Shown: positions 1 to 64,000 of the stretch, in pieces
Numbering within the stretch: the first letter of the stretch is position 1
Layout: the number at the start of each line of letters is the position of its first letter
Origin: Corallium rubrum
Lineage: Eukaryota; Cnidaria; Anthozoa; Scleralcyonacea; Coralliidae
Length of the DNA: 64,000 nucleotides
Direction: 5' to 3'
NCBI GenBank assembly: GCA_964035015.1
Contig: CAXIUP010000166.1
Span: 32,501 to 96,500 of the forward strand
Notes under the pieces: generated by a model
Seen by the model: the letters and a program-made list of their open reading frames with translations, nothing else
What the model was told of the DNA's origin: nothing
The model's database searches: none
Program-made: the position numbers and the translations under genes

Positions 1-37
1 TGTGTGTGTGTGTGTGTGTGTGTGCCTGTCTGTCTGT

Positions 38-103
<66 letters not shown>

Positions 104-162
104 ACCTACCTACCTACCTACCTACCTACCTACCTACCTACCTACCTACCTACCTATCTATC

Positions 163-195
<33 letters not shown>

Positions 196-217
196 ATGTA
201 TATCTCTAGATAGATAG
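1..217. repeat. Compound microsatellite (TG)n(CTGC)n(CTAC)n(TA)n
   Basis: The window opens in a run of TG dinucleotides that passes into CTGC/CTGT tetramers, then CTAC tetramers, then TA/TATG repeats and a few TAGA units. The unit changes stepwise, as expected when point mutations seed new units in a growing array. Open frames across it in all three forward phases (Cys/Val, Leu-Pro-Ala, Leu-Pro-Thr-Tyr repeats) are artefacts of the repeat. The left end is cut by the window edge. Confidence 0.97.
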
Positions 218-229
218 ATAGGTTAAAAT

Positions 230-960
230 GTTATTAATATCGTTATCATGTAACTTATGAGAGGTGGCCAAAAATGAGAAATGTCTGCAACAATCCATGT
301 ATCCGATGCAGTATTTGCAAGTGAAATAGGCATTGATCTGTCAAATATATGCCAGTTTTTTAATCTCTCCATTCACCTCCCAAGATGAATTCTCAAGTTC
401 GCTATCTTCTTGTTGTGTTTACTTTCTTCTGCAGTAAACTGACATTTTCCTTTGAGGAAATTAGGCATAACAAGGGATGCTCCAACTTCAGCCAAATCAT
501 CTTGAATCAGAAAACCCTTATCAGCCATTACAACATCACCTTTTTGCCGCATTTCGAGGTAGTCAGATTTTTTTACTATCGGCCTATCTGGATCACTGAT
601 TGAACCGGAATAAAGTTCACTGACAAATGACACAACTCCATTAGGGGTAATTCCTACAAGTGCCTTCATTGTTGAATGTGACTTGTAGCTTGAGTGACAG
701 GCTTCTTTGTTGTCAAGGCTTGAAGGCGAGTCCATCCGAATTTCTGTGCAATCGATGATTGACACAAGTTCCGGGCACATGCAGTTTCTGAAACTGTTTT
801 GGCATTAATGACTTAATCTATTGTTTGGTGGGCCAGTGAGTACATAGTTGTTCTAGGTCAGCTCTCATGAACCTTATCCAACTGCTTAAAATGACTGAGA
901 CGGTGGACATGCACAGAAACTCTAAACCGATGACCTAGATCTCGTTCTAGTAAGCCAATT
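230..960 (-). pseudogene. DDE transposase relic (DDE_Tnp_4 / Harbinger-like)
   Basis: The longest intact frame is 780 to 373. It reads like the catalytic core of the DDE_Tnp_4 superfamily (HARBI1-like cut-and-paste transposases): an early Asp in IIDCTEI, then GDVVMADKGFLIQDDL around the second Asp. The third catalytic position should be the Glu of an RIHVER-type motif, but here it reads RIHLGR and is followed at once by a stop. The same frame resumes (MERLKNWHIFDR, then MPISLANTASD) down to about 230. Upstream, frame-shifted coding similarity (DLGHRFRVS, SSWIRFMRADLEQL) extends to about 960. Glu loss, a stop and frameshifts make this a dead copy. No terminal repeats were found. Superfamily assignment rests on remembered motifs. 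Confidence 0.72.
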
Positions 961-1094
961 AGCATATGTATTAGCGCCGCAATGGCTGCTTAAAATTACG
1001 TCCGACTTTATCCAGTTTTTGTGGCTTTCAAAACGCTTCCAGGGCTTCGCTTTTGTATCAGTTGTGGTTATAAGGTTTATCCGTTAAGCTGATT

Positions 1095-1912
1095 ATGTCT
1101 TATTCGAGAAACTTTTTACTATCTCTGAGAAATTGGTGGAAACCGTCCTGCCTAACCTTTTATTCAAGTCACGCCTCGTCGAACATGATGCTTTCAAGAC
1201 ATGTATCGCCGAATAAACCGCTTACAAGACAAGTTTGGGAAAGACTACAAGCTTTTAATATTCTTCCTTTTTATAGAGGCAAACGTGGTGGAAGAAACTC
1301 CCGACCCCTTCCAACGATACGACCAATTAAGCCATGGATTACGCCACGTCTTGCTTCACGTCAAACAAACTTTCACGAGCAAAAAATTAAATATTCAACT
1401 TATGGCCTCAACTTCTAAAGAAAGTTTTCGTGGTTTCCCCGAACGAACTTGCTGCTACTCTTCAAAATATAAATCCGGATGTTGCGATAATCACAGAAAC
1501 TTGGCTGTCTTCTAATATCTTTGATAACCTAATTAGCATACCTCAATACTACATCCACAGGAAAGATAGATCTCTCGATAAACGTGGTGGTGGTGTTTGT
1601 GTCTACATCAAAGACAATTTAAAGCATTCCCCGTTAGCCGAGTTGAACAATCCTGATGTTGAACGTTTTTGGTCTCTACTAAAACCTGATCGTCTCCCAC
1701 GTGGTATTAACTCCATTAACCTTGCTGCAGTTTACCACCCTCCCAACGCAGACGACAACATTCGTCGTCAACATTTATATGACTCGTTGGATCTGGCCCT
1801 TATGAAACACCCTAACGCTGCAATCATTCTTGCTGGCGACTTTAATCAGTTCAACCATTCCAGAATCTGCTCCTCCTTCAAACTGAAAAACTTAGTATGT
1901 CAGCCAATATCC
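1095..1912 (+). pseudogene. CR1/L2-like LINE fragment, endonuclease half
   Basis: From 1430 an open frame shows an apurinic/apyrimidinic (APE-type) endonuclease domain of a non-LTR retrotransposon: NINPDVAIITETWLSS, then RGGGVCVYIKD, then AAVYHPPNA and AIILAGDFNQ. Family knowledge: these are the metal-binding and catalytic surroundings (ETW, Y-P-P, GDFN). An upstream frame (1095-1418) resembles the linker that precedes this domain in such LINEs, but a frame change separates the two. The domain is cut at 1912 by the foldback element 1913-3331 and resumes at 3332. No reverse transcriptase part is left. Confidence 0.82.
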
Positions 1913-3331
1913 CAATCTCGTTCCCAGACCCTTCTCACGCGGGCCGCGCCCGTCGACCGAAAGCTCTGGGATAATCCGTCGTCTCTTGCCAAAATTTAGC
2001 TTCCGTCGCAAGTGATCATGCGTGAGATTACGAAGCTCTTCTTCAATGAAATATTTACATTTACTGCGGTTTTCAAGACTATTCGATGTTGTCGGTATCT
2101 TAGATTTATTTGTTTTGGCCTCGAAAAACGCTGATTTATTTAATGCTCCACTGAAGTATGCACTGCGAGAAACAAATAGAGATGGATTACGCACAAAGAA
2201 AAGCAGTTCGAAGCCCTGAAGACGATTGTTGTCGAACGAAAAGACACCCTGTGTGTACTTCCCACTGGTTATGGGAAATGGCTTATTTACCAGCGAATAA
2301 ACTTTTCAAGAACTAAACAGCCTTTTAAACAGCAAGTAATCGACGGCTTTTGAATGATTCCAAGAGAGAAAGCGGTGAGTAGCAAACTTGTCGTAGCTGA
2401 AGTGGCACGGCGGGTAAATATACGGCATATAATTATCTTGTCATTTGTGGAACAAGATGACTAGTAATTTCAGAACTACGCATCGTTGAAATATATTGTG
2501 TACGTATGTTGTTATGTGTTGAATGAACTTTCATTTGATGTATCGTTCAAAATTCTGCGTTTTATGAAACTTGTGATACTGTCCAAAATATGCGAACCAT
2601 TGTTCCAAATAATATTTCATTACAAATATACAGGAAATCGACGCGATGAACCAAAACAACAGACGTTTTTCCATTTTTAAAATATTTTCCGTTTAACGAG
2701 AAGCTTCCAATTTCTACCCCGAATAGAATTTTTCAATAGCTTCTGTATGATATATATCTCAATGTTGTGCGTTAAATATTTCAAAAGAAACCTAAATTTC
2801 TGTAACACTTATGAGAAGTCAATTTCCTGTTTATTTGTAATATTATTTCAAACAGTGGTTCGCACATTTTGGACATTTTAACAAGTTTAATAAAACGCAG
2901 AATTTTGAACGATACATCAAATGAAAGCTCATTCAACACGTAACAACACACGTACACCATATACTTCAACGATATGTTGTTCTGAAATTACTAGCCATCT
3001 TGTTCCACAACTGACAAGATACCGCACCTCGGGCAACACGCCACTTCAGTACTCACCGCTTTCCCTTTCGAAACCAGCATAAGCCACCGAATACTTGCTG
3101 TTCAACTGCCGTTTGGTTCCAGAGGTTTGGTTCCTGACAAGTTTCAGTCGCCAGCTAAAATTTGAAAGCCTTCAAGGCTTTCGAAAGACAAAACTAGCCA
3201 CTGTCAACATGAGAAAATCAGAGAAAGTCTCCCGAGCAAAGAACCAATGAAGTGTCGATTTGAAACGGATTATCCCAGAGCTTTCGGTCGACGGGCGCGG
3301 CCCGCGTGAGAAGGGTCTGGGAACGAGATTG
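1913..3331. mobile_element. Foldback DNA element with 9-bp target duplication and helicase fragment
   Basis: The ends are inverted copies of about 60 bases beginning CAATCTCGTTCCCAGACCC at 1913, with the reverse complement ending at 3331. The element is bracketed by a perfect direct repeat CCAATATCC (1904-1912 and 3332-3340). Interior stretches 2360-2650 and 2810-3075 are also inverted copies, roughly 80% alike by eye, so most of the element folds back. Between them on the left lies a fragment reading like the N-terminus of a RecQ-type helicase (about 2187-2330, with LCVLPTGYGK, motif I). This suggests a non-autonomous derivative of a larger helicase-carrying element. It interrupts the CR1-like endonuclease. 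Confidence 0.88.
2187..2341 (+). pseudogene. RecQ-like helicase motif I fragment
   Basis: In one forward frame the sequence reads KEKQFEALKTIVVERKD followed by LCVLPTGYGK. This matches the start of RecQ-family SF2 helicases, where Walker A has the form LPTGxGKS. The Ser after the Lys is replaced by Trp, and the frame ends at a stop after about 50 codons. It lies in the left half of the foldback element and is similar in layout, not identical, to the helicase exon at 52031. It is a captured or leftover fragment without function. Confidence 0.6.
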
Positions 3332-3570
3332 CCAATATCCTCGACAAGATATTCACTAGTTCTCAATGTTTTATAACAAAGCCGAGATTTATACCTCAAT
3401 TGGAAGTTCTGACCATTTTTCTGTCGTCGTAAAACCATGCCAACCTCCACGTCATCCACCTGCCAAAACGGTTCGTAAACTAAGATATCCTCCTAGTTGC
3501 AGGCACTCCTTCGATAAAGACCTCAATAAAGTCAACCGGACACCTATCTACCATCTTGCTACGTGCCATT
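3332..3570 (+). pseudogene. CR1-like LINE endonuclease, downstream part
   Basis: Immediately right of the foldback element, frames carry the end of the same APE endonuclease: NILDKIFT, then after a frame change FYNKAEIYTS and GSSDHFSVVVKP (the conserved SDH catalytic triplet of the family). Text after the SDH motif runs on with basic linker residues until 3570, where the Penelope-like element begins abruptly. Joining 1912 to 3341 restores continuity of the LINE, so the split is caused by insertion. Confidence 0.78.
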
Positions 3571-5640
3571 CAATTTCCCCCTCTCTCTTCTATCCAAACC
3601 TTTAAATCAAGGATGGGAAGTTTGTGGTCATCATGGCGTGACGGGCAATCTATCTCCATCTCAATAGACGAGTGAATACTGTTCGCAACAGACTTGAACA
3701 CACGCATTACTCTCTCATCTGCCTCTATCAATCGGTCTGCATCAGCAGAAACCTCGTCTTCAACCAAGTTATTACCATCAAACCTCAAGCCCAGTCTGGG
3801 AACACTCATAATAGAATTCACATCATCCACATAACGTTTGTACATCCATAACCTCAATCCAATCTCTTTCATCTTGTGTTCAAACTCTTTATCCCACCAG
3901 ACCATGAATAGTTGTGCGAGAACCCCAGTTAGTTGAAGACCGATAGGACCACCCCTGGACTGCAGTTTTATCTTATTGTCAAAAGTATACATGTGATTCT
4001 CCATAATAAACAGGAGGGTTACTTTCATAGCTTCAGTAAACATTCTGCGGGTTGTTTGCTCGCTGGGTTCTTCATTGGGTGGGAGCCATGGTCCAAATCT
4101 TTTGTTTTTGTTGTTATCTGTTGCACATCCTGTAATAGTTGGTGGCCTCCCTCTATTCGTCTTACGCGTCGGGCAAAAACGTAGTAGGTCAAGGTCAACC
4201 AATTCAGTCTCGGTTTTGTTCAATGCCAAGTATAGTCCTAGTTCTTCGATATCTATACCAATTACTTTCACACCGCTAAAGTAGAAAATTTCACATGCTG
4301 TAAAAGGTACATTCAAACTCGGGTACAACGCCTTTACATCCGCCGATCCTACAACGATATCTTCTATAATGTGATCATCATTCAATCGTTTAAAGTCTGC
4401 TAACATTTCTTCAGTGTTCATACAGACGCTCCCAGCTTCTTTCCAAACTTCGTTCAAAATAAAACTTATCAGATATGACAACTTTCTGTTACAGGCCGAA
4501 ACAGCTCCACATATTGGTCGAACTGGGGGACCGTTCACAGGGTTGACATTGTGTTTGTGGTCCTTCCTGAGTGCATATAGGGGAGGGAGTGCACAATCTT
4601 GGGCAAGCATATTGCTCTTTATTCTTGCTTGTCCTCCCATCTCTTCTCCCATTCTCAGTATCCTCACCCAAAACGTTGAATGTGCATTCACCTCTTTTTG
4701 AACTTTTTCGTGGAACTCCTGTGTGGTGGGATGATCATTCTCTGTGTACATCTGGCACGCCTCACGATAGTTACGTATTTCATCGACTGAAAATCTTCCA
4801 GATTTATCTGTCTGGTACACTACAATCCCATCTTGGTCTATCCGTTTTTTCAGTGATTTCAAGCCTCTCTTCTCTACGTTTGTTAAATTACCATTTAACG
4901 TAGCTCTGTATTCTGTACTCTGTACGTATTCTTTAGTCGTTTTCGACAATCTTTCTCTCAGGTGTTGTAAGGTTACCTCTTTTTCGTCATCTAATGGTGC
5001 TGGGAAGACTACCCTTTTATTAAAAGGTAGATCGGTAGGTTTGAGTAGACGTAGATCTAACGTTTTAATCTCTTCATCAAACACTTTCACTTCTTGCTGA
5101 TCTTTCATTCTCTGCATCGTCATAGTTTCCTGAGTCGTCCATTCATCTTGCTGGCTCGCTGGCTCATTAATTCTCTGGGTTGTCCAACGTAATTTAGCCA
5201 AACCTTTCTCAATCTGCGCCTCACACTTCACTAAATCTACTCGATCAAATACTGCAAACTTAGGTGGTAAGCTCAGTATTTCTTCCTCATTGTTAGTTAT
5301 TCTGATATTACCATAACAACGTGGACTTGACGAAAAACTTTGTGGTATCTCTTGGTCTGCCACAGTTATACCAGCTACTTCCGTCACAACCTCTTCCTCT
5401 CGTTTACCAAATTTAGACCATAAGAAATCAACTTTTCTTTTTCTCTTCTCCCATAACAAAGTTTTATACTCACTCTTTTCTTTCTCCCATACACTGTTAA
5501 ACTCGCGAATCACATTCTCTTCTTCCAAAATCGGTCTACTCTCTCTCCATACCTTGGTATTATTATACCTTTCTGTCCTCACGACATTCCATGCATCGCT
5601 CTGTTTCCATTTCATCACAGTATTAATAAGCTACACAAAG
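3571..5640 (-). pseudogene. Penelope-like element copy A (reverse transcriptase), 3' truncated
   Basis: A 682-codon frame (5618 to 3570) encodes a Penelope-like reverse transcriptase. Visible marks in order: a long charged N-terminal region, PVRPICGAVSACNRKLSYLI (finger region), SADVKALYPSL (motif A with catalytic Asp), RGGPIGLQLTGVLAQL (motif B), RYVDDV (motif C, the two catalytic Asp) and a C-terminal HKLPILDLKVWI (thumb). The open frame is long, so decay is recent. It stops at 3571 where unrelated LINE sequence begins, so the C-terminal GIY-YIG endonuclease seen in copy B is missing. It lies head to head with copy B in a palindrome centred near 5697. Penelope-like elements copy themselves by target-primed reverse transcription. 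Confidence 0.85.
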
Positions 5641-5780
5641 ATTCCACAGACGTTGTTGATAGCTTCTTTCTCAATAAGTCCCCAAATAAATCTGCTTATC
5701 ATATAGCAGATTTATTTGGGGACCTATTGAGAAAGAAGCTACCAACAACGTCTGTGGAATCTTTGTGTAGCTTATTAATA
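5641..5780. repeat. Palindrome centre between the two Penelope-like copies
   Basis: The sequence up to about 5693 is repeated in reverse complement from about 5702 onwards, starting ATAGCAGATTTATTTGGGG on the right. Only about ten bases separate the arms. The arms continue outward through both reverse transcriptase copies, so the palindrome spans roughly 3580-7150, allowing for one 0.67 kb deletion in the right arm. Confidence 0.92.
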
Positions 5781-5784
5781 CTGT

Positions 5785-8104
5785 GATGAAATGGAAACAG
5801 AGGGATGCATGGAATGTCGTGAGGACAGAAAGGTATAATAATACCAAGGTATGGAGAGAGAGTAGACCGATTTTGGAAGAAGATAATGTGATTCGCGAGT
5901 TTAACAGTGTATGGGAGAAAGAAAAGAGTGAGTATAAAACTTTGTTATGAGAGAAGAGAAAAAGAAAAGTTGATTTCTTATGGTCTAAATTTGGTAAACG
6001 AGAGGAAGAGGTTGTGACGGAGGTAGCTGGTGTAACTGTGGCAGACCAAGAGATACCACAAAGTTTTTCGTCAAGTCCACGTTGTTATGGTAATATCAGA
6101 ATAACTAACAATGAGGAAGAAATACTGAGCTTACCACCTAAGTTTGCAGTATTTGATCGAGTAGATTTAGTGAAGTGTGAGGCGCAGATTGAGAAAGGTT
6201 TGGCTAAATTACGTTGGACAACCCAGAGAATTAATGAGCCAGCGAGCCAGCAAGATGAATGGACGACTCAGGAAACTATGACGATGCAGAGAATGAAAGA
6301 TCAACAAGAAGTGAAAGTGTTTGATGAAGAGATTAAAACGTTAGATCTACGTCTACTCAAACCTACAGATCTACCTTTTAATAAAAGGGTATAGTCTTCC
6401 CAGCACCATTAGATTACGAAAAAGAGGTAACCTTACAACACCTGAGAGACAGATTGTCGAAAACGACTAAAGAATACGTACAGAGTACAGATTACAGAGC
6501 TACGTTAAATGGTAATTTAACAAACGTAGAGAAGAGAGGCTTGACCTTGACCTACTACGTTTTTGCCCGACGCGTAAGACGAATAGAGGGAGGCCACCAA
6601 CTGTTACAGGATGTGCAATAGATAACAACAAAAACAAAAGATTTGGACCATGGTTCCCACCCAATGAAGAACCCGACGAGCAAACAAGCCGCAGAATGTT
6701 TACTGAAGCTATGAAAGTAACCCTCCTGTTTATTATGGAGAATCACATGTATACTTTTGACAATAAGATAAAACTGCAGTCCAGGGGTGGTCCTATCGGT
6801 CTTCAACTAACTGGGGTTCTCGCACAACTATGTATGGTCTGGTGGGATAAAGAGTTTGAACACAAGATGAAAGAGATTGGGTTGAGGTTATGGATGTACA
6901 AACGTTATGTGGATGATGTGAATTCTATTATGAGTGTTCCCAGACTGGGCTTGAGGTTTGATGGTAATAACTTGGTTGAAGACGATGGTGCAGACCGATT
7001 GATAGAGGCAGATGAGAGAGTAATGCGTTTGTTCAAGTCTGTTGCGAACAGTATTCACTCGTCTATTGAGATGGAGATAGATTGCCCGTCACGCCATGAT
7101 GACCACAAACTTCCCATCCTTGATTTAAAGGTTTGGATAGAAGAGAGAGGGGGAAACGGACGGCAAATGACTGAAAGGGTTATATTACATGAATTTTACT
7201 CCAAGGAGGTAGCATCCAAGTCTGTCATCAATGCAAGATCAGCTCTGTCATGGAACAACAAGAGAACAATACTTACACAGGAGGTGTTGAGAATCCTGCT
7301 GAATTGTAGCACAGAGTTACCGTGGGAGGTGGTTGTTGGTCACGTGAACGATATGATGATGCGCCTACAATATTCAGGCTATGATACGAAATTCAGAATG
7401 GAGGTAGGAAATTCTGCTTTAAAAGCATATGACAACATTCAGAGACTAGATGCTTGTGGTGAGAAACCTATGTGCAGACCTAGACAATGGCGACAAGTAG
7501 AGCGAGCTCAAGAGAAACGAAAGAAACGAGATACCTGGTATAAGAAAGGAGGATATGATAGTATTATCTTTGTGCCTGCAACACCAAGATCTCTCCTTAA
7601 GCAACGATATGAAAGAGAAGTTAGACATGTTGGACTCAGTATCAAGATCGTCGAACAATCAGGTGTAACACTTAAACGACAGTTACAAAAATCTAACCCT
7701 TTTCAAGAGAGACAATGTCAAAGACAGGAATGTTTGGTTTGCCGGAGTGATGGAAAAGGAGGGTGTAATGCCACAGGAGTTACCTACGAACTAGTTTGCC
7801 AGGAGTGCAAACATAAATATGTAGGAGAAACTTCAAGAAGTGCGTATAGTCGTGGAAAAGAACATTACATTCTATGAATCGCCGCGAAGAAAAATCTGTT
7901 ATGTGGAGACATGCCTATGAGAAGCATGGAGGTAATATGCCATCTTTTGTTATGAACGTTACTGGTATTTTCCGTGATGATGCGATGCTGAGACAAATCA
8001 CAGAAGCAGTACTTATTGGCAAGGTAAACCATGACGAGCTAATCAATACGAAGAATGAATGGAACTATGTGAAAATCCCCCGTGCTATTATAACAGAGGG
8101 TTGA
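5785..8104 (+). pseudogene. Penelope-like element copy B with GIY-YIG endonuclease, internally deleted
   Basis: This is the mirror copy of element A, but it reaches the true C-terminus. Frames carry the same N-terminal region (with a stop at 5948-5950 and a two-base insertion at about 6392 that makes a TAG). At 6541 it jumps from the NVEKRG segment to DLDLLRFCPT, losing about 0.67 kb that includes motif A. The junction lies in a short shared TTGA. Frame 6696-7877 has motif B, RYVDDV and the thumb, then GVTYELVCQECKHKYVGET, the GIY-YIG endonuclease signature. A frame slip at 7874-7877 precedes the last 76 codons. Without motif A it cannot encode an active enzyme. Confidence 0.87.
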
Positions 8105-8109
8105 TTACA

Positions 8110-8215
8110 TTAGAATTTACATGAAGTTTTTCAGTTTCTGGGGTTCTTGGAACCTAACATTTGATACTACATGAAGTTTTCAGCCTGACATTTGATACTA
8201 CATGAAGTTTTTGCC
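8110..8215. repeat. Short tandem repeat after the Penelope-like ORF
   Basis: The phrase ACATTTGATACTACATGAAG recurs twice at a spacing of about 38 bases, preceded by a third partial copy containing ACATGAAGTTTTT. It lies between the stop codon and the hammerhead-like motif, so it is probably part of the element's 3' untranslated region. Confidence 0.6.
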
Positions 8216-8238
8216 CTATTTTATTTAATTAACAATAT

Positions 8239-8288
8239 GGCGATTTGTTGAAGAGGTCCGAAGGACGAAACTAGTACTTTTAATCGCC
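8239..8288 (+). ncRNA. Hammerhead ribozyme-like motif downstream of Penelope-like copy B
   Basis: The sequence folds as a type I hammerhead. Stem I is GGCGATT (8239-8245) with AATCGCC (8282-8288). The core at 8248-8254 reads TTGAAGA where the consensus is CTGANGA. Stem II is GTCC-GAA-GGAC (8256-8266) after one unpaired G. Then come GAAAC (8267-8271) and a loopless 3-bp stem III ending in GTA (8274-8276), the usual cleavage triplet form. Penelope-like elements are known to carry such minimal hammerheads. The C3 to U change in the core should weaken or abolish cleavage. Confidence 0.62.
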
Positions 8289-8350
8289 TTACTTCTTTAA
8301 TTGTACATGTGTAGAAAGCTAAATAAATATTTCTTACAATACTTATGAGT

Positions 8351-8520
8351 TATGTATTAGTAATAGCATGGTTTCGAGTGCAATTTGGAAAAAAACATGC
8401 ACGAGTGGGTTTTTCAAAGACTATCAAAATTGCACGAGTCCGAAGGACGAGGTCTTTGAAAAACTCGCGAGAGCGTGCTTTTTCCAAATTGCAGGAGAAA
8501 TCATGCTATTACTTATTAAT
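8351..8520. mobile_element. Hairpin MITE, about 170 bp
   Basis: Left and right halves are inverted copies: TAGTAATAGCATGGTTTC on the left mirrors the right end near 8515, and GCAATTTGGAAAAA recurs inverted. The centre contains GAGTCCGAAGGACGAG, itself a small hairpin. Such high-copy foldback MITEs are typical of cnidarian genomes. No coding content. Confidence 0.75.
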
Positions 8521-8760
8521 AATATACATGAAAAAAATTATCATAAAGAGAATCTTTCTAATCAAAATGCTTTGTTCAAATAACATACATAAAAAAAATT
8601 AACAGGAAGAGCTTTTTTTCTAGTAAAAAATGATTTTTGTGCCAATTTAAAAAATAACAAAATTTGCACTATATTTCATTTTTCTGCACTGAATTACACT
8701 AAAATTGCACTCCTCTCAGCCAATCAGAATTGAGAAATTTTTTCATGTATATTATTAACG
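8513..8760. mobile_element. MITE with inverted ends, about 245 bp
   Basis: The ends TTAATAATATACATGAAAA (from about 8516) and its near-perfect reverse complement (8736-8759) enclose an AT-rich interior that contains GCCAATCAGAATTGAG. It abuts the preceding hairpin MITE, so the two may be nested or parts of one element. No transposase. Confidence 0.65.
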
Positions 8761-9479
8761 GTTTTAATATGGTAAGAAATGATATCTTACATCTTACATC
8801 TTTGGTAAGAACTTACATTTTACATCTTGCGCATTCATTTGTTTAATCTTCATAACATTTGTCATTTGGTCACGTCGTGTTAGGCCTGTCATCATTTGGC
8901 TTGTGGCATATTGTTGTAAGAACAAGTAAACTTTAAGTAAATAAACCTCACTAACTTGATTATCATTCAGTAGAACTAGTATAAATTAGCAAATTTATTA
9001 TGTAAATATATGCAAATTCACAAGAAAAATCTATAAAAAGACGTCGACATATCAGTTGTATATAGTTGATAAAAGTGCTTCAATAAAGCCATACCTATGC
9101 AGGGTATTACTTTTGAATCTATGGTTCGTGATTTTGTACAAGTATTGGTTTCTCCTTTTTAGTGCAAAGTTTCGCAGAAACTTTGCAGTATTGTGATGGT
9201 GGCGAAAATTCACACGATAGATCGATAGATAATGTAAACTTTTCCGGGGGGTGTGCCAAGTTTAGCGACATATAAGTTGTCGTGCTTGGATGAATAATAT
9301 CGTTGTCAATAGGTACTTTAAAGAGTTTCACTGATAACTAAGACAATTTAGTAAAGTATCTGTGGTTATCTCTTGAAAGACTTAAGTCAAATATTACATT
9401 TTAATCTTGAAATATGTTGAGTCTAAAATCAGAATATAATGTTTTCCTCTGGGTGTTTTCCCCCCGGTTTATGAAGAAA
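8761..9479. other. Non-coding, nothing recognised
   Basis: AT-rich sequence with a few local TACATCTTACATCTT repeats near 8790-8830. A 70-codon minus-strand frame (9331-9119) has no recognisable motif and no splice context. I see no gene here. Confidence 0.5.
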
Positions 9480-9671
9480 TCTTACTGCGCACGCGCGAAA
9501 CTAAATTTTACAGCAAAAGTGAATACCATATTATGGCGGAGACACAAGAAGGCGCGACCGACAAGCGATTAATAGAGAGGAGGCGATGAATTTTCTTGTC
9601 AAAATAAGGACTATGTGGTCTAATTAAATATGGTCTGAGCGAAAGGATTATATTGTCACATGTATTTCGAG
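9480..9671 (+). promoter_or_regulatory. Candidate promoter and first exon of a host gene
   Basis: A locally CpG-rich patch (GCGCACGCGCG near 9487) precedes ATGGCGGAGACACAAGAAGG at 9534, a start-like context, and a consensus donor CGAG|GTAAGC at about 9671. The short frame from that ATG stops after 18 codons, so the exon may be untranslated or the frame may be an upstream ORF. It is placed with the downstream exons at 12300 and 22539 only because they share strand and have compatible splice sites. This is inference. Confidence 0.3.
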
Positions 9672-11542
9672 GTAAGCGTATGTTCAGTAGTTTTTATTAG
9701 TTTATATTTCACTGTTGACGAATCGCGCCCAGCCGCCCAACTGCTAATTTTGAAATTTATAGAGTCAAACTAGAGATTTTCTTAAGGGTGGTATGATATT
9801 AGCCGCTCAGGTATGATGAACGAAGGGCGCTGAGTGCATAAACTTTCTTAGACGATAAACTCAGTACAATCATCGTCTTTTGTTTTGGTCGTTTGTGCTG
9901 CCGTGTTTAACATAATTCATCTTTTTTTCGCCTCTTCACGGTTTGGTGATTTCCAAATACTTTATATACACAACTATATTTTCATACTATTAAGGCCTAC
10001 GACAATTGCCTCAGACAAAATTACAAGTCACAAACGACGTGTTTCCCATAACGCAGATACGCTGTATCATAGATTCATAGTCCAGTTTATTTTGTGTCGA
10101 TTCTCAAGGCTGCCGTAGTTAGTTTTTCTTTGCCGACATATAAAAGTAATGTGTATTAAATCAGCGCTTGAGAAGTCGGCTGTTTGCATAATTGCATCAT
10201 CGCTGTAATGTTATAGTATAAATATCATACGACATTTAATGGCTGGTTACAGACGGCGTATTTTTTTATGAAATTTCAATTCGCAGTCGAGTTTAACATA
10301 TAGCCGACTCGCCTTCTTTTGTTTTTATGTCAAGATACCTCGGGCTCAGTGAAAGTCAGCTCTAGTAAAGCAGCCGCCAGCCGAGTACCAGACTTTGAAT
10401 CCTTTATCAATTCGCGTAATAGATTTAAACAAAAACAGATATTTTATAATAACAGAATAGTCGAAGGTCAAATGAGTTGTTTACGTGTCATTGATACGAC
10501 CGGATACGAGAGATGAAATCATGTGAGGCATATGACGCCTAGCAACGGGAACGTTCTTTGATGTGATTGGCTGTCTAAATACGGAAATGAGTTTTTTGGT
10601 CACATGATATGCTGTTGTTTTGCACGTTTTCTTTCTTTTCGACGAGGTATTCGAGAAGTGAAGTTATGTCTGTGTTCTCTGCGACTTTTTACAATCCTGA
10701 ATTAATGCTGGATTAACTGTTTATGAATAGTGTAAAATAGAACTAATACAGCAGTTAAATTGAAACATGTAACTATCAGAAAGATTTTTTCATGTTGTTT
10801 CCTCAAGACTTTTCATTGAATTGTACAATGTATTACATGTACATGTATCGTCAAATTTAAAGCAAAATAAATCATTTGAACTGTAAAAAGCTCAAGTGTT
10901 TTTTTATGTTGAAATACAGTACTGTTAATTGCTCTACGAAACTTTGCACTATCCTTGGGTTCTAGTTCTGATTAGCTGGTGAACTGAAATTTCATAATTC
11001 GTTTGATTTTGGTATTACTACCCTGTGGTTCAAATTTTACTTTTAAACGTTTAACCAATTTTAAATTATTCATCATTTCGTGTCTGACTGTTGGATGTGT
11101 TTTGTCTAATTTTGTGTCTCCTAGCAACAGTTAAATTTGAATTTTCTCCGTCAATCCTGCCTCCACCGTTTAGTTACTCATATCATTTTTAATGTATGGT
11201 CCTTCTTTCTTTAATGGTACTAATTTGGTCGTTCTGCATATTTTAATTTCTGAGTTTTCCTACTTTTAGCGGTAACTTTCATTATGAATCGTTATTTAGT
11301 TCCTCAATTGCTGCAAGAGAAGTAAACAAAATTTATAGTTTTGCCATGTTACGATTCTTAGTAATTATATCAATAACTTTATCGGGTTTTTGATAGCATT
11401 AGATTAGAATAACTGTAAGCTGTAAACAAATTTTACTCTCCGATCAATTTATTAAAATACGACTTACTGGGACACATGCCGAGCGCATTATGTGATAAAC
11501 TGTCGTCCAAAATTTCATCTATTTTCCAGGGAAATCTTCCAA
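9672..11542. other. Presumed intronic sequence with one small unplaced ORF
   Basis: No clear gene. A 65-codon plus-strand frame at 10319-10516 (with SSSKAAASRVPDFESF and RFKQKQIFYNNR) looks more protein-like than its surroundings and follows a pyrimidine-rich AG, but I recognise no family and no donor is obvious. The rest is AT-rich non-coding DNA. Confidence 0.4.
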
Positions 11543-11624
11543 CAAAAATTCCACATGAATGGGTTCCAAAATCACATGTGATTTTGGAATCCGTTCATGT
11601 GGAATTTTTGTAGATAAGTATATG

Positions 11625-11684
<60 letters not shown>

Positions 11685-11910
11685 GAAGTATAGTTACCTT
11701 AAAGTCTTCGCTACCAGAGGTTTCACCCTAAACGGGATCATTTCACCCGTTTAGGGTGAAACCTCTGGTAGCGAAGACTTTAAGGTAACTATACTTCGTG
11801 CTTTATATTTTGCGCTATCTATATGGTATTGAGCACTCTCTAACATTTCGTGAAACAAAACTCATATATATAGACAGTATATATATATATATATATATAC
11901 TGTCTATATA
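11543..11910. repeat. Cluster of three long hairpins around a (TA)n tract
   Basis: Three separate inverted repeats follow one another. At 11543-11610 CAAAAATTCCACATGAA mirrors itself with almost no loop. At 11675-11807 two arms of about 62 bases (TATAAAGCATGAAGTATAG on the left) are nearly perfect, with a 7-base loop. At 11864-11910 ATATATAGACAGT mirrors across a TA core. A (TA)n tract fills 11623-11674. No ORF. Confidence 0.9.
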
Positions 11911-11985
11911 TTACTCTATATATTACTATATAATGTTAGTAGTGTTTTCAGCTTGAAGTTGGTAAAGTTTTTTCGTTTGTTCTTG

Positions 11986-12252
11986 CTGTACAAGCTGTCG
12001 TAAGTTAAACTCAGAGAAAAAAAACAACAAAAAAACCTCCAAAAAACTCTGAGTTCCAGACGGGACTCGAACCCACAACATTCCGAACGCCAGCCGGACG
12101 CTCTACCGAGGTTGTTTTAACGACGGTCTACCATCTGAGTTCCAGTGGCCCAATGGTGAGAGCGTCCAGCTGGCATTCGGAAGGTTGTGGGTTCGAGTCC
12201 CGTCTGGAGCTCAGAGTTTTTCTCTGAGTTTAACTTACGACAGTTTGTACAG
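11986..12252. mobile_element. Palindromic tRNA-like foldback element, copy 1
   Basis: Two inverted arms of about 110-125 bases start and end with CTGTACAAGCTGTCGTAAG / its complement. Each arm contains a tRNA-like sequence with B box GGTTCGAGTCC. The right arm is complete (see 12139-12210). The left arm keeps the anticodon, T and 3' acceptor parts on the minus strand. A second element of the same plan lies at 51069-51327. The structure is a foldback whose two halves are tRNA-derived. Confidence 0.82.
12139..12210 (+). tRNA. tRNA-like sequence (anticodon GGC, Ala-like), element-borne
   Basis: A 72-base cloverleaf can be drawn: acceptor GTTCCAG/CTGGAGC (7 pairs with one GU), D stem GCCC/GAGC with one mismatch, anticodon stem TCCAG/TCGGA with one mismatch, loop CTGGCAT (T33 present, anticodon GGC), T stem GTGGG/CCCGT and loop TTCGAGT. 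A box TGGCCCAATGG and B box GGTTCGAGTCC are intact. Its position in a palindromic repeat and the stem mismatches point to a tRNA-derived mobile sequence, not a working tRNA gene. Confidence 0.55.
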
Positions 12253-12299
12253 AATATACATACGAAAAAACTTAAAAAAAATTACTGTTAATATTTTAG

Positions 12300-12539
12300 G
12301 TGACGGTACGACAGACCAACAAAATTTTATCCGTGTTGCAGGGAGTGAAGAGAATCTTGTAAATGTTGATGGCGTAGATGGAGCTGCGATAGATAAAGTA
12401 AAATCACAACCACAGGCACAGCCATCACAACAACAAGCACAACAGGCAAAACAACAACAACAAGCACAACAGGCAAAACAACAACAACCGCCAGATCGAA
12501 AACGACAACAACACGAGGATAGTGCTGCGGTAGATAAAG
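12300..12539 (+). CDS. Candidate host exon with polyglutamine tract
   Basis: An exon-like segment is bounded by acceptor TTTTAG|G and donor AAAG|GTAAGC. Its 240 bases are a multiple of three and it both starts and ends after one base of a codon. The reading includes GTTDQQNFIRVAGSEEN, VDGVDGAAIDKV, a QQQAQQAKQQQ-type low-complexity stretch, then a basic PPDRKRQQHED and DSAAVDKG. The Gln/Ala repeats are short unit duplications. The phase matches the acceptor at 22539, so both may belong to one gene with a 10 kb repeat-filled intron. Function of the segment is unknown; the repeats are likely a flexible linker. Confidence 0.5.
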
Positions 12540-12753
12540 GTAAGCAAAACGACTTTCGATTTGTTGGTTTTGATTGCTACGCATTGATTGCTACTTCAAC
12601 TTCAATTTTATTACACTATTTACAAGAAATTACAATACAAAAAAATTAAGAAAATATTTTTAACAAGATTTATGTGATGAATCATAAAAGAAAGTTTAAC
12701 AAAAATAATTCAAACGTGAGCATAATTAGTTCTAACTTTTGGTCTAACGAAGT

Positions 12754-14262
12754 TTATTTAGCAGCATATCTAGTATTATATGTATGCTGACTAGCTGCTA
12801 GTGTAATGAATTTTGAGAAGACTTGTGGGATATTTGACTGCATATTTATAATTTTATAACTAAATTCAGCTATTCTTAATTTGAATATATTATCGAGTTT
12901 TAAAATTCCAAGAATATTAAAATATGGTGTAGCATTGTCTCTATGATGTGCAAAACATATATTTCTAATACATCTGTTTTGCTTAGTTCTTATCTTCGCC
13001 AACTTTGATGTATATGTATTGCCCCAACTCATGAGGCCATAATTAAGATATGGATATACAAGTGTATAGTAGAGTTGCTTTAACATATTAAAATCAAGGT
13101 AATACCTAAGTTTATATATAATTCCTATATTCTTGGCAATTTTGTTATTTATATGTTTTATTTGATATTCCCAATTAAGATGTTCATCCAAGTAGATTCC
13201 TAAATATTTTGTTATCTTTCTGTTCAATATTGGCAATCTTTATTCTAGATACTTTCTTATTAGCTGAGGTAATAACCATATAATGTGTTTTTTTTAAATT
13301 AACTGATAATTTATTAACTGAACAATAACGAATAATAGTTTTAAACTCTTCATTCATTACAGTCTCTAGGTTGTTTACATTGTTGGATGAGTAAAAAAAC
13401 ATTCGTAATATTTGCAAAGATGCGAAAAGATATCTTTTTTGTAAAGTAAGAATAGAAGTGGTCCGAGTGTAGCCTTGAGGCACGCCGCATGTTAATCTCA
13501 AGCATTTTAGATTCTGAATGTCCAATTTTAACATATTGTTTTCGGTTTTTTAAATAATTACTAAACCAGGACAGTTGATTTCCCCGAACTCCATATTTGT
13601 CAAGCTTAGCAATAAGGATCTCATGATTAACAGTATCAAATGCTTTTGAAAAGTCTAAAAACAAACCACATGTTACTTGTTTACTATCAACAGCGTTTCT
13701 TAAATTATCTGTAATCTCAAGAATTGCCTGTTCAGTAGAATATCCTTTTCTAAAGCCAAATTGGTGCTAAAAAAGAATATTCTTTTTTTCCAAAAACAAA
13801 ATCAATTGGTCGTATACAAGTCGTTCAAGAGTTTTACTAAAAGCTGATAAAATAGATATAGGTCTGTAGTTGCATGGATCGGTTATTGCGCCACTTTTAC
13901 AAATAGAGTAACTCTGGATACTTTAAATATATCAGGTACAATACCTGTTTTAATAGATTCATTGAAAATATACGTAAAAGGTATCGTAAGTTGCTTACTA
14001 GCCATTTTGATCAATTTGTTAGGAACATCTAGTGAAGCTTTGTTATCCTTCAGGTCAGAGAAAAGTTTATATACCTTTGACCAGTGAACTGGAGTCATAA
14101 CAAAGCTTGAAGCCGGGGAATTTTGAATAAAACTAGTTGGACTTTCATTTGTGTTTTCAATTACATTTGCCAAACCCGCACCAATAAAATGCTGATTAAA
14201 TTGGTTCACTATATCTAATGGGTTTATAAATGTTTTGTTATTTCTCACAAGTTGTGTCAATG
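12754..14262 (-). pseudogene. LINE reverse transcriptase relic
   Basis: Four broken minus-strand frames in order 14260-13883, 13664-13350, 13534-13184 and 13236-12754 make up a decayed non-LTR reverse transcriptase. Recognisable parts: SDLKDNKAS.DVPNKLIK (template-binding region), MFLDFSKAFDTVNHEIL (motif A), RLTCGVPQG (motif B), then a thumb with KYLGIYLDEHLNW and YPYLNYGLMSWGN. Motif C and the endonuclease are not seen intact. At least three frameshifts separate the pieces. It lies in the presumed 10 kb intron of the host gene, antisense to it. Clade is uncertain (Jockey/CR1 group). Confidence 0.8.
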
Positions 14263-15084
14263 ACGAAAATACACCCAGATCGACCCAAGCGTGGAGACGA
14301 AACCAGCGTACCTCAAGTTATATTATCAACGATCGTATAGGTCGTTGACAATATGCAAAAGACTTAGTTAATTAGTTAAGTTAAGTCAAGTTGGAAAGAA
14401 CACGAACAAAGAAACTAATAAACAGCACAAATTTAGATTAGGATACTGAATTTTGACGACTTATATATTGATTATATTCTGGCAACAGCCAATGAATATT
14501 TAAGGTTTTGCTCGCTAAATAATTAGCTAAATAATTAGCTCTTTCTCCTCCTCCTCTTTCTCCTCCTCCTCCTGCTCCTCCTTTTCCTCCTCATTCTCCT
14601 ACTCCTCTTTCTCATCTTCCTCTTTCTTCTCCTCCTCTTTCTCCACCTCCTTTTCCTCTTCCTCTCTCTCCTTCTCCTCCTCCACTTTCTCCTCCTCTTT
14701 CTCTTTCTCCTCCTCCTCCTCCTCTTTCTTTTCCTCTTTCTCCTCCTCCTCCACCTGTTTCTCATTCTCCTCCTCCTCTTTCTGATTTCCCCCTCCTCTT
14801 TCTCCTCATCTTTCTCCTCCTCTTTCTCCTACTCCTCCTCTTCTCCTGCTCCTCCTCTTTCTCATCCTCCTCTTTCTCATCCTCCTCCTTCTCTTTCTCC
14901 TCCTCCTCCTTCTCCTCTTTCACCTCCTTTCTCTTCTTTCTCCTCCTCCTCTTTGTCCTCCTCCTCTTTCTCCTACTCTTTCTCCTACTCCTCCTCTTTC
15001 TCCCCACCTCTTTCTCATCCTCCTCTTTCTCATCCTGATTGGGCGTTTGTTCTGGTTTGCTCTTATATATAAATCTTAATCTAA

Positions 15085-15122
15085 CAAACAAACAAACAAA
15101 CAAACAAACAAACAAACAAATA
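15085..15122. repeat. (CAAA)n microsatellite
   Basis: About nine copies of CAAA follow CTTATATATAAATCTTAATCT. It marks the inner edge of the left pyrimidine arm. Confidence 0.9.
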
Positions 15123-15779
15123 AAGTGTTGTCTTTTGAGAGTTTTCTGACCTTCAGAATTCTGTAAATTCTTCGCCCCAAATGCAGGAAATGGCATTTCC
15201 GAGAGACTCTAGATTTCAAAAATTTCCGGGGGGGGCATACCCCCAGAATCTTTTGTGAACCAGAGTCCCTTTTGTGAACAGCCCCCCCCCCCCCCCAGGC
15301 TAGTGTAAGGCAGATTCAAGTCAATTGTCTGCTCACAATTACAGTAAAATCTCGCTAACAAGAACCTACATTTTACCAAATCAGCCTGGGGTAGGTTCTT
15401 TTATTCTTATATATTATTATGTACATAAATTCTCAATTTCAGCCTGAGGTTCTTAATAGGAGTAGGTTCTTGTTGGCGAGTTTTTACTGTACTCTGTTTT
15501 CTTTATCGCTCTCTTCGGATTTACCGTCACCATTTTTCGACAAGAAAGTAATGAGAAATAGGCAAGAAAACCGAAAACCGGGTGATTCATGGCACATTAT
15601 TCATGTTAAGCGGTACATTCGCGTAGGTGCCCACTGATCAAATTCAACCAATGCTCGCCGCTAGCAATTAAATTCGACATGTTAGGCTCGACGTTTGAAA
15701 CCCGGCACATGATAAGCTCGACGTTTGAACCAGGCCTAAGTAGTATAGGGAAGGGGGATTATGGTGCGGTGGTGCAAAG

Positions 15780-16740
15780 CGCACCATCCCTGGACGCGAA
15801 TAAGCTATTATTTATTCATTCTCAGGGTCCTTTAAGACCCACTAACCCTACCTTATTATTTATGCTTACGTCATTATTTCTCAGGCTCCTTTGGAACCTT
15901 CTAACCCTTGTCTTCTGGAACCCCCAACTTTAAATTTTATCCAATCCCCCCGTGTATACGTCATAACCGATTGCTTTCCGATTGATTTCCGAAGTTCTCG
16001 GTTACGTCATTATCAAAAGGCACTCGACTTATATCCTTACAAGTGATATTAATTACCTTTTCATTACATTTTAAGTGTCGAAATAAGGCAAAGCGATTTA
16101 TTACTTTGAAAGCGTTGTTACGCTTACTAAGTGTGATATTTGCGTATTTATCCTCAGTGCACGTGCAGACGCCAAAAGAGAAACTCGGGGGTCATTAAGG
16201 GGATTAAGCGCTTAGGCAAGTCTAGGCGAGAAGGTCAGTAGCAGTGTTATCCTAGCGAAACCGCGTCGCGTCCTTCATTCGTCTCAGGCTCCTTTGGGCC
16301 GTCTAACCATAACTTTTATCCAACCCCGCGAACCCTAGCTGATACTCAACCCCCCGTGTAATACGTCATAACCGATAGCTCTCCCACTAATTCCCGAAGT
16401 TCTCCGTTACGTCAATAGCGAGGTTCAGATCACACTTCCACTACCGCTACCGTTACCGTAAATATAATTAAGCATGTCAGACATTGTATTTTACGTTCAG
16501 TAATGGTCGCAGGTCTGAAACCTAGTGCAAAAAGAAAGCGTTTTACGATACTAGGATTAAAACCAACTACGACCACAGAACGAAAAAATGAACATTTACT
16601 TCAGTTTAACCACATTTACGGTAGCAGTAGCGGTAGTGGAAGTGTGATCTGAACCTCGCTATTATCAAAACGCACTCGACTTATATCCTTACAAGTAATA
16701 GTAATCAACTTTCATTTATACACTTTACCTTACTGTCATT
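15780..16740. repeat. Diverged tandem duplication, right copy holding a MITE
   Basis: Blocks at about 15820-16060 and 16270-16720 align: CTCAGGCTCCTTTGG, ACGTCATAACCGAT, CCGAAGTTCTC.GTTACGTCA and GCACTCGACTTATATCCTT occur in the same order in both. The right copy is split by the MITE at 16419-16663, while the left copy is uninterrupted at the matching spot (about 16010). Confidence 0.8.
16419..16663. mobile_element. MITE with ~45-bp terminal inverted repeats
   Basis: The ends GCGAGGTTCAGATCACACTT and inverted GTGATCTGAACCTCGC enclose about 245 bases. The inverted repeats run through CCACTACCGCTACCG on the left and its mirrored, slightly diverged form on the right. A TA on each side may be the target duplication. 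The paralogous block at 15990-16030 gives an approximate empty site. Confidence 0.85.
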
Positions 16741-17098
16741 GTTTCAGTTGAAATGTTTACATCAATAAGGTCGTTTTCTGACGTTTCTGAGATAATACGA
16801 CTTGAACAAGTATCTGCTTTTTTCTCATAAAATTACTTTGGGGACTAGCCGAATTTAATGTGTCGTCGCTATAAGGCCTAACTCTTTCAAGCAAAGCAGG
16901 TGATAATTGATATTGCATTGACCAAAAGTTCAACATACAATTGCAAATGCATCTAATTTGTTCGGGGCTTCAGTCTTCAACAGAACTTGCTGCTGAATAG
17001 GTTCACTTCTACGTGAAAGTTCAAGAAACGGTTTGTGCTTTTTGATCAACATCTCTATTTGACAGTAAATGAGGAAAACGCTACTAAAACACACATTT
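16741..17098. other. Non-coding spacer
   Basis: Mixed-composition sequence between the tandem duplication and the purine tract. I see no gene, hairpin or repeat in it. Confidence 0.5.
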
Positions 17099-19140
17099 TA
17101 AGAGGAGGAGCAAAAGGAGGAGGAAAAAGAGGAGCGGGAGGAGGAGGAGGAGGAGGAGGAGGAGAAAGAGGAGAAGGAGAAAGAGGAGAAGGAGGAGGAG
17201 GAAAAAGAGAAAGTGGAGGAGAAAGATGAGGAGCAAGAGAAAGAGGAGGAGAAAGAGGAGGAGGAGAAAAAGAAAGGAGAAGAAAATGGAGGATGAGAAA
17301 GAGGAGGAAGAGGAGAAAGAGGAGGAGGAGGGGGGAAAAGAGAGGGAGGAGGAGAAAGAGGAGGAGAAGGAGGAGAAAGAGGAGGAGGAGAAAGAGGAGA
17401 GGAGGAGGAAGAGAAAGAGGAGCACAAAGAGCAGGAGTTGGAGGAGGAGAAAGAGGGGGAGGGAGGGGGAAAAAGAGGAGAAAGGAGGAGGAGGTGAAAG
17501 AGGAGGAGGAAAAAGAGGAGAATGAGAAAGGAAAACGAGGAGGAGGAGAAAGAGGAAGAGAAAGAGGAGCAGGAGAACGTGTAGGACGAGAAGAAAGAGA
17601 AAGGGGATGAGGAGAAAGAATGGAAAAAGATGTCGAGTGGAAAGAGAAAAAAGAGGACGAGAAAGAGGAGGAGGAGGAAAAGAGGGGGAGAAGGAAAAAG
17701 AGGAGAATGAGGAGGAGAAAGAGAAAGAGGAGGAGGAGAAAGAGGAGGAGGAGAAAGAGGAGGAGGAGAAAGAGGAGGAGGAGGAGGAGAAAGAGAAGGA
17801 GGAGGAGAACGAGGCGGAGGAAGAAACAGAGGAGAAAGAGGAGGAATAGAAAGAGGATAAGGAGGAGGAGAAAGAGGAAGATGAGAAAGAGGTGGAGGAG
17901 GAAAAGAGGAAGAGAAAGAGGAGGAGGAGAAAGAGGAGAAAGAAAAGGAGAAAGAAGAAGAGGAGGAGGATGAGAAAGAGGAGGAGGAGAAAGAGGAGGA
18001 GGAGAAAGAGGAGGAGGAGAAAGAGGAGCACGAGGAGCAGGTGGAGAAAGAGGAGGAGAAGAAAGAGGAGGAGGAAAAAGAGGAGGAGGCGAAAGAAGAG
18101 AAAGGAGGTGAAAGAGGAGGAGGAGAAAGAGAAGGAGGGGGAGAACGAGGAGGAGGAAGAGACAGAGGAGAAAGAGGAGGAATAGAAAGAGGATAAGGAG
18201 GAGGAGAAAGAGGAAGATGAGAAAGAGGTGGAGGAGGAAAAGAGGAAGAGAAGGAGCAGGAGGAGAAAGAGGAGGAGGAGAAAGAAAAGGAGAAAGAAGA
18301 AGAGGAGGAGGATGAGAAAGAGGAGGAGGAGAAAGAGGAGGAGGAGAAAGAGGAGGAGGAGAAAGAGGAGGACGAGGAGCAGAAGGAGAAAGAGGAGGAG
18401 GAGAAAGAGGACGAGGAAAAAGAGGAGGAGGAGAAAGAAGAGAAAGGAGGTGAAAGAGGAGGAGGAGGATGAGAAAGAGGAGGATGAGAAAGAGGTGGAC
18501 GAGGAGCAGAAGGAGAAAGACTAGGAGGAGAAAGAGGAGGAGGAAAAAGAGGAGGAGGAGAAAGAAGAGAAAGGAGGTGAAAGAGGATGAGGAGGATGAG
18601 AAAGAGGAGGATGAGAAAGAGGTGGGGAGCAAGAGGAGGAGTAGGAGAAAGAGTGGGAGAAAGAGGAGGAGGAGAAGGAGAAAGAGGAGGAGGACAAAGA
18701 GGATGAGGAGAAAGAAGAGAAAGGAGGTGAAAGAGGAGAAGGAGGAGGAGGAGAAAGAGCAGGAGGAGGATGAGAAAGAGGAGGATGAGAAAGAGGAGGA
18801 TGAGAAAGAGGAGGAGCAGGAGAAGAGGAGGAGTAGGAGAAAGAGGATGAGAACGATGAGGAGAAAGCGGAGGAGGAGAAAGAGGAGGGGGAAATCAGAA
18901 AGAGGAGGAGGAGAATGAGAAACAGGTGGAGGAGGAGGAGAAAGAGGAAAAGAAAGAGGAGGAGGAGGAGGAAGAGAAAGAGGAGGAGAAAGAGGAGGAG
19001 GAGAAGGAGAAAGAGGAGGAGGAAAAGGAGGTGGACAAAGAGGAGGAGGAGAAAGAGGAAGATGAGAAAGAGGAGTAGGAGAATGAGGAGGAAAAGGAGG
19101 AGCAGGAGGAGGAGGAGAAAGAGGAGGAGGAGAAAGAGCT
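17099..19140 (+). repeat. 2 kb purine-only tract (GGA/GAA/GAGAAAG-rich)
   Basis: The plus strand is almost purely A and G for two kilobases, built from GAGGAG, AAAGAGG and GAGGAAAAAG units. It contains longer internal duplications: for instance a segment starting GAGGAAGATGAGAAAGAGG appears at about 17870 and again at about 18210 with similar following text. The right third is the mirror of 14540-15036. Such polypurine/polypyrimidine mirror sequence can form triplex structures. All long frames here are artefacts. Confidence 0.95.
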
Positions 19141-19233
19141 AATTATTTTGCTAGTTATTTAGCGAGCAAAATCTTAAATGTTCATTGGCTGTTGCCAGAA
19201 TATAATCAATATATAAGTCGTCAAAATTCAGTA

Positions 19234-19735
19234 TAAGAACGACCAAAACGCGTAAAGCCGTATGTCAACTCCAATCTGTCGCAGAAGACTGATTCAGCTA
19301 GTCAGGAGTATAACGAGAAATACGAATATACTCTCGATCCGCCTTCGATTAAACGTCGTCTCGAAGCTGTGGAAAATGTGGTTTCTACATATTTCGTTGA
19401 TGATGATATCCCACGAGGAAAGGACCATTTTGTCGAAATAAAGCAACAATCAGTGTTTTTCTTCCAAATTCCCTAATCTTATAATCGCTTTTCCTGGAGG
19501 TATTTTAACGAAGAATTTGCCAAGGGATTATAACCTACAGTATAATCGTCCAGCACGCGTCTAATAATTGTCCTCATATTTTAAAATCGTTTACTAACAG
19601 GGTTGAAATTTTTGATCAGCTAACACTCCAAGAGTAATATACAAAATCATCCATTGTTTCACATGCACTTTTTATTGAGAACTTTTGTATGGTAAAAACT
19701 GTTTAGCGAAAAATTATAATAAGTCATTGTTGTAT
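19234..19735. other. Non-coding, nothing recognised
   Basis: Right flank of the foldback element. Short frames only, no repeat structure evident. Confidence 0.45.
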
Positions 19736-19736
19736 T

Positions 19737-20037
19737 TAACAATTATTCGCCGAAGGCAAGGTGAATATCGGTGAATAATAACCGAGATGAAGTCGAGGTT
19801 ATTATCCACTGATATTCACTGAGCCTGAGGCGAATAATTGTTTTAGTATAAATACATTTTCGTACTTTTAGGATCAACATTTTCTTTAAAATTGTTAATT
19901 TCCTCGTCTGTCGCGTTGACAATTTGGCCAGCGGCCATTTTGGATGAACGCTGTAGGTGATTATCGAGAATTAATCCGAAGTAGCTCGACCAATCAGCGC
20001 GCGCGATTTTCTATAATCACCTGTGTATTTATACTAA
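19737..20037. mobile_element. Hairpin MITE(s)
   Basis: ACAATTATTCGCCGAAGGC at 19739 mirrors GCCTGAGGCGAATAATTGT ending about 19841, with inner sequence GAATATC.GTGAATAATAACC also mirrored. A second inverted pair, AGGTGATTATCGAGAA and TTCTATAATCACCT, spans about 19954-20023, and flanking TATTTAACA / TTTATACTAAATA suggests an outer pair. Non-coding. Confidence 0.7.
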
Positions 20038-20083
20038 ATACATATAAAACGTATGTCCCACAACGTACAATGATTAATTTATA

Positions 20084-20485
20084 TACCGTATGTGACCGGT
20101 TAAGCGCCCCCCCCTGGACCATAATTTTCACCAAACGAAGGGGGTGGGCGCTTACGCGAGCAATGGGCGCTTACGCGGGCATCTGGGTGCTAAACGCGCA
20201 GAGGCTGGGACCAATGAACACAGAAATTCAAAATGGCGCACATCTAAACGAAGACTGTGTTTAAAACGTTTCAATTTTGCCACTCACACATTAAAATTAT
20301 CAAAAATAATTGCTTAAAACACAAAAAATATGGAAATTTTATTGTTGAGAAGCAAACAAGTTCTTTGTGAAAACACCAGTACAAAGTGTAAGTCAAATTT
20401 TAATAATACACTTAAACAAACTTTTAGTCCAAAATTGGTGGTCGCTTTCCCAAACATATGGGCGCTTAACCGGTCAAATACGGTA
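20084..20485. mobile_element. MITE with ~26-bp inverted ends
   Basis: TACCGTATGTGACCGGTTAA at 20084 mirrors TTAACCGGTCAAATACGGTA ending at 20485. The inside repeats GGGCGCTTACGCG motifs. About 400 bases, no ORF of interest. A TA target duplication is possible. Confidence 0.82.
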
Positions 20486-20499
20486 ATGCTATTAATAAT

Positions 20500-20948
20500 T
20501 CCTCCGCATTTTGACTATTGCCGTCTTGTGTGGGACAACTGGGGCAACTACTTATTAGAAATGCCTCAGAAAATGCAAAATAGAGCGGCAAGAGTCATCA
20601 CTGGTTAATCCTATGACGTAAGGTCGCGCGACATACAAAAAAGAGCTCTGCTGGCAACCGTTGCGTGAAGGAAGGAAAAACAATAAAGCAACATTTATGT
20701 ACAAAATTAAAAATAGTAAACTTGCAAAATGCATGACCAGCATGTCTACTGTTAGCAAAAACACGAACTACAGCCTTCGTAGCAATGACTTATATTTCAA
20801 ACTTAAAAAACCTAATACAAATATGACCGGAAGAAAAGTATTAGCTATTCAGTTGCGAGTTTGTGGAACGAGTTGCCAATATCTGTTAAGCAAAAGGATG
20901 TTTCAGTGACGAAATTTAAAGACTCACTCCAGGACAACACATACTTTA
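20500..20948 (+). pseudogene. LINE 3' end fragment
   Basis: Broken frames resemble the C-terminal end of a non-LTR reverse transcriptase: PPHFDYCRLVWDNWG, then LQ-like KMQNRAARVITG, after a stop SRDIQKRALLATV, then EGRKNNKATFMYKIKN and NYSLRSNDLYFKL. The order and wording match the conserved tail of CR1/RTE-type RT proteins. Stops and frameshifts interrupt each piece. It ends at a MITE at 20949. Confidence 0.72.
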
Positions 20949-21064
20949 GGCCTGCGCTAAACGTCGCACAATAGACGAATTTAATTCCGACGAATTTAAT
21001 TGTTTCAATTTTATTCCACGAAACTGCGACGTATAACTGAATTGTGCGACGTTTAGCGCAGGCC
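20949..21064. mobile_element. 116-bp MITE with TTA target duplication
   Basis: GGCCTGCGCTAAACGTCGCA at 20949 is mirrored by TGCGACGTTTAGCGCAGGCC ending at 21064; TTA stands directly outside each end (20946-20948 and 21065-21067). A 3-bp TWA duplication is the mark of PIF/Harbinger-type insertion. It sits in the tail of the LINE fragment. Confidence 0.88.
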
Positions 21065-21067
21065 TTA

Positions 21068-22538
21068 ATAATAATAATTAATGTGATTAAAGAAAAACAA
21101 TCTGTATATATTTAGATAGGTATATCTAAGTAGTTATAGTAGCGTGTATTTATATGTAAATAGTTGTAACTTTCTTTATTTTTATGGTACTGTATTTAGT
21201 TGAACAAACGGCCTATTGGAAATCAGATGCGTAAGAGCTCTGAAGAGTTACCGTTTTTAAATAAGATTAAAGGCAACTCAACGTTTACTTAAGAGCAGAA
21301 AACATTTTAGCGCATAAAAATGAGCTGTATATGTTTAACTTTAATAACCGTTGTGAGTTCTTTGTTTTACTCGTTTGTAGACTAGATGCTTTATTATTAA
21401 CATTCAGTTGACAATATTAACAGGACTTATCTTCTTTTATATCTTAAATTATTTATGACTTTGGCATAAACACTTCGTAATAAACAGGTAAATAGCATTG
21501 TTTTTGAAAGGCGTTTTTCACTTATTGAAGATAGGCTCTTAACAAAAACTTTTCCGTTCTCGTTGTTTTGTTAGTTTCGTTCTAATTTTTTTCTTTTGTT
21601 TTCTTAAACTATTCTTTTATTGTCTAGGATACCGTGAGCAAGATTAGCCTTCAACATGTTTAATTTAAATGTTTTAAAACTACATTTTAATTCGTTTCGA
21701 TCGCTATTTTCCAGGCCTAAATCTAGTGCGCGGTCAAGCAAGATCCCGGCTATTACTCACTAATTTCGTTGTTTGAAGCAACAAGTTAATGCATCAATTG
21801 CGTATTCGAAGTAGCCCATTTCTGATACTACATTTGCTTAGTCTTGTGGCCGGAAATACACAGGAACTAGAAGTTTGGCAGTTTACCTATTGCCACGCCT
21901 TGTAGGCTACGTATAGCATTGAGTTGAACCATTTTGTAGAACTGAAGACAGGTCATGCCATAAATGCTGAAAAGGAGCAGCCCAGGTGTATATACTCCTT
22001 TGTGGCACTCCGCTGACTACCTTTTGAATATAACTTACTTAAAGTTTTGGCTTAAATGAATAATTATAGCAATCAAAGCCGAACGAACAAACAGACGGAA
22101 AAAAACTCAACCCATTTCGTTGTTGTACCATGCAGAATTGAACTGTGTCCTGTACCTATAATTCACAGCTCAAGATATATCCGTTTCAACTGACGTGAAA
22201 GGATTTTTGTTACTTTTGCATTGTGTATTAACAGTTTATGAATCAATATGCCAATACAAATTAACATGAAAAAGCATTGCCGCGTTTGTATAACCCTGAT
22301 TGGGAGACTTTCACAATAGTGAGTGCGATCGATCTGGGATCGACCTAAAGTGTGAACGCTTAATTTGTCAAAGCAAACCTGGATCAATCTGAGATCAATG
22401 TACGTTATACAGCGGAAAATGGTTGTAAAAAATGGTTATGGTTATACACATGCATTGCAACTTCGAAAGTTTTTGTTAGCCCTTTATGTTTGTTTTTTTC
22501 TATGCTGTTTATCCTGTTGTTTTTGGGTTTTTTTACAG
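21068..22538. other. Presumed intron, nothing recognised
   Basis: AT-rich non-coding DNA leading to the acceptor at 22538. Short frames have no recognisable content. Confidence 0.45.
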
Positions 22539-22912
22539 AGAAACGATCGTCATTCAATGTGACCACAAAAGAAGAAGAGTCCATTACGTTTAGAAAACAG
22601 GCATCTTCCAGTTTAGAAAAAAATGTACCTGTGGATGATAAGACCCCTCTTACTCCAAGAGAGATAGCACGCTTATCTCAATTCATTTCCCTAAATTGGG
22701 ATCAGCTAGCTGGCTTGCTAAACATTGAAGATCATGAAAGAGAAAATATTCGCGTCAATGTATATCATTATCCATCACAAACCAGTAAAGCAGAGAAGGT
22801 GCTGAAATTATATTACGAAAGAGAGTTTAGCAGAAACAATCTTGGAGAATTTCTCAATGAACTCAATCTTAATGACGCCATGAAAAGATTACTTAGCGGG
22901 GAACTTAGGTAG
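22539..22912 (+). CDS. Terminal exon with Death-like domain
   Basis: A pyrimidine-rich stretch ending TTTTTTTACAG gives an acceptor at 22538. The exon reads on to a TAG at 22910-22912. After a charged linker (EKRSSFNVTTKEEES) the last ~85 residues look like a Death-superfamily fold: LTPREIARLSQFI, NWDQLAGLLNIEDHE, IRVNVYHYPSQTSKAEKVL and LGEFLNELNL. The helices, the W-x-x-LA-x-x-L core and the closing L-x-x-x-L-x-x-LNL match Death/DED-type adaptors that act by homotypic contacts in signalling or cell death. The exon begins after codon base 1, compatible with the polyQ exon at 12300. The gene cannot be completed here. Confidence 0.65.
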
Positions 22913-22954
22913 AGTAAATCGTACTAGGCATAAACGTTTGACGTACACTGTAAA

Positions 22955-23330
22955 TTCGGAAGTGTTATACCAACACCAAAAACGGTGTAAATTGTTGCAG
23001 CTGTGGACAAACCAAACTGTATATTTACACGAAAATTGGTGTAAAAATTACACAAAATCAGGGTAAAGTAACACCATTAACGGTGTAAACGTACACCAAA
23101 GTGGTTTTCTTATACCATTTTGGTGTAAATTGCTTGCAGCTGTGGGACACCAACTCAGTGTAAATTTACACTAGCAGTGTAAACGTACACTAAAGGTGGT
23201 ATTTTTACACCACATTGGTGTGAAATTGCTTGCAGCTGTAGAGACACCAAAGTATTGTAAATTTACCCTGACAGTGTTAAACAATACCAGAAGTGTTCAT
23301 TTACACCTTATTGACGAAAATGTAAAACAC
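22955..23330. repeat. Tandem repeat of ~105 bases with GGTGTAAA/TTTACACC palindromes
   Basis: Three to four units share TTGCTTGCAGCTGTGG, ACACCAA..., GTAAATTTACAC and GTGTAAACGTACAC. Each unit contains several short inverted pairs built on GGTGTAAA and its complement. It follows directly after the Death-domain exon, in what may be the 3' untranslated or flanking region. Confidence 0.85.
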
Positions 23331-23854
23331 AACAATAATCATGAGTTACTACACTGAATACGTTATTAAACAATTTTGTACGTGTCAACTTAAATAAATA
23401 CGTACAACATGAAATTTAAATTTAAAAATATAACTCAATACACACTGGTTTGTTACACGCACTGTAGCTATTTGACAATTTAAACATAGGTATAAGCATC
23501 AATAATAATAAAGCACCAAAATACATGCAGGCATTTACAGACTTTCTGAATGTAAGTCACCATACAGTGTGACGTATATGTATGCGATAGTACAGTACCA
23601 GTAGTGTTTCATCTCTAACTAGAAATACGTAAATGCAACAACGCCTCGCGCTCTTATATATTGGGGCCTGGAAATGGCCACTGCTCTCTGACTCAAATAT
23701 AATTTTAATTTTTAAATGAAGTAGAATATTTCAAATTGAAAACTGTTTGTTTTACTATTTTAAAAAAGTAATGAAAAACAAAGGGAAAACAACGCAAAAA
23801 ATTTCGTACAACATTCGAAAAAAAGATTTTCGATGAAAAAGTTGCTTGTCGCGC
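23331..23854. other. Non-coding, nothing recognised
   Basis: AT-rich flank. No gene or repeat seen. Confidence 0.45.
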
Positions 23855-23918
23855 TGCCTGGGTTTGAACCAGACTATCTTCGCGTGACAACCAGTGACGT
23901 TACCACCTGGCTAGTGAA
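23855..23918 (-). repeat. tRNA-derived SINE relic
   Basis: Read on the minus strand it holds an A-box-like TAGCCAGGTGGTAACG followed at the right distance by a B box GGTTCAAACCC. The D and anticodon stems do not pair well, so it is a tRNA-like promoter relic, not a gene. Confidence 0.5.
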
Positions 23919-24713
23919 TAAGATATAAAAAGTTCTGTAAAATTTCGTATTAAATCTCTTAAAGTACGTTTTCTTTTTCTATGTTTACAAAAACACCATG
24001 CGGTTGAAATTAATATTTAATACTTTTTTGCTGAAGTATTTTAATGATATTTGCAATTTTTAGATGTATTAAAAGCAACTCAAATCACTGGCTGCTTGTC
24101 AGTTGTCAGAGATATAGTCATATTTTAATTCATCGGGGCATTTCGACAAAAACAAGGTTTATTCATCCCGAAATCTCAAATGTTATAACTGTTTTCAGGT
24201 TTTGTACATTTTACAGACCCGCAAAAATTATTTCTTTTCCTATCTTTTATTTCAAATTATAAACGAACTATATGCCATGGTATACGTACGTCATGAGTGG
24301 TTTACCATAAGAAAGTTATTTTATAAAAGAACATAAGGCGAGAGTCGGCAGCTAAAAGCAAAGAATACAACGGGCAAGCAAAAACATCCGACAAAAATAA
24401 AAAAACAGCATAAACAGTGACAAGATAAAAACACGGAAACCTAAACAGTGTTGCTACTAAATGTTTGTGATTACTGAGTCTGAGAGTGGATGCTCTATGT
24501 TTTTACATAACTTTTCGATCTTCTTCTTTGCCGGTTTTCTTCAGTATTGTCTTTTCCCCGTTTCGAGTTGACAGTTACCTTTACTTCAACACGTTCTTCT
24601 TTATACACAAAAGTTGATATGTGTATGTTCTTTTGAAAGTGATATATTTTAACTTTTAGGTATTCGCAATTCGAATAAACTGCTTTCCCAAGTCTATTTC
24701 GGATTTTATTTCC
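23919..24713. other. Non-coding, nothing recognised
   Basis: AT-rich. Short frames on both strands lack motifs or splice context. Confidence 0.45.
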
Positions 24714-25115
24714 TAGTGATGGGCGATACCGATACCAAATATTCGATACTGTCGATACCAGGGAATGCATGAGAAGTATCGATACTTTCGATACCGCGTT
24801 CAACACCGCGCCCGCGATCTTTAATTCTTGCGGCCAGCGGTCATCACGAAGAGAATACTCAGTGTTCGGGGTTCGGGAATGATGGACGAAGGTGATAACT
24901 AGTTTGCTGAAGCAGATGAACTTGTTTCTATCAAGCCCAATGGGCTAAAACCGAAGTACGATAATATGTTATTGTTTTTGAACAAATTAAAAACAAGAAA
25001 CTTTAGTTTATTGCTCTTGGGAAAATAGAGACTTTTATTGTTGTTGCTGTTTCTATGTTGATAAAGTAGCAGTATTGGTATCGATATCGGAAAAAATAGC
25101 TCTGTATGACCAGTA
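24714..25115. mobile_element. hAT-like element scrap
   Basis: TAGTGATGGGCGATACC near 24714 resembles a hAT terminus and is followed by many copies of CGATAC and TATCGATA, a known subterminal style of animal hAT elements. A short plus frame from about 24880 (DELVSIKPNGLKPKYDN) looks like the start of a transposase but has a stop. A further TATCGATATCGG lies at 25080. No opposite end is certain. Confidence 0.4.
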
Positions 25116-25612
25116 TCCTATCGAATTGAAAAATAGGTACGCGCTGGGTACAACTTAAAGTAAACCATTGACACGAAACCAAGATACACGTAATTTGGGA
25201 TTAGAGATTTTAATTAGTCTGTAGAGTTATCCCAACATCCATGCGAATGTTTCCACGTAAGTTATCTCAGGGGGAATTGTAAACTTTGACATAATTATAT
25301 ACACATGCACACTCTGAGCCTTTACATAAAGCTACTCATATTGAAAGACAGGGATTACTTGGTAGTGTGTTTTCTCATGTTAAACTCGGACAACTCTGAT
25401 CCGGTTTCCCAAGTTATCCCTTAACTCTAAGATAACTTGATCTCATATGAGCAGACCCTCAGACTGCAATATTGAACCAAAGAAAGAAAACAAATGTTTC
25501 AGTGGTATGTTATTGCCCAAAATAATTTTTAAAAAATATCTCATTACTATATTCCTATTGGATCAATTTAATTCAGTATAAGCGGATCAATTTAATTCAG
25601 TATAAACTACTA
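25116..25612. other. Non-coding, nothing recognised
   Basis: No ORF of interest. A 21-base phrase beginning GGATCAATTTAATTCAGTAT occurs twice in a row at 25560-25605. Confidence 0.45.
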
Positions 25613-25613
25613 C

Positions 25614-25624
25614 CTATATATATG

Positions 25625-25690
<66 letters not shown>
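25614..25690. repeat. (TA)n microsatellite with TATATG units
   Basis: About 70 bases of TA, preceded by TATATG steps. The minus-strand Tyr/Ile frame over it is an artefact. Confidence 0.95.
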
Positions 25691-25693
<3 letters not shown>

Positions 25694-25929
25694 ACTGCGT
25701 GCTCCTATTGTCCCCAAAATCGTTTTCAAAATGGCGGTATTTATGGGTCCTTTTGCTAATGGTGAAGGTCGCTAACCGATACCTAAGAACCAGACCAATG
25801 ACACATCTTTTTAAAACTGCATGTTTTTTTCTCCGCATTCAGTCGAATTATGTTATTTATAACTCGATAAAGTCTTCATATTTATAGAAAATGAAAGCTT
25901 TCTGACTGACGGGTTTTGACGGTTGTAGA

Positions 25930-26235
25930 GTAGTCACAGCTATAGAACACCTAGTCAGCACTTTTTAGGATTAGAATTTTTTATGATTTATTTTTGTGAA
26001 ATTTGTTATGAAATTTTATTGCGGTGAAATTTTTTTGTGAAATTTTATTGGGTATAGAACACCTAGTCCGCACCTTTTTAGGATTGGAAATTTTTATTTT
26101 ATTTTTTCTTGTGAAATTTGTTATGAAATTTTATTGTGAAATTTTATTCTTGTGAAATTTTTTTGTGAAATTTTATTCTTGTGAAATTTTTTTGTGAAAT
26201 TTTATTCTTGTGAAATTTTATTTAGTGATTTTTTG
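25930..26235. repeat. Tandem repeats of TTGTGAAATTTTATTC and a ~110-base unit
   Basis: The short unit TTGTGAAATTTTATTC recurs many times. It lies inside two larger copies that begin TATAGAACACCTAGTC.GCAC (25941 and 26053). Two or three stray copies of the short unit reappear at 28425-28455, 2.2 kb away. Confidence 0.85.
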
Positions 26236-26501
26236 TGGCGTTTCTGTTTTGGCATTTATTTTCTTGTGATTTATTCTTATGATTTATACAAAGGCTATGC
26301 AAAGACTTCATACAACTATAATGTTTCAGCTTTGTATTTACGCTTTGTCTCAGGACGGGTGATTCTTGTGGGACAGGTGAACTAATGTGCGCGCATATTA
26401 TCGAAAATAGGTTTACATTGATTCGTGAACTGAATTATTTTGTAATTGCAATATTTTGTTTTAAAATAAAGTCATGTATGTTTACGTGAACATACTAAAC
26501 C

Positions 26502-26975
26502 ATGACTTCCCGAAGGGACATATCTAAGATAAACATCCCCACTGATACTGGCTTGGAAGAAAGATTTCTGTCTCGACGTCAAAAGCTAATTGAAGGGAAA
26601 CTGTTGCAGTGTTATACCGAAGAAATATCCTCAGAAATTTCTACATTGGTTTTGGAGAATTGTGAAGGTTGCCATTTCATTAATCTTTCTCAAAGACAAC
26701 ACGATAGTCTTATGATTGGAGGCCGATCAAGAGGTCTGGTTGTATTTTGACAGTGCGTTATAAAGGGATTGCGAAGCAAACATTGTCCGGCGAAGCTTTT
26801 ACGAGAAGCTTACAAAGCATCAAGCCAACAGTCATTGGTCTTGAATTGCTGAATATACGTGTAAAGACTGGCGGAAATTGTTCTGTACAAATCAGAGACA
26901 ACTTCTTCAACACGAAACTCTCAAAATGGTATAATATTTGTGGCATTTGTAGACGTAAGACGAGATGTTGAAATA
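26502..26975 (+). pseudogene. Uncharacterised protein-coding relic
   Basis: The first frame (82 codons) starts MTSRRDISKINIPTDTGLEE, then LSRRQKLIEGKLLQCYTEEI and NCEGCHFINLSQRQHD. Its charged, non-repetitive make-up looks like real protein. After a frame change WLYFDSAL is readable, then KGLRSKHCPAKLLREAY in a third frame. I do not recognise a family; a Cys pair with a following His might be part of a metal site. The frameshifts and repeat surroundings suggest a mobile-element ORF in decay. No splice sites fit obviously. Confidence 0.4.
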
Positions 26976-26997
26976 AAATATATGTGATCCCGTACAT

Positions 26998-27394
26998 GTG
27001 GATTTCATACAGACATTTGTTCAGGTTGCACTTGCAATGTATGTGTTTGTGGATTTGAGTTATAGTAATAAAACATTTGAAAGCCTGTTACGTTTGTTGC
27101 ATTCTTTAATTATATATCTCAAACTCATTAATAATTCATGAGATAATCAGCCAATTACAATAGTCCATTCAATCACCTGATTGACGTTGGATACGCCAGG
27201 AAAGCCCAAGATACTAGATGAAAACCGGTGTTCATCTAATTTTTAAGATCTTAATTATCTATGCAAAATAAACAAGTTGCTGTATGAATAAATTTTACAC
27301 ACACTCAAGAATAAAATCTCTTGAGAGTTTATTTTAATTGTATTTTGTAATTGAAATCGCTCGATTGAGATGCCATATCAACGACTCGTTTATC
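26998..27394. other. Non-coding, nothing recognised
   Basis: AT-rich, no repeat or gene seen. Confidence 0.4.
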
Positions 27395-27500
27395 GTGTTT
27401 CATCAGGGGAATCCAAACACTCGAAAACAATAAAACCACTCGGCCTTCGGCCTCGTGCTTTCATCATGTTTTCTCATGTTTGGATCCCCTGATGAAACAC
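27395..27500. mobile_element. Hairpin element, ~105 bases
   Basis: GTGTTTCATCAGGGG at 27395 mirrors CCCCTGATGAAACAC ending at 27500, and AATCCAAACA / TGTTTGGAT continue the stem. The centre has CGGCCTTCGGCC, a small perfect hairpin. Confidence 0.88.
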
Positions 27501-27534
27501 TCAAACAGCTCGTTGTTGATATATTACATAAACA

Positions 27535-27745
27535 CTAAGCTTGCCACAAATCTTTTATATCGCGTTCTCGATCGCGTTCGAGACAAAGCTGATTCGCGTA
27601 GACGTATCAAAATAAAATATCACCAAATCTTTTATTATATCGCGTTTCACCGTTTGAGACAAAGCTGATCCGCGTAGGCGTATCAAAATAAAATTTCACC
27701 ACAACTTTTATTTCGCGTTTGAGTCAAAGCTGAATAAAATAAGCC
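27535..27745. repeat. Three tandem units of ~75 bases
   Basis: GAGACAAAGCTGATTCGCGT, CGCGTAGACGTATCAAAATA and TTTTATATCGCG recur in order three times with small changes. Non-coding. Confidence 0.82.
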
Positions 27746-28560
27746 GCGTAGGCGTTCAGTAAAACTGAATTCCTAGTTTAATATGTTAAACTTTTTGTAT
27801 TTAACTGTAATTTGTATGTATCATATGTACCAGACATGATTTGTTTATCTGAAAGTTTCAGGCCAAAAACATCGGAACCGCGTTACTTTATTTAAAAAGA
27901 TGTCGCGATTGTTGACACGAATATATTTATTTCTTTGTGTGTGGGCACTTGATTGTTTGGTGTTTCAAAGACGATTATGAGCGCATGTTTGGGATTTGAA
28001 TTATAATAAAATATTTGAAAACGTGTTACTTTACTCCTTCTTTATTTCGCGCACCGGAAAGAATAGCCGAGACAGTATAATATTTCTGACTAGAATGTTC
28101 GTCATTGCGGCGATTTTGACTGAATTCGAAATCAAAATAATAAAGTCTCCTGTAGTGAATGAACTTGACCTATCGAACATGTTGTGAAATTATCTGACAC
28201 GCAATTCGTAAGGGTATTAATCAAACAGCGCTGCGAAAATGTTGATCAGTTATGAACTTCTTCAGTAAAACCAGGTATCGAATTTTGAATGTAAATACTA
28301 AAATTAATTTATGTTTTTAGACAGTTTCCTGCTGTCAAGAGCAGTTATGATTGCACAATTAATCAATTATCATTTACTTAGAGTAGAAAATATTATTAAA
28401 AGATAAAAGCAAAATATTTTGTAAAATTTTATTCTTGTGAAATTTTATTCTTGTGATAATTTTTTTCATATAAAAATAACTCGTTATTCTTGTTTGAGAA
28501 ACTGGTTTAATGATCTATTATAAAAGAGTGGCGCGCTTGTGTCTGCAAATCTTCGTTTTA
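27746..28560. other. Non-coding, nothing recognised
   Basis: AT-rich DNA with a few stray copies of the TTGTGAAATTTTATTC unit near 28430. A 63-codon frame at 27996 has no family resemblance. Confidence 0.4.
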
Positions 28561-28589
28561 TTAAACGTCACCGGCCTTTCTCGTGTTTA

Positions 28590-29030
28590 CTTTTGAAATG
28601 AATTCTACAAACGACGACATTGCTGCTCGTTGTGAGGGTCTTCGCGGAATGCTGTCAGAAAGAATAAGAAATCCTCTCGTCTTCTGAATGAAGTAGAGCG
28701 AGGGGTGAGAAAAAGAAAGCCAGACATGGCCAAGGTTCTGTCTTGGCAAAAGCAGAAATTGTCAATCAGGGTTTGAAATACCTAAACAAGCGCGATGCAT
28801 TGCTTCGCGACAGTTGAGTCGGGAGATGACAGAGCCCCGAGAGACCGAAGTGAATTTTAATCTGGAGAAAGTGTCTGAGCGATACGTGCAGAACTTTGGT
28901 GCCACATCGTGCGTGTACCGTGACACTATGGACATGTGTTATGGAGCTTCCTGACGGTGAAACGTTTAAAGTCAAAAACATGAATTATGAATGAATTGTC
29001 AGACCTCTTCACCAGTGCCCAGAGGTGGTT
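28590..29030 (+). pseudogene. Decayed unknown ORF
   Basis: Several plus-strand frame pieces look coding: SSRLLNEVERGVRKRKPDM, AKVLSWQKQKL, YLNKRDALLRDS, then EVNFNLEKVSERYVQNFGA. They are divided by stops and frameshifts. I cannot name the family. It lies just left of the large transposon and is probably an older mobile-element relic. Confidence 0.3.
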
Positions 29031-29510
29031 GGACAAGTACCACGTGAATATCTCGACCAATGAAATGGCTTATTTTCTCATCGTTTGATCGGCTGAAAAT
29101 TTTGCATTGGACTTCGAATACCGAATATTAGGCTATTGTCATTCACTTTTTTCTTTAAAAATGCAGCGATATCGTTTGATATATTGTTGGACTATCCATA
29201 TCTGCAGGATTTTGCAAGGTAAATGTATTTTTCTACTTTATTTTGATGGTTTATGTAGGTCGTGTCGCGCTAAGCGAAGACCCCACCTCCGGTTTTTCAA
29301 CAATCTTCAAAACAAAAAATCTCGAATTCCCATGGTTCGAATTCTCTAATTTTTGCGTAATAAGTTGAAGAAATGTCTAATCTTGGATGCCATGGAGGCG
29401 ATCCCCAGCGATCCCCTCGCCGTTTTCGAGATATTCGCCGTTGAACCGACCATGGTAGTTCGGCTTTCGCTAAGATGGCGCTTAATGAATTTAAGAGAGC
29501 CTTTCGCCAC

Positions 29511-29538
29511 CAGGCGGTGTGCGCACTGCGATCGCAAA
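29511..29538 (+). repeat. Left terminal inverted repeat of the 13.2 kb transposon
   Basis: 28 bases identical to the reverse complement of 42648-42675. It contains two palindromes, GTGCGCAC-like TGTGCGCAC and GCGATCGC, which could be protein binding sites. Preceded directly by the target duplication. Confidence 0.96.
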
Positions 29539-29644
29539 ATAATGCCATTTGCAACAAGTCTCGCTTGAGCACACGTCTACTCTCTCGCGGTGTTTATATA
29601 GTATAATATTATTCAAATTTGGCATTTTGGCTCGACCCACTGGC

Positions 29645-32600
29645 ATGGGAATCAAAACTTTGCTTCCATTTTTGAGAGATGTGACTTCAAAGAAACATCT
29701 GAAAGATTTTATAGGACAAACAGTTGCTGTTGACGCGTTTTGCTGGATACACAAGGCGCTTTCAGTGAGCTATGGATAGCACGGTGATGATAGAAGGTAA
29801 ATGTCATTTTCACCCCAGTATAAGAATTTTGCTCTACACTACAGTTTCTTGAAACGAAGAATAATCTTTGGGTTTCATTTTTGCTAGAACTGTTGATATT
29901 TGCTCAAATTATTTGGAGATACTCTGGGAAAATGATGTCAAACCATTTGTTGTATTCGACGGCCTGTTGTTGCCTGCTAAAGAAAAGGAACGAAACGATC
30001 GAAAAAGGTAATGATTCACTTCGAAACTTAAACTTCAAAAGCTCTAGCGTATTGTTTGACTTTGAACAGATATTATTTCTTTTGTTTTAAGTGAGTGATC
30101 TATTTGAAGATTTCTCCATGTCTGTATTGGACTGGTGTCACTCATGGTGTCAGATTATCGGTACTATTTTGGCACTAAAGTTTATTCAATGTTAGTTTCA
30201 CTTTCTTTTGAAGGACAAGGGAAGAATGCAGAGCAAAGGCACTCGAACTGCAGACTGAAGGACATGTTAGGGAATCGTGGAAGATGTTGGCACGGGCAGC
30301 AGATATTAAATACAAGCATATAAAATATTTCATATGCATAAGTTGTTTTATGGAGCCATTATTGTGATGGTTCTGATGTGCTGATCATAATGTCATCTTT
30401 AGCCCTGTTCTTATTTAATGCTTTCTAAAACCTGTAGGTTTGCCTTGAAAAGAAAGTAAAATATATTGTAGCCGTATATGAAGCAGATTCACAGATTGCT
30501 TTTTTGTTGAAACATGGACATGCTGACTTTGCTATATCAGAAGACTCTGATTTGCTGGCATATGGTTGTAAGAAAGTATGTGAAATAATCTTTCTTTTTT
30601 GAGCATACATGTAATTTATTATTCAAGGCTGATGTGTAGTGTACCATTTTAGTTTGTGCCAATTCCTATAGCCCTATTCACATGACACCAACTAACAAAA
30701 GGCAAACCGAGGATTAAAGTAGCCTTGGTTAGATTAAATGGAACAAAACAAACCCAGGTCTATCAACTGAAGCCACCACCTAAACCACCTCAAGGAGATA
30801 TCCTCACCGCAAGGATATTTTGGCACTTCAATTTGCCCTTTCTTCATGTCCACCTCAAGGTGGGCTCTCTTTGGGTGTAAGGGTAATTGTGGCAAAAGTA
30901 TTGTGTGAACATTGACCTTGGGTGAATATAGGTTAGCTGTCATGATCTTGTCAACTGCAAATATACCGGTATGCAGAGGTAACCAAGGCTCAGTCTGTCC
31001 CAGTTCTGCACTTTAGTAATTTTGCAGTATGAACAAAATGTATTAAATTTAACTTGAATAGAGCATGCAAATGCGATAAATCTGATCATGTTCAATTTAA
31101 ATAGTGACATTTCCTCTCATAACATGCTTGAAAACACAATATGTCACACTTATATTTGTCCCCACTGCACTCATTTGATTTATATTAAATAACTTTTTTT
31201 CTATGATATATCAGGTCTTTTACAAACTGCACCTTGATGGCAATGAGGAAGAAATAATACTCGATAATGTTCTGAAGGCACTGGAATTATCTAAGGACAA
31301 GTTGCTGAGTTTGTGTAATGGCTGGTTGTGACTACCTTCCAAATGTGAGGGGAATTGGTATCAATAAATCAAAGCAGATTATAGATACAAGTGATGATTT
31401 CATCTCAGTTGTGGAGAAAATGACCATGGCACCTCCTGACTACAGACACAAGTTTTTTGAAGCAAAAATTTTATTTCTGCATCAAACAGTTATAGATCCG
31501 ACTAGTAGAAAGTCGGTTCCCTTATCTCAATGGGAGGACAAAAGAGCGCAAGAAAAACACCAGATACAATGTGGAGAGTATCCTTTAAAATTAATGATCT
31601 TAGTCATTGATTTGTAAAATTTGACCAATCCCATAATCTGATATATCATAGTAGTTATGTAACATATTCCGTAATACAGCAGTTTGCAAAGATTCTGACA
31701 CTCAAAATATGTTAATTTATAGATATATGAAGATGCATTGTGTGATAGCCTTGAACATAAAATCTATTAATAATTTTATTATAGAAAAATATGCAGTTTG
31801 GGAAAGTTTTCATTCTCTGATATGTCTGAGTGGATACAAATGTACAACAATCACTAAATTGCATAAATTCAAAATTCTTTTAGAGATATCCCACAATGCA
31901 CTTCATATATGTATATATTTGTTGTTTGTCAGAATTTTTGCAAACTGCTGTATATAACATTTAACAGTACTGGTAAGAAATCCCTAAAAATTTAATACGA
32001 TACCTTAACATTTCCTAGTCAGATAACAGCAGAGTACAGTTGTGCCTTGTCAAATGGAAATGTTGATCCAGCCACTCCTGGTGTAATAAATGCTATCTTT
32101 CCAGCAGAATCACAGGTAAGAAAGCAACTTTAAGTTTTTGTCTATACTCGCAATTGCTATTAAAAGTACTTTATTACACTTAATTTTCACATTCCTTAAA
32201 TTTTGTGATTTGGAGATGGTCATATTTGCGACACTTTAGTTTTGTGACTTTGTTAAAACATGTAGAAACACTAGCCGAGTCACTTCATTTTGCAATCTCT
32301 TTGATAAATTTTGCTCATGAATGAACTTTTACTTTCTGTGTGTGTGCAACAAAAGCTATCTGTTTACATGCAGCAATGGGTTGTTGTTTTTTCTTTGGGA
32401 AAATTTGTTGCAAAAATTGCAAAAGTTAAGGTGTTGCAAAAACCAAGTGCAAGTTAGTTAGTTAAATAAAATTAAAATAATAGTTTAATTTTTTTTAATT
32501 TGTCATCTTATACAAAATGTTTATTAAATGTAGGGAGATGAACAGGACAGACTGCATATAAACATAACAAGTTGTGAAGAGGAAAGTTTCAATTGGAAAA

Positions 32601-32664
32601 TACCTTGTTTTTCCGTTATGTCTGTATCGCTGCGCAAGGTCGGATTTGACAACAATCAAGGGAT
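29645..32664 (+). pseudogene. EXO1/XPG-family nuclease part of transposon gene A
   Basis: The exon chain follows GT-AG sites. Exon 1 is 29645-29796 (MGIKTLLPFLRDVTS, then IGQTVAVDAFCWIHKAL, the XPG-N motif). Exon 2 is 29888-30007 (DVKPFVVFDGLLLPAKEKE). Exon 3 runs from 30214 to about 30310-30345. Exon 4 is 30438-30575 ([13 protein letters not shown] and [11 protein letters not shown], the XPG-I acidic residues). Exon 5 is 31215-31577 (MAGCDYLPNVRGIGINKSK, the helix-two-turn-helix region). Exon 6 is 32019-32115; exon 7 starts at 32534. Order and wording match exonuclease 1 (FEN1/XPG superfamily, structure-specific 5' nucleases). Lesions: TAG at 29777-29779, one extra base at 31317, and no clean donor after exon 3. 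In exon 6 LSNGNVDPAT matches the end of the EXO1 core. It runs into the HIRAN part in frame. Confidence 0.85.
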
Positions 32665-33238
32665 GTAATGTGATGGAGTGATGTCAGCAGATAAACATGT
32701 TAATACAGGTTTTTACACTTGTACATCATTTTGTGAAATATTCGTTGACGGCAAAGCATTCACAGTGTTGTGGAAGTTTGAAGAAACTACCTCATCAGAT
32801 TTAGAAATAACAGTGCCTGTAGAGGTAGAACATGAACAAGAAGCTGATGACAATCCTCACACACTGCCGTTCAAGGTGATGGGTAAATGCTGCTCAGCTG
32901 CAAGACAAAAAGCCCTGGAGAAATCATATGAAATGTTATATGATTTCAACAGGCCAGTATTTGTTAAACTTTCTCCAGAACCGGACAACACAAATGACCC
33001 TGATGCCATAGCTGTTCAAATCAATTATGACGAAGACAAACCGTATCATACTGTTGGTTACATTGCCAGGGAATTAACGAAATACTTACACCCTATACTT
33101 AACGAACTGGAAGTGTCAGTTAACAATATTAGGTTTTGTACAACTTTCATGCGTATTGGATTTTACCTAGCCATTGATATCACAAAAAATTGTCTCTGGG
33201 ATAAGCAAGTTATTGCATCTAGCAAAAAAGTTCGGTAA
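32534..33238 (+). pseudogene. HIRAN domain, C-terminal part of transposon gene A
   Basis: The last exon begins at 32534, in phase with the nuclease exons, and after a TAA at 32666-32668 the same frame stays open to 33238. Residues from LPFKVMGKCCSAARQKALEK on match a HIRAN domain: FVKLSPEPDNTNDPDAIAVQ, then HTVGYIARELTKYLHPIL. HIRAN domains (as in HLTF/Rad5) bind DNA 3' ends and are also found in mobile elements. Here one is joined to an EXO1-like nuclease, so a role in handling DNA ends during transposition is a fair inference. The upstream part (CTSFCEIFVDGKAFTVLWKF) is not recognised. The TAA could be a lesion or the true end of the nuclease with a separate HIRAN ORF from the ATG at 32681. 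Confidence 0.75.
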
Positions 33239-36064
33239 TGGCTATTTTTGATATTTACATAATTCCTGAACATACAGAGTACTGTAATTGTTAATTATTA
33301 CTGGAGTGGTGGAGGCAGTGCAACTGGTGCCTTGTGAAACTGTGCCAGAGCTGTCAATTGGCCTCTCAGCGGAAGTGAAGCTCTGTTGGCCACAAAAACA
33401 CCAGGGTCCCCTCTCCTTGAAATTTTAACTTTGTCAAGTCTTTCTACAACTCCAGGCCCAGATGGTTTATTAAAGGAGGGAAGTTGAAATTCTGTATATC
33501 TTTGTTTTGCACCAGTCCAATAGAAGGGTAGATCCGGGTCAATGCGTTTCTTGAATTCATTGAGTATCTTGGGGCATTCATTGTAGAACTGCTTGAGATC
33601 AAATACAGGACCAAATATTTCATGAAGGAGATATATTAATCCTTCTACATCAGTTGAAGATGATCTTGGATGCTCAGGGGGAAGTCCTCTATCTACGTAC
33701 TCTTTCTGACGGATCAGACGGCTCTCTACATTGGCCACCAGGCCAACCACAGTTTCTCTTGACAATCCACAGATCCCTTTGATAGGTACGGGTCCTTAAA
33801 AACCATGAAAGTCTTTAATTTTGCTTTGTGTAAAATTCTTTGTGTAAAAGTACTCAAAAGTCCTGAAATTTTGTTAAGATCTAGGCAGGTCCATTAAAAG
33901 TTTTTAAATTTTATTTGTAAAGTAGTTAGTCAAGCTGCTGTTGTAAGATCAACAATACTCTAATTCATTTGGCTGGTGCAGCGTGTTACATACAATAGGA
34001 GGAAGATCCGTAGATTAGGTCCTTAAAATTGCACAATTATACCCTCAAAAATCCTAAAAAAGTCCTAAAAATTCGGTCTGGAATTGGAATACGAACCCCG
34101 AGGGCAGATAAATTCAAACACATATATTATAACAGTGGGGGTAGACAAAGGTGACAAAGGCAATCACATACATAAATAGTCTTTAAAGTACAAGTTATTT
34201 TGAAGGTAACCTTAGAAAATTTTTGGACAGTAACATTTTGGAAAATGGCACTTTTCACATAAATTTTGAGGGGACAAATAACCATCTTACTCCCCCCATT
34301 TGTTCTGATTATGGTTGATCAGGCTGATGGTTGCCAAGGCAAACAACTCAAAGCAGTTTCAGCTTACCTGTTTACATCTATTGTAGAGTAATCTTTGATA
34401 TTCCTGTGCTATGGCATCCAATCATCCAACAGCCAGTTCTTCATGTCCTGAAGAAAGGATACCCGTGTCTCGTCAGAAAGACCTCTTCCATCCACTGCCC
34501 GATGCCAGTTCCGCAATACAGTCAGTATCCCACTTTCACTTAGGTGTCCATTCCTTTCCATAAAAGAAATCACTCCCACTGAGATTATTCTTTCACAATC
34601 TGGCACCGACTGTTTGTTCTTTCCAGTTAGAGCCTCGTAGGTTAGGCCAGTGGAGGGGTCATGTAGTGCATCTCGCATGAATCTCAGATCTACTCCTGGT
34701 ATGTTTCCCTCTCGAAGGCTAACGATTATTCTTTTGAGAAGATGGTTGTGGTCCTCTCTCTGGTGAACAAATTCTCTAGTCTGATGATCAATCTCAGGTT
34801 GATAGAGGAAATCATAAAAGTTGGCAGGATCAACCCCTAGATTTGAAAGACGTCTTATTTCAAACCGGTACAAATATATTGCCATAATGGACTTCAGCAG
34901 CTCTGTAGTTGTTTCTTCTCTTCCTGTGAAACAAATAAAATACGAAATGATAAGCATGAGAGCATATATGTGTAATTCAGAAAGAAAAGTGTGTATTCTT
35001 TCTTACAGTATTTCAACGTTCGTACACATCTTCAATTTTAACATCCAGGACTTCCCAAGAGTATTCTTGGGCTTTTCCCAGGAGTTTTCCAGGATGTGAT
35101 ATTCATTGGAACATTGTTAGCGTTGGTTTTTGCATGAAAATTTCTGTGTGGTTTATTGACAAAGTGTCAATGTTCACAGTAGAGTTAGTTGAAAATACCG
35201 ATATATTTTCTACATGTATGTAAAATAACTGAAACAGTTTTCCAGGACTTTAAGGAGTTTTAAGGATGAAAAAAATATTCCAGAAATTCCAAGAAGCATA
35301 CAGACCTTGCTATTTTGTATGGCACAATAAGTAGACCAGTTTTAATATAATTTATGTCATTAGTCTAGTCTAAGAGTTTTTATGACTATTTTGTGGCATG
35401 TAGAATTTAAGAAATGATTAGTTTCTATACTTGCCTTCAATCCAGTGGCGAGGGTTGTGAACAAATGGAAAGAGTTTCCTTCGTAGCAGCAAAAGAGCAT
35501 CATGCAAAGATACTGCCTGGTCTCTGCCATGTTTCATGAAATCACAAAGCCACAGAACATCTGCTATTGGTACTGCTGGATGCTGCTCCATTGGAACCCC
35601 TAAAAGAGGACAAATAAGGAAAATGCTTAGTTAAGGGAGCCTAAGATATAATAAATATATAATAGAGTAATTGGAATACGACTTTGGTGATTTTTGAGAA
35701 TAAAGGGTAATGACACAATGTATGAGTTTATCCTGTCATTGCATTGCATCATTGCACTTACGATCAGCCCATGACGAAAATAGGATAAATGAAAGGAACA
35801 TACCTTGTGCATTCAATTTAAAATACTTATTGACATCAGCAGCTCTCATACTCCTTGCAGAATTTCGAGCATTCTTTATTAGCTCAAGAACAGAAATTTG
35901 ACGAGCTTTCCCCATTGTTCTGAGAGAGTTAGACTCACCATCAGTGGTGAAACCTGTTAATCATTGAAAAACTATTGTCTAATGCAAATTCTGGATATCT
36001 GGATGCACATTTATGGTTATTTAGGTTCATTAAACAAGCTTGTAGAATAGATAAAATATTACCA

Positions 36065-37905
36065 GGGTTAAGTCACGTTGGCCTGAAAAACAGAGAAAAA
36101 TCTTCTCGACGTTTCGAGCGAAGGCCCTTCGTCAGGAGAAATTAGTAAACAATTCACATGTGGTCACGCGTATTTATAGCAGAGCTACAATGGGAATCAC
36201 GTGAACACATGTAAACCAATAAAAACAAAGTAAACAAATAAATTAATATGTAATTTTAGCCTGTGTGCAGGTGCTGACCCAATTTGTGGGTCAGCTACCT
36301 GCAAATAGGCAAAGAAACAGGTTATAAATTACTATTTAAATCATCAGAAAAAGGTTAAGGAAAAGGTGTGGAATATGGTGGTGGAGTGAGCTAAATGAAA
36401 GAGAATCGCTCATTGAGGCCGTGAGGGTGAATGGTACCAAGTTTGTAAATGAGACGCATTTCTTGTTTACGACGAGTATCGTTACAACCTGTAATGGGCT
36501 GAATGGCACAGATTTTCATGTTGGAAAAGGAGTGGTTGGCACTGTTGAAGTGCCTGGCAATAGGTTTGTTTTGCACATTGTTTTTGACATCACGAAGGTG
36601 TTCAACAAACCTGTCACCTAAACGTCTTCCAGTTTCTCCGATGTAAAGCATGGGACATTTACTGCAAGAGATACAGTAAATGAGGTTGGAGGAAGTGCAA
36701 GTGAAACTGTGGGTTATGTTGATCCTACATTTTGGAGCCGAAATTGAAATTGAGGACAGCAAGACTACCACGACAGCAAGAGCTGGTGCCAACATGTGAT
36801 ACCAAGGCTTGCTGCAGTGAGCTGTGAACAACGTTTTTCCGGATGTTTTTGCTATGCCGAAAAGATACTAGGGGTTTCTCAGAGAAAATGGAAGATGTTT
36901 CTGGGTCATTTTTAATGAGGTCGAAATTGCGGCTAATGATGTCCCTTACTTTGAAATTGAAGGGATGAAAAGTGAGAACAAGAGGTACTTTTTCATTAGA
37001 AATGGTAGCCAAAGGTTCGCTTAAGGTGTCTGAACGGGAAATGTTGGAGACCTTGTGTAAGGCAGTGTCTAAGAGGTGGGAAGGATAACCGCGATTAACA
37101 AAAAAGTTTCTCATTTCCAAACATTTGGCATTGAAATCGTCATCTTCACTGCAGAGGCGGCGAAGACGAAGAAATTGAGAGAAAGGAATGGAAGTTTTGG
37201 TGTGTTTAGGATGATGAGAGGAGAAGAGGAGGTAGCTATGAGAGTCAGTGGTCTTGTAAAAGACAGAAGTGCTCAGCTTATTACCATTAATGGAGACGAG
37301 AATATCTAAGAACGACACACTAGTCTCACTGATCTCCCATGTGAACTGGAGTGCTGGGTGGAAGTCATTAACATAGTTAATGAAGCAAACCAGCAATCAT
37401 CAATGAACCGACCATAGTAGTCAGGTAGGAAACCAGTGTATTGTTCAAAGATTTGTTTTTCCACATAACCAACAAATAAGTTGGCATAGTTAGGGCCCAT
37501 TTTGGTACCCATGGCTACACCACTGACTTGTTGGTAATGCTCACCATCAAATGAAAAATTGTTGAGGGTGAGCACCAACTTGGCCAGGCGTAACAAAGTA
37601 GTGGTCGATGGCTCCTGAGTTGTGCGTTGATCAAAGAAATATTTAAGTGCTTGAAGACCATCGTGATGCGGGATGACAGTGTAGAGTGATTTGACATCCA
37701 TGGTGAAGATGAAATGATGTGAACCCTGAAAACTAATGTGGTCACAAATTTTCAGAGCATGTTTGGTGTCCTTGATGTAAGAAGGTAAATTCTTAACCAA
37801 GGGCGCCATGATGTGGTCAAGGTAGGATGAAATGGCTTGGGTAGGGCAACCACAAGCAGACACTATAAGTCTACCTGGGTTGTTGGGTTTGTGAAATAGA
37901 ATAGA
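36065..37905 (-). pseudogene. Nested Penelope-like element with GIY-YIG endonuclease, 5' truncated
   Basis: Frames on the minus strand begin inside the reverse transcriptase (FHKPNNPGR, SACGCPTQAISSYLDH), then FTMDVKSLYTVIPH (motif A), QVSGVAMGTKMGPNYANLF (motif B), RFIDDCW (motif C), then a frame change and SFLDILVSINGNKLSTSVFY (thumb). The C-terminus carries NLIYCISCSKCPMLYIGETG with R/E/H residues after it, the GIY-YIG endonuclease, closing at 36391. The 5' part is missing, as is usual after incomplete reverse transcription. It lies in an intron of transposon gene B (between 38852 and 35953), antisense to gene A and sense to gene B. It is of a different family from the copies at 3.6-8.1 kb. 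Confidence 0.88.
36099..36144 (-). ncRNA. Hammerhead ribozyme in the nested Penelope-like element
   Basis: On the minus strand the core is complete: CTGACGA, then after one unpaired A a stem GGGC/GCTC with loop CTTC, then GAAAC and GTC (a loopless 2-bp stem III with cleavage triplet GTC). Stem I is TTTCTC with GAGAAG (six pairs). All invariant core bases are present. Minimal hammerheads of exactly this kind are known from Penelope-like elements and are thought to cut as dimers. It lies 3' of the GIY-YIG ORF. Confidence 0.8.
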
Positions 37906-37911
37906 ACTAGA

Positions 37912-38032
37912 TTGTTACTGTACTCAGAGTTTCAGGCTTTATGCGATCATCAGACAACTCAAAATGTTTATGCGATCAACAAGTCGTCTGATGATCACAT
38001 AAAACGTGAAACTCTGAGTAATAACCTAGTTG
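37912..38032. repeat. Inverted repeat with hammerhead-like cores on both strands
   Basis: TACTCAGAGTTTCA near 37920 mirrors TGAAACTCTGAGTA near 38018, with GATCATCAGAC / GTCTGATGATC inside. Each strand reads CTGATGA, then a short A-rich hairpin, then GAAAC-TCTGAGTA, i.e. hammerhead-like order with a GTA triplet. Stem I does not pair well on either strand, so activity is doubtful. It borders the truncated 5' end of the Penelope-like element. Confidence 0.5.
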
Positions 38033-38216
38033 TATTCTGGTCTATTCTGCAAACTTATTTATCTTGCTCTATTTATGATGAGCACTCTTGGAACAGTTAT
38101 TTGTATTTGGGGTCATCAAAATGTTACAAGCCCCTGCCTTTCACTTTCACATCTCCCATTCCATTCACAGTTGGTGAACATGATTGAGAAATGATAAATA
38201 AATTTGGATTCTTCAG

Positions 38217-38523
38217 GTACTCTAGGGTGCCTAATAAACGTCCCCCTGCTTATTAATTTTCAATTTTTTTCCCACCCCCACCCCGACCTTATTAGGACCC
38301 CCCCCTGTTTATTAGATTTCTCATGTTCTGTATTTGTTCGGTAAATAATTTTTGGTGTAATGATTAACATGAAGTACTAGGAATATATACTTGATACATT
38401 AGTCTTATGTCATTTTCCAAACTCCCCCGTTTATTAAGACCCCCGCTTATTGACATTTTCAAGTTTTTCTGATCCCCCTGCTTAAGAAAAATCCCTCTCT
38501 GTTTTTTTGTGTACCCGAGAGTA
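38217..38523. mobile_element. MITE of ~307 bases nested in the large transposon
   Basis: Ends TACTCTAGGGTGC (38219) and GTACCCGAGAGTA (to about 38523) are imperfect inverted repeats of 13 bases. The inside has repeated CCCCCTGCTTATTA / GTTTATTAAGACCCCC phrases. Non-coding. Confidence 0.6.
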
Positions 38524-38704
38524 ATCTGCTACCCATTAGGGATGCCCTTCATTTACTGAACCACTAGGAAGAACATCTTTGGGTGATGGAGTATCCAGTG
38601 TTAATTAAGCAATAATTGTCTTATTCAAGAGGACCATTACATTTGCATTAAAGCTGCTAACATTTTCCACATAATATTTTTCCTTTTCCTTCCATTGAAT
38701 AATT

Positions 38705-38825
38705 AGCCACTTTGGAAAAGAGTAAGAGACTGGGAACAAAGTGCCAATAATTGAATAGATTGTCACCTGTAACGATCCCATGATGCATCACTATCTCCAG
38801 TCTCTTACTCTTTTCAAAAGTGGCT
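38705..38825. mobile_element. 121-bp MITE nested in the large transposon
   Basis: AGCCACTTTGGAAAAGAGTA at 38705 mirrors TACTCTTTTCAAAAGTGGCT ending at 38825; the inverted ends are 29 bases with one mismatch. It lies next to exon 4 of gene B, in the intron. Confidence 0.85.
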
Positions 38826-41800
38826 TATAATAAGGTTTTTAGTGTACTCACCAACAGGAACCATATCAATAGCTTTCATTTCATTTTCCACCTCTTCTTC
38901 CAAATCTCTCAGTTTTCCATCAGTTATGCTATGATAAGGGAGAAATCTCACTGGTATTGCATATGGTTTGCAATTCCTCCTTTCATCAGAAATCATTAAT
39001 GCAAGTAGATGACTTGCAGCAGTTCGTCTCTTGGCATACAAATCTTTGAGATAGCAGCAAACTTCCTTCCTAAAATCAGTTAAAATTTTCTTTACTGTTG
39101 TGTCATCACCAAGGATGACACATGTTATGATGAATGACAATGTCTTCTGAATCTTCTTAAGCATTTTCTGCAGTTCCTCAAAGCCAATGTGCTCCCAAGA
39201 CAATTCCATCAGTGAATTATCAGACAAATTGGTTCTATGCAGTGCATTTTCATATGCACTTCTTGCTTCTTTCTCACCGGTAGCCAGAAACTCACTGTCT
39301 TTATCTAAAGAGGACAACAGACTAGAACAGAGTCTCACAATCCTCTTTCATCTTATCTCTGCTTGCAATTTTTAATTCTTTAACAAATATACACCTGTTT
39401 GTGTATTCAGCAAATAGGGCTTGTAAGCTTTTATCACCAAGGTCTTCGTCACCAGCCCATTTCCCAACCATACTCTCTCTCAGACCTTTTCTGATGTCAC
39501 AGGCATCAGCCTTCACCCACCACCTTCCTCCTGGATTACTTTTTTTGGCATTTTTTAAGGCTTCGACCTGCAATTAGTTTAAAAAAAAATTATAAATTTT
39601 ATTAAAATGCTGATCAATTCTGATTAAAATATTCTTAACATAAATGCTTGTGTTTCTGTGATGTCAGTGGGTGCTTCCAGAAATAATCTACACCCCACAC
39701 GTTCCAATTTCACCAGAAATTACAATATGTCCTGAAAGATTTGACCCCCTTCCCCTCAGACATCTAAATTCCCTTCTGTGGTTAGAGTGTGGATTATTTC
39801 TGGAAACACCAAATGAAATGTTTAACCTCACATTCAAAAAACTTTTAAGTCTTCCATCCATTAGTATTTTTATAGAGAAGTGACCCTAATGATCACCAAG
39901 ACATTATTATAGAAAAAGGTGTGAACTACAGTTTTGTTTTCATTAATGATGCTTTACTGCATTGTTAATTTCAGCTTTTATGCAACAAACTCAGAAAAGA
40001 AGATTGCATGATTTTATCCCAACCGACCTACAACATCATCAGCTAAGTATTTTAAGCAAGAAGTACATGTATGACATTTTGTATATAACAGACAGCATTG
40101 TTTTCCCACTTACTTGTATATTTACACTCCTTGTAAATCCTGACGAGACAATATTCTTCTGTATCTGTCTAACTCCCAAGCAGGCAACATTTGTTTTACT
40201 CTGTTAAGAAAATTATCAATCACAGAGTGTCATGACAGACATTTTTGTGTGTTTTAATAAACCCACTATCCCACTTGGTTAACCCATTAATGCACAATGC
40301 AGCCCCTTTATCATTTTACTCTGTCTAATGCCAGACGATTTTACTTGTCAAAGGGACACTGCTTGGGCATTAATTTTGATTTTAACTTGTAGTATTCTGG
40401 TATTAAATGACTATGTGGTACAGTTTTGGTTGTTTTTTAACAAATTTATATGCGGCATTTCAGTTTTTTCCCTATTTTTATGTGCGTTTTTCAGTATTCT
40501 TACCCCCATGAATTGTTTTTATTGGACATACCTTCATGGGATCATATGATCCTGTAATACGCTTCCTGGGAGGACACACATTTGGCGTGATATGGTGATG
40601 ATGCTCCATCTGCCCAGGTGAGACATTACCATCAATGATTTTCTCAGCCTCCTTGGATGTCAAGTGTGTCCACAAGAGAGATGCACTTTTTTTTGGCTCT
40701 TGCTGCTTTGACTTATCAGTAACATCCACATCAAATAGGTTTAACCCACTACTTTCCAATGCAATTTGTATCAAGGAGTTATCTCCTTCATTGTTTGAAA
40801 GTTCATTCCCACTCTGATTGTATAAAAGCGATTCCATCATGGTTAGATCAAAGCTTTCACAAGAAACATCTTGCATTCCACTTTCCAGCATAGCACATTC
40901 AATTAAGTTTGTGCTTGAAGGGGCTTGACCTTGAGTAATTGAAGTATTCAATATACTGCTTTCATCAAACACAGGAATAGGTTCACAGGGCTGTGTTGTG
41001 GGTTCCGTTTCAGCCTGTATTTCATACTGCCAGGCTGGACCTCTAAATAAGCTCAACCATTTATGTCCAAAATGGGAAAACATGGTCTCAATCCAAGTAG
41101 TGTAATGTTTTTCTGCATGTACACTTTGAATAGCATTGCTGGCAAAGAAACGAATGTTATAATCAAGAATTCCAAATGGCATCTTATTTAATGGCATTCT
41201 TGGTTGTGAATCGTGGTTGCTTTTGAAAAAGCATTTGGACAATGAATACAATAAATTAAATTTGTTTGCACTTTTTAAAGTGTACATAGCATTTAAACTA
41301 ATGTCCAGAAAGTCAGATTTCACAAAAGAGTAAAAGTCATTCCCCCAGGTATCAATTATAAAAAGTTTAAACAGATGATTCACCAGTTGTTTTTTCAATC
41401 TTGTAGACATTGAGTACTTGAATGCTTTGATGAGATTTTGTACAGAGTCCCCAATACTAGTTGTTGTTTGTGTGAATGGAGAGCATTTGAAAATTGGTGA
41501 GAGAGATTCCAAGTGGGATAGGTTATGTGCTTTCGAGCTTGGTGTGCTTTCATTATTGTTACTTGAACTATCCTCTGTGAATACATAGTCTATCTTTAAA
41601 TCCTCTTCGGCCTGAGAGAGAGACGAATACTGCTTACTTAGGTGTTTTGTAACTTTTGATCTACAAGCTGAACCTGAAAAGGTATAAAATTTTTATAAGA
41701 AAATTACTCATCTTAGTAATGGGCAGGGGTGGATAACACAACAAAAATAACATAGGTCTGAGAAAATTTAAGGGTACCAATTTTTAATACATGGAATATT

Positions 41801-42647
41801 TTAGGTTGAAAAATTCACCAGCAAAATACAAAAATATAGGAGGGGTATGTGAATTATAAAACAAAATTAAGGATTTCTGTGAAACCTATATCTGAAATAA
41901 ACATACCTGTTCGATTAGAATTGCAACTAGTGTTAATAGCTCCCGCACAACTTTCCCAAAACTTCTGGTCTTTAGTGACTGGCCATTTGTCATTCCAAGC
42001 TTGTGGCCAGTAGAGACAAATATATTGAACGAGGGCCTTTATTTCCTCATTTGTCCAGCTCGATCTGTTTGCCGGTCGTCCATTGGCTTTATCAACAGAT
42101 ATTTTACAAAAAAGTTTTTTTCTCGCCCCATCTGTCGATGTTGAACGCGATTTTGGTTTCGGTTTTCCCGGTGTATCGCCTTCAGGAACTATCGGACGTT
42201 TCAGCGTTCCTTGGAGAGCTGCCACGTCGTCAGCCTAAAATTGACAATTTTCATAGTCAGAAAAAGTAGCAAAATCGAGGGGCGCCAAGGGGCGCTTTAT
42301 AATCTTTGTAAAAAACAACCTTTCCTATATAAATACAATATTTTATTATGGCGATTGGACTTAAAGAAAAGAAAATATCGTCATTACTTTGGAGGAAGTA
42401 TTGCAATGTCTCTTCGTGGCAAATTATACCTATCTCACTAATCCGATCTTTAAAGCTTTAAAGTTCGGAAATCGGCGAAAGCTTTGCGGTAATTCAAGAC
42501 TACATGATCATAACTTTATGCATCAGGGCAAGAATTAAAATAAAATGCATGAATAAATAAATACACAACAAGAGCATAAACTTACCATTGTACGAAGACA
42601 AAATCGCCATTCAACTCAGATTCTGCATTAATTAGGATCCACAATGC

Positions 42648-42675
42648 TTTGCGATCGCAGTGCGCACACCGCCTG
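42648..42675 (-). repeat. Right terminal inverted repeat of the 13.2 kb transposon
   Basis: Exact inverted partner of 29511-29538, followed directly by the second TTTCGCCAC at 42676. The start codon of the minus-strand gene lies only 60 bases inside. Confidence 0.96.
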
Positions 42676-42684
42676 TTTCGCCAC

Positions 42685-44710
42685 TAAAGTTTGTTTTCTC
42701 AAGAATTTTGGAAGTTTCCTAATATTTAGAGCATTATTCCTTTGAGTAAGTGTAGAATGAGTGGTGGACAATTATTAAAGAGTAAAATTTGATATTTGTC
42801 TGTTTTTATGGTCCAAAACGCTTGCCCTCGCTGTATAAAAACACCATCATTCTGAAAAACTTGTATACATATCACTAGGCCTACATACATTTGTAATTAT
42901 TACAGAATGTACTGAACTTTCTTAAAGATCTGCTGTATCTGTATACAGAACTGATACGTATAGCTATTTTTCATTTATTAAATAACATTGTGTTCCATGA
43001 CAGCAGTATTATTAAAAATGTATGTGTGGATTATTTGTAGTTTATTGTTAGTCATTGTTGTTGTGAATATAAGTATATTGTAGTTGTAGTATTTTTTGCT
43101 TAGTATTGCTAATTTGTTATAATTTGTTGTTCGTATTATTTTTCAGTATACAAATATATATTATTCCTTTTGCCAGTGGTCCCATTTCAACTGAGTCAGT
43201 GATATGAGAAGCAAGCTGATGGGTGGGGGGAAGTGTACACTTTCAAAAGTCCCTTGAGGCACATGTCTTCTGATGAAGAGCTTTTTTGTTGCAAAAGGGG
43301 CTCTAACCAAGTGGGGGTGGGGTGGGCGGTGTTGGCATGTGCCGCTGTGTCCAGCCATGAAGTGAATACAATAGTTAGGCATTGGCTGTACACTACAGTC
43401 GACTCTTAAGACATGAAAGGGTTAATAATTCCATCTCACATCCAATTTTTTACAGGAAGTGAAGATATACAGTACAGATGTCAGTGTTGGAATAACTTAC
43501 TTTGGTGGTGTTCAGATTGAGTGCCCAGGCACAAGCACCAGTCTGAACAGGATTTTTACAATGATAAATTGATGGATTCTCTTTTACTAAATAACATTAA
43601 AATAATATGTAGTTTGAAGTTTTGCATGATGTCATGTTATATAATTACATAAGGCAATGCATAATAATTGTGGACATAACTAATAAAATTTTACAGAAGT
43701 ATTATCTCGCATATTATTGATACAATCCAAATGCTGGGTCTCAAAGCCTAATTAAATGCCTGGATGTTATTCATCCCTTTGCCTTTGAGTGCTACTGCAT
43801 GTACATACTAATAAACAGTGAACTATGTCTCTAAAACAGACACCCTTGGACTGGACTTTGTCTGTCTTATAATAGTTCATTCACATGTCTACCTTAATAC
43901 AGTAATTTTTCTGATGCCCTCTCTAAATGTGCCAAAGTTGACGTTTTCTTGGCAGATGGGGGTGGGGGTGGGGTGCATCACTGAAAAATGTTGGACCAAT
44001 GTTAAAATGTTGACAATGCCCCTGATTGAATACCTGTATCAGTATCAATACGGTAGTGCTTTAGAAGTAACCAAGATCAATATTGAGATAAACTATTTTA
44101 ATTTTATTCAAGTTCCTTATTTACATATATGTTGAGGATACAGGAAATACACTTTATTTGATAAAGTTGAAATATTTGAACATTTGACCAGTTATATACC
44201 AAATTTATCAATAGATTTTGGAGGAAATCCAATAAATTATCTCGATTTTGAATTCACCTTAATACAAAGAAAAATACAAGATTGTTATTGAATAATAAAT
44301 TTTAAGCTAGCTTTATTCACAATTTTATAAAGTTTGGGATACAAGTACAGTAAATATAAAGGAAACAAGAGTGTTTTATTAAAAAATTGAACATCCTCCC
44401 CGCAGTCCGCCCCCCCCGGATGATAGTTGTATCTGGTTGAACCAGATAATTGCTACACACAACAATTAGAAGTTTACAGTAATATTGCAGAATGCAAAAC
44501 ATTAAACCACGAAAAATGCATCCATCATAAGGTTAGAATGGGAAGAATTTGAGAGGGAAATCATTAACCACTAACAACAAATAATGTTGATTTCTCACCT
44601 CAAGTTTTTCTCAGCTCCAGTGAGTCGGTATTAACGAATCACACGTTGCACAGCACAACCAAATCCTTCTTTGTTGTAAATATCTAATTTGTTTCTGATT
44701 TGTTCCATTA
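42685..44710. other. Intergenic, nothing recognised
   Basis: Two kilobases of AT-rich sequence. A few G- or C-rich patches (43210-43330, 43960, 44400) and short frames, but no gene, hairpin or known repeat that I can support. Confidence 0.5.
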
Positions 44711-44724
44711 TTTGTAACATAAAA

Positions 44725-44785
44725 TGCGTCGAATTCAGTGGTCGAATCCGCTATCCGTCGAATTCAGTGGTCGAATGAGCTATCT
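44725..44785. repeat. Short tandem duplication
   Basis: CGTCGAATTCAGTGGTCGAA occurs twice within 40 bases, directly left of the Polinton-derived region. Confidence 0.85.
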
Positions 44786-45189
44786 TGAATGCCCATCCGC
44801 CATAACGCCATTCTCACGAATATACGCCAAATAAAGCACAATCTGATCATATTAATTGTCCATGATAACCACGAATTGTTCTCGTATTTTGCTGACCATC
44901 AGATTTATCAATTCTGGATCAACTGTGACGAGTTTTCAAACGTTTTTGCGCATCTAGTCCACCGGGCAGAGTTCATTCCTCGTCTGAGGTCAGAGGTAGA
45001 GTGAGACGCCCACGCAAAAATGAAAGCCAGCTGACCATGATGCTTTGCGCGGCTTGTCCAACCTCCTTTGACCAGTGCCATTGGCGAGGTATTTGAATTT
45101 CGGTGTATTATGCAATACTACGGCGCCCCACCAGTCAGCGGTAATATGTTGTTTTTAACGTTTATGTGGTGTTTTTATTATCAGGTAAA

Positions 45190-46975
45190 ATATCAGTGCG
45201 ACCTTCGGACACCGCTCGAAGACAAGATTCGCGAGATGGTCAGGTCTGATGCTTTGAAGACCCCAATCAGTACGAGGATTTTACCTGCTATCCAAATGAA
45301 TGCAAATAAAGTTCATGCAGAAGTGGCGAAGGTACTTCAGAGCAACGAGAATATCCCTTTGGACCAATCCTTTGTCATTGATGTGGTAGCCGTCAAACAA
45401 CCCATAGGGTCCGGTAAATCTCTTAAAGTATTAGACTATTCTAAGGACACGGTAGTTAAAAAATCAATAATTACAGTTAAGAATAAGGATAATTTATGTT
45501 GTGGGAGGGATTTAGCTGTGGGGCAGGCGTTAGCGGATAATCACCCGAATTAAAACAAATAAAATTAGGTAGAACAATTCAGAAAAAGTTGGCACTTGAT
45601 TTATACAAAAAAACCAATGTCTTGCCTGGTCCTTGTGGCTTTCGGGAAATGTCGAAGTTCCAAGGCGTCTTGACGGGATACCAGATTATTGTTATTGATT
45701 TTGATGCTAGAAATACTAGCATTTATGAAGGCCCTAGGCGTGATAAGAAAATCATTTTGTACAAACATGATGATCACTATAATGTTATAAATCCTAAGAA
45801 ATTCCCAGCTTTCCATGGTCAACGTTTTTATTGTGAAAAATGCAAGTCTTTTTATTCGAATTACCGAACACATCCGTGTATTGATCCATGTCGTACATGC
45901 TTACGCAAAGAATGTCTATGGGTTCCGTCAGAAAAACGTACTTGTACCGAATATTTTAAAATTTGTCGTTCGACCAAATGTTTTGAGGATGACAAAAAGA
46001 TTCGTAAGTCCAAGGGCGTTGATCTTCCGTCAAAATGCGACATTTCGTTTAAATGTCAAACATGTTCAGTTACTGTTGATAGAAAACGACAAGACGATCA
46101 TCGTTTTGGAGAACATAAATGTGATATTTGTAAAATGTTTGTGTTGGCTGACCATTTGTGTTACATGCAGTCTGAACCGCGAAAAACGCCTAACGACAAA
46201 CTAATATTTTACGACTTTGAAACAGACTTTTCGACTGGTGAACATATTGTGAATTTTGCTGTGGCTCAGTACGGTATAAACGGGACTGAATTTATGTTTA
46301 AGGGGTACGATGCGTTGAATAAATTTTGTGAGTTTTTATTTTCGATGGAACACAAAGGTTTTCAGCAATTGCACATAACGCTAAAGGTTTTGACGCGGTT
46401 CTTATTCAGAGATGGTTAATTGAAAATAGACCCACTGCCGACATACACGTAATTCATTCAGGACAAAAGATTATGCAACTTTTTTTAAAAGATTATCAGA
46501 TTCGACTTATTGATTATTTAAACTGGCAACAAATGCCTCTTTCAAAATTTCCTAAGACGTTTGGTTTAGATTTATCCGTTTAGATTTATCCATGTATTCC
46601 AAAGGTGACTTTCCATTTAAATTTAATACTGTTGAAAACCAAGATTATATAGGGCCAATGCCAGATATTGAAGATTATAGCCCGGACACAAAATCAGAAG
46701 AGATTCGAAATGACCTATTACCTGGCATAATAATTTATGTCAAAGTAATTATATTTTTGTAAAAATTTACAAGTACTGTTTTCAAGATGTTACTATTTAC
46801 GTTTATGTTGCATGGGGTTTAGAGACTTATTTTTGAGTGAAACAGGAGCTGATCCTTTTTGTTACTGTACAATTGCAGCTTCTGTTATGGCTGTTTATCG
46901 TTCAAAATATTTAAAGAAAGATACTACAGGTATTGTGCCAAAGAACATGTACTATGAAGGAAATAAGCCTTACGT
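45190..46975 (+). pseudogene. Polinton/Maverick protein-primed DNA polymerase B relic
   Basis: The frames 45190-45553, 45589-46419 and pieces to 46970 correspond to the N-terminal half of Polinton family-B polymerase. It replicates the element from a terminal protein primer. Visible: an N-terminal domain with CCGRDLAVGQALAD, then zinc-binding Cys/His clusters between about 45810 and 46170, then IFYDFET, the exonuclease I motif. A later piece has CMGFRDLF and DPFCYCTIAASVM. Stops, frameshifts and an internal loss near 46590 are present, and the copy ends where inverted capsid sequence begins (about 46985), so the polymerase active-site motifs are missing. Dead relic of a virus-like element. 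Confidence 0.82.
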
Positions 46976-46984
46976 AATCGTAAT

Positions 46985-48225
46985 CGTAAATCACATTCCT
47001 CTCTGAGTCGATTTGAATTATGTTTTCAAATTCTCCATAACGGACAAGGCTAACAGCTTCTGCTGGCGCGGCATAGAACTGAATGTCAACTGACAGATTT
47101 CCTTTTTGGACGAGGTTAAAATGAGGCGATGATTCACACATGTCAGGTGTTAAATCGAATGCATACACTGCGTAGCCTTTGGCAAATTCTTCTCGAGATA
47201 TACCATTACCGGTATTGTAATACATTTTCCCTGTACCAGAAAACTGTGCACAAAATGCTTCAACAAATCTGGCGTTTGCATGGCTTCTCCATTTACTGTT
47301 TTGCCAAGAGAAGACATGTTAAAATGTTGAAGGTTAAATGGGTTTTTCTTAAAATCACCATTACAAGCTGCACTTTCGACTAAACCAAAGACACAATCTT
47401 GGTACAAAACCATTGAATACTTTGTCTTTCTGCAAGGATGGATTTCCTGCTGGAATAGTAAAACTCTTGCACTCAATACGTCGGATGGGGTAAATTGCTG
47501 GACCCTTCTTTAGCGCAACTTCGTGAGCTAATGAAACACTTGGGTTGACTTTCACCTTGCGAAATTTTAGGTAAGCATCAACCAGCTTCACTCTGAAATC
47601 AATATCGTCCACGGACGACATCAGACAGAACTCATTGTTAGTACGATTCATGACAACTTTCAGATCGACATAGCTTAGTAAGAGACGCTCAGAGAAAAAT
47701 ACATCACGTAATATAGGACCGGCCATCTCGACAATTCCACTTGTCTTGCTAAACTCGTATCTTGCGTTAAGTCCTTGATTGGCTGCAGCGCCTGCTAGGG
47801 TTGGATCTGCTATGTCCATTTCCCCAGCTGTATCTTTGTAAAAGAGAGATGCTGTAAGTTGCGATTGCTTTGCTGATGGTCCATAGTTCAAAAGTGTCTC
47901 GAGATAAGAACGGTAAGCATAAGTTCCAGTAGCTTGAGTGACTTGCTTTTCTTTCAAAAATGCATCCACTTGTTTGAACAAGCTATGCATAAAATTGTTG
48001 ACAGGTCCAACTTTCATACTGATCTGCATCTAGATCTGCGCCATCTGCTTTTGTCGCTTTAGCTCTAACCACCAATTCACCAAAATTGTTTTAGACAAAT
48101 CGAAATAATCTTCGGTGCCGGGAGAGAGGATCGACGTGATGGGACCATTATCTGATACACTTGAAACAGGTTGATGATCTATCCAATGCCCTTTCTCCAG
48201 GCTAACTTGTGTTGGAGGTACTGAA
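46985..48225 (-). pseudogene. Polinton major capsid protein relic
   Basis: Three or four overlapping minus-strand frames (from about 48225 to 46990) line up with the double jelly-roll major capsid protein of Polintons, the family often annotated in animals as F54H12.2-like. Marks: VSDNGPITSI near the N-terminus, VGPVNNFMHSLF, YLETLLNYGPSAKQSQL, FYKDTAGEMD, and at the C-terminus GYAVYAFDLTPDMCE. At least three frameshifts break the gene. It lies antisense to the polymerase piece, which it touches at about 46985. Confidence 0.82.
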
Positions 48226-48269
48226 AATAGATCAAGTTTACTTTATGTGCACCACGTCGATTTTGAATG

Positions 48270-48736
48270 TACGAAATCTATAACTATCCAAATATGTCTT
48301 CTACGTGAGCTGTTTTGCGTTTCTTGACTTGTCTGCTTCTGACAGTAGGAGATGAAGTCTTTCTTTTTTTACCTCTTTTCTTAACACTTAAACGCTTTCC
48401 ATGGTTTGACCAAAAGTCTGAAGCTTATTAACAGCTTTTTTCTTTACAACATTTGCTGCTTAGTTCAATCGCGATTTTGCTGACTCTTTCACGTTTTTAC
48501 CAGTAAGGACATCTCCTAACAAATTTGCACCTGTATTCCACACGATATTTCCCAAGGTCTGCACCAGTTTTGACGAGAGGCATAACTGCCCTGGCTACAC
48601 TGCGAAAGAGTCGTCCTAAACCATACCCCATTTGTCCATGTCCCATCTGCCATGGACCACCAATAAAAACAGGCATCCCACTTCGATGTTGTTGTTGATC
48701 CAAATAATAACGTGCGTACCGATTAGTACGATTCAT
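48270..48736 (-). pseudogene. Polinton small basic virion protein (adenovirus pVI/pX-like) relic
   Basis: The frame starting at 48736 has a Gly-rich stretch (GHGQMGYGLGRLFRSVARAV then MPLVKTGA), typical of the small membrane-active or core protein encoded between the capsid genes of Polintons. A frameshift follows. Basic pieces such as VKKRGKKRKTSSP near 48360 make up a likely tail. Placement between the major and minor capsid genes supports the call. Confidence 0.6.
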
Positions 48737-48738
48737 TT

Positions 48739-49296
48739 TTACATAAAATAGGATGAGTTTTGCAGTCTAAAGTGAAGTGTCGTCAACACCTTACCACGTT
48801 CAAATGGCATAGCGAGACCAGTGTCATCTCTTAAAAGTATCACAATGTCTTCAAATGTTTTTGTTTGAACTGGTACGTACTGTATATTATTGCAGGTTCT
48901 TGTAATCACTTCCCTCAATTTTCCTTCGACAGGTACTGATCTCAATAGTTTTGCATTGGTATCTCCAACTACTTGTGGTTGCACGATATCACAGTACACA
49001 TAAATGGAATTCATGGCACCATTAATGTCACTGACAGAAGGACTCGCCATCGTCTTGACAATCTTCACTTCCTTTCCACCATTTTTTAAGCGAACTGTCA
49101 CTTTTTCAGTTCGAATATCAAACGTCATTGAACTATTCCCTTTTGTGTCTTTTGACAAGGCTTTGTTTACAGATTTAATAAAATCTGTCATGGAATTATA
49201 AAACCCATAGTCCACAAAAGTAACCATAAAAATAACACCATCATCACTGTAGTCATTGCCAGAAATTTGGGACAAGATGGTGTCGCGCGTGCGCAT
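48739..49296 (-). CDS. Polinton minor capsid (penton) protein, open frame
   Basis: A 185-codon frame with FEDIVILLRDDTGLAMPFE and GKVLTTLHFRLQNSSYF near the end, a typical close of the single jelly-roll penton protein of Polintons. The middle part has IYVYCDIVQPQVVGDTNAKL. The stop at 48739 is followed within three bases by the start of the next capsid-region gene, as in compact Polinton gene clusters. This is the only Polinton ORF here without a visible break, though its neighbours are dead. Confidence 0.7.
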   Translation of the reverse strand: MRTRDTILSQISGNDYSDDGVIFMVTFVDYGFYNSMTDFIKSVNKALSKDTKGNSSMTFDIRTEKVTVRLKNGGKEVKIVKTMASPSVSDINGAMNSIYVYCDIVQPQVVGDTNAKLLRSVPVEGKLREVITRTCNNIQYVPVQTKTFEDIVILLRDDTGLAMPFERGKVLTTLHFRLQNSSYFM

Positions 49297-50255
49297 TAAT
49301 GACCATAATAATGGAGATTCTCAACAGTAAATAATAAGGAGAGCAGACAATAATTCAAATTTTGCTTAAACGCTGATAAATTTCTTCTTTCTCCAGATCC
49401 ATCTGACTTCAGCATGGACTAAGCAACAGTTGTAACTAAAAAACGTTTTCTTAGCTCGACGACAAAGTACTTCCCTAGCTCGTCTTATTTTTGCACTAAA
49501 AGCGCCACTATCCATAGTGTTAGCCATAGTAATCTTTGTAAACAGGTGCTAGAAATTGGCCAAATTAACCAACAACGTTATGGGCGATGCGAAGTCTCCA
49601 GATCCCAATGCATTCGACACGAGTCAGTCTACTTCCTGAGCACATAATGATCCTGATTTGTGCCTAGCATAGTACTTCCAAAAGCGTTTGAACTTGCTTG
49701 ATTTCACAGTTCTTATAGCCGTTTATAGGTTGTTTACATATACATACATGCACGATTTTGTCATATTCTAAAGAAGTCAATGACCTGTATAATGAGAATA
49801 CGCTAGCGTACAATAGAATCAAACGCATTAGAATACATAATTATCATTATTAGGCGACAGAGAGCAGCGGTTCAAATGACCAAAATTTCTGGTGATGTAC
49901 AAGTGGTTTTCACACGCTGGGGGTTACCACGTGTGGGGATAAGTCATCGAGTATAGACCGACTTCCCAGTTACCGTTAAGATCAACTGTCTGAGGTAGGT
50001 AATTTCACTCGATAACTGGTTGTAGTGTTATTGTGAAATGTAAAGAGAGATGCACTGCTAGGAAGCGTCAGGTAAAAATGTGTTCCGTTCATCATGATCC
50101 TACAAGGGATAATAAAAGAACACGACACATTCAAATGTTTAAAAACGATTTATTTGAGAAGCAGTAACCCATGAATTAAATTTGTTAGGATAACCTAGCC
50201 ACTTTACAAACTATTGTACATTTCTTCCTTTTCCTCGTTTCTTTAGAATCTTCTC
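49297..50255. other. Polinton-derived spacer; ATPase and protease not found
   Basis: Sequence between capsid and integrase pieces. A short minus frame from about 49528 (ANTMDSGAFSAKIRRAREVL) may be a small virion ORF. I find neither the packaging ATPase nor the maturation protease expected in a whole Polinton. Confidence 0.4.
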
Positions 50256-50259
50256 TATT

Positions 50260-51065
50260 TCATAAGTATCCTGCTATGTTTGATAACTTTCTGAAGTTCT
50301 TTCTCGTAGGATGTTCCTTTGAGTTCTTCTCCATCAAAATCTTTAATCTTGTAGACGGGTTCGTCGCGGTATTGTCTTGCTTATTGTGAATATCTCTTGA
50401 AAAATTAGGCAAATATCCCTTTTCAAATTTGCGTTTAATCTTACTAATTCTTACTTGATCACCTATCTTAAACTTGTAGTGTACAGATTGCAAGTCATCT
50501 ATGTCACTGTCGTACAATGTATGCCATACTTTATTTTCGATTGCATTATTTACAAGAGCAGGTTTTGTTTTTATACTGCGATGAACTGTATGATTATAAG
50601 CATAAACTAAGTCAGGCAACATGTCAATGTATCTCATGGTTTTCTTCGCCGTGAAGTAACGCCACATTTTGGTTTTAATGTACGAATTAATCGTTCAACG
50701 ATTGAAGCCTTTGTCTCGTTAAACGTATTATACAAATGAATCTCTTCATTGTTCATCAGCGTTTTAAAATGTTTGTTGAAGAACTCCGTTCCCCGCTCAG
50801 TTAAAATTTTCTCTGGCTTTCTCCCCGACGACAACATTACTTTAAAAGCGTCGACAAGGGCAAGACCTGTTTTGACCTGAGAGGAACCACCCATGCGTAC
50901 TTGGAAAGTACGTCGATACATACAAGCAAATAACGATATCCGTCGTTAAATTTTTGCATTGACTGCATGTCTGCTAAATCCATTTGCCATTGTTCATCAA
51001 TACCTCCAACTAAAACACGGTTTCTCTTAAAGTTGCGTCGAACCAGTTTGTGTAAGGTGTATGCA
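50260..51065 (-). pseudogene. Polinton retroviral-type integrase relic
   Basis: Minus-strand frames show an rve integrase core: EQWQMDLADMQ (first Asp), KTGLALVDAFKV, then ERGTEFFN where the family has an Asp before the xGTE motif (here Glu), and ETKASIVERLIRTLK (third acid). A frameshift near 50905 and another near 50650 divide it. The end at 50290-50500 has KFKIGDQVRISKIKRKFEKG, the chromo/SH3-like tail used to bind DNA. The start is lost at 51066, where a tRNA-like palindrome begins. Confidence 0.8.
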
Positions 51066-51068
51066 TCC

Positions 51069-51327
51069 TAATAATTGTTAGTTGTTTGCTGTACAAGCTG
51101 TGTTAGTAATACTCAGAAAAACTCTGAGCTCTGAGCGGGAATCGAACCCACAACCTTCTGAAACCTTAATTAACCTTGCTCCCGCTATCTGAGTTCTGGT
51201 GGCTCAATGGTTAGAGCGTCTGGTTAGTATTCAGAAGGTTGTGGGTTCGATTCCCGCTCAGAGCTCAGAGTTTTTCTGAGTATTACTAACTAACACAGCT
51301 TGTACAGCAAACAACTAACAATTATTA
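51069..51327. mobile_element. Palindromic tRNA-like foldback element, copy 2
   Basis: TAATAATTGTTAGTTG at 51069 mirrors CAACTAACAATTATTA ending at 51327; the arms are about 95-105 bases. The right half holds a complete tRNA-like cloverleaf (51193-51264) and the left half the inverted 3' part of one. Same plan and similar edges (TGTACAAGCTGT) as copy 1 at 11986-12252, but different anticodon and inner bases. A third fragment of the right half recurs at 51484-51540. It truncates the integrase relic. Confidence 0.82.
51193..51264 (+). tRNA. tRNA-like sequence (anticodon AGT, Thr-like), element-borne
   Basis: All four stems pair. Acceptor GTTCTGG/TCAGAGC (7 pairs with wobbles), T8 G9, D stem GCTC/GAGC (4), anticodon stem TCTGG/TCAGA (5 with one GT), loop TTAGTAT (T33, anticodon AGT), variable AGGTT, T stem GTGGG/CCCGC, loop TTCGATT. 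A box TGGCTCAATGG and B box GGTTCGATTCC are intact. It could be transcribed by RNA polymerase III, but it sits in a mobile palindrome, so I treat it as tRNA-derived. No CCA is encoded. Confidence 0.6.
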
Positions 51328-52030
51328 CTAACATCAAGCTGCAATTTCTGAAACTAACTAACAGTGTTTAACTGGAAACTTACTGTTACAACGCGACTTG
51401 TAGACCAACAAGTACTTGTAACCGAGCAGTTGGAATTCGTTCCTAGAGGACTGGGCACAGTCTAAGGTATAAGTACCTTATTTAACCTTGCTCCCGCTAT
51501 CTGAGTTCTGGTGGCTCAATGGTTAGAGCGTCTGGCTACTCTACTGACGGTCTTCCACTGTCCCAGTCTGATAGTTTGTCGTCCGGCTTTCTTGTTTTGA
51601 CGACGTGACGGGAAAATAGATGGGCGAATTGAAGATGGAAAACGCCTGACAACTGATGAGTTTCTCGTCTGCCATTAGCACTTGGTTGATAAAGACACTC
51701 TAAGAAGAACTCGGTACGCCTCGCTTATTTACGATTTTCTCGTGATCTTCAGCGATTCTTTATAGAGCTGGCGACTTCATAAAACGAAATGTTTGTAGAT
51801 TTCCATGACTATGTGTATTAACAGTCTTGTTTAATTTATTGCTAAGTGTTCGTGCCGTACGCCGGCTAGCCTGATTATCAGACGGAATGGTGTTCGCTCA
51901 CTCCACCTCCCCATCTGATGGGCTTCACGGGGTTTCATGTTCTGTGACGTATATCCTTTAACCAATCAGAGCGAAGGTTTTAGTTTTTGAGAACTAATTA
52001 TGTATGCAATGCCCGAAAAGTGAAACAAAT
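51328..52030. promoter_or_regulatory. Spacer and candidate promoter of the helicase gene
   Basis: A 57-base fragment at 51484-51540 repeats the start of the tRNA-like element. From about 51840 to 52030 the sequence has AACCAATCAGAGCG (an inverted-CCAAT-like box) 70 bases before the helicase ATG. No TATA box stands out. Confidence 0.35.
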
Positions 52031-53157
52031 ATGGCGGATGTAAGGGTTGAAGTCCTTGAGGAAGTCCTGAAAAAAGCGTGCCGTACATATGGTATTGAAA
52101 ATCTTTTTGTTGAGCAGAAAAAAGCCTTATCAGCTTTTGTTTCAGGAAAAGATGTATTTGTCAATTTACCTACAGGATTTGGCAAATCTTTGATCTTTCA
52201 AATGGCTCCGTTTGTCCACGCTGAACTCGCTAAATTCTATCCGAAGGGAGGGTTTTCGCAAAATCCCATCGTGATTGTTATTTGTCCTTTACTCAACCTA
52301 ATGGAGGACCAGAAGCAATACTTGAAGAAATTGGGGATAGCAGCTGCATCTATAGGAGAAAATGAGGTCGAGAACTTGAGAGTTGAAAGGGGAGAATGCA
52401 GTCTCGTCTACACATCACCCGAATCATTGTTGGCAAATAGCAGGTGGAGAAACATGTTGTCCTCTGACATCTATAAGAATAATCTGGTAGGAATCGTTGT
52501 TGATGAAGCTCATTGTATTAGCCATTGGTAAGTATTCTAACTTTGCAATATTATATTGAAACAAAAGCTATTAAGTGTTTGTGACATTCTCATTTTAATT
52601 TGATATCGAAATAATGTAATATTAAACATCATATATAATATAAATAATTAAATATATTAAAATACATGGTACACTTAAGAACTATTGCATTGCTCCGGTA
52701 ACTCACTGCCAAAGCCCATGACTTGTTGACATTTGATTTAAGTAGGTTTATCATAATGTATATATAAGTATTTATTGGAGTTTGAAATGAACATTGCACT
52801 TTTATAGGGGGACCTCAAAAAGTCAAACTGCTGTGGCTTTCCGTCGATGGTTTTTCAAACTAAGTGAACTACGATCCTTAGTAACAAAGAATACCGTGTT
52901 CATGGCTGTAACAGCAACAGCCACTCAAAAGACCAGGTACATTATTTGTAATGTTCTTCGACTTCAAGATTTTGTTGATATTTTCCAGAGCCCAAATAAG
53001 GCCAATATAACATTTGCTGTACAATATATGAACAAGCAGATTCCATTGATAGACCATTTTAAGTGGTTGATGTTAGAATTAAAGAATGAAAAAGCTTCTA
53101 CAGGGAGAACAATTATCTACTGCCAGACAATCAAGCAGTGCTCACAATTGTATTCTC
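52031..53157 (+). pseudogene. RecQ-like SF2 helicase, N-terminal exons, truncated
   Basis: Exon 1 is 52031-52527 (start MADVRVEVLEEVL in good context). It has VNLPTGFGKSLIFQ (motif I), IVICPLLNLMEDQ (Ia), SLVYTSPESLL (Ib) and VVDEAHCISHW (motif II, DEAH). The donor TTG|GTAAGT joins exon 2 from 52808 in phase, giving GTSKSQTAVAFRRWF, then VFMAVTATAT (motif III) and TIIYCQTIKQCSQLYSL (start of the second RecA domain). RecQ family helicases unwind DNA 3' to 5'. At about 53157 the frame runs into a repeated unit, and the rest of the helicase is absent. Close, high-copy RecQ-like genes in cnidarians are often transposon-borne, e.g. in helicase-carrying Academ elements, so this may be element DNA, not a host repair gene. 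Confidence 0.8.
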
Positions 53158-53946
53158 TTTATGTCTTCCACGGTCTCTCTCTGTGACTAATATTAGCACT
53201 GCATTAACTGAGCTCTGTTTACTGGGCAACCCACAAGGAAAATGAAATACACCAATTGGGATAAATTGGCTATGGTCCCCTTGGACCACAGCCGCGTTTA
53301 TTAAGAAGTCATAATTAAATTAAATAATTATTTTCCAATAATTCAAACTGATGATTGAGCCCAGTGGAGGTGAGGGCAATAAAACGCCAGATAGGCAAAG
53401 AATAATACAGAATCTATTACACAACAAAGCAGAAAGGTGGTCAGCTAAAGGGGAGGCGGATGGGCAAATTGAAATCGTTCGTCTATACCTGTCTTTGCGA
53501 AGAGCAGCGATTACTGAGACTGCACTCTTGAATGTGATACCTATATAACAGCTTAAGCCCTATAGGAGGTAGCTGTAATTAGATCTTTACCATTCGTAAG
53601 GATAGACCACCTCTTTGCCTTAGGTCATGTTAATTTTGCGTTATTAACATTTTCAATTACAATATAAACCGGACAGATGGAAGACATAAAAATCCTATTC
53701 GCTTGCAAATATTTCCTTTATGTCTTCCACCGTCTCTCTCTGTGACTAATATCAGCACTGCATTAACTGAGCTCTGTTTACTGGGCAACCCACAAGGAAA
53801 ATGAAATACACCAATTGGGATAAATTGGCTATGGTCCCCTTGGACCACAGCCGCGTTTATTAAGAAGTCATAATTAAATTATATAATTATTTTCCATAAT
53901 TCAAACTGATGATTGAGCCCAGTGAAGGCGAGGGCAATAAAACGCC
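53155..53946. mobile_element. Element with ~230-bp direct terminal repeats
   Basis: The segment 53155-53388 recurs, nearly identical, at 53716-53945 (both start CTTTATGTCTTCCAC and end GGGCAATAAAACGCCA). About 330 bases lie between. It looks like a small element with long direct repeats, such as a TRIM-like LTR unit or a tandem Penelope-type partial copy. The repeats do not start TG and end CA. It truncates the helicase. Confidence 0.65.
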
Positions 53947-54299
53947 AAAGGATCATGCAATAATGATACCGCCCCAACCCAGGCAAATGCAGTGCTGATA
54001 AGATACACCGTGACACAGGCTGTCTAAATTGTCCAGTAGTCACAATAGCGTCTAGCGCTTATAATACAAAACTTTCAAAATATCTCTCCAGTGTAATCAA
54101 GATTTCTGGCGCTACTCAGCCTTGTAAAGCATTTCCCCTGATACAGAGACATGAGGTTGTTAGCGCAATTCGCGTTGCACTAATGAATATATCTTCGTGC
54201 GATGAATTTTTTGAGGAAATCACAGTAACCCTATACGTCTTTGAATTTTAGTGATTTTTTGGGTTCTTCAATAGACTATATATTGTGATTTTGTATTGA
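53947..54299. other. Non-coding spacer / possible LINE 5' leader
   Basis: No recognisable gene. It may include the 5' untranslated region of the following LINE. Confidence 0.4.
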
Positions 54300-55283
54300 T
54301 TGTCCTTCCAGGAATATCGTTGGTGTTTGTGGTATAATTTTTCAGTTGACTTTTCAACCCGCGTGATTTTATTTTGGATTATCTATTTGGCCGTTTGTCC
54401 TTGTCTCGTCAACGATCTACTGGAATTTATCATTTTGGTTTTTCTCTGGATTTATATTGTTTGGTATCCGTTAACTTTATCAGTTCTTTGGTTTTGTCAT
54501 CCTTATCATACAGTTCAAGTTTTATTTGCATCCACAACGTGGCTTTTGAATTATTCATATCTTTTATTTTTTGACCGTTGGCCTGACTGTCTACGAACTA
54601 TCGATTTTATACTGATCCTGATATCTCCCTTCATTTTACAGTTGGTGCCTTCATACTTCTACAATACTTTGGTTTTATTCATAGGATTATTTTGTGCCAG
54701 TTTTATTTGTATACCTTCAAGCAAATTTGAATTATTCATATATTCCCATTTTACCGTTGGCTTTGGATTGTCTGTCTTCACGTCGCTTAGCAACAGTTTA
54801 TTTTACAGTTGGTGCCTTCATACTTCTACAATACTTACATCTAGAGGAACTTTACCAGTTATACGGACAACTATTCTTCTTCTATTCTGTCTATTCGTCA
54901 TTCGTGCTAATACCAAGCGGGTTTTAGAATTGACAACAAAGGTCAACATAATTCGAGCTCGCATGATCAATACAAGCCATCGACGGACCGCTTTTGGCGG
55001 TAAACATCTTTATTATCCAAACTCTCTATCAACGTTTCGACTCCTTAAACTTTCCGGTGACATCGAGTCAAATCCTGGCCCGAACGAACCTCTTGCAGGA
55101 CGGACTCGAAAATGGAAATATCCATGCGGAGAGTGTTTGAACCCGGTTAAAAACAATCAAAATGGCATTCTATGTAGCTGTTGTTCGCAATGGTTCCACA
55201 TTAACTGTGTTGGTTTATCTCTAAGGATGTTTAACACTTTTTATCTCGCTCATACAGATGAACTCTGGACCTGTCCAGTATGA
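54300..55283 (+). pseudogene. LINE N-terminal part: hydrophobic leader, 2A peptide, PHD finger
   Basis: Residues 1 to about 215 are rich in Phe, Leu, Ile, Tyr and Trp with several membrane-like segments. The DNA contains an internal duplication (the phrase ACAGTTGGTGCCTTCATACT occurs at about 54639 and 54809), so part may be untranslated leader that happens to be open. At 55056-55082 stands GDIESNPGP, a canonical 2A (D-x-E-x-NPGP) ribosome-skipping motif, after LKLS. Then comes a PHD finger: YPCGECLNPVKNNQNGILC, SCCSQWFHINCVGLS and ELWTCPV, the C4HC3 pattern. 2A peptides are known at the N-terminus of APE-type LINEs of several marine invertebrates. The TGA at 55281 lies where the frame otherwise continues into the endonuclease. 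Confidence 0.8.
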
Positions 55284-55433
55284 GCTTTACCAAGCCTGTC
55301 GGTTTCTTTCTTTGAGAATACCTACCCTATATTTCCAAGCGATTTATCTGCATCTACATCAACTAACCATGACCCTAACGCTTCCGTTCTTACCTTTTTA
55401 GCTGAGGAAAGTATCGATCAATATGACAATACG

Positions 55434-56131
55434 TTGATTCATTTTAATTGTAGGAGTTTATTGCCGATAGTGGACGAACTCCGTTCTGTTTTTGAATATT
55501 CTAAACCCTTGTTCATTGCAACTACTGAGACCTGGCTTAATAACTCTATAACTAACGTGGAGGTGGATATTGATGGTTATTGTATCGAGCGTCACGATAG
55601 GCAGTCTCGTGGCGTGGTGTGGCTATCTATGTTAAATGTGGAATAAAATATGAGAGAAGGAAGGAGTTGGAACAGTCAGACATTGAAGCAATTTGTATTG
55701 AATTTAAATTACGTAAAAGATTACCCTGCTTGTTGATATGTGCCTACCGATCCCCAACTCAACGCATCGAGCCTTTCATCGATTACTTTGACGATGTCAC
55801 ATGTGAAGCCCAGAGAACTGGTAAACAGATTATTATAATAGCTGATCTAAATAGTAATTACCTCAATGATTCTCTCCCACAAACAAAAGTTCTCAAGGAA
55901 TTTATTAACATACACAATTTAACGCAACTTATCTGCGAGCCGACAAGGTCAACCATTTCCTCTCAATCTCTTATTGATTTGTTAATAATATCCTCTCCAC
56001 AATTTTTTTCGTCAGCTGGGGTTCTTCAATCTGGAATCAGTGATCACTATCCTATCTACGGATCTTTTATTACAACCAACCACATAGAAAGAACCAGTCA
56101 CCGTATAATTACTACACGAAAAATTGATTGA
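55434..56131 (+). pseudogene. LINE APE endonuclease domain
   Basis: Two frames meet at about 55615 (one-base slip). They show HFNCRSLLPIVDELRSV, IATTETWLNN, DRQSRGV and AIYVKCGIKYE, then LLICAYRSPTQ, IIIIADLNSNYL, LIDLLIISSP and SGISDHYPIYG. Conserved N, E (ETW), Y, D/N (DLN) and D/H (SDH) positions of the exonuclease-endonuclease-phosphatase fold are kept. The domain nicks target DNA to prime reverse transcription. The TGA at 56129 separates it from the reverse transcriptase in the same frame. Confidence 0.85.
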
Positions 56132-58321
56132 AATGCTAATCATAAAGATTTCCTTAACTCCATTGGTAATATACCATGGAATGTGATGAACATTTTTGAC
56201 GACCCCAATGACAAATTATACTGCTGGGAGAATCTTTTCACGCCAGTTATGGATGAATTTTTTCCTGTGAAACGAAAGCGAATCAGGAAAAATACACATC
56301 CATGGATAAATAGAGACATACTGTCATTAATGCGTAATCGAGACCGTGCTCGAAAGAAAGCATCGGAAAGTAACTCGGAATATGATTATGATATATACAA
56401 ACGTCTTCGGAACTGTGTAACTAGCAGCATGCGTAGAGCTAAATCTGATTATTTTCAACGTCAATTGGATGACTGTTCAGGAAATCCCAAAGCTTTCTGG
56501 AAACTTATGAAGAAAGTTTTACCATCTAAGAATAAATCTACAAATATTGATAAACTGACCGTGGATGGTGTCGACATTACGGGCCCTAAAAGTATTAGCA
56601 ATTCTCTAAACTCGTATTTTACATCCATCGCCACAAATCTGCTTTCTGCTCAAAATTCATCAACAGTCCATCCTACTTCTAGCGGTAACTTTCATTATGA
56701 ACCGTTATCTCAGTTCTCTTCATATTTGGAAAGATCACCAGAAAGATTTCAGTTCCGCCCTACGACCGAAAATGAAATTTACAAACAATTAACTAACTTA
56801 AAAGCCAACAAGGCTACTGGTCACGATAACATTCCGGTCAATGTTATCAAGATATCTGCTACAGGTATCTCCCAAGGCCTGTCTTGTATTGTAAATAGTT
56901 CATTGGAGACAGGTATATTTCCGAATAAATGGAAAATTGCCAAAATTTCATCTATCTTTAAGGGAAATCTTGCAACAAACCGTGATAACTACAGACCTAT
57001 ATCTATCTTGCCTTGCCTCTCTAAGTTATGTGAATCATGTGTCAACAACCAAATGCAAGACCACGATAAAGAGTTCCAAACTTTCCTCGAACCTAATCAG
57101 TATGCATATACTAAGCACAGCTCGGCCACCACAGCTTTAATACAAGTAGTCGACTCCTTGAAATATGCCGTGGACCAAAAATAATATTCAGTAGCAACCT
57201 TTTTAGATCTACGGAAGGCGTTCGATGTTATTGATCATTGTGTTCTTCTGGATAGGTTGAAGAAATATGGGTTCGGTGAGGTTGAGACAAATTGGTTTTG
57301 TTCATATCTCACTGACAGACAACAATATGTGGTTTGTAATGATGTCCAATCCGAAATATTATCGCTTACCAATGGTGTCCCACAAGGATCAGTGCTGGGT
57401 CCTACATTGTTCTGTCTGCTATTCAATTCTATTGCGCACAGCTTTATCGACTCCAAACCTTCACTTTATGCTGACGATACTGAAGCGCACTGCTCCCATA
57501 CAGATCTTCATGTAGCTCAGTTAATGATGAATCGCGACCTTAAACGAGTTGATCAATGGTTGGCCAGCAACCGAATGATAGCAAACATCAAAAAAACAAA
57601 AGCAATGATCATCGGATCGCGTCATGCTCTGAAAAAGGCGGATAAGATCGGAATCTACCTGAATAACGAAAAGCTCGACGAAGTCACAACATTCGATTAT
57701 CTTGGTGTTCGCATTAGTAATATCCTCTCATGGGAACAACACATTAACAAACTATGTCAACGAACATATCCTAAATTTGGTTTATTGAATCGTCTATCTC
57801 TATTCTTACCAAAATCAATTTTACTTCGAATCTATAAACAAACCATATTACCCATACTGGACTACGGTTGTATTATGTGGCACGAGTGCGAGTCAACTCA
57901 AAAACGGGTAGAAAAACTGCAGAACCGTGCCATGAGAATTATCCTCCATCAAGGAAGACAAAAATGTACGCAGGAAATGCGTAATGAGTTCAAGTTGTTG
58001 TCTTTGAACAGCAGGCGTCGTTTTTTACGATTCCTAACAATTTTTAAAATTCTACATAATTTGGACTGCCCTGATCAATTAAGAGATATTTTTAAACTAA
58101 GGCTTAACACACACGACTGGGACTTGCGAGACAAAACCTTATTAGATCTCCCAAAGGTAAAAAGTGCAATAGGGCAATCCATGTTCAAGTATGCTGCTGC
58201 AAAGGATTGGAACTCTTTGCCTTCGGAATTCAGAGAACTTACGTCTATCTCTAGTTTTAAACGTCGTATTTTCATGCACCTATTAGAAACTGACAACAAT
58301 ACTCACATTTGTAGTTTATAA
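56132..58321 (+). pseudogene. LINE reverse transcriptase
   Basis: After a linker (HPWINRDILSLMRNRDRARK) the RT region shows LKANKATGHDNIPVNVIK, NYRPISILPCLSKLCE, ATFLDLRKAFDVIDH (motif A), LTNGVPQGSVLGPTLFCL (motif B), SLYADDTEAH (motif C) and a thumb with FDYLGVRISNILSWEQHI and ILPILDYGCIMWHEC. One TAA (57182-57184) lies just before motif A; otherwise the frame is continuous and the YADD site intact. The 3' untranslated region is about 140 bases. Typical CR1/L2-Rex1 group order. Confidence 0.88.
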
Positions 58322-58559
58322 ATTTCCTATAACTGTTATTTTTATTAATTTTGTTCACTTTGTATTAATGATTAGTTATTATCTATAATTAAGCACTGTT
58401 CTCCTGTTAATACCAGCATTTATGCTGATAGGATCTTCAACAGTTTAAACAAAGATTTTATTATTATTATTATTAATGCATCAACGAACATGAAAGATTG
58501 CAATCGTTGCCAAACAAAAATTACTCGTTCTAAAATACTAACGTAAACGGATCTGTGAC

Positions 58560-59060
58560 ACTTTAATAAGACAGCTCTGTCAGCTTGGCTTAGCCTAGCT
58601 CGGTTTGTTTCAAGGAGGTTAAAGGATTTCCGCCCTTGCTAGATAATCCCGTTCTCCAGTGAACACAAACTGCGAGCCTTCAATAAAATTGGTCAAGCTA
58701 ATTGTTACAAGCCCTTGGAAAGACTGCTGCCCTTGCTAGACAGTCTCCTAATTTACTACTAAATGGTTATGAGTATGCCGGCCATTACACGTATTTGTAT
58801 ACACCTCTTGCTCCTTACGTCAAAAATGGTCTATCTGGAGGACAACATAAAAGTTCGACTTTAACCGAGAAATTAATAAATGAAGATACTATAGTTTGTA
58901 GTTGACATCTACCAGAGAAATAAGTGTAAGTGGTTTATACAAGCTGGTAAATCAGGGAAGCCAGGAAAAAACCTGCTGCTGGTAAAAACCCTTTGGGAAA
59001 AGCCAGTTGACAGGAAAACCTGAGTGGGGACAAGATAAAACCAGCAAGCTTCCCCACGAA
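58560..59060. repeat. Array of short stem-loops (left part)
   Basis: Small hairpins follow one another: 58624-58649 (GGATT...AATCC) and 58721-58746 (AGACTG...CAGTCT) share the loop CCCTTGCTAGA although the stems differ. Further on: CTGG.CCC.GGG.CCAG near 58975, CAGGAAAACCTG near 59010 and GTGGGG...CCCCAC near 59024-59057. A related array lies at 63205-63858. The 67-codon frame at 58702 is likely not coding. Confidence 0.75.
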
Positions 59061-59509
59061 GCATTAATAAAATTAGAGTTCTTACATCTGTTCCTGAAAA
59101 TTGTTAAGTACTATAAATAAGATTCTAAATGTAAGGCTAAGTTGACAAAGTTTGCTGAATATTTGTAATGTTTGTTGTTCCGCTTGTCCCTCCGTCGTTA
59201 GTGACACACTTGATTATGTATATATTTGAAATCTGGTCCCCAAATGCTGACTCAACGATGTAGATCAACCATTTAGGCACTCGGAAAAATTGGTAATCAA
59301 GCTCTGGGTGAGATGAGTATGGAATTCTGTAAGGCAAAAAAAAACAAAACGGCAGAATCTAATCCAAGGTACAGGATATTCACATATGTGCCTGAGATGG
59401 TTCACAACCAGAAAATGAACTTGACATCCTCAAAGGCAAAGACAAAAATGAGGGTGCCATATATGTAGTTAGTGTAAAGAAAATAAACACCATAAAATTT
59501 TTAGGGTCA

Positions 59510-59645
59510 AGCCCTGGATTCAAAATTTAATGAGATCACCCAACACATGTTGGGAGAATACTGCGACTCAAGTGAGGACCAAACTCTAAATAAATGGATG
59601 CCAAATCGCTTAACCATAAGGTTAAAACACATCAGCCAATAATAA
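59510..59645. repeat. Stem-loop cluster of the same family
   Basis: GGGTCAAGCCC, CCCAACACATGTTGGG (about 59551-59566) and TTAACCATAAGGTTAA occur within 130 bases. The loop style and stem wording (CCCAAC...GTTGGG, AACC...GGTT) match the array at 63.3-63.6 kb. Confidence 0.75.
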
Positions 59646-59719
59646 TGGAAACTTTATTGATTAAATTTAGTTCTTACATATACAATTGTAAATCTCACTT
59701 ATTAAGGTAATTTACAACC

Positions 59720-60054
59720 GGCTACTTGAATCGATGGTATACTGTAATATATAACTATAAAAACACATAACAAACTTATACAATACAACATTAAAAAGTT
59801 AATAAATCTGGGTTTGTCCTTTCCTTATTTCGGCAACAGAATATATAATATGTAGTTCTGATGGCAATTGTCGTCATTCGTTTCACACAATAGTTTTGGT
59901 GAACTTTGTCAAAATGAAGATCATTTAGCATTTTTAGAAATGTTGAACATTCTTTCGCAAAGACACCAAGAGAGCTAATTGATAAATTTATAAATTTTAC
60001 GGATATAAATAATTTCCTTTGTTCTCTAATTAATTCTAAATATTTAGTTTATTC

Positions 60055-60057
<3 letters not shown>
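59720..60057 (-). pseudogene. LINE-like ORF C-terminal fragment
   Basis: One minus-strand frame reads KYLELIREQRKLFISVKF, LGVFAKECSTFLKMLNDL, VKRMTTIAIRTTYYIFCCR and NKERTNPDLLTF before a stop. Similar closing segments occur in RT-like proteins of cnidarian LINEs, as far as I remember. It starts directly at the (TAA)n tract, so its 5' part is missing. Confidence 0.5.

Positions 60058-60139
<82 letters not shown>
60058..60139. repeat. (TAA)n microsatellite, left
   Basis: About 27 copies of AAT/TAA directly upstream of the restriction-like-endonuclease LINE. A matching tract lies at 63037-63110. Confidence 0.97.
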
Positions 60140-60140
<1 letters not shown>

Positions 60141-61836
60141 GAGAAGAAAGAATTGGTCAGCACCAGGTATCGACGGTATCCAAAATTTTTGGTGGAAAAG
60201 ATTTAAAGAAGCATGGGATGCGCTCCGTAGAGCGATGGTTACATGGAAACAAGAAGTCGACAGAATACCAAGATGGCTTACATTTGGTAGATCTGTATTG
60301 TCGCCAAAAACGGAAGATCTGAGTCCTGCAGGGGATTATCGTCCAATCACATGCTTAAACACGTCCTACAAGATTTACACTGGAATGATGGGAAGGTACA
60401 TGAAGGAGCATGCGGAGAGTAATAACATCTGGGATGAAGGCCAGCTTGGAGCGATGGAAGGAGTACTGGGAACTGTAGACCAGCTGCTGATTGACAAGTG
60501 TATAACGGATGAGGTGAGAAAACATCGTCGTAATCTTGCAGTAGCTTTCTATGATTATACGAAGGCATACGACAAAGTACACCATGACTGGATGCTGAGA
60601 GTATACCGGTGGATGAGGATCCCTGAAGATGTCATAAAGGTGATAGAGAGGCTAATGCAGAATTGGAAGACGAAACTGGAGGTGAATATAGATGGAAGGA
60701 AGATGACGAGCAGATGGATACAAATATCATGTGGATTTCTACAAGGTGACAGCTACTCGCCAGTAGGGTTCTGTCTATCAGAAGTGCCAATTGGTATGCT
60801 TCTCAGTGAGACAAGAGGATATAGAATGGGACCGCCTGGACATCGTACAGTAAAGCGAACGCACAGCTTATTTGTTGACGATCTGAAAATGTACCAGGAA
60901 AGCCACGAGCTATTGAGTGCCGTGAATGAGATGATCGTTAAAGCTAGCGACGACACAGGTGCATGTTACGGAGTTAAGAAATGTGCAGAGATTGTATTCG
61001 ACCACGGTAAGATGGTGAAAGGTGTTGGCATGGAAGTACTGCAAGAAAGGATGAAAACGCTCGACCCGGAAAAAAACGAGCACTACAAATTCCTAGGCAT
61101 AGAGCAGGCCGAAAAAAAAAAGAAAGAGAAAGTTTTGGAAAGAGTTGTACTGGAGATGGAGAAACGAGTGAAAATGTTAACTGAACTAGAACTGTATGAC
61201 AGGAACATGATAAGAGCAATTAACTGCAGAGTGATACCAGTAGCAGGATACCCCATGAATGTTTGTAAATTCTCCAAAGCAGATTTAAGGGAACTAGATA
61301 TGACCTTGAAGAAGGAACTGAGGTTGAAGAACATGCTTGGTAGGCAATCCAGTGACGAGAGGCTATACATGAAAAGGCAGGTGGGAGGACGAGGATTAAA
61401 GAGCCTGAGAGAAGTATATCAGGAAACAAAAGTCAGAATTGCGACTTACATGTCAATGTCAGAGAGTAGATGGATTGCAGTAGTATGGAAGAGAGAGTAC
61501 GATGATGAGTATTGCTCAGTGAAACGTGAAGCAGAACAGACGTTAGCGGAGTGTGGATTAGAGGTAACCTTTAATGAAAAAGGAGTTACGATGAACGGAG
61601 AGAGTATGATTGGCCCCTGGAAAACTGGTTGGAGGAAGCTGAAGGAAGGACTGAAGAAAGGAATGGAAAACAACAAAAAGTCTGAATATATGAAGAAGGA
61701 AATGCAAAGCAAGGTCTATAAGGACCAGGAATTGGAATGTAGTGAATGGCTTAAATGTAATCTCGACCCTAAGAAGACTGCAGCGATAGTAAATATGCAA
61801 GAACAGATGATCGAGACAAGAAAATGGAAGGGGTGA
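60140..61836 (+). pseudogene. R2/R4-superclade LINE reverse transcriptase, 5' truncated at (TAA)n
   Basis: Coding begins right at the end of the TAA tract (KRRKNWSAPGIDGIQNFWW), so the 5' end is missing. RT marks: SPAGDYRPITCLNTSYKIY, AFYDYTKAYDKVHHDWM (motif A), SCGFLQGDSYSPVGFCLS (motif B), LFVDDLKMYQES (motif C, FVDD) and YKFLGIEQ (motif D). The frame is open for more than 560 codons, ending at 61836 where a frameshift leads into the endonuclease part. The R4/Dong group is known to insert into TAA repeats, which fits the site. Enzyme: target-primed reverse transcriptase. Confidence 0.85.
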
Positions 61837-62471
61837 GAGGACTAAACGTTGAATCGGTATTGTGTAGGTTATGTGGACAGTACGATGAGACTGTCCAACA
61901 TCTCTTGGCAGGATGCACAGTATTAGCAGGGACAGAGTATGTGAGGAGACATAACAGTGCATTGATGGTGCTAGCGGTGCAATGGGGTAAGCAACATGGG
62001 ATTATAGAGGAAGGAACACTGTGGTACCAACAGCGTTGGGTGAAAGGGCATGTTGTAGAGAATGACAAGTTTAAGATGGTGTGGGATTTTGAATATAAAC
62101 TGAGGAAATATAATAAATCTAGGAGACCAGACCTCACACTGGAGGACAGGGATGGGAAACATATTTGGCTGGTGGACATGGCATGTCCTCAGGAACAAAA
62201 CATCGAAGCAAAACATCGGGAAAAGTTGAACAAGTATCAGCAGTTAGCGTTTGAAACAAGAGAGAAGCGACTGGGATTCCATGTAGAGATAATACCACTG
62301 GTAATAGGATGTCTTGGAGGTGGTATCAAGAAACTACAGCAACAAATCAAGAAGCTGATACCACATGAGAAGGATGCCAGATGGGTCGTGAGAACCATGC
62401 AGAAGACAGTGCTCATGGAAAGTGAGACACTACTGCGCAAAGTGCTGAGTAAAGTAGTACAAGAAGATTGA
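61824..62471 (+). pseudogene. R2/R4-type restriction-like endonuclease domain
   Basis: It overlaps the end of the RT frame by 13 bases in another phase, so a frameshift breaks the original single ORF. The domain begins with a CCHC knuckle (CRLCGQYDETVQHLLAGC), then RRPDLTLEDRDGKHIWLVDM, the PD-(D/E)-x-K restriction-like nuclease signature, and IIPLVIGCLGGGIKKL further on. These are the marks of R2-superclade LINEs, whose endonuclease lies C-terminal to the RT and gives target specificity. The stop at 62469-62471 closes the ORF. Confidence 0.87.
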
Positions 62472-62589
62472 TATTTTTGAAGAAACTGTAGTGTTGAATC
62501 ATATAATCCTAACAAATGTTGGTAGGAGAAGCCAAAGCGCTACTGGCCGTCACTGAGAAAAAAAACGGCTATTCAAAAACATAATAACA

Positions 62590-62700
62590 ACAAGAGTTGT
62601 AAACAACAAGAGTTGTAAACAAAGAGACAACAAGAGTTGTAAACAAGCGTTGTACAACAAGAGTTGTAAACAAGAGTTTACAACAAGAGTTGTAAACAAG
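62590..62700. repeat. Tandem ACAAGAGTTGTAAACA repeats
   Basis: Five to six imperfect copies of ACAACAAGAGTTGTAAAC in the 3' region of the LINE. Each can form a small hairpin (ACAAGAGTTGT). Confidence 0.88.
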
Positions 62701-62704
62701 GAGA

Positions 62705-63030
62705 GAGAGAAAGTGGAAAATTACCATGATCTGAAAATCGAAATCAAGCGCTAGCGAATCTGGAACTGCCGGTCGGTTAAAATCATACCGATAGTTATAG
62801 GTGCATTGGGGACAATATCAAGGGGATTTGAAAAGTGGCTGAAGATATTGGAAATGCCATCAAGCATGGAAATCCTACAGCGTGTTTGCTTGCTGGGTTC
62901 GGGAACAATTTTACGAAAAGTACTGGACACACAAGAACAGTGCCAAGGAGAGATTATAAGGTCTAAGGCACGCCAGGCCATAGGCTGTGGCTCGATGCCT
63001 TACAGAACTTCCTGCATATGCAGCGATTAA
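62705..63030 (+). pseudogene. Second R4-like LINE, C-terminal fragment
   Basis: Frame pieces read ENYHDLKIEIKR, then KIIPIVIGALGTISRGFEKW and LLGSGTILRKVLD. This is the known end of restriction-like-endonuclease LINE proteins and is related to, but different from, the end of the element at 61824 (which has IIPLVIGCLGGG). It stands next to the second TAA tract, so it is either the 3' end of an older element or the site into which the first inserted. Confidence 0.72.
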
Positions 63031-63035
63031 CTTTC

Positions 63036-63036
<1 letters not shown>

Positions 63037-63110
<74 letters not shown>
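63037..63110. repeat. (TAA)n microsatellite, right
   Basis: About 24 copies of ATA/TAA following the second R4-like fragment. Together with the left tract it brackets the LINE sequences. Confidence 0.97.
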
Positions 63111-63204
63111 TCTATAGTAAACCAAAACGTTGAGTAAACCAAAACGTTGAGTAGATTTAGAGAAACGCGAAAGATAACAATAATCTTTATTTATACAGGT
63201 TAAC

Positions 63205-63858
63205 TCTGTCAGCTGCCATAAGCATAGCTGTTATAAATAGAGGACCTGCGATTATAGAGTTTTTCGCAAGGACAAGCATGGCAGACAGTTTAATGTCGCC
63301 GCATCACTAGCCTTGGATGGCCAAAATCTATTAATAAATAAACCTCATATGAGGAAAAAACTCTAATATATGGAGAAATTGTTTAACCAAAAGGTTTAAA
63401 CAATACCTCAGCCAATTATGGTGAGGACAAACCCAACAAAAGTTGGGACAAAACCTCACATAACATGAGGAACACACTCCAAATACATGGAGAAATTGTC
63501 CAACCAAAAGGTTAAACAATACCTCAGCCAATTAAGGTGAGGACAAACCCAACAAAAGTTGGGACAAAACATCACATAACATGAGGAACAAACTCCAAAT
63601 ACATGGAGAAATTGCCTAAACCAATAAAGGTTGTCGGCAAGGTCAAGCATGGCAAACATTACTGTTATTACATGGCACACATTAGTGTTGAAGCGTCAAC
63701 ACTAACCCTTGTATGCCACAAAACAAAATTGTGAGGACAAAGCCCCCAACAAAACATGTAGAAGCAATTAGCTCGATAAACACGGCTGTGAGGACAAAGT
63801 CATCACAGAAAAAGTGAGGAGGAACCCTCGAATTGCATGCAATTCGTCAAACCCATCA
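63205..63858. repeat. Dense array of ~18 short stem-loops with ~125-base tandem units
   Basis: Hairpins in order include CAGCT...AGCTG (63210-63230), TGCGA...TCGCA (63247-63268), CCTCATATGAGG (63343-63354), AACCAAAAGGTT, CCTCA...TGAGG with CCA/TGG inside, CCCAACAAAAGTTGGG, CCTCACATAACATGAGG, CTCCAAATACATGGAG. This series repeats from about 63470 on. Then come TTGCC...GGCAA enclosing AACC...GGTT, TTAGTGTTGA-AGCG-TCAACACTAA inside ATGGCA...TGTATGCCA, CTGTGA...TCACAG, and the perfect 18-base palindrome CGAATTGCATGCAATTCG. Spacers are only a few bases. No coding sense. Confidence 0.88.
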
Positions 63859-63975
63859 AAGTCTGAATCTGAGTCCAAGTCAAACAATATGTCTCCAGGT
63901 AGGTCATCTTTGCTTAATTCAGGGAAGTTGTCTGAAACAAGATCATCTTCAGTCCCTTTGTGAAGACGTGGTCAG
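63838..63975 (-). CDS. Candidate acidic exon at the window edge
   Basis: One minus-strand frame reads HKGTEDDLVSDNFPELSK, then DDLPGDILFDLDSDSDFDGF and DEL. The strongly acidic Asp/Ser composition is unlike the surrounding hairpin DNA and resembles N-terminal regions of some DNA transposases (piggyBac-like), though that is a weak resemblance. A stop lies just upstream in this frame, so a splice acceptor near 63955 would be needed. Its 3' limit is uncertain. Confidence 0.35.
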
Positions 63976-64000
63976 TTGTACTGAGAGAATGTTTAAAAAT

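Follow-up and report, generated by a model that had tools for sequence, protein, structure and literature searches.

Structure of the element and its two genes

Within the whole stretch of DNA analyzed here (64,000 nucleotides, the window), which covers 32501–96500 of contig C178 in the 474-Mb Corallium rubrum assembly (312 contigs), an element of 13,165 bp occupies positions 29511–42675. It is bounded by a left (29511–29538, forward strand; CAGGCGGTGTGCGCACTGCGATCGCAAA) and a right (42648–42675, reverse strand) terminal inverted repeat of 28 bp. In an inverted-repeat comparison the two arms, separated by 13,109 nt, matched at 28 of 28 positions, and the left one was also recognized in genome copies. 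Directly outside both arms the sequence reads TTTCGCCAC (29502–29510 and 42676–42684), a 9-bp target-site duplication that is present once at the empty sites we read. Perfect 28-bp inverted repeats 13.1 kb apart within a 9-bp direct repeat, as described in the original prediction, were thus confirmed. The element holds a nuclease gene (gene A, forward strand) and a transposase-like gene (gene B, reverse strand), which are convergent. The proposed distance of 59 bases between them agrees with the stop codons at 33238 and 33298; the splicing of both genes is predicted.

The start ATG of gene A lies in predicted exon 1 (29645–29796), which together with predicted exon 2 (29888–30007, with the equivalent of catalytic D78) encodes the XPG_N domain. 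Exon 3 (30214–30325) is inferred to end where similarity ends, a point at which the window copy has no GT donor. The XPG_I domain is encoded by predicted exons 4 (30438–30575, with equivalents of E150, D152, D171, and D173) and 5 (31215–31577, with the D225 equivalent), followed by a predicted linker exon 6 with uncertain borders (32040–32115) and the predicted last exon, whose 5′ border is uncertain, with the HIRAN domain (32669–33238). All seven EXO1 catalytic acids are kept; residues are numbered as in EXO1. Pfam searches detected XPG_N, XPG_I, and HIRAN; HIRAN exceeded its cut-off as a single exon and narrowly missed it once the exons were assembled (23.9 vs. 24.7 bits), so that the proposed XPG nuclease with a HIRAN fusion was recovered with this small reservation. 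The best named relatives of gene A are coral proteins, and many named matches are annotated as exonuclease 1. A Desmophyllum protein (P0010) has the same three domains, and a Stylophora protein (P0014) has XPG_I together with a Myb-type domain, the combination expected of a fused gene model of the A/B pair.

Gene B is read on the reverse strand from a candidate first coding exon with a Myb/SANT-like DNA-binding domain (41907–42234). It continues through predicted exons for the N-terminal half with an acidic linker (40532–41673), the KADACD motif with the first catalytic D candidate (38852–39567), the TTDGE motif with the second (35804–35953), an exon with a GC donor (35435–35599), and the helical insertion region (34368–34923). 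The predicted last exon covers the DDVE region, here TDVE, and its 5′ border is uncertain (33298–33794). No Pfam family exceeded the cut-off for gene B, and no relative was found in PDB by sequence. Relatives of gene B were found in Dendronephthya, Porites, Branchiostoma (two), and Glandiceps, with two more besides. Viral contigs yielded none, one scan being empty and another giving 54 pattern matches, none of them related.

In two AlphaFold models of gene B, the top structural match was the P-element transposase. These models are of low confidence (mean pLDDT 52, pTM 0.30–0.33, alignments of 7 sequences) and contain, compared with the P-element transposase, an additional helical stretch between strands one and two. 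With Foldseek alone, 310 matches were obtained at E ≤ 10, but none reached E ≤ 0.001, and the best 50 of the 310 do not include the P element. A gene B profile compared with eight P transposases of the same genome gave an alignment over the stretch around the second D that was not significant (E 0.073, probability 0.8%). Members of the P superfamily carry an N-terminal THAP domain. Here, no THAP match at E ≤ 1 was obtained for the window reading or for the protein P0001, and the only N-terminal signal was a weak, below-cut-off Myb/SANT-like match (PF13837, E 0.0071). Gene B was expected to encode a transposase-like protein starting with a SANT domain; we likewise read it as transposase-like, and the SANT-like match stays below its cut-off.

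Inactivation of the window copy and a nested insertion

In gene A of the window copy, a TAG interrupts the frame of exon 1, exon 3 lacks a recognizable splice donor, and exon 5 is frameshifted; in gene B, the frame is shifted within the KADACD exon and interrupted by a TAG in the exon at 34368–34923. As both genes are broken, this copy cannot itself be active, although any single lesion may be an assembly error. The surroundings of the gene B frameshift had one genome match at ≤3 mismatches, the window itself (a control pattern also gave one). At other loci the KADACD exon has open frames, which means that copies without the gene B frameshift exist. The transposon had been called complete, which is true of its ends and not of its genes.

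A predicted intron of gene B contains a Penelope-like fragment of 1,845 bp (36052–37896, reverse strand) with RVT_1 and a GIY-YIG match below the Pfam cut-off. It is flanked by a 9-bp duplication, TAGAATAGA (36043–36051, second copy 37897–37905), and the sister copy on C230 represents the empty site. The fragment is a later insertion into the element. Everything between the ends is therefore a single two-gene unit, as predicted, except for this nested fragment. The truncated C230 copy shares 96.0–98.1% identity with the window copy over aligned stretches, and the two occupy different insertion sites.

Elsewhere in the window, we noted a DDE transposase fragment at 376–804 (DDE_Tnp_4, E 1.6e-26), a Death-domain coding exon at 22364–22909 that likely belongs to a host gene, and a DEAD-box helicase exon at 51998–52528. 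Genes for tRNA-Ala(ggc) and tRNA-Thr(agt) were predicted at 12139–12212 and 51193–51266, respectively. By eye, some reading frames at 45041–50694 look capsid-like or polymerase-like, as in a Polinton/Maverick-type element, a resemblance that Pfam did not support.

Empty sites and other copies in the genome

For the empty-site search of the same genome, we joined the flanks around a single 9-mer into a 200-nt query with its junction at position 100. All 40 scored matches (of 384 candidates) span the junction at 92–99% identity, and in the three sites that were read it was exact. Matches are so numerous because the insertion target is another high-copy repeat. Insertion with a 9-bp duplication is proven by the empty site. 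The target repeat itself (29.0–29.5 kb and 42.7–44.3 kb of the window) is 95–98% identical to three other copies, identity with these extending for 1.6 kb or more to the right and for 0.3–0.5 kb to the left.

A pattern made of the outermost 24 bp of the ends was found, at ≤3 mismatches, at 63 forward and 63 reverse positions of the genome, while the reversed-pattern control gave none on either strand; the 126 matches against zero show that the terminal repeats, far from occurring only once, are not a product of chance. The sample used for target duplications comprised 44 end-paired copies, i.e., 42 and two further two-gene copies, picked from the end-pattern matches listed (about 100 of the 126) and hence not random. 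Among the 42, a perfect 9-bp duplication was present in 36, one with a single mismatch in two (L006, L015), and none in four (L009, L014, L020, L072); no perfect duplication of any other length from 3 to 14 bp was seen in these copies. In L014 and L020, the same 9 bases can be discerned by eye with a small length change. Over all 44 copies, there were 38 perfect duplications, two with one mismatch, and four copies without an ungapped 9-bp match, which agrees with the forecast of other copies bearing different 9-mers. Two copies on C56, both among the 38, have the same 9-mer and the same bases next to it, and probably go back to the duplication of a single locus. The count leaves out partnerless ends, namely those in L011 and L031 and those at C230, C149 (left end missing), C13, C203, C30, C1:72730346, C1:9622247, C39:2714795, and C8:52985520.

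Four two-gene elements have both ends together with 9-mers: the window copy, C1:22210450-22224934, and the two further copies C1:73977217-73996007 and C8:24728096-24742403, each of the latter with perfect 9-mers. Shorter copies include four of 3.1 kb (C22, C28, and two on C56), each with pieces of gene A, and a non-autonomous family of about 1.1 kb, which has about 30 terminal bases in common with the window element and in which 33 compared copies show pairwise identities of 97.2–99.7% (median 98.2%). The lineage has been recently mobile and the window element is a real, inactivated member of it.

C8:3347798-3361473 (13.7 kb) was rejected as an autonomous copy, being a copy of the ~1.1-kb family swollen by Penelope-like insertions; it still counts among the 42 for its duplication. 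Several Penelope-like reading frames lie inside it at C8:3350048-3359041 (L099 from 1849 to L100 1842), by eye with reverse transcriptase and GIY-YIG, two of them in tandem with 832-aa open frames. The outer ends of C1:79406117-79430533 share GGTAGGCCA and enclose two two-gene copies in inverted orientation; this pair is among the 42 counted, but was not taken as proof.

From 53 matches listed we built 27 gene B loci, and from 87 we obtained 37 HIRAN-region matches; these counts are lower bounds. At least 20 of the 27 gene B loci have a HIRAN-region match within 25 kb, and at all 20 the two are convergent, indicating that the gene pair is a stable unit. The remaining seven have no HIRAN match nearby, although two of them (C46, C1:76478689) adjoin XPG exons. 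The separate occurrence of the two genes, named beforehand as a possible refutation, was seen in part: some gene A-like pieces are without a detected gene B. XPG+HIRAN copies without gene B on C18 and C1 showed no clear inverted repeats at the ends examined. Near-identical (99%) pieces of this kind occur at L101 and L102 and, by score, also at C8:45367352 and C1:8103170. One XPG+HIRAN piece without gene B ends in CAGGGGGGG (reverse complement), its other end having no matching inverted repeat.

The resemblance of gene A to host EXO1 might suggest two host repair genes lying between chance inverted repeats. We regard the probability of this as vanishingly small, given the end matches and their empty control, the 9-bp duplications at unrelated sites, and the gene pair at 20 loci; a host-gene cluster with chance repeats is refuted by the empty-site test.

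Proposed mechanism

A DNA transposon with an XPG nuclease fused to HIRAN, a transposase-like gene, and a 9-bp duplication, as originally put forward, is borne out, and two of the checks suggested with it, for other copies with different 9-mers and for an empty site, were positive. We consider it very likely that the element is a single, inactivated representative of a lineage that comprises several families of two-gene DNA transposons and encodes a transposase and an EXO1-HIRAN nuclease. Such an element would work as a DDE cut-and-paste transposon with a helper nuclease. Judging by the models, gene B may encode a DDE-type transposase with an RNase H fold, whose layout resembles that of the P-element enzyme and includes a helical insertion domain and a DNA-binding end akin to Myb/SANT. 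Its protein would bind the CAGGCGGTGTGCGCA ends, excise the element, and insert it by a 9-bp staggered cut; the duplication, the ends, and the empty site are observed, and the role of the protein and its chemistry are presumed. The HIRAN domain of HLTF binds single-strand 3′ ends. Gene A, as a putative EXO1-type flap nuclease joined to HIRAN, might process flaps or ends from excision or from repair of the insertion gap. Shortened derivatives that share these ends, both the 3.1-kb copies retaining pieces of gene A and the ~1.1-kb non-autonomous family, moved as well. Taken by themselves, the roughly 30 shared terminal nucleotides suggest that gene A/B elements may mobilize the ~1.1-kb family. 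In the window copy, stops and frameshifts disabled both genes, and the Penelope-like fragment became nested in it. Since a single genome offers several two-gene copies along with shortened derivatives and an empty site, it becomes possible to test what a transposon-encoded flap nuclease does.

Classification and comparison with known systems

The nuclease of AcademX is of the XPG type. Target duplications are reported as 3 or 4 bp in AcademX and 9 or 10 bp in AcademH, a difference that Kojima suggested to be related to the helper enzyme, helicase vs. nuclease (PMC10045372); a 3-bp Academ duplication is given in another source (PMC5199201). The original prediction had given 8–9 bp for the XPG type and 3–4 bp for others, which inverts these values. 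The element carries an XPG-type nuclease gene, as AcademX does, with a duplication of 9 bp, as in AcademH; a scan of 10 of the region's 19 reading frames of ≥90 aa and of both assembled readings detected no helicase domain. It therefore combines an AcademX-type enzyme with the AcademH duplication length.

That it belongs to Academ, as an AcademX member with 9 bp instead of 3–4, has in our judgment an even chance. We take the NV in the name Academ-1_NV to stand for Nematostella. That element is on record (PMC9004415), curated bivalve Academ consensus elements, at a mean of 5,565 bp, are also long among DNA transposons, and a nuclease beside the transposase is what separates AcademX from helicase-bearing AcademH (PMC10045372). 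The reported 3–4 or 3 bp speak against this assignment, as 9 bp was found in 38 of 44 copies, and a literature search for Academ together with HIRAN brought up two papers, both unrelated to judge by their titles. The literature covered on Academ, XPG, and HIRAN, which leaves aside most subscription papers and Repbase, contained no such element in the parts seen.

Possible, if somewhat doubtful, is that the element stands for a superfamily of its own, as yet undescribed, or for a deep branch related to P, with a P-like fold, its own family, an EXO1-HIRAN partner, and 9-bp duplications. The structural match in both gene B models points this way, as do the negative Pfam and PDB searches. P-like elements are also abundant in this genome, where the P transposase model PF21787 finds 129 places; by the listed coordinates, none is at the 27 gene B loci. 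P elements duplicate 8 bp (PMC7776569), which differs from the 9 bp seen here. On the other hand, the models are of low confidence, and Academ transposases might fold alike. In its broadest form, held just as tentatively, this reading implies an undescribed animal-wide superfamily with a P-fold transposase, an element-encoded EXO1-HIRAN flap nuclease, and 9-bp duplications; the type of accessory enzyme would then not determine how long the duplication is, contrary to the proposal made for Academ.

An XPG nuclease with 9 bp either contradicts the published link between enzyme and duplication length (PMC10045372) or marks a separate superfamily. Likewise, a nuclease lineage making 9 bp in nearly every tested copy would mean that the link drawn by Kojima is wrong or that nuclease-carrying transposons arose more than once.

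By these features the element is not AcademX (duplication length), not AcademH (no helicase in the parts scanned), and not P (sequence, 9 vs. 8 bp). Like AcademX it is a long DNA transposon in which a nuclease gene accompanies a gene for a putative DDE-type transposase; it differs in duplication length and in the fusion of the nuclease to HIRAN. AcademH resembles it in the reported 9–10 bp, but has a helicase where this element has an XPG-HIRAN nuclease. Likeness to the P element/THAP9 lies in the best structural match (low-confidence models), the putative DDE layout with a predicted helical insertion before E, and internally deleted copies, whereas the P-family sequence match is lacking, the end is Myb/SANT-like instead of THAP, the duplication is 9 and not 8 bp, and the nuclease gene and the helical stretch modeled between strands one and two are additional. 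Host EXO1 has the same XPG_N and XPG_I domains with all seven catalytic acids; gene A, in contrast, carries HIRAN, lies inside a transposon, and is multicopy.
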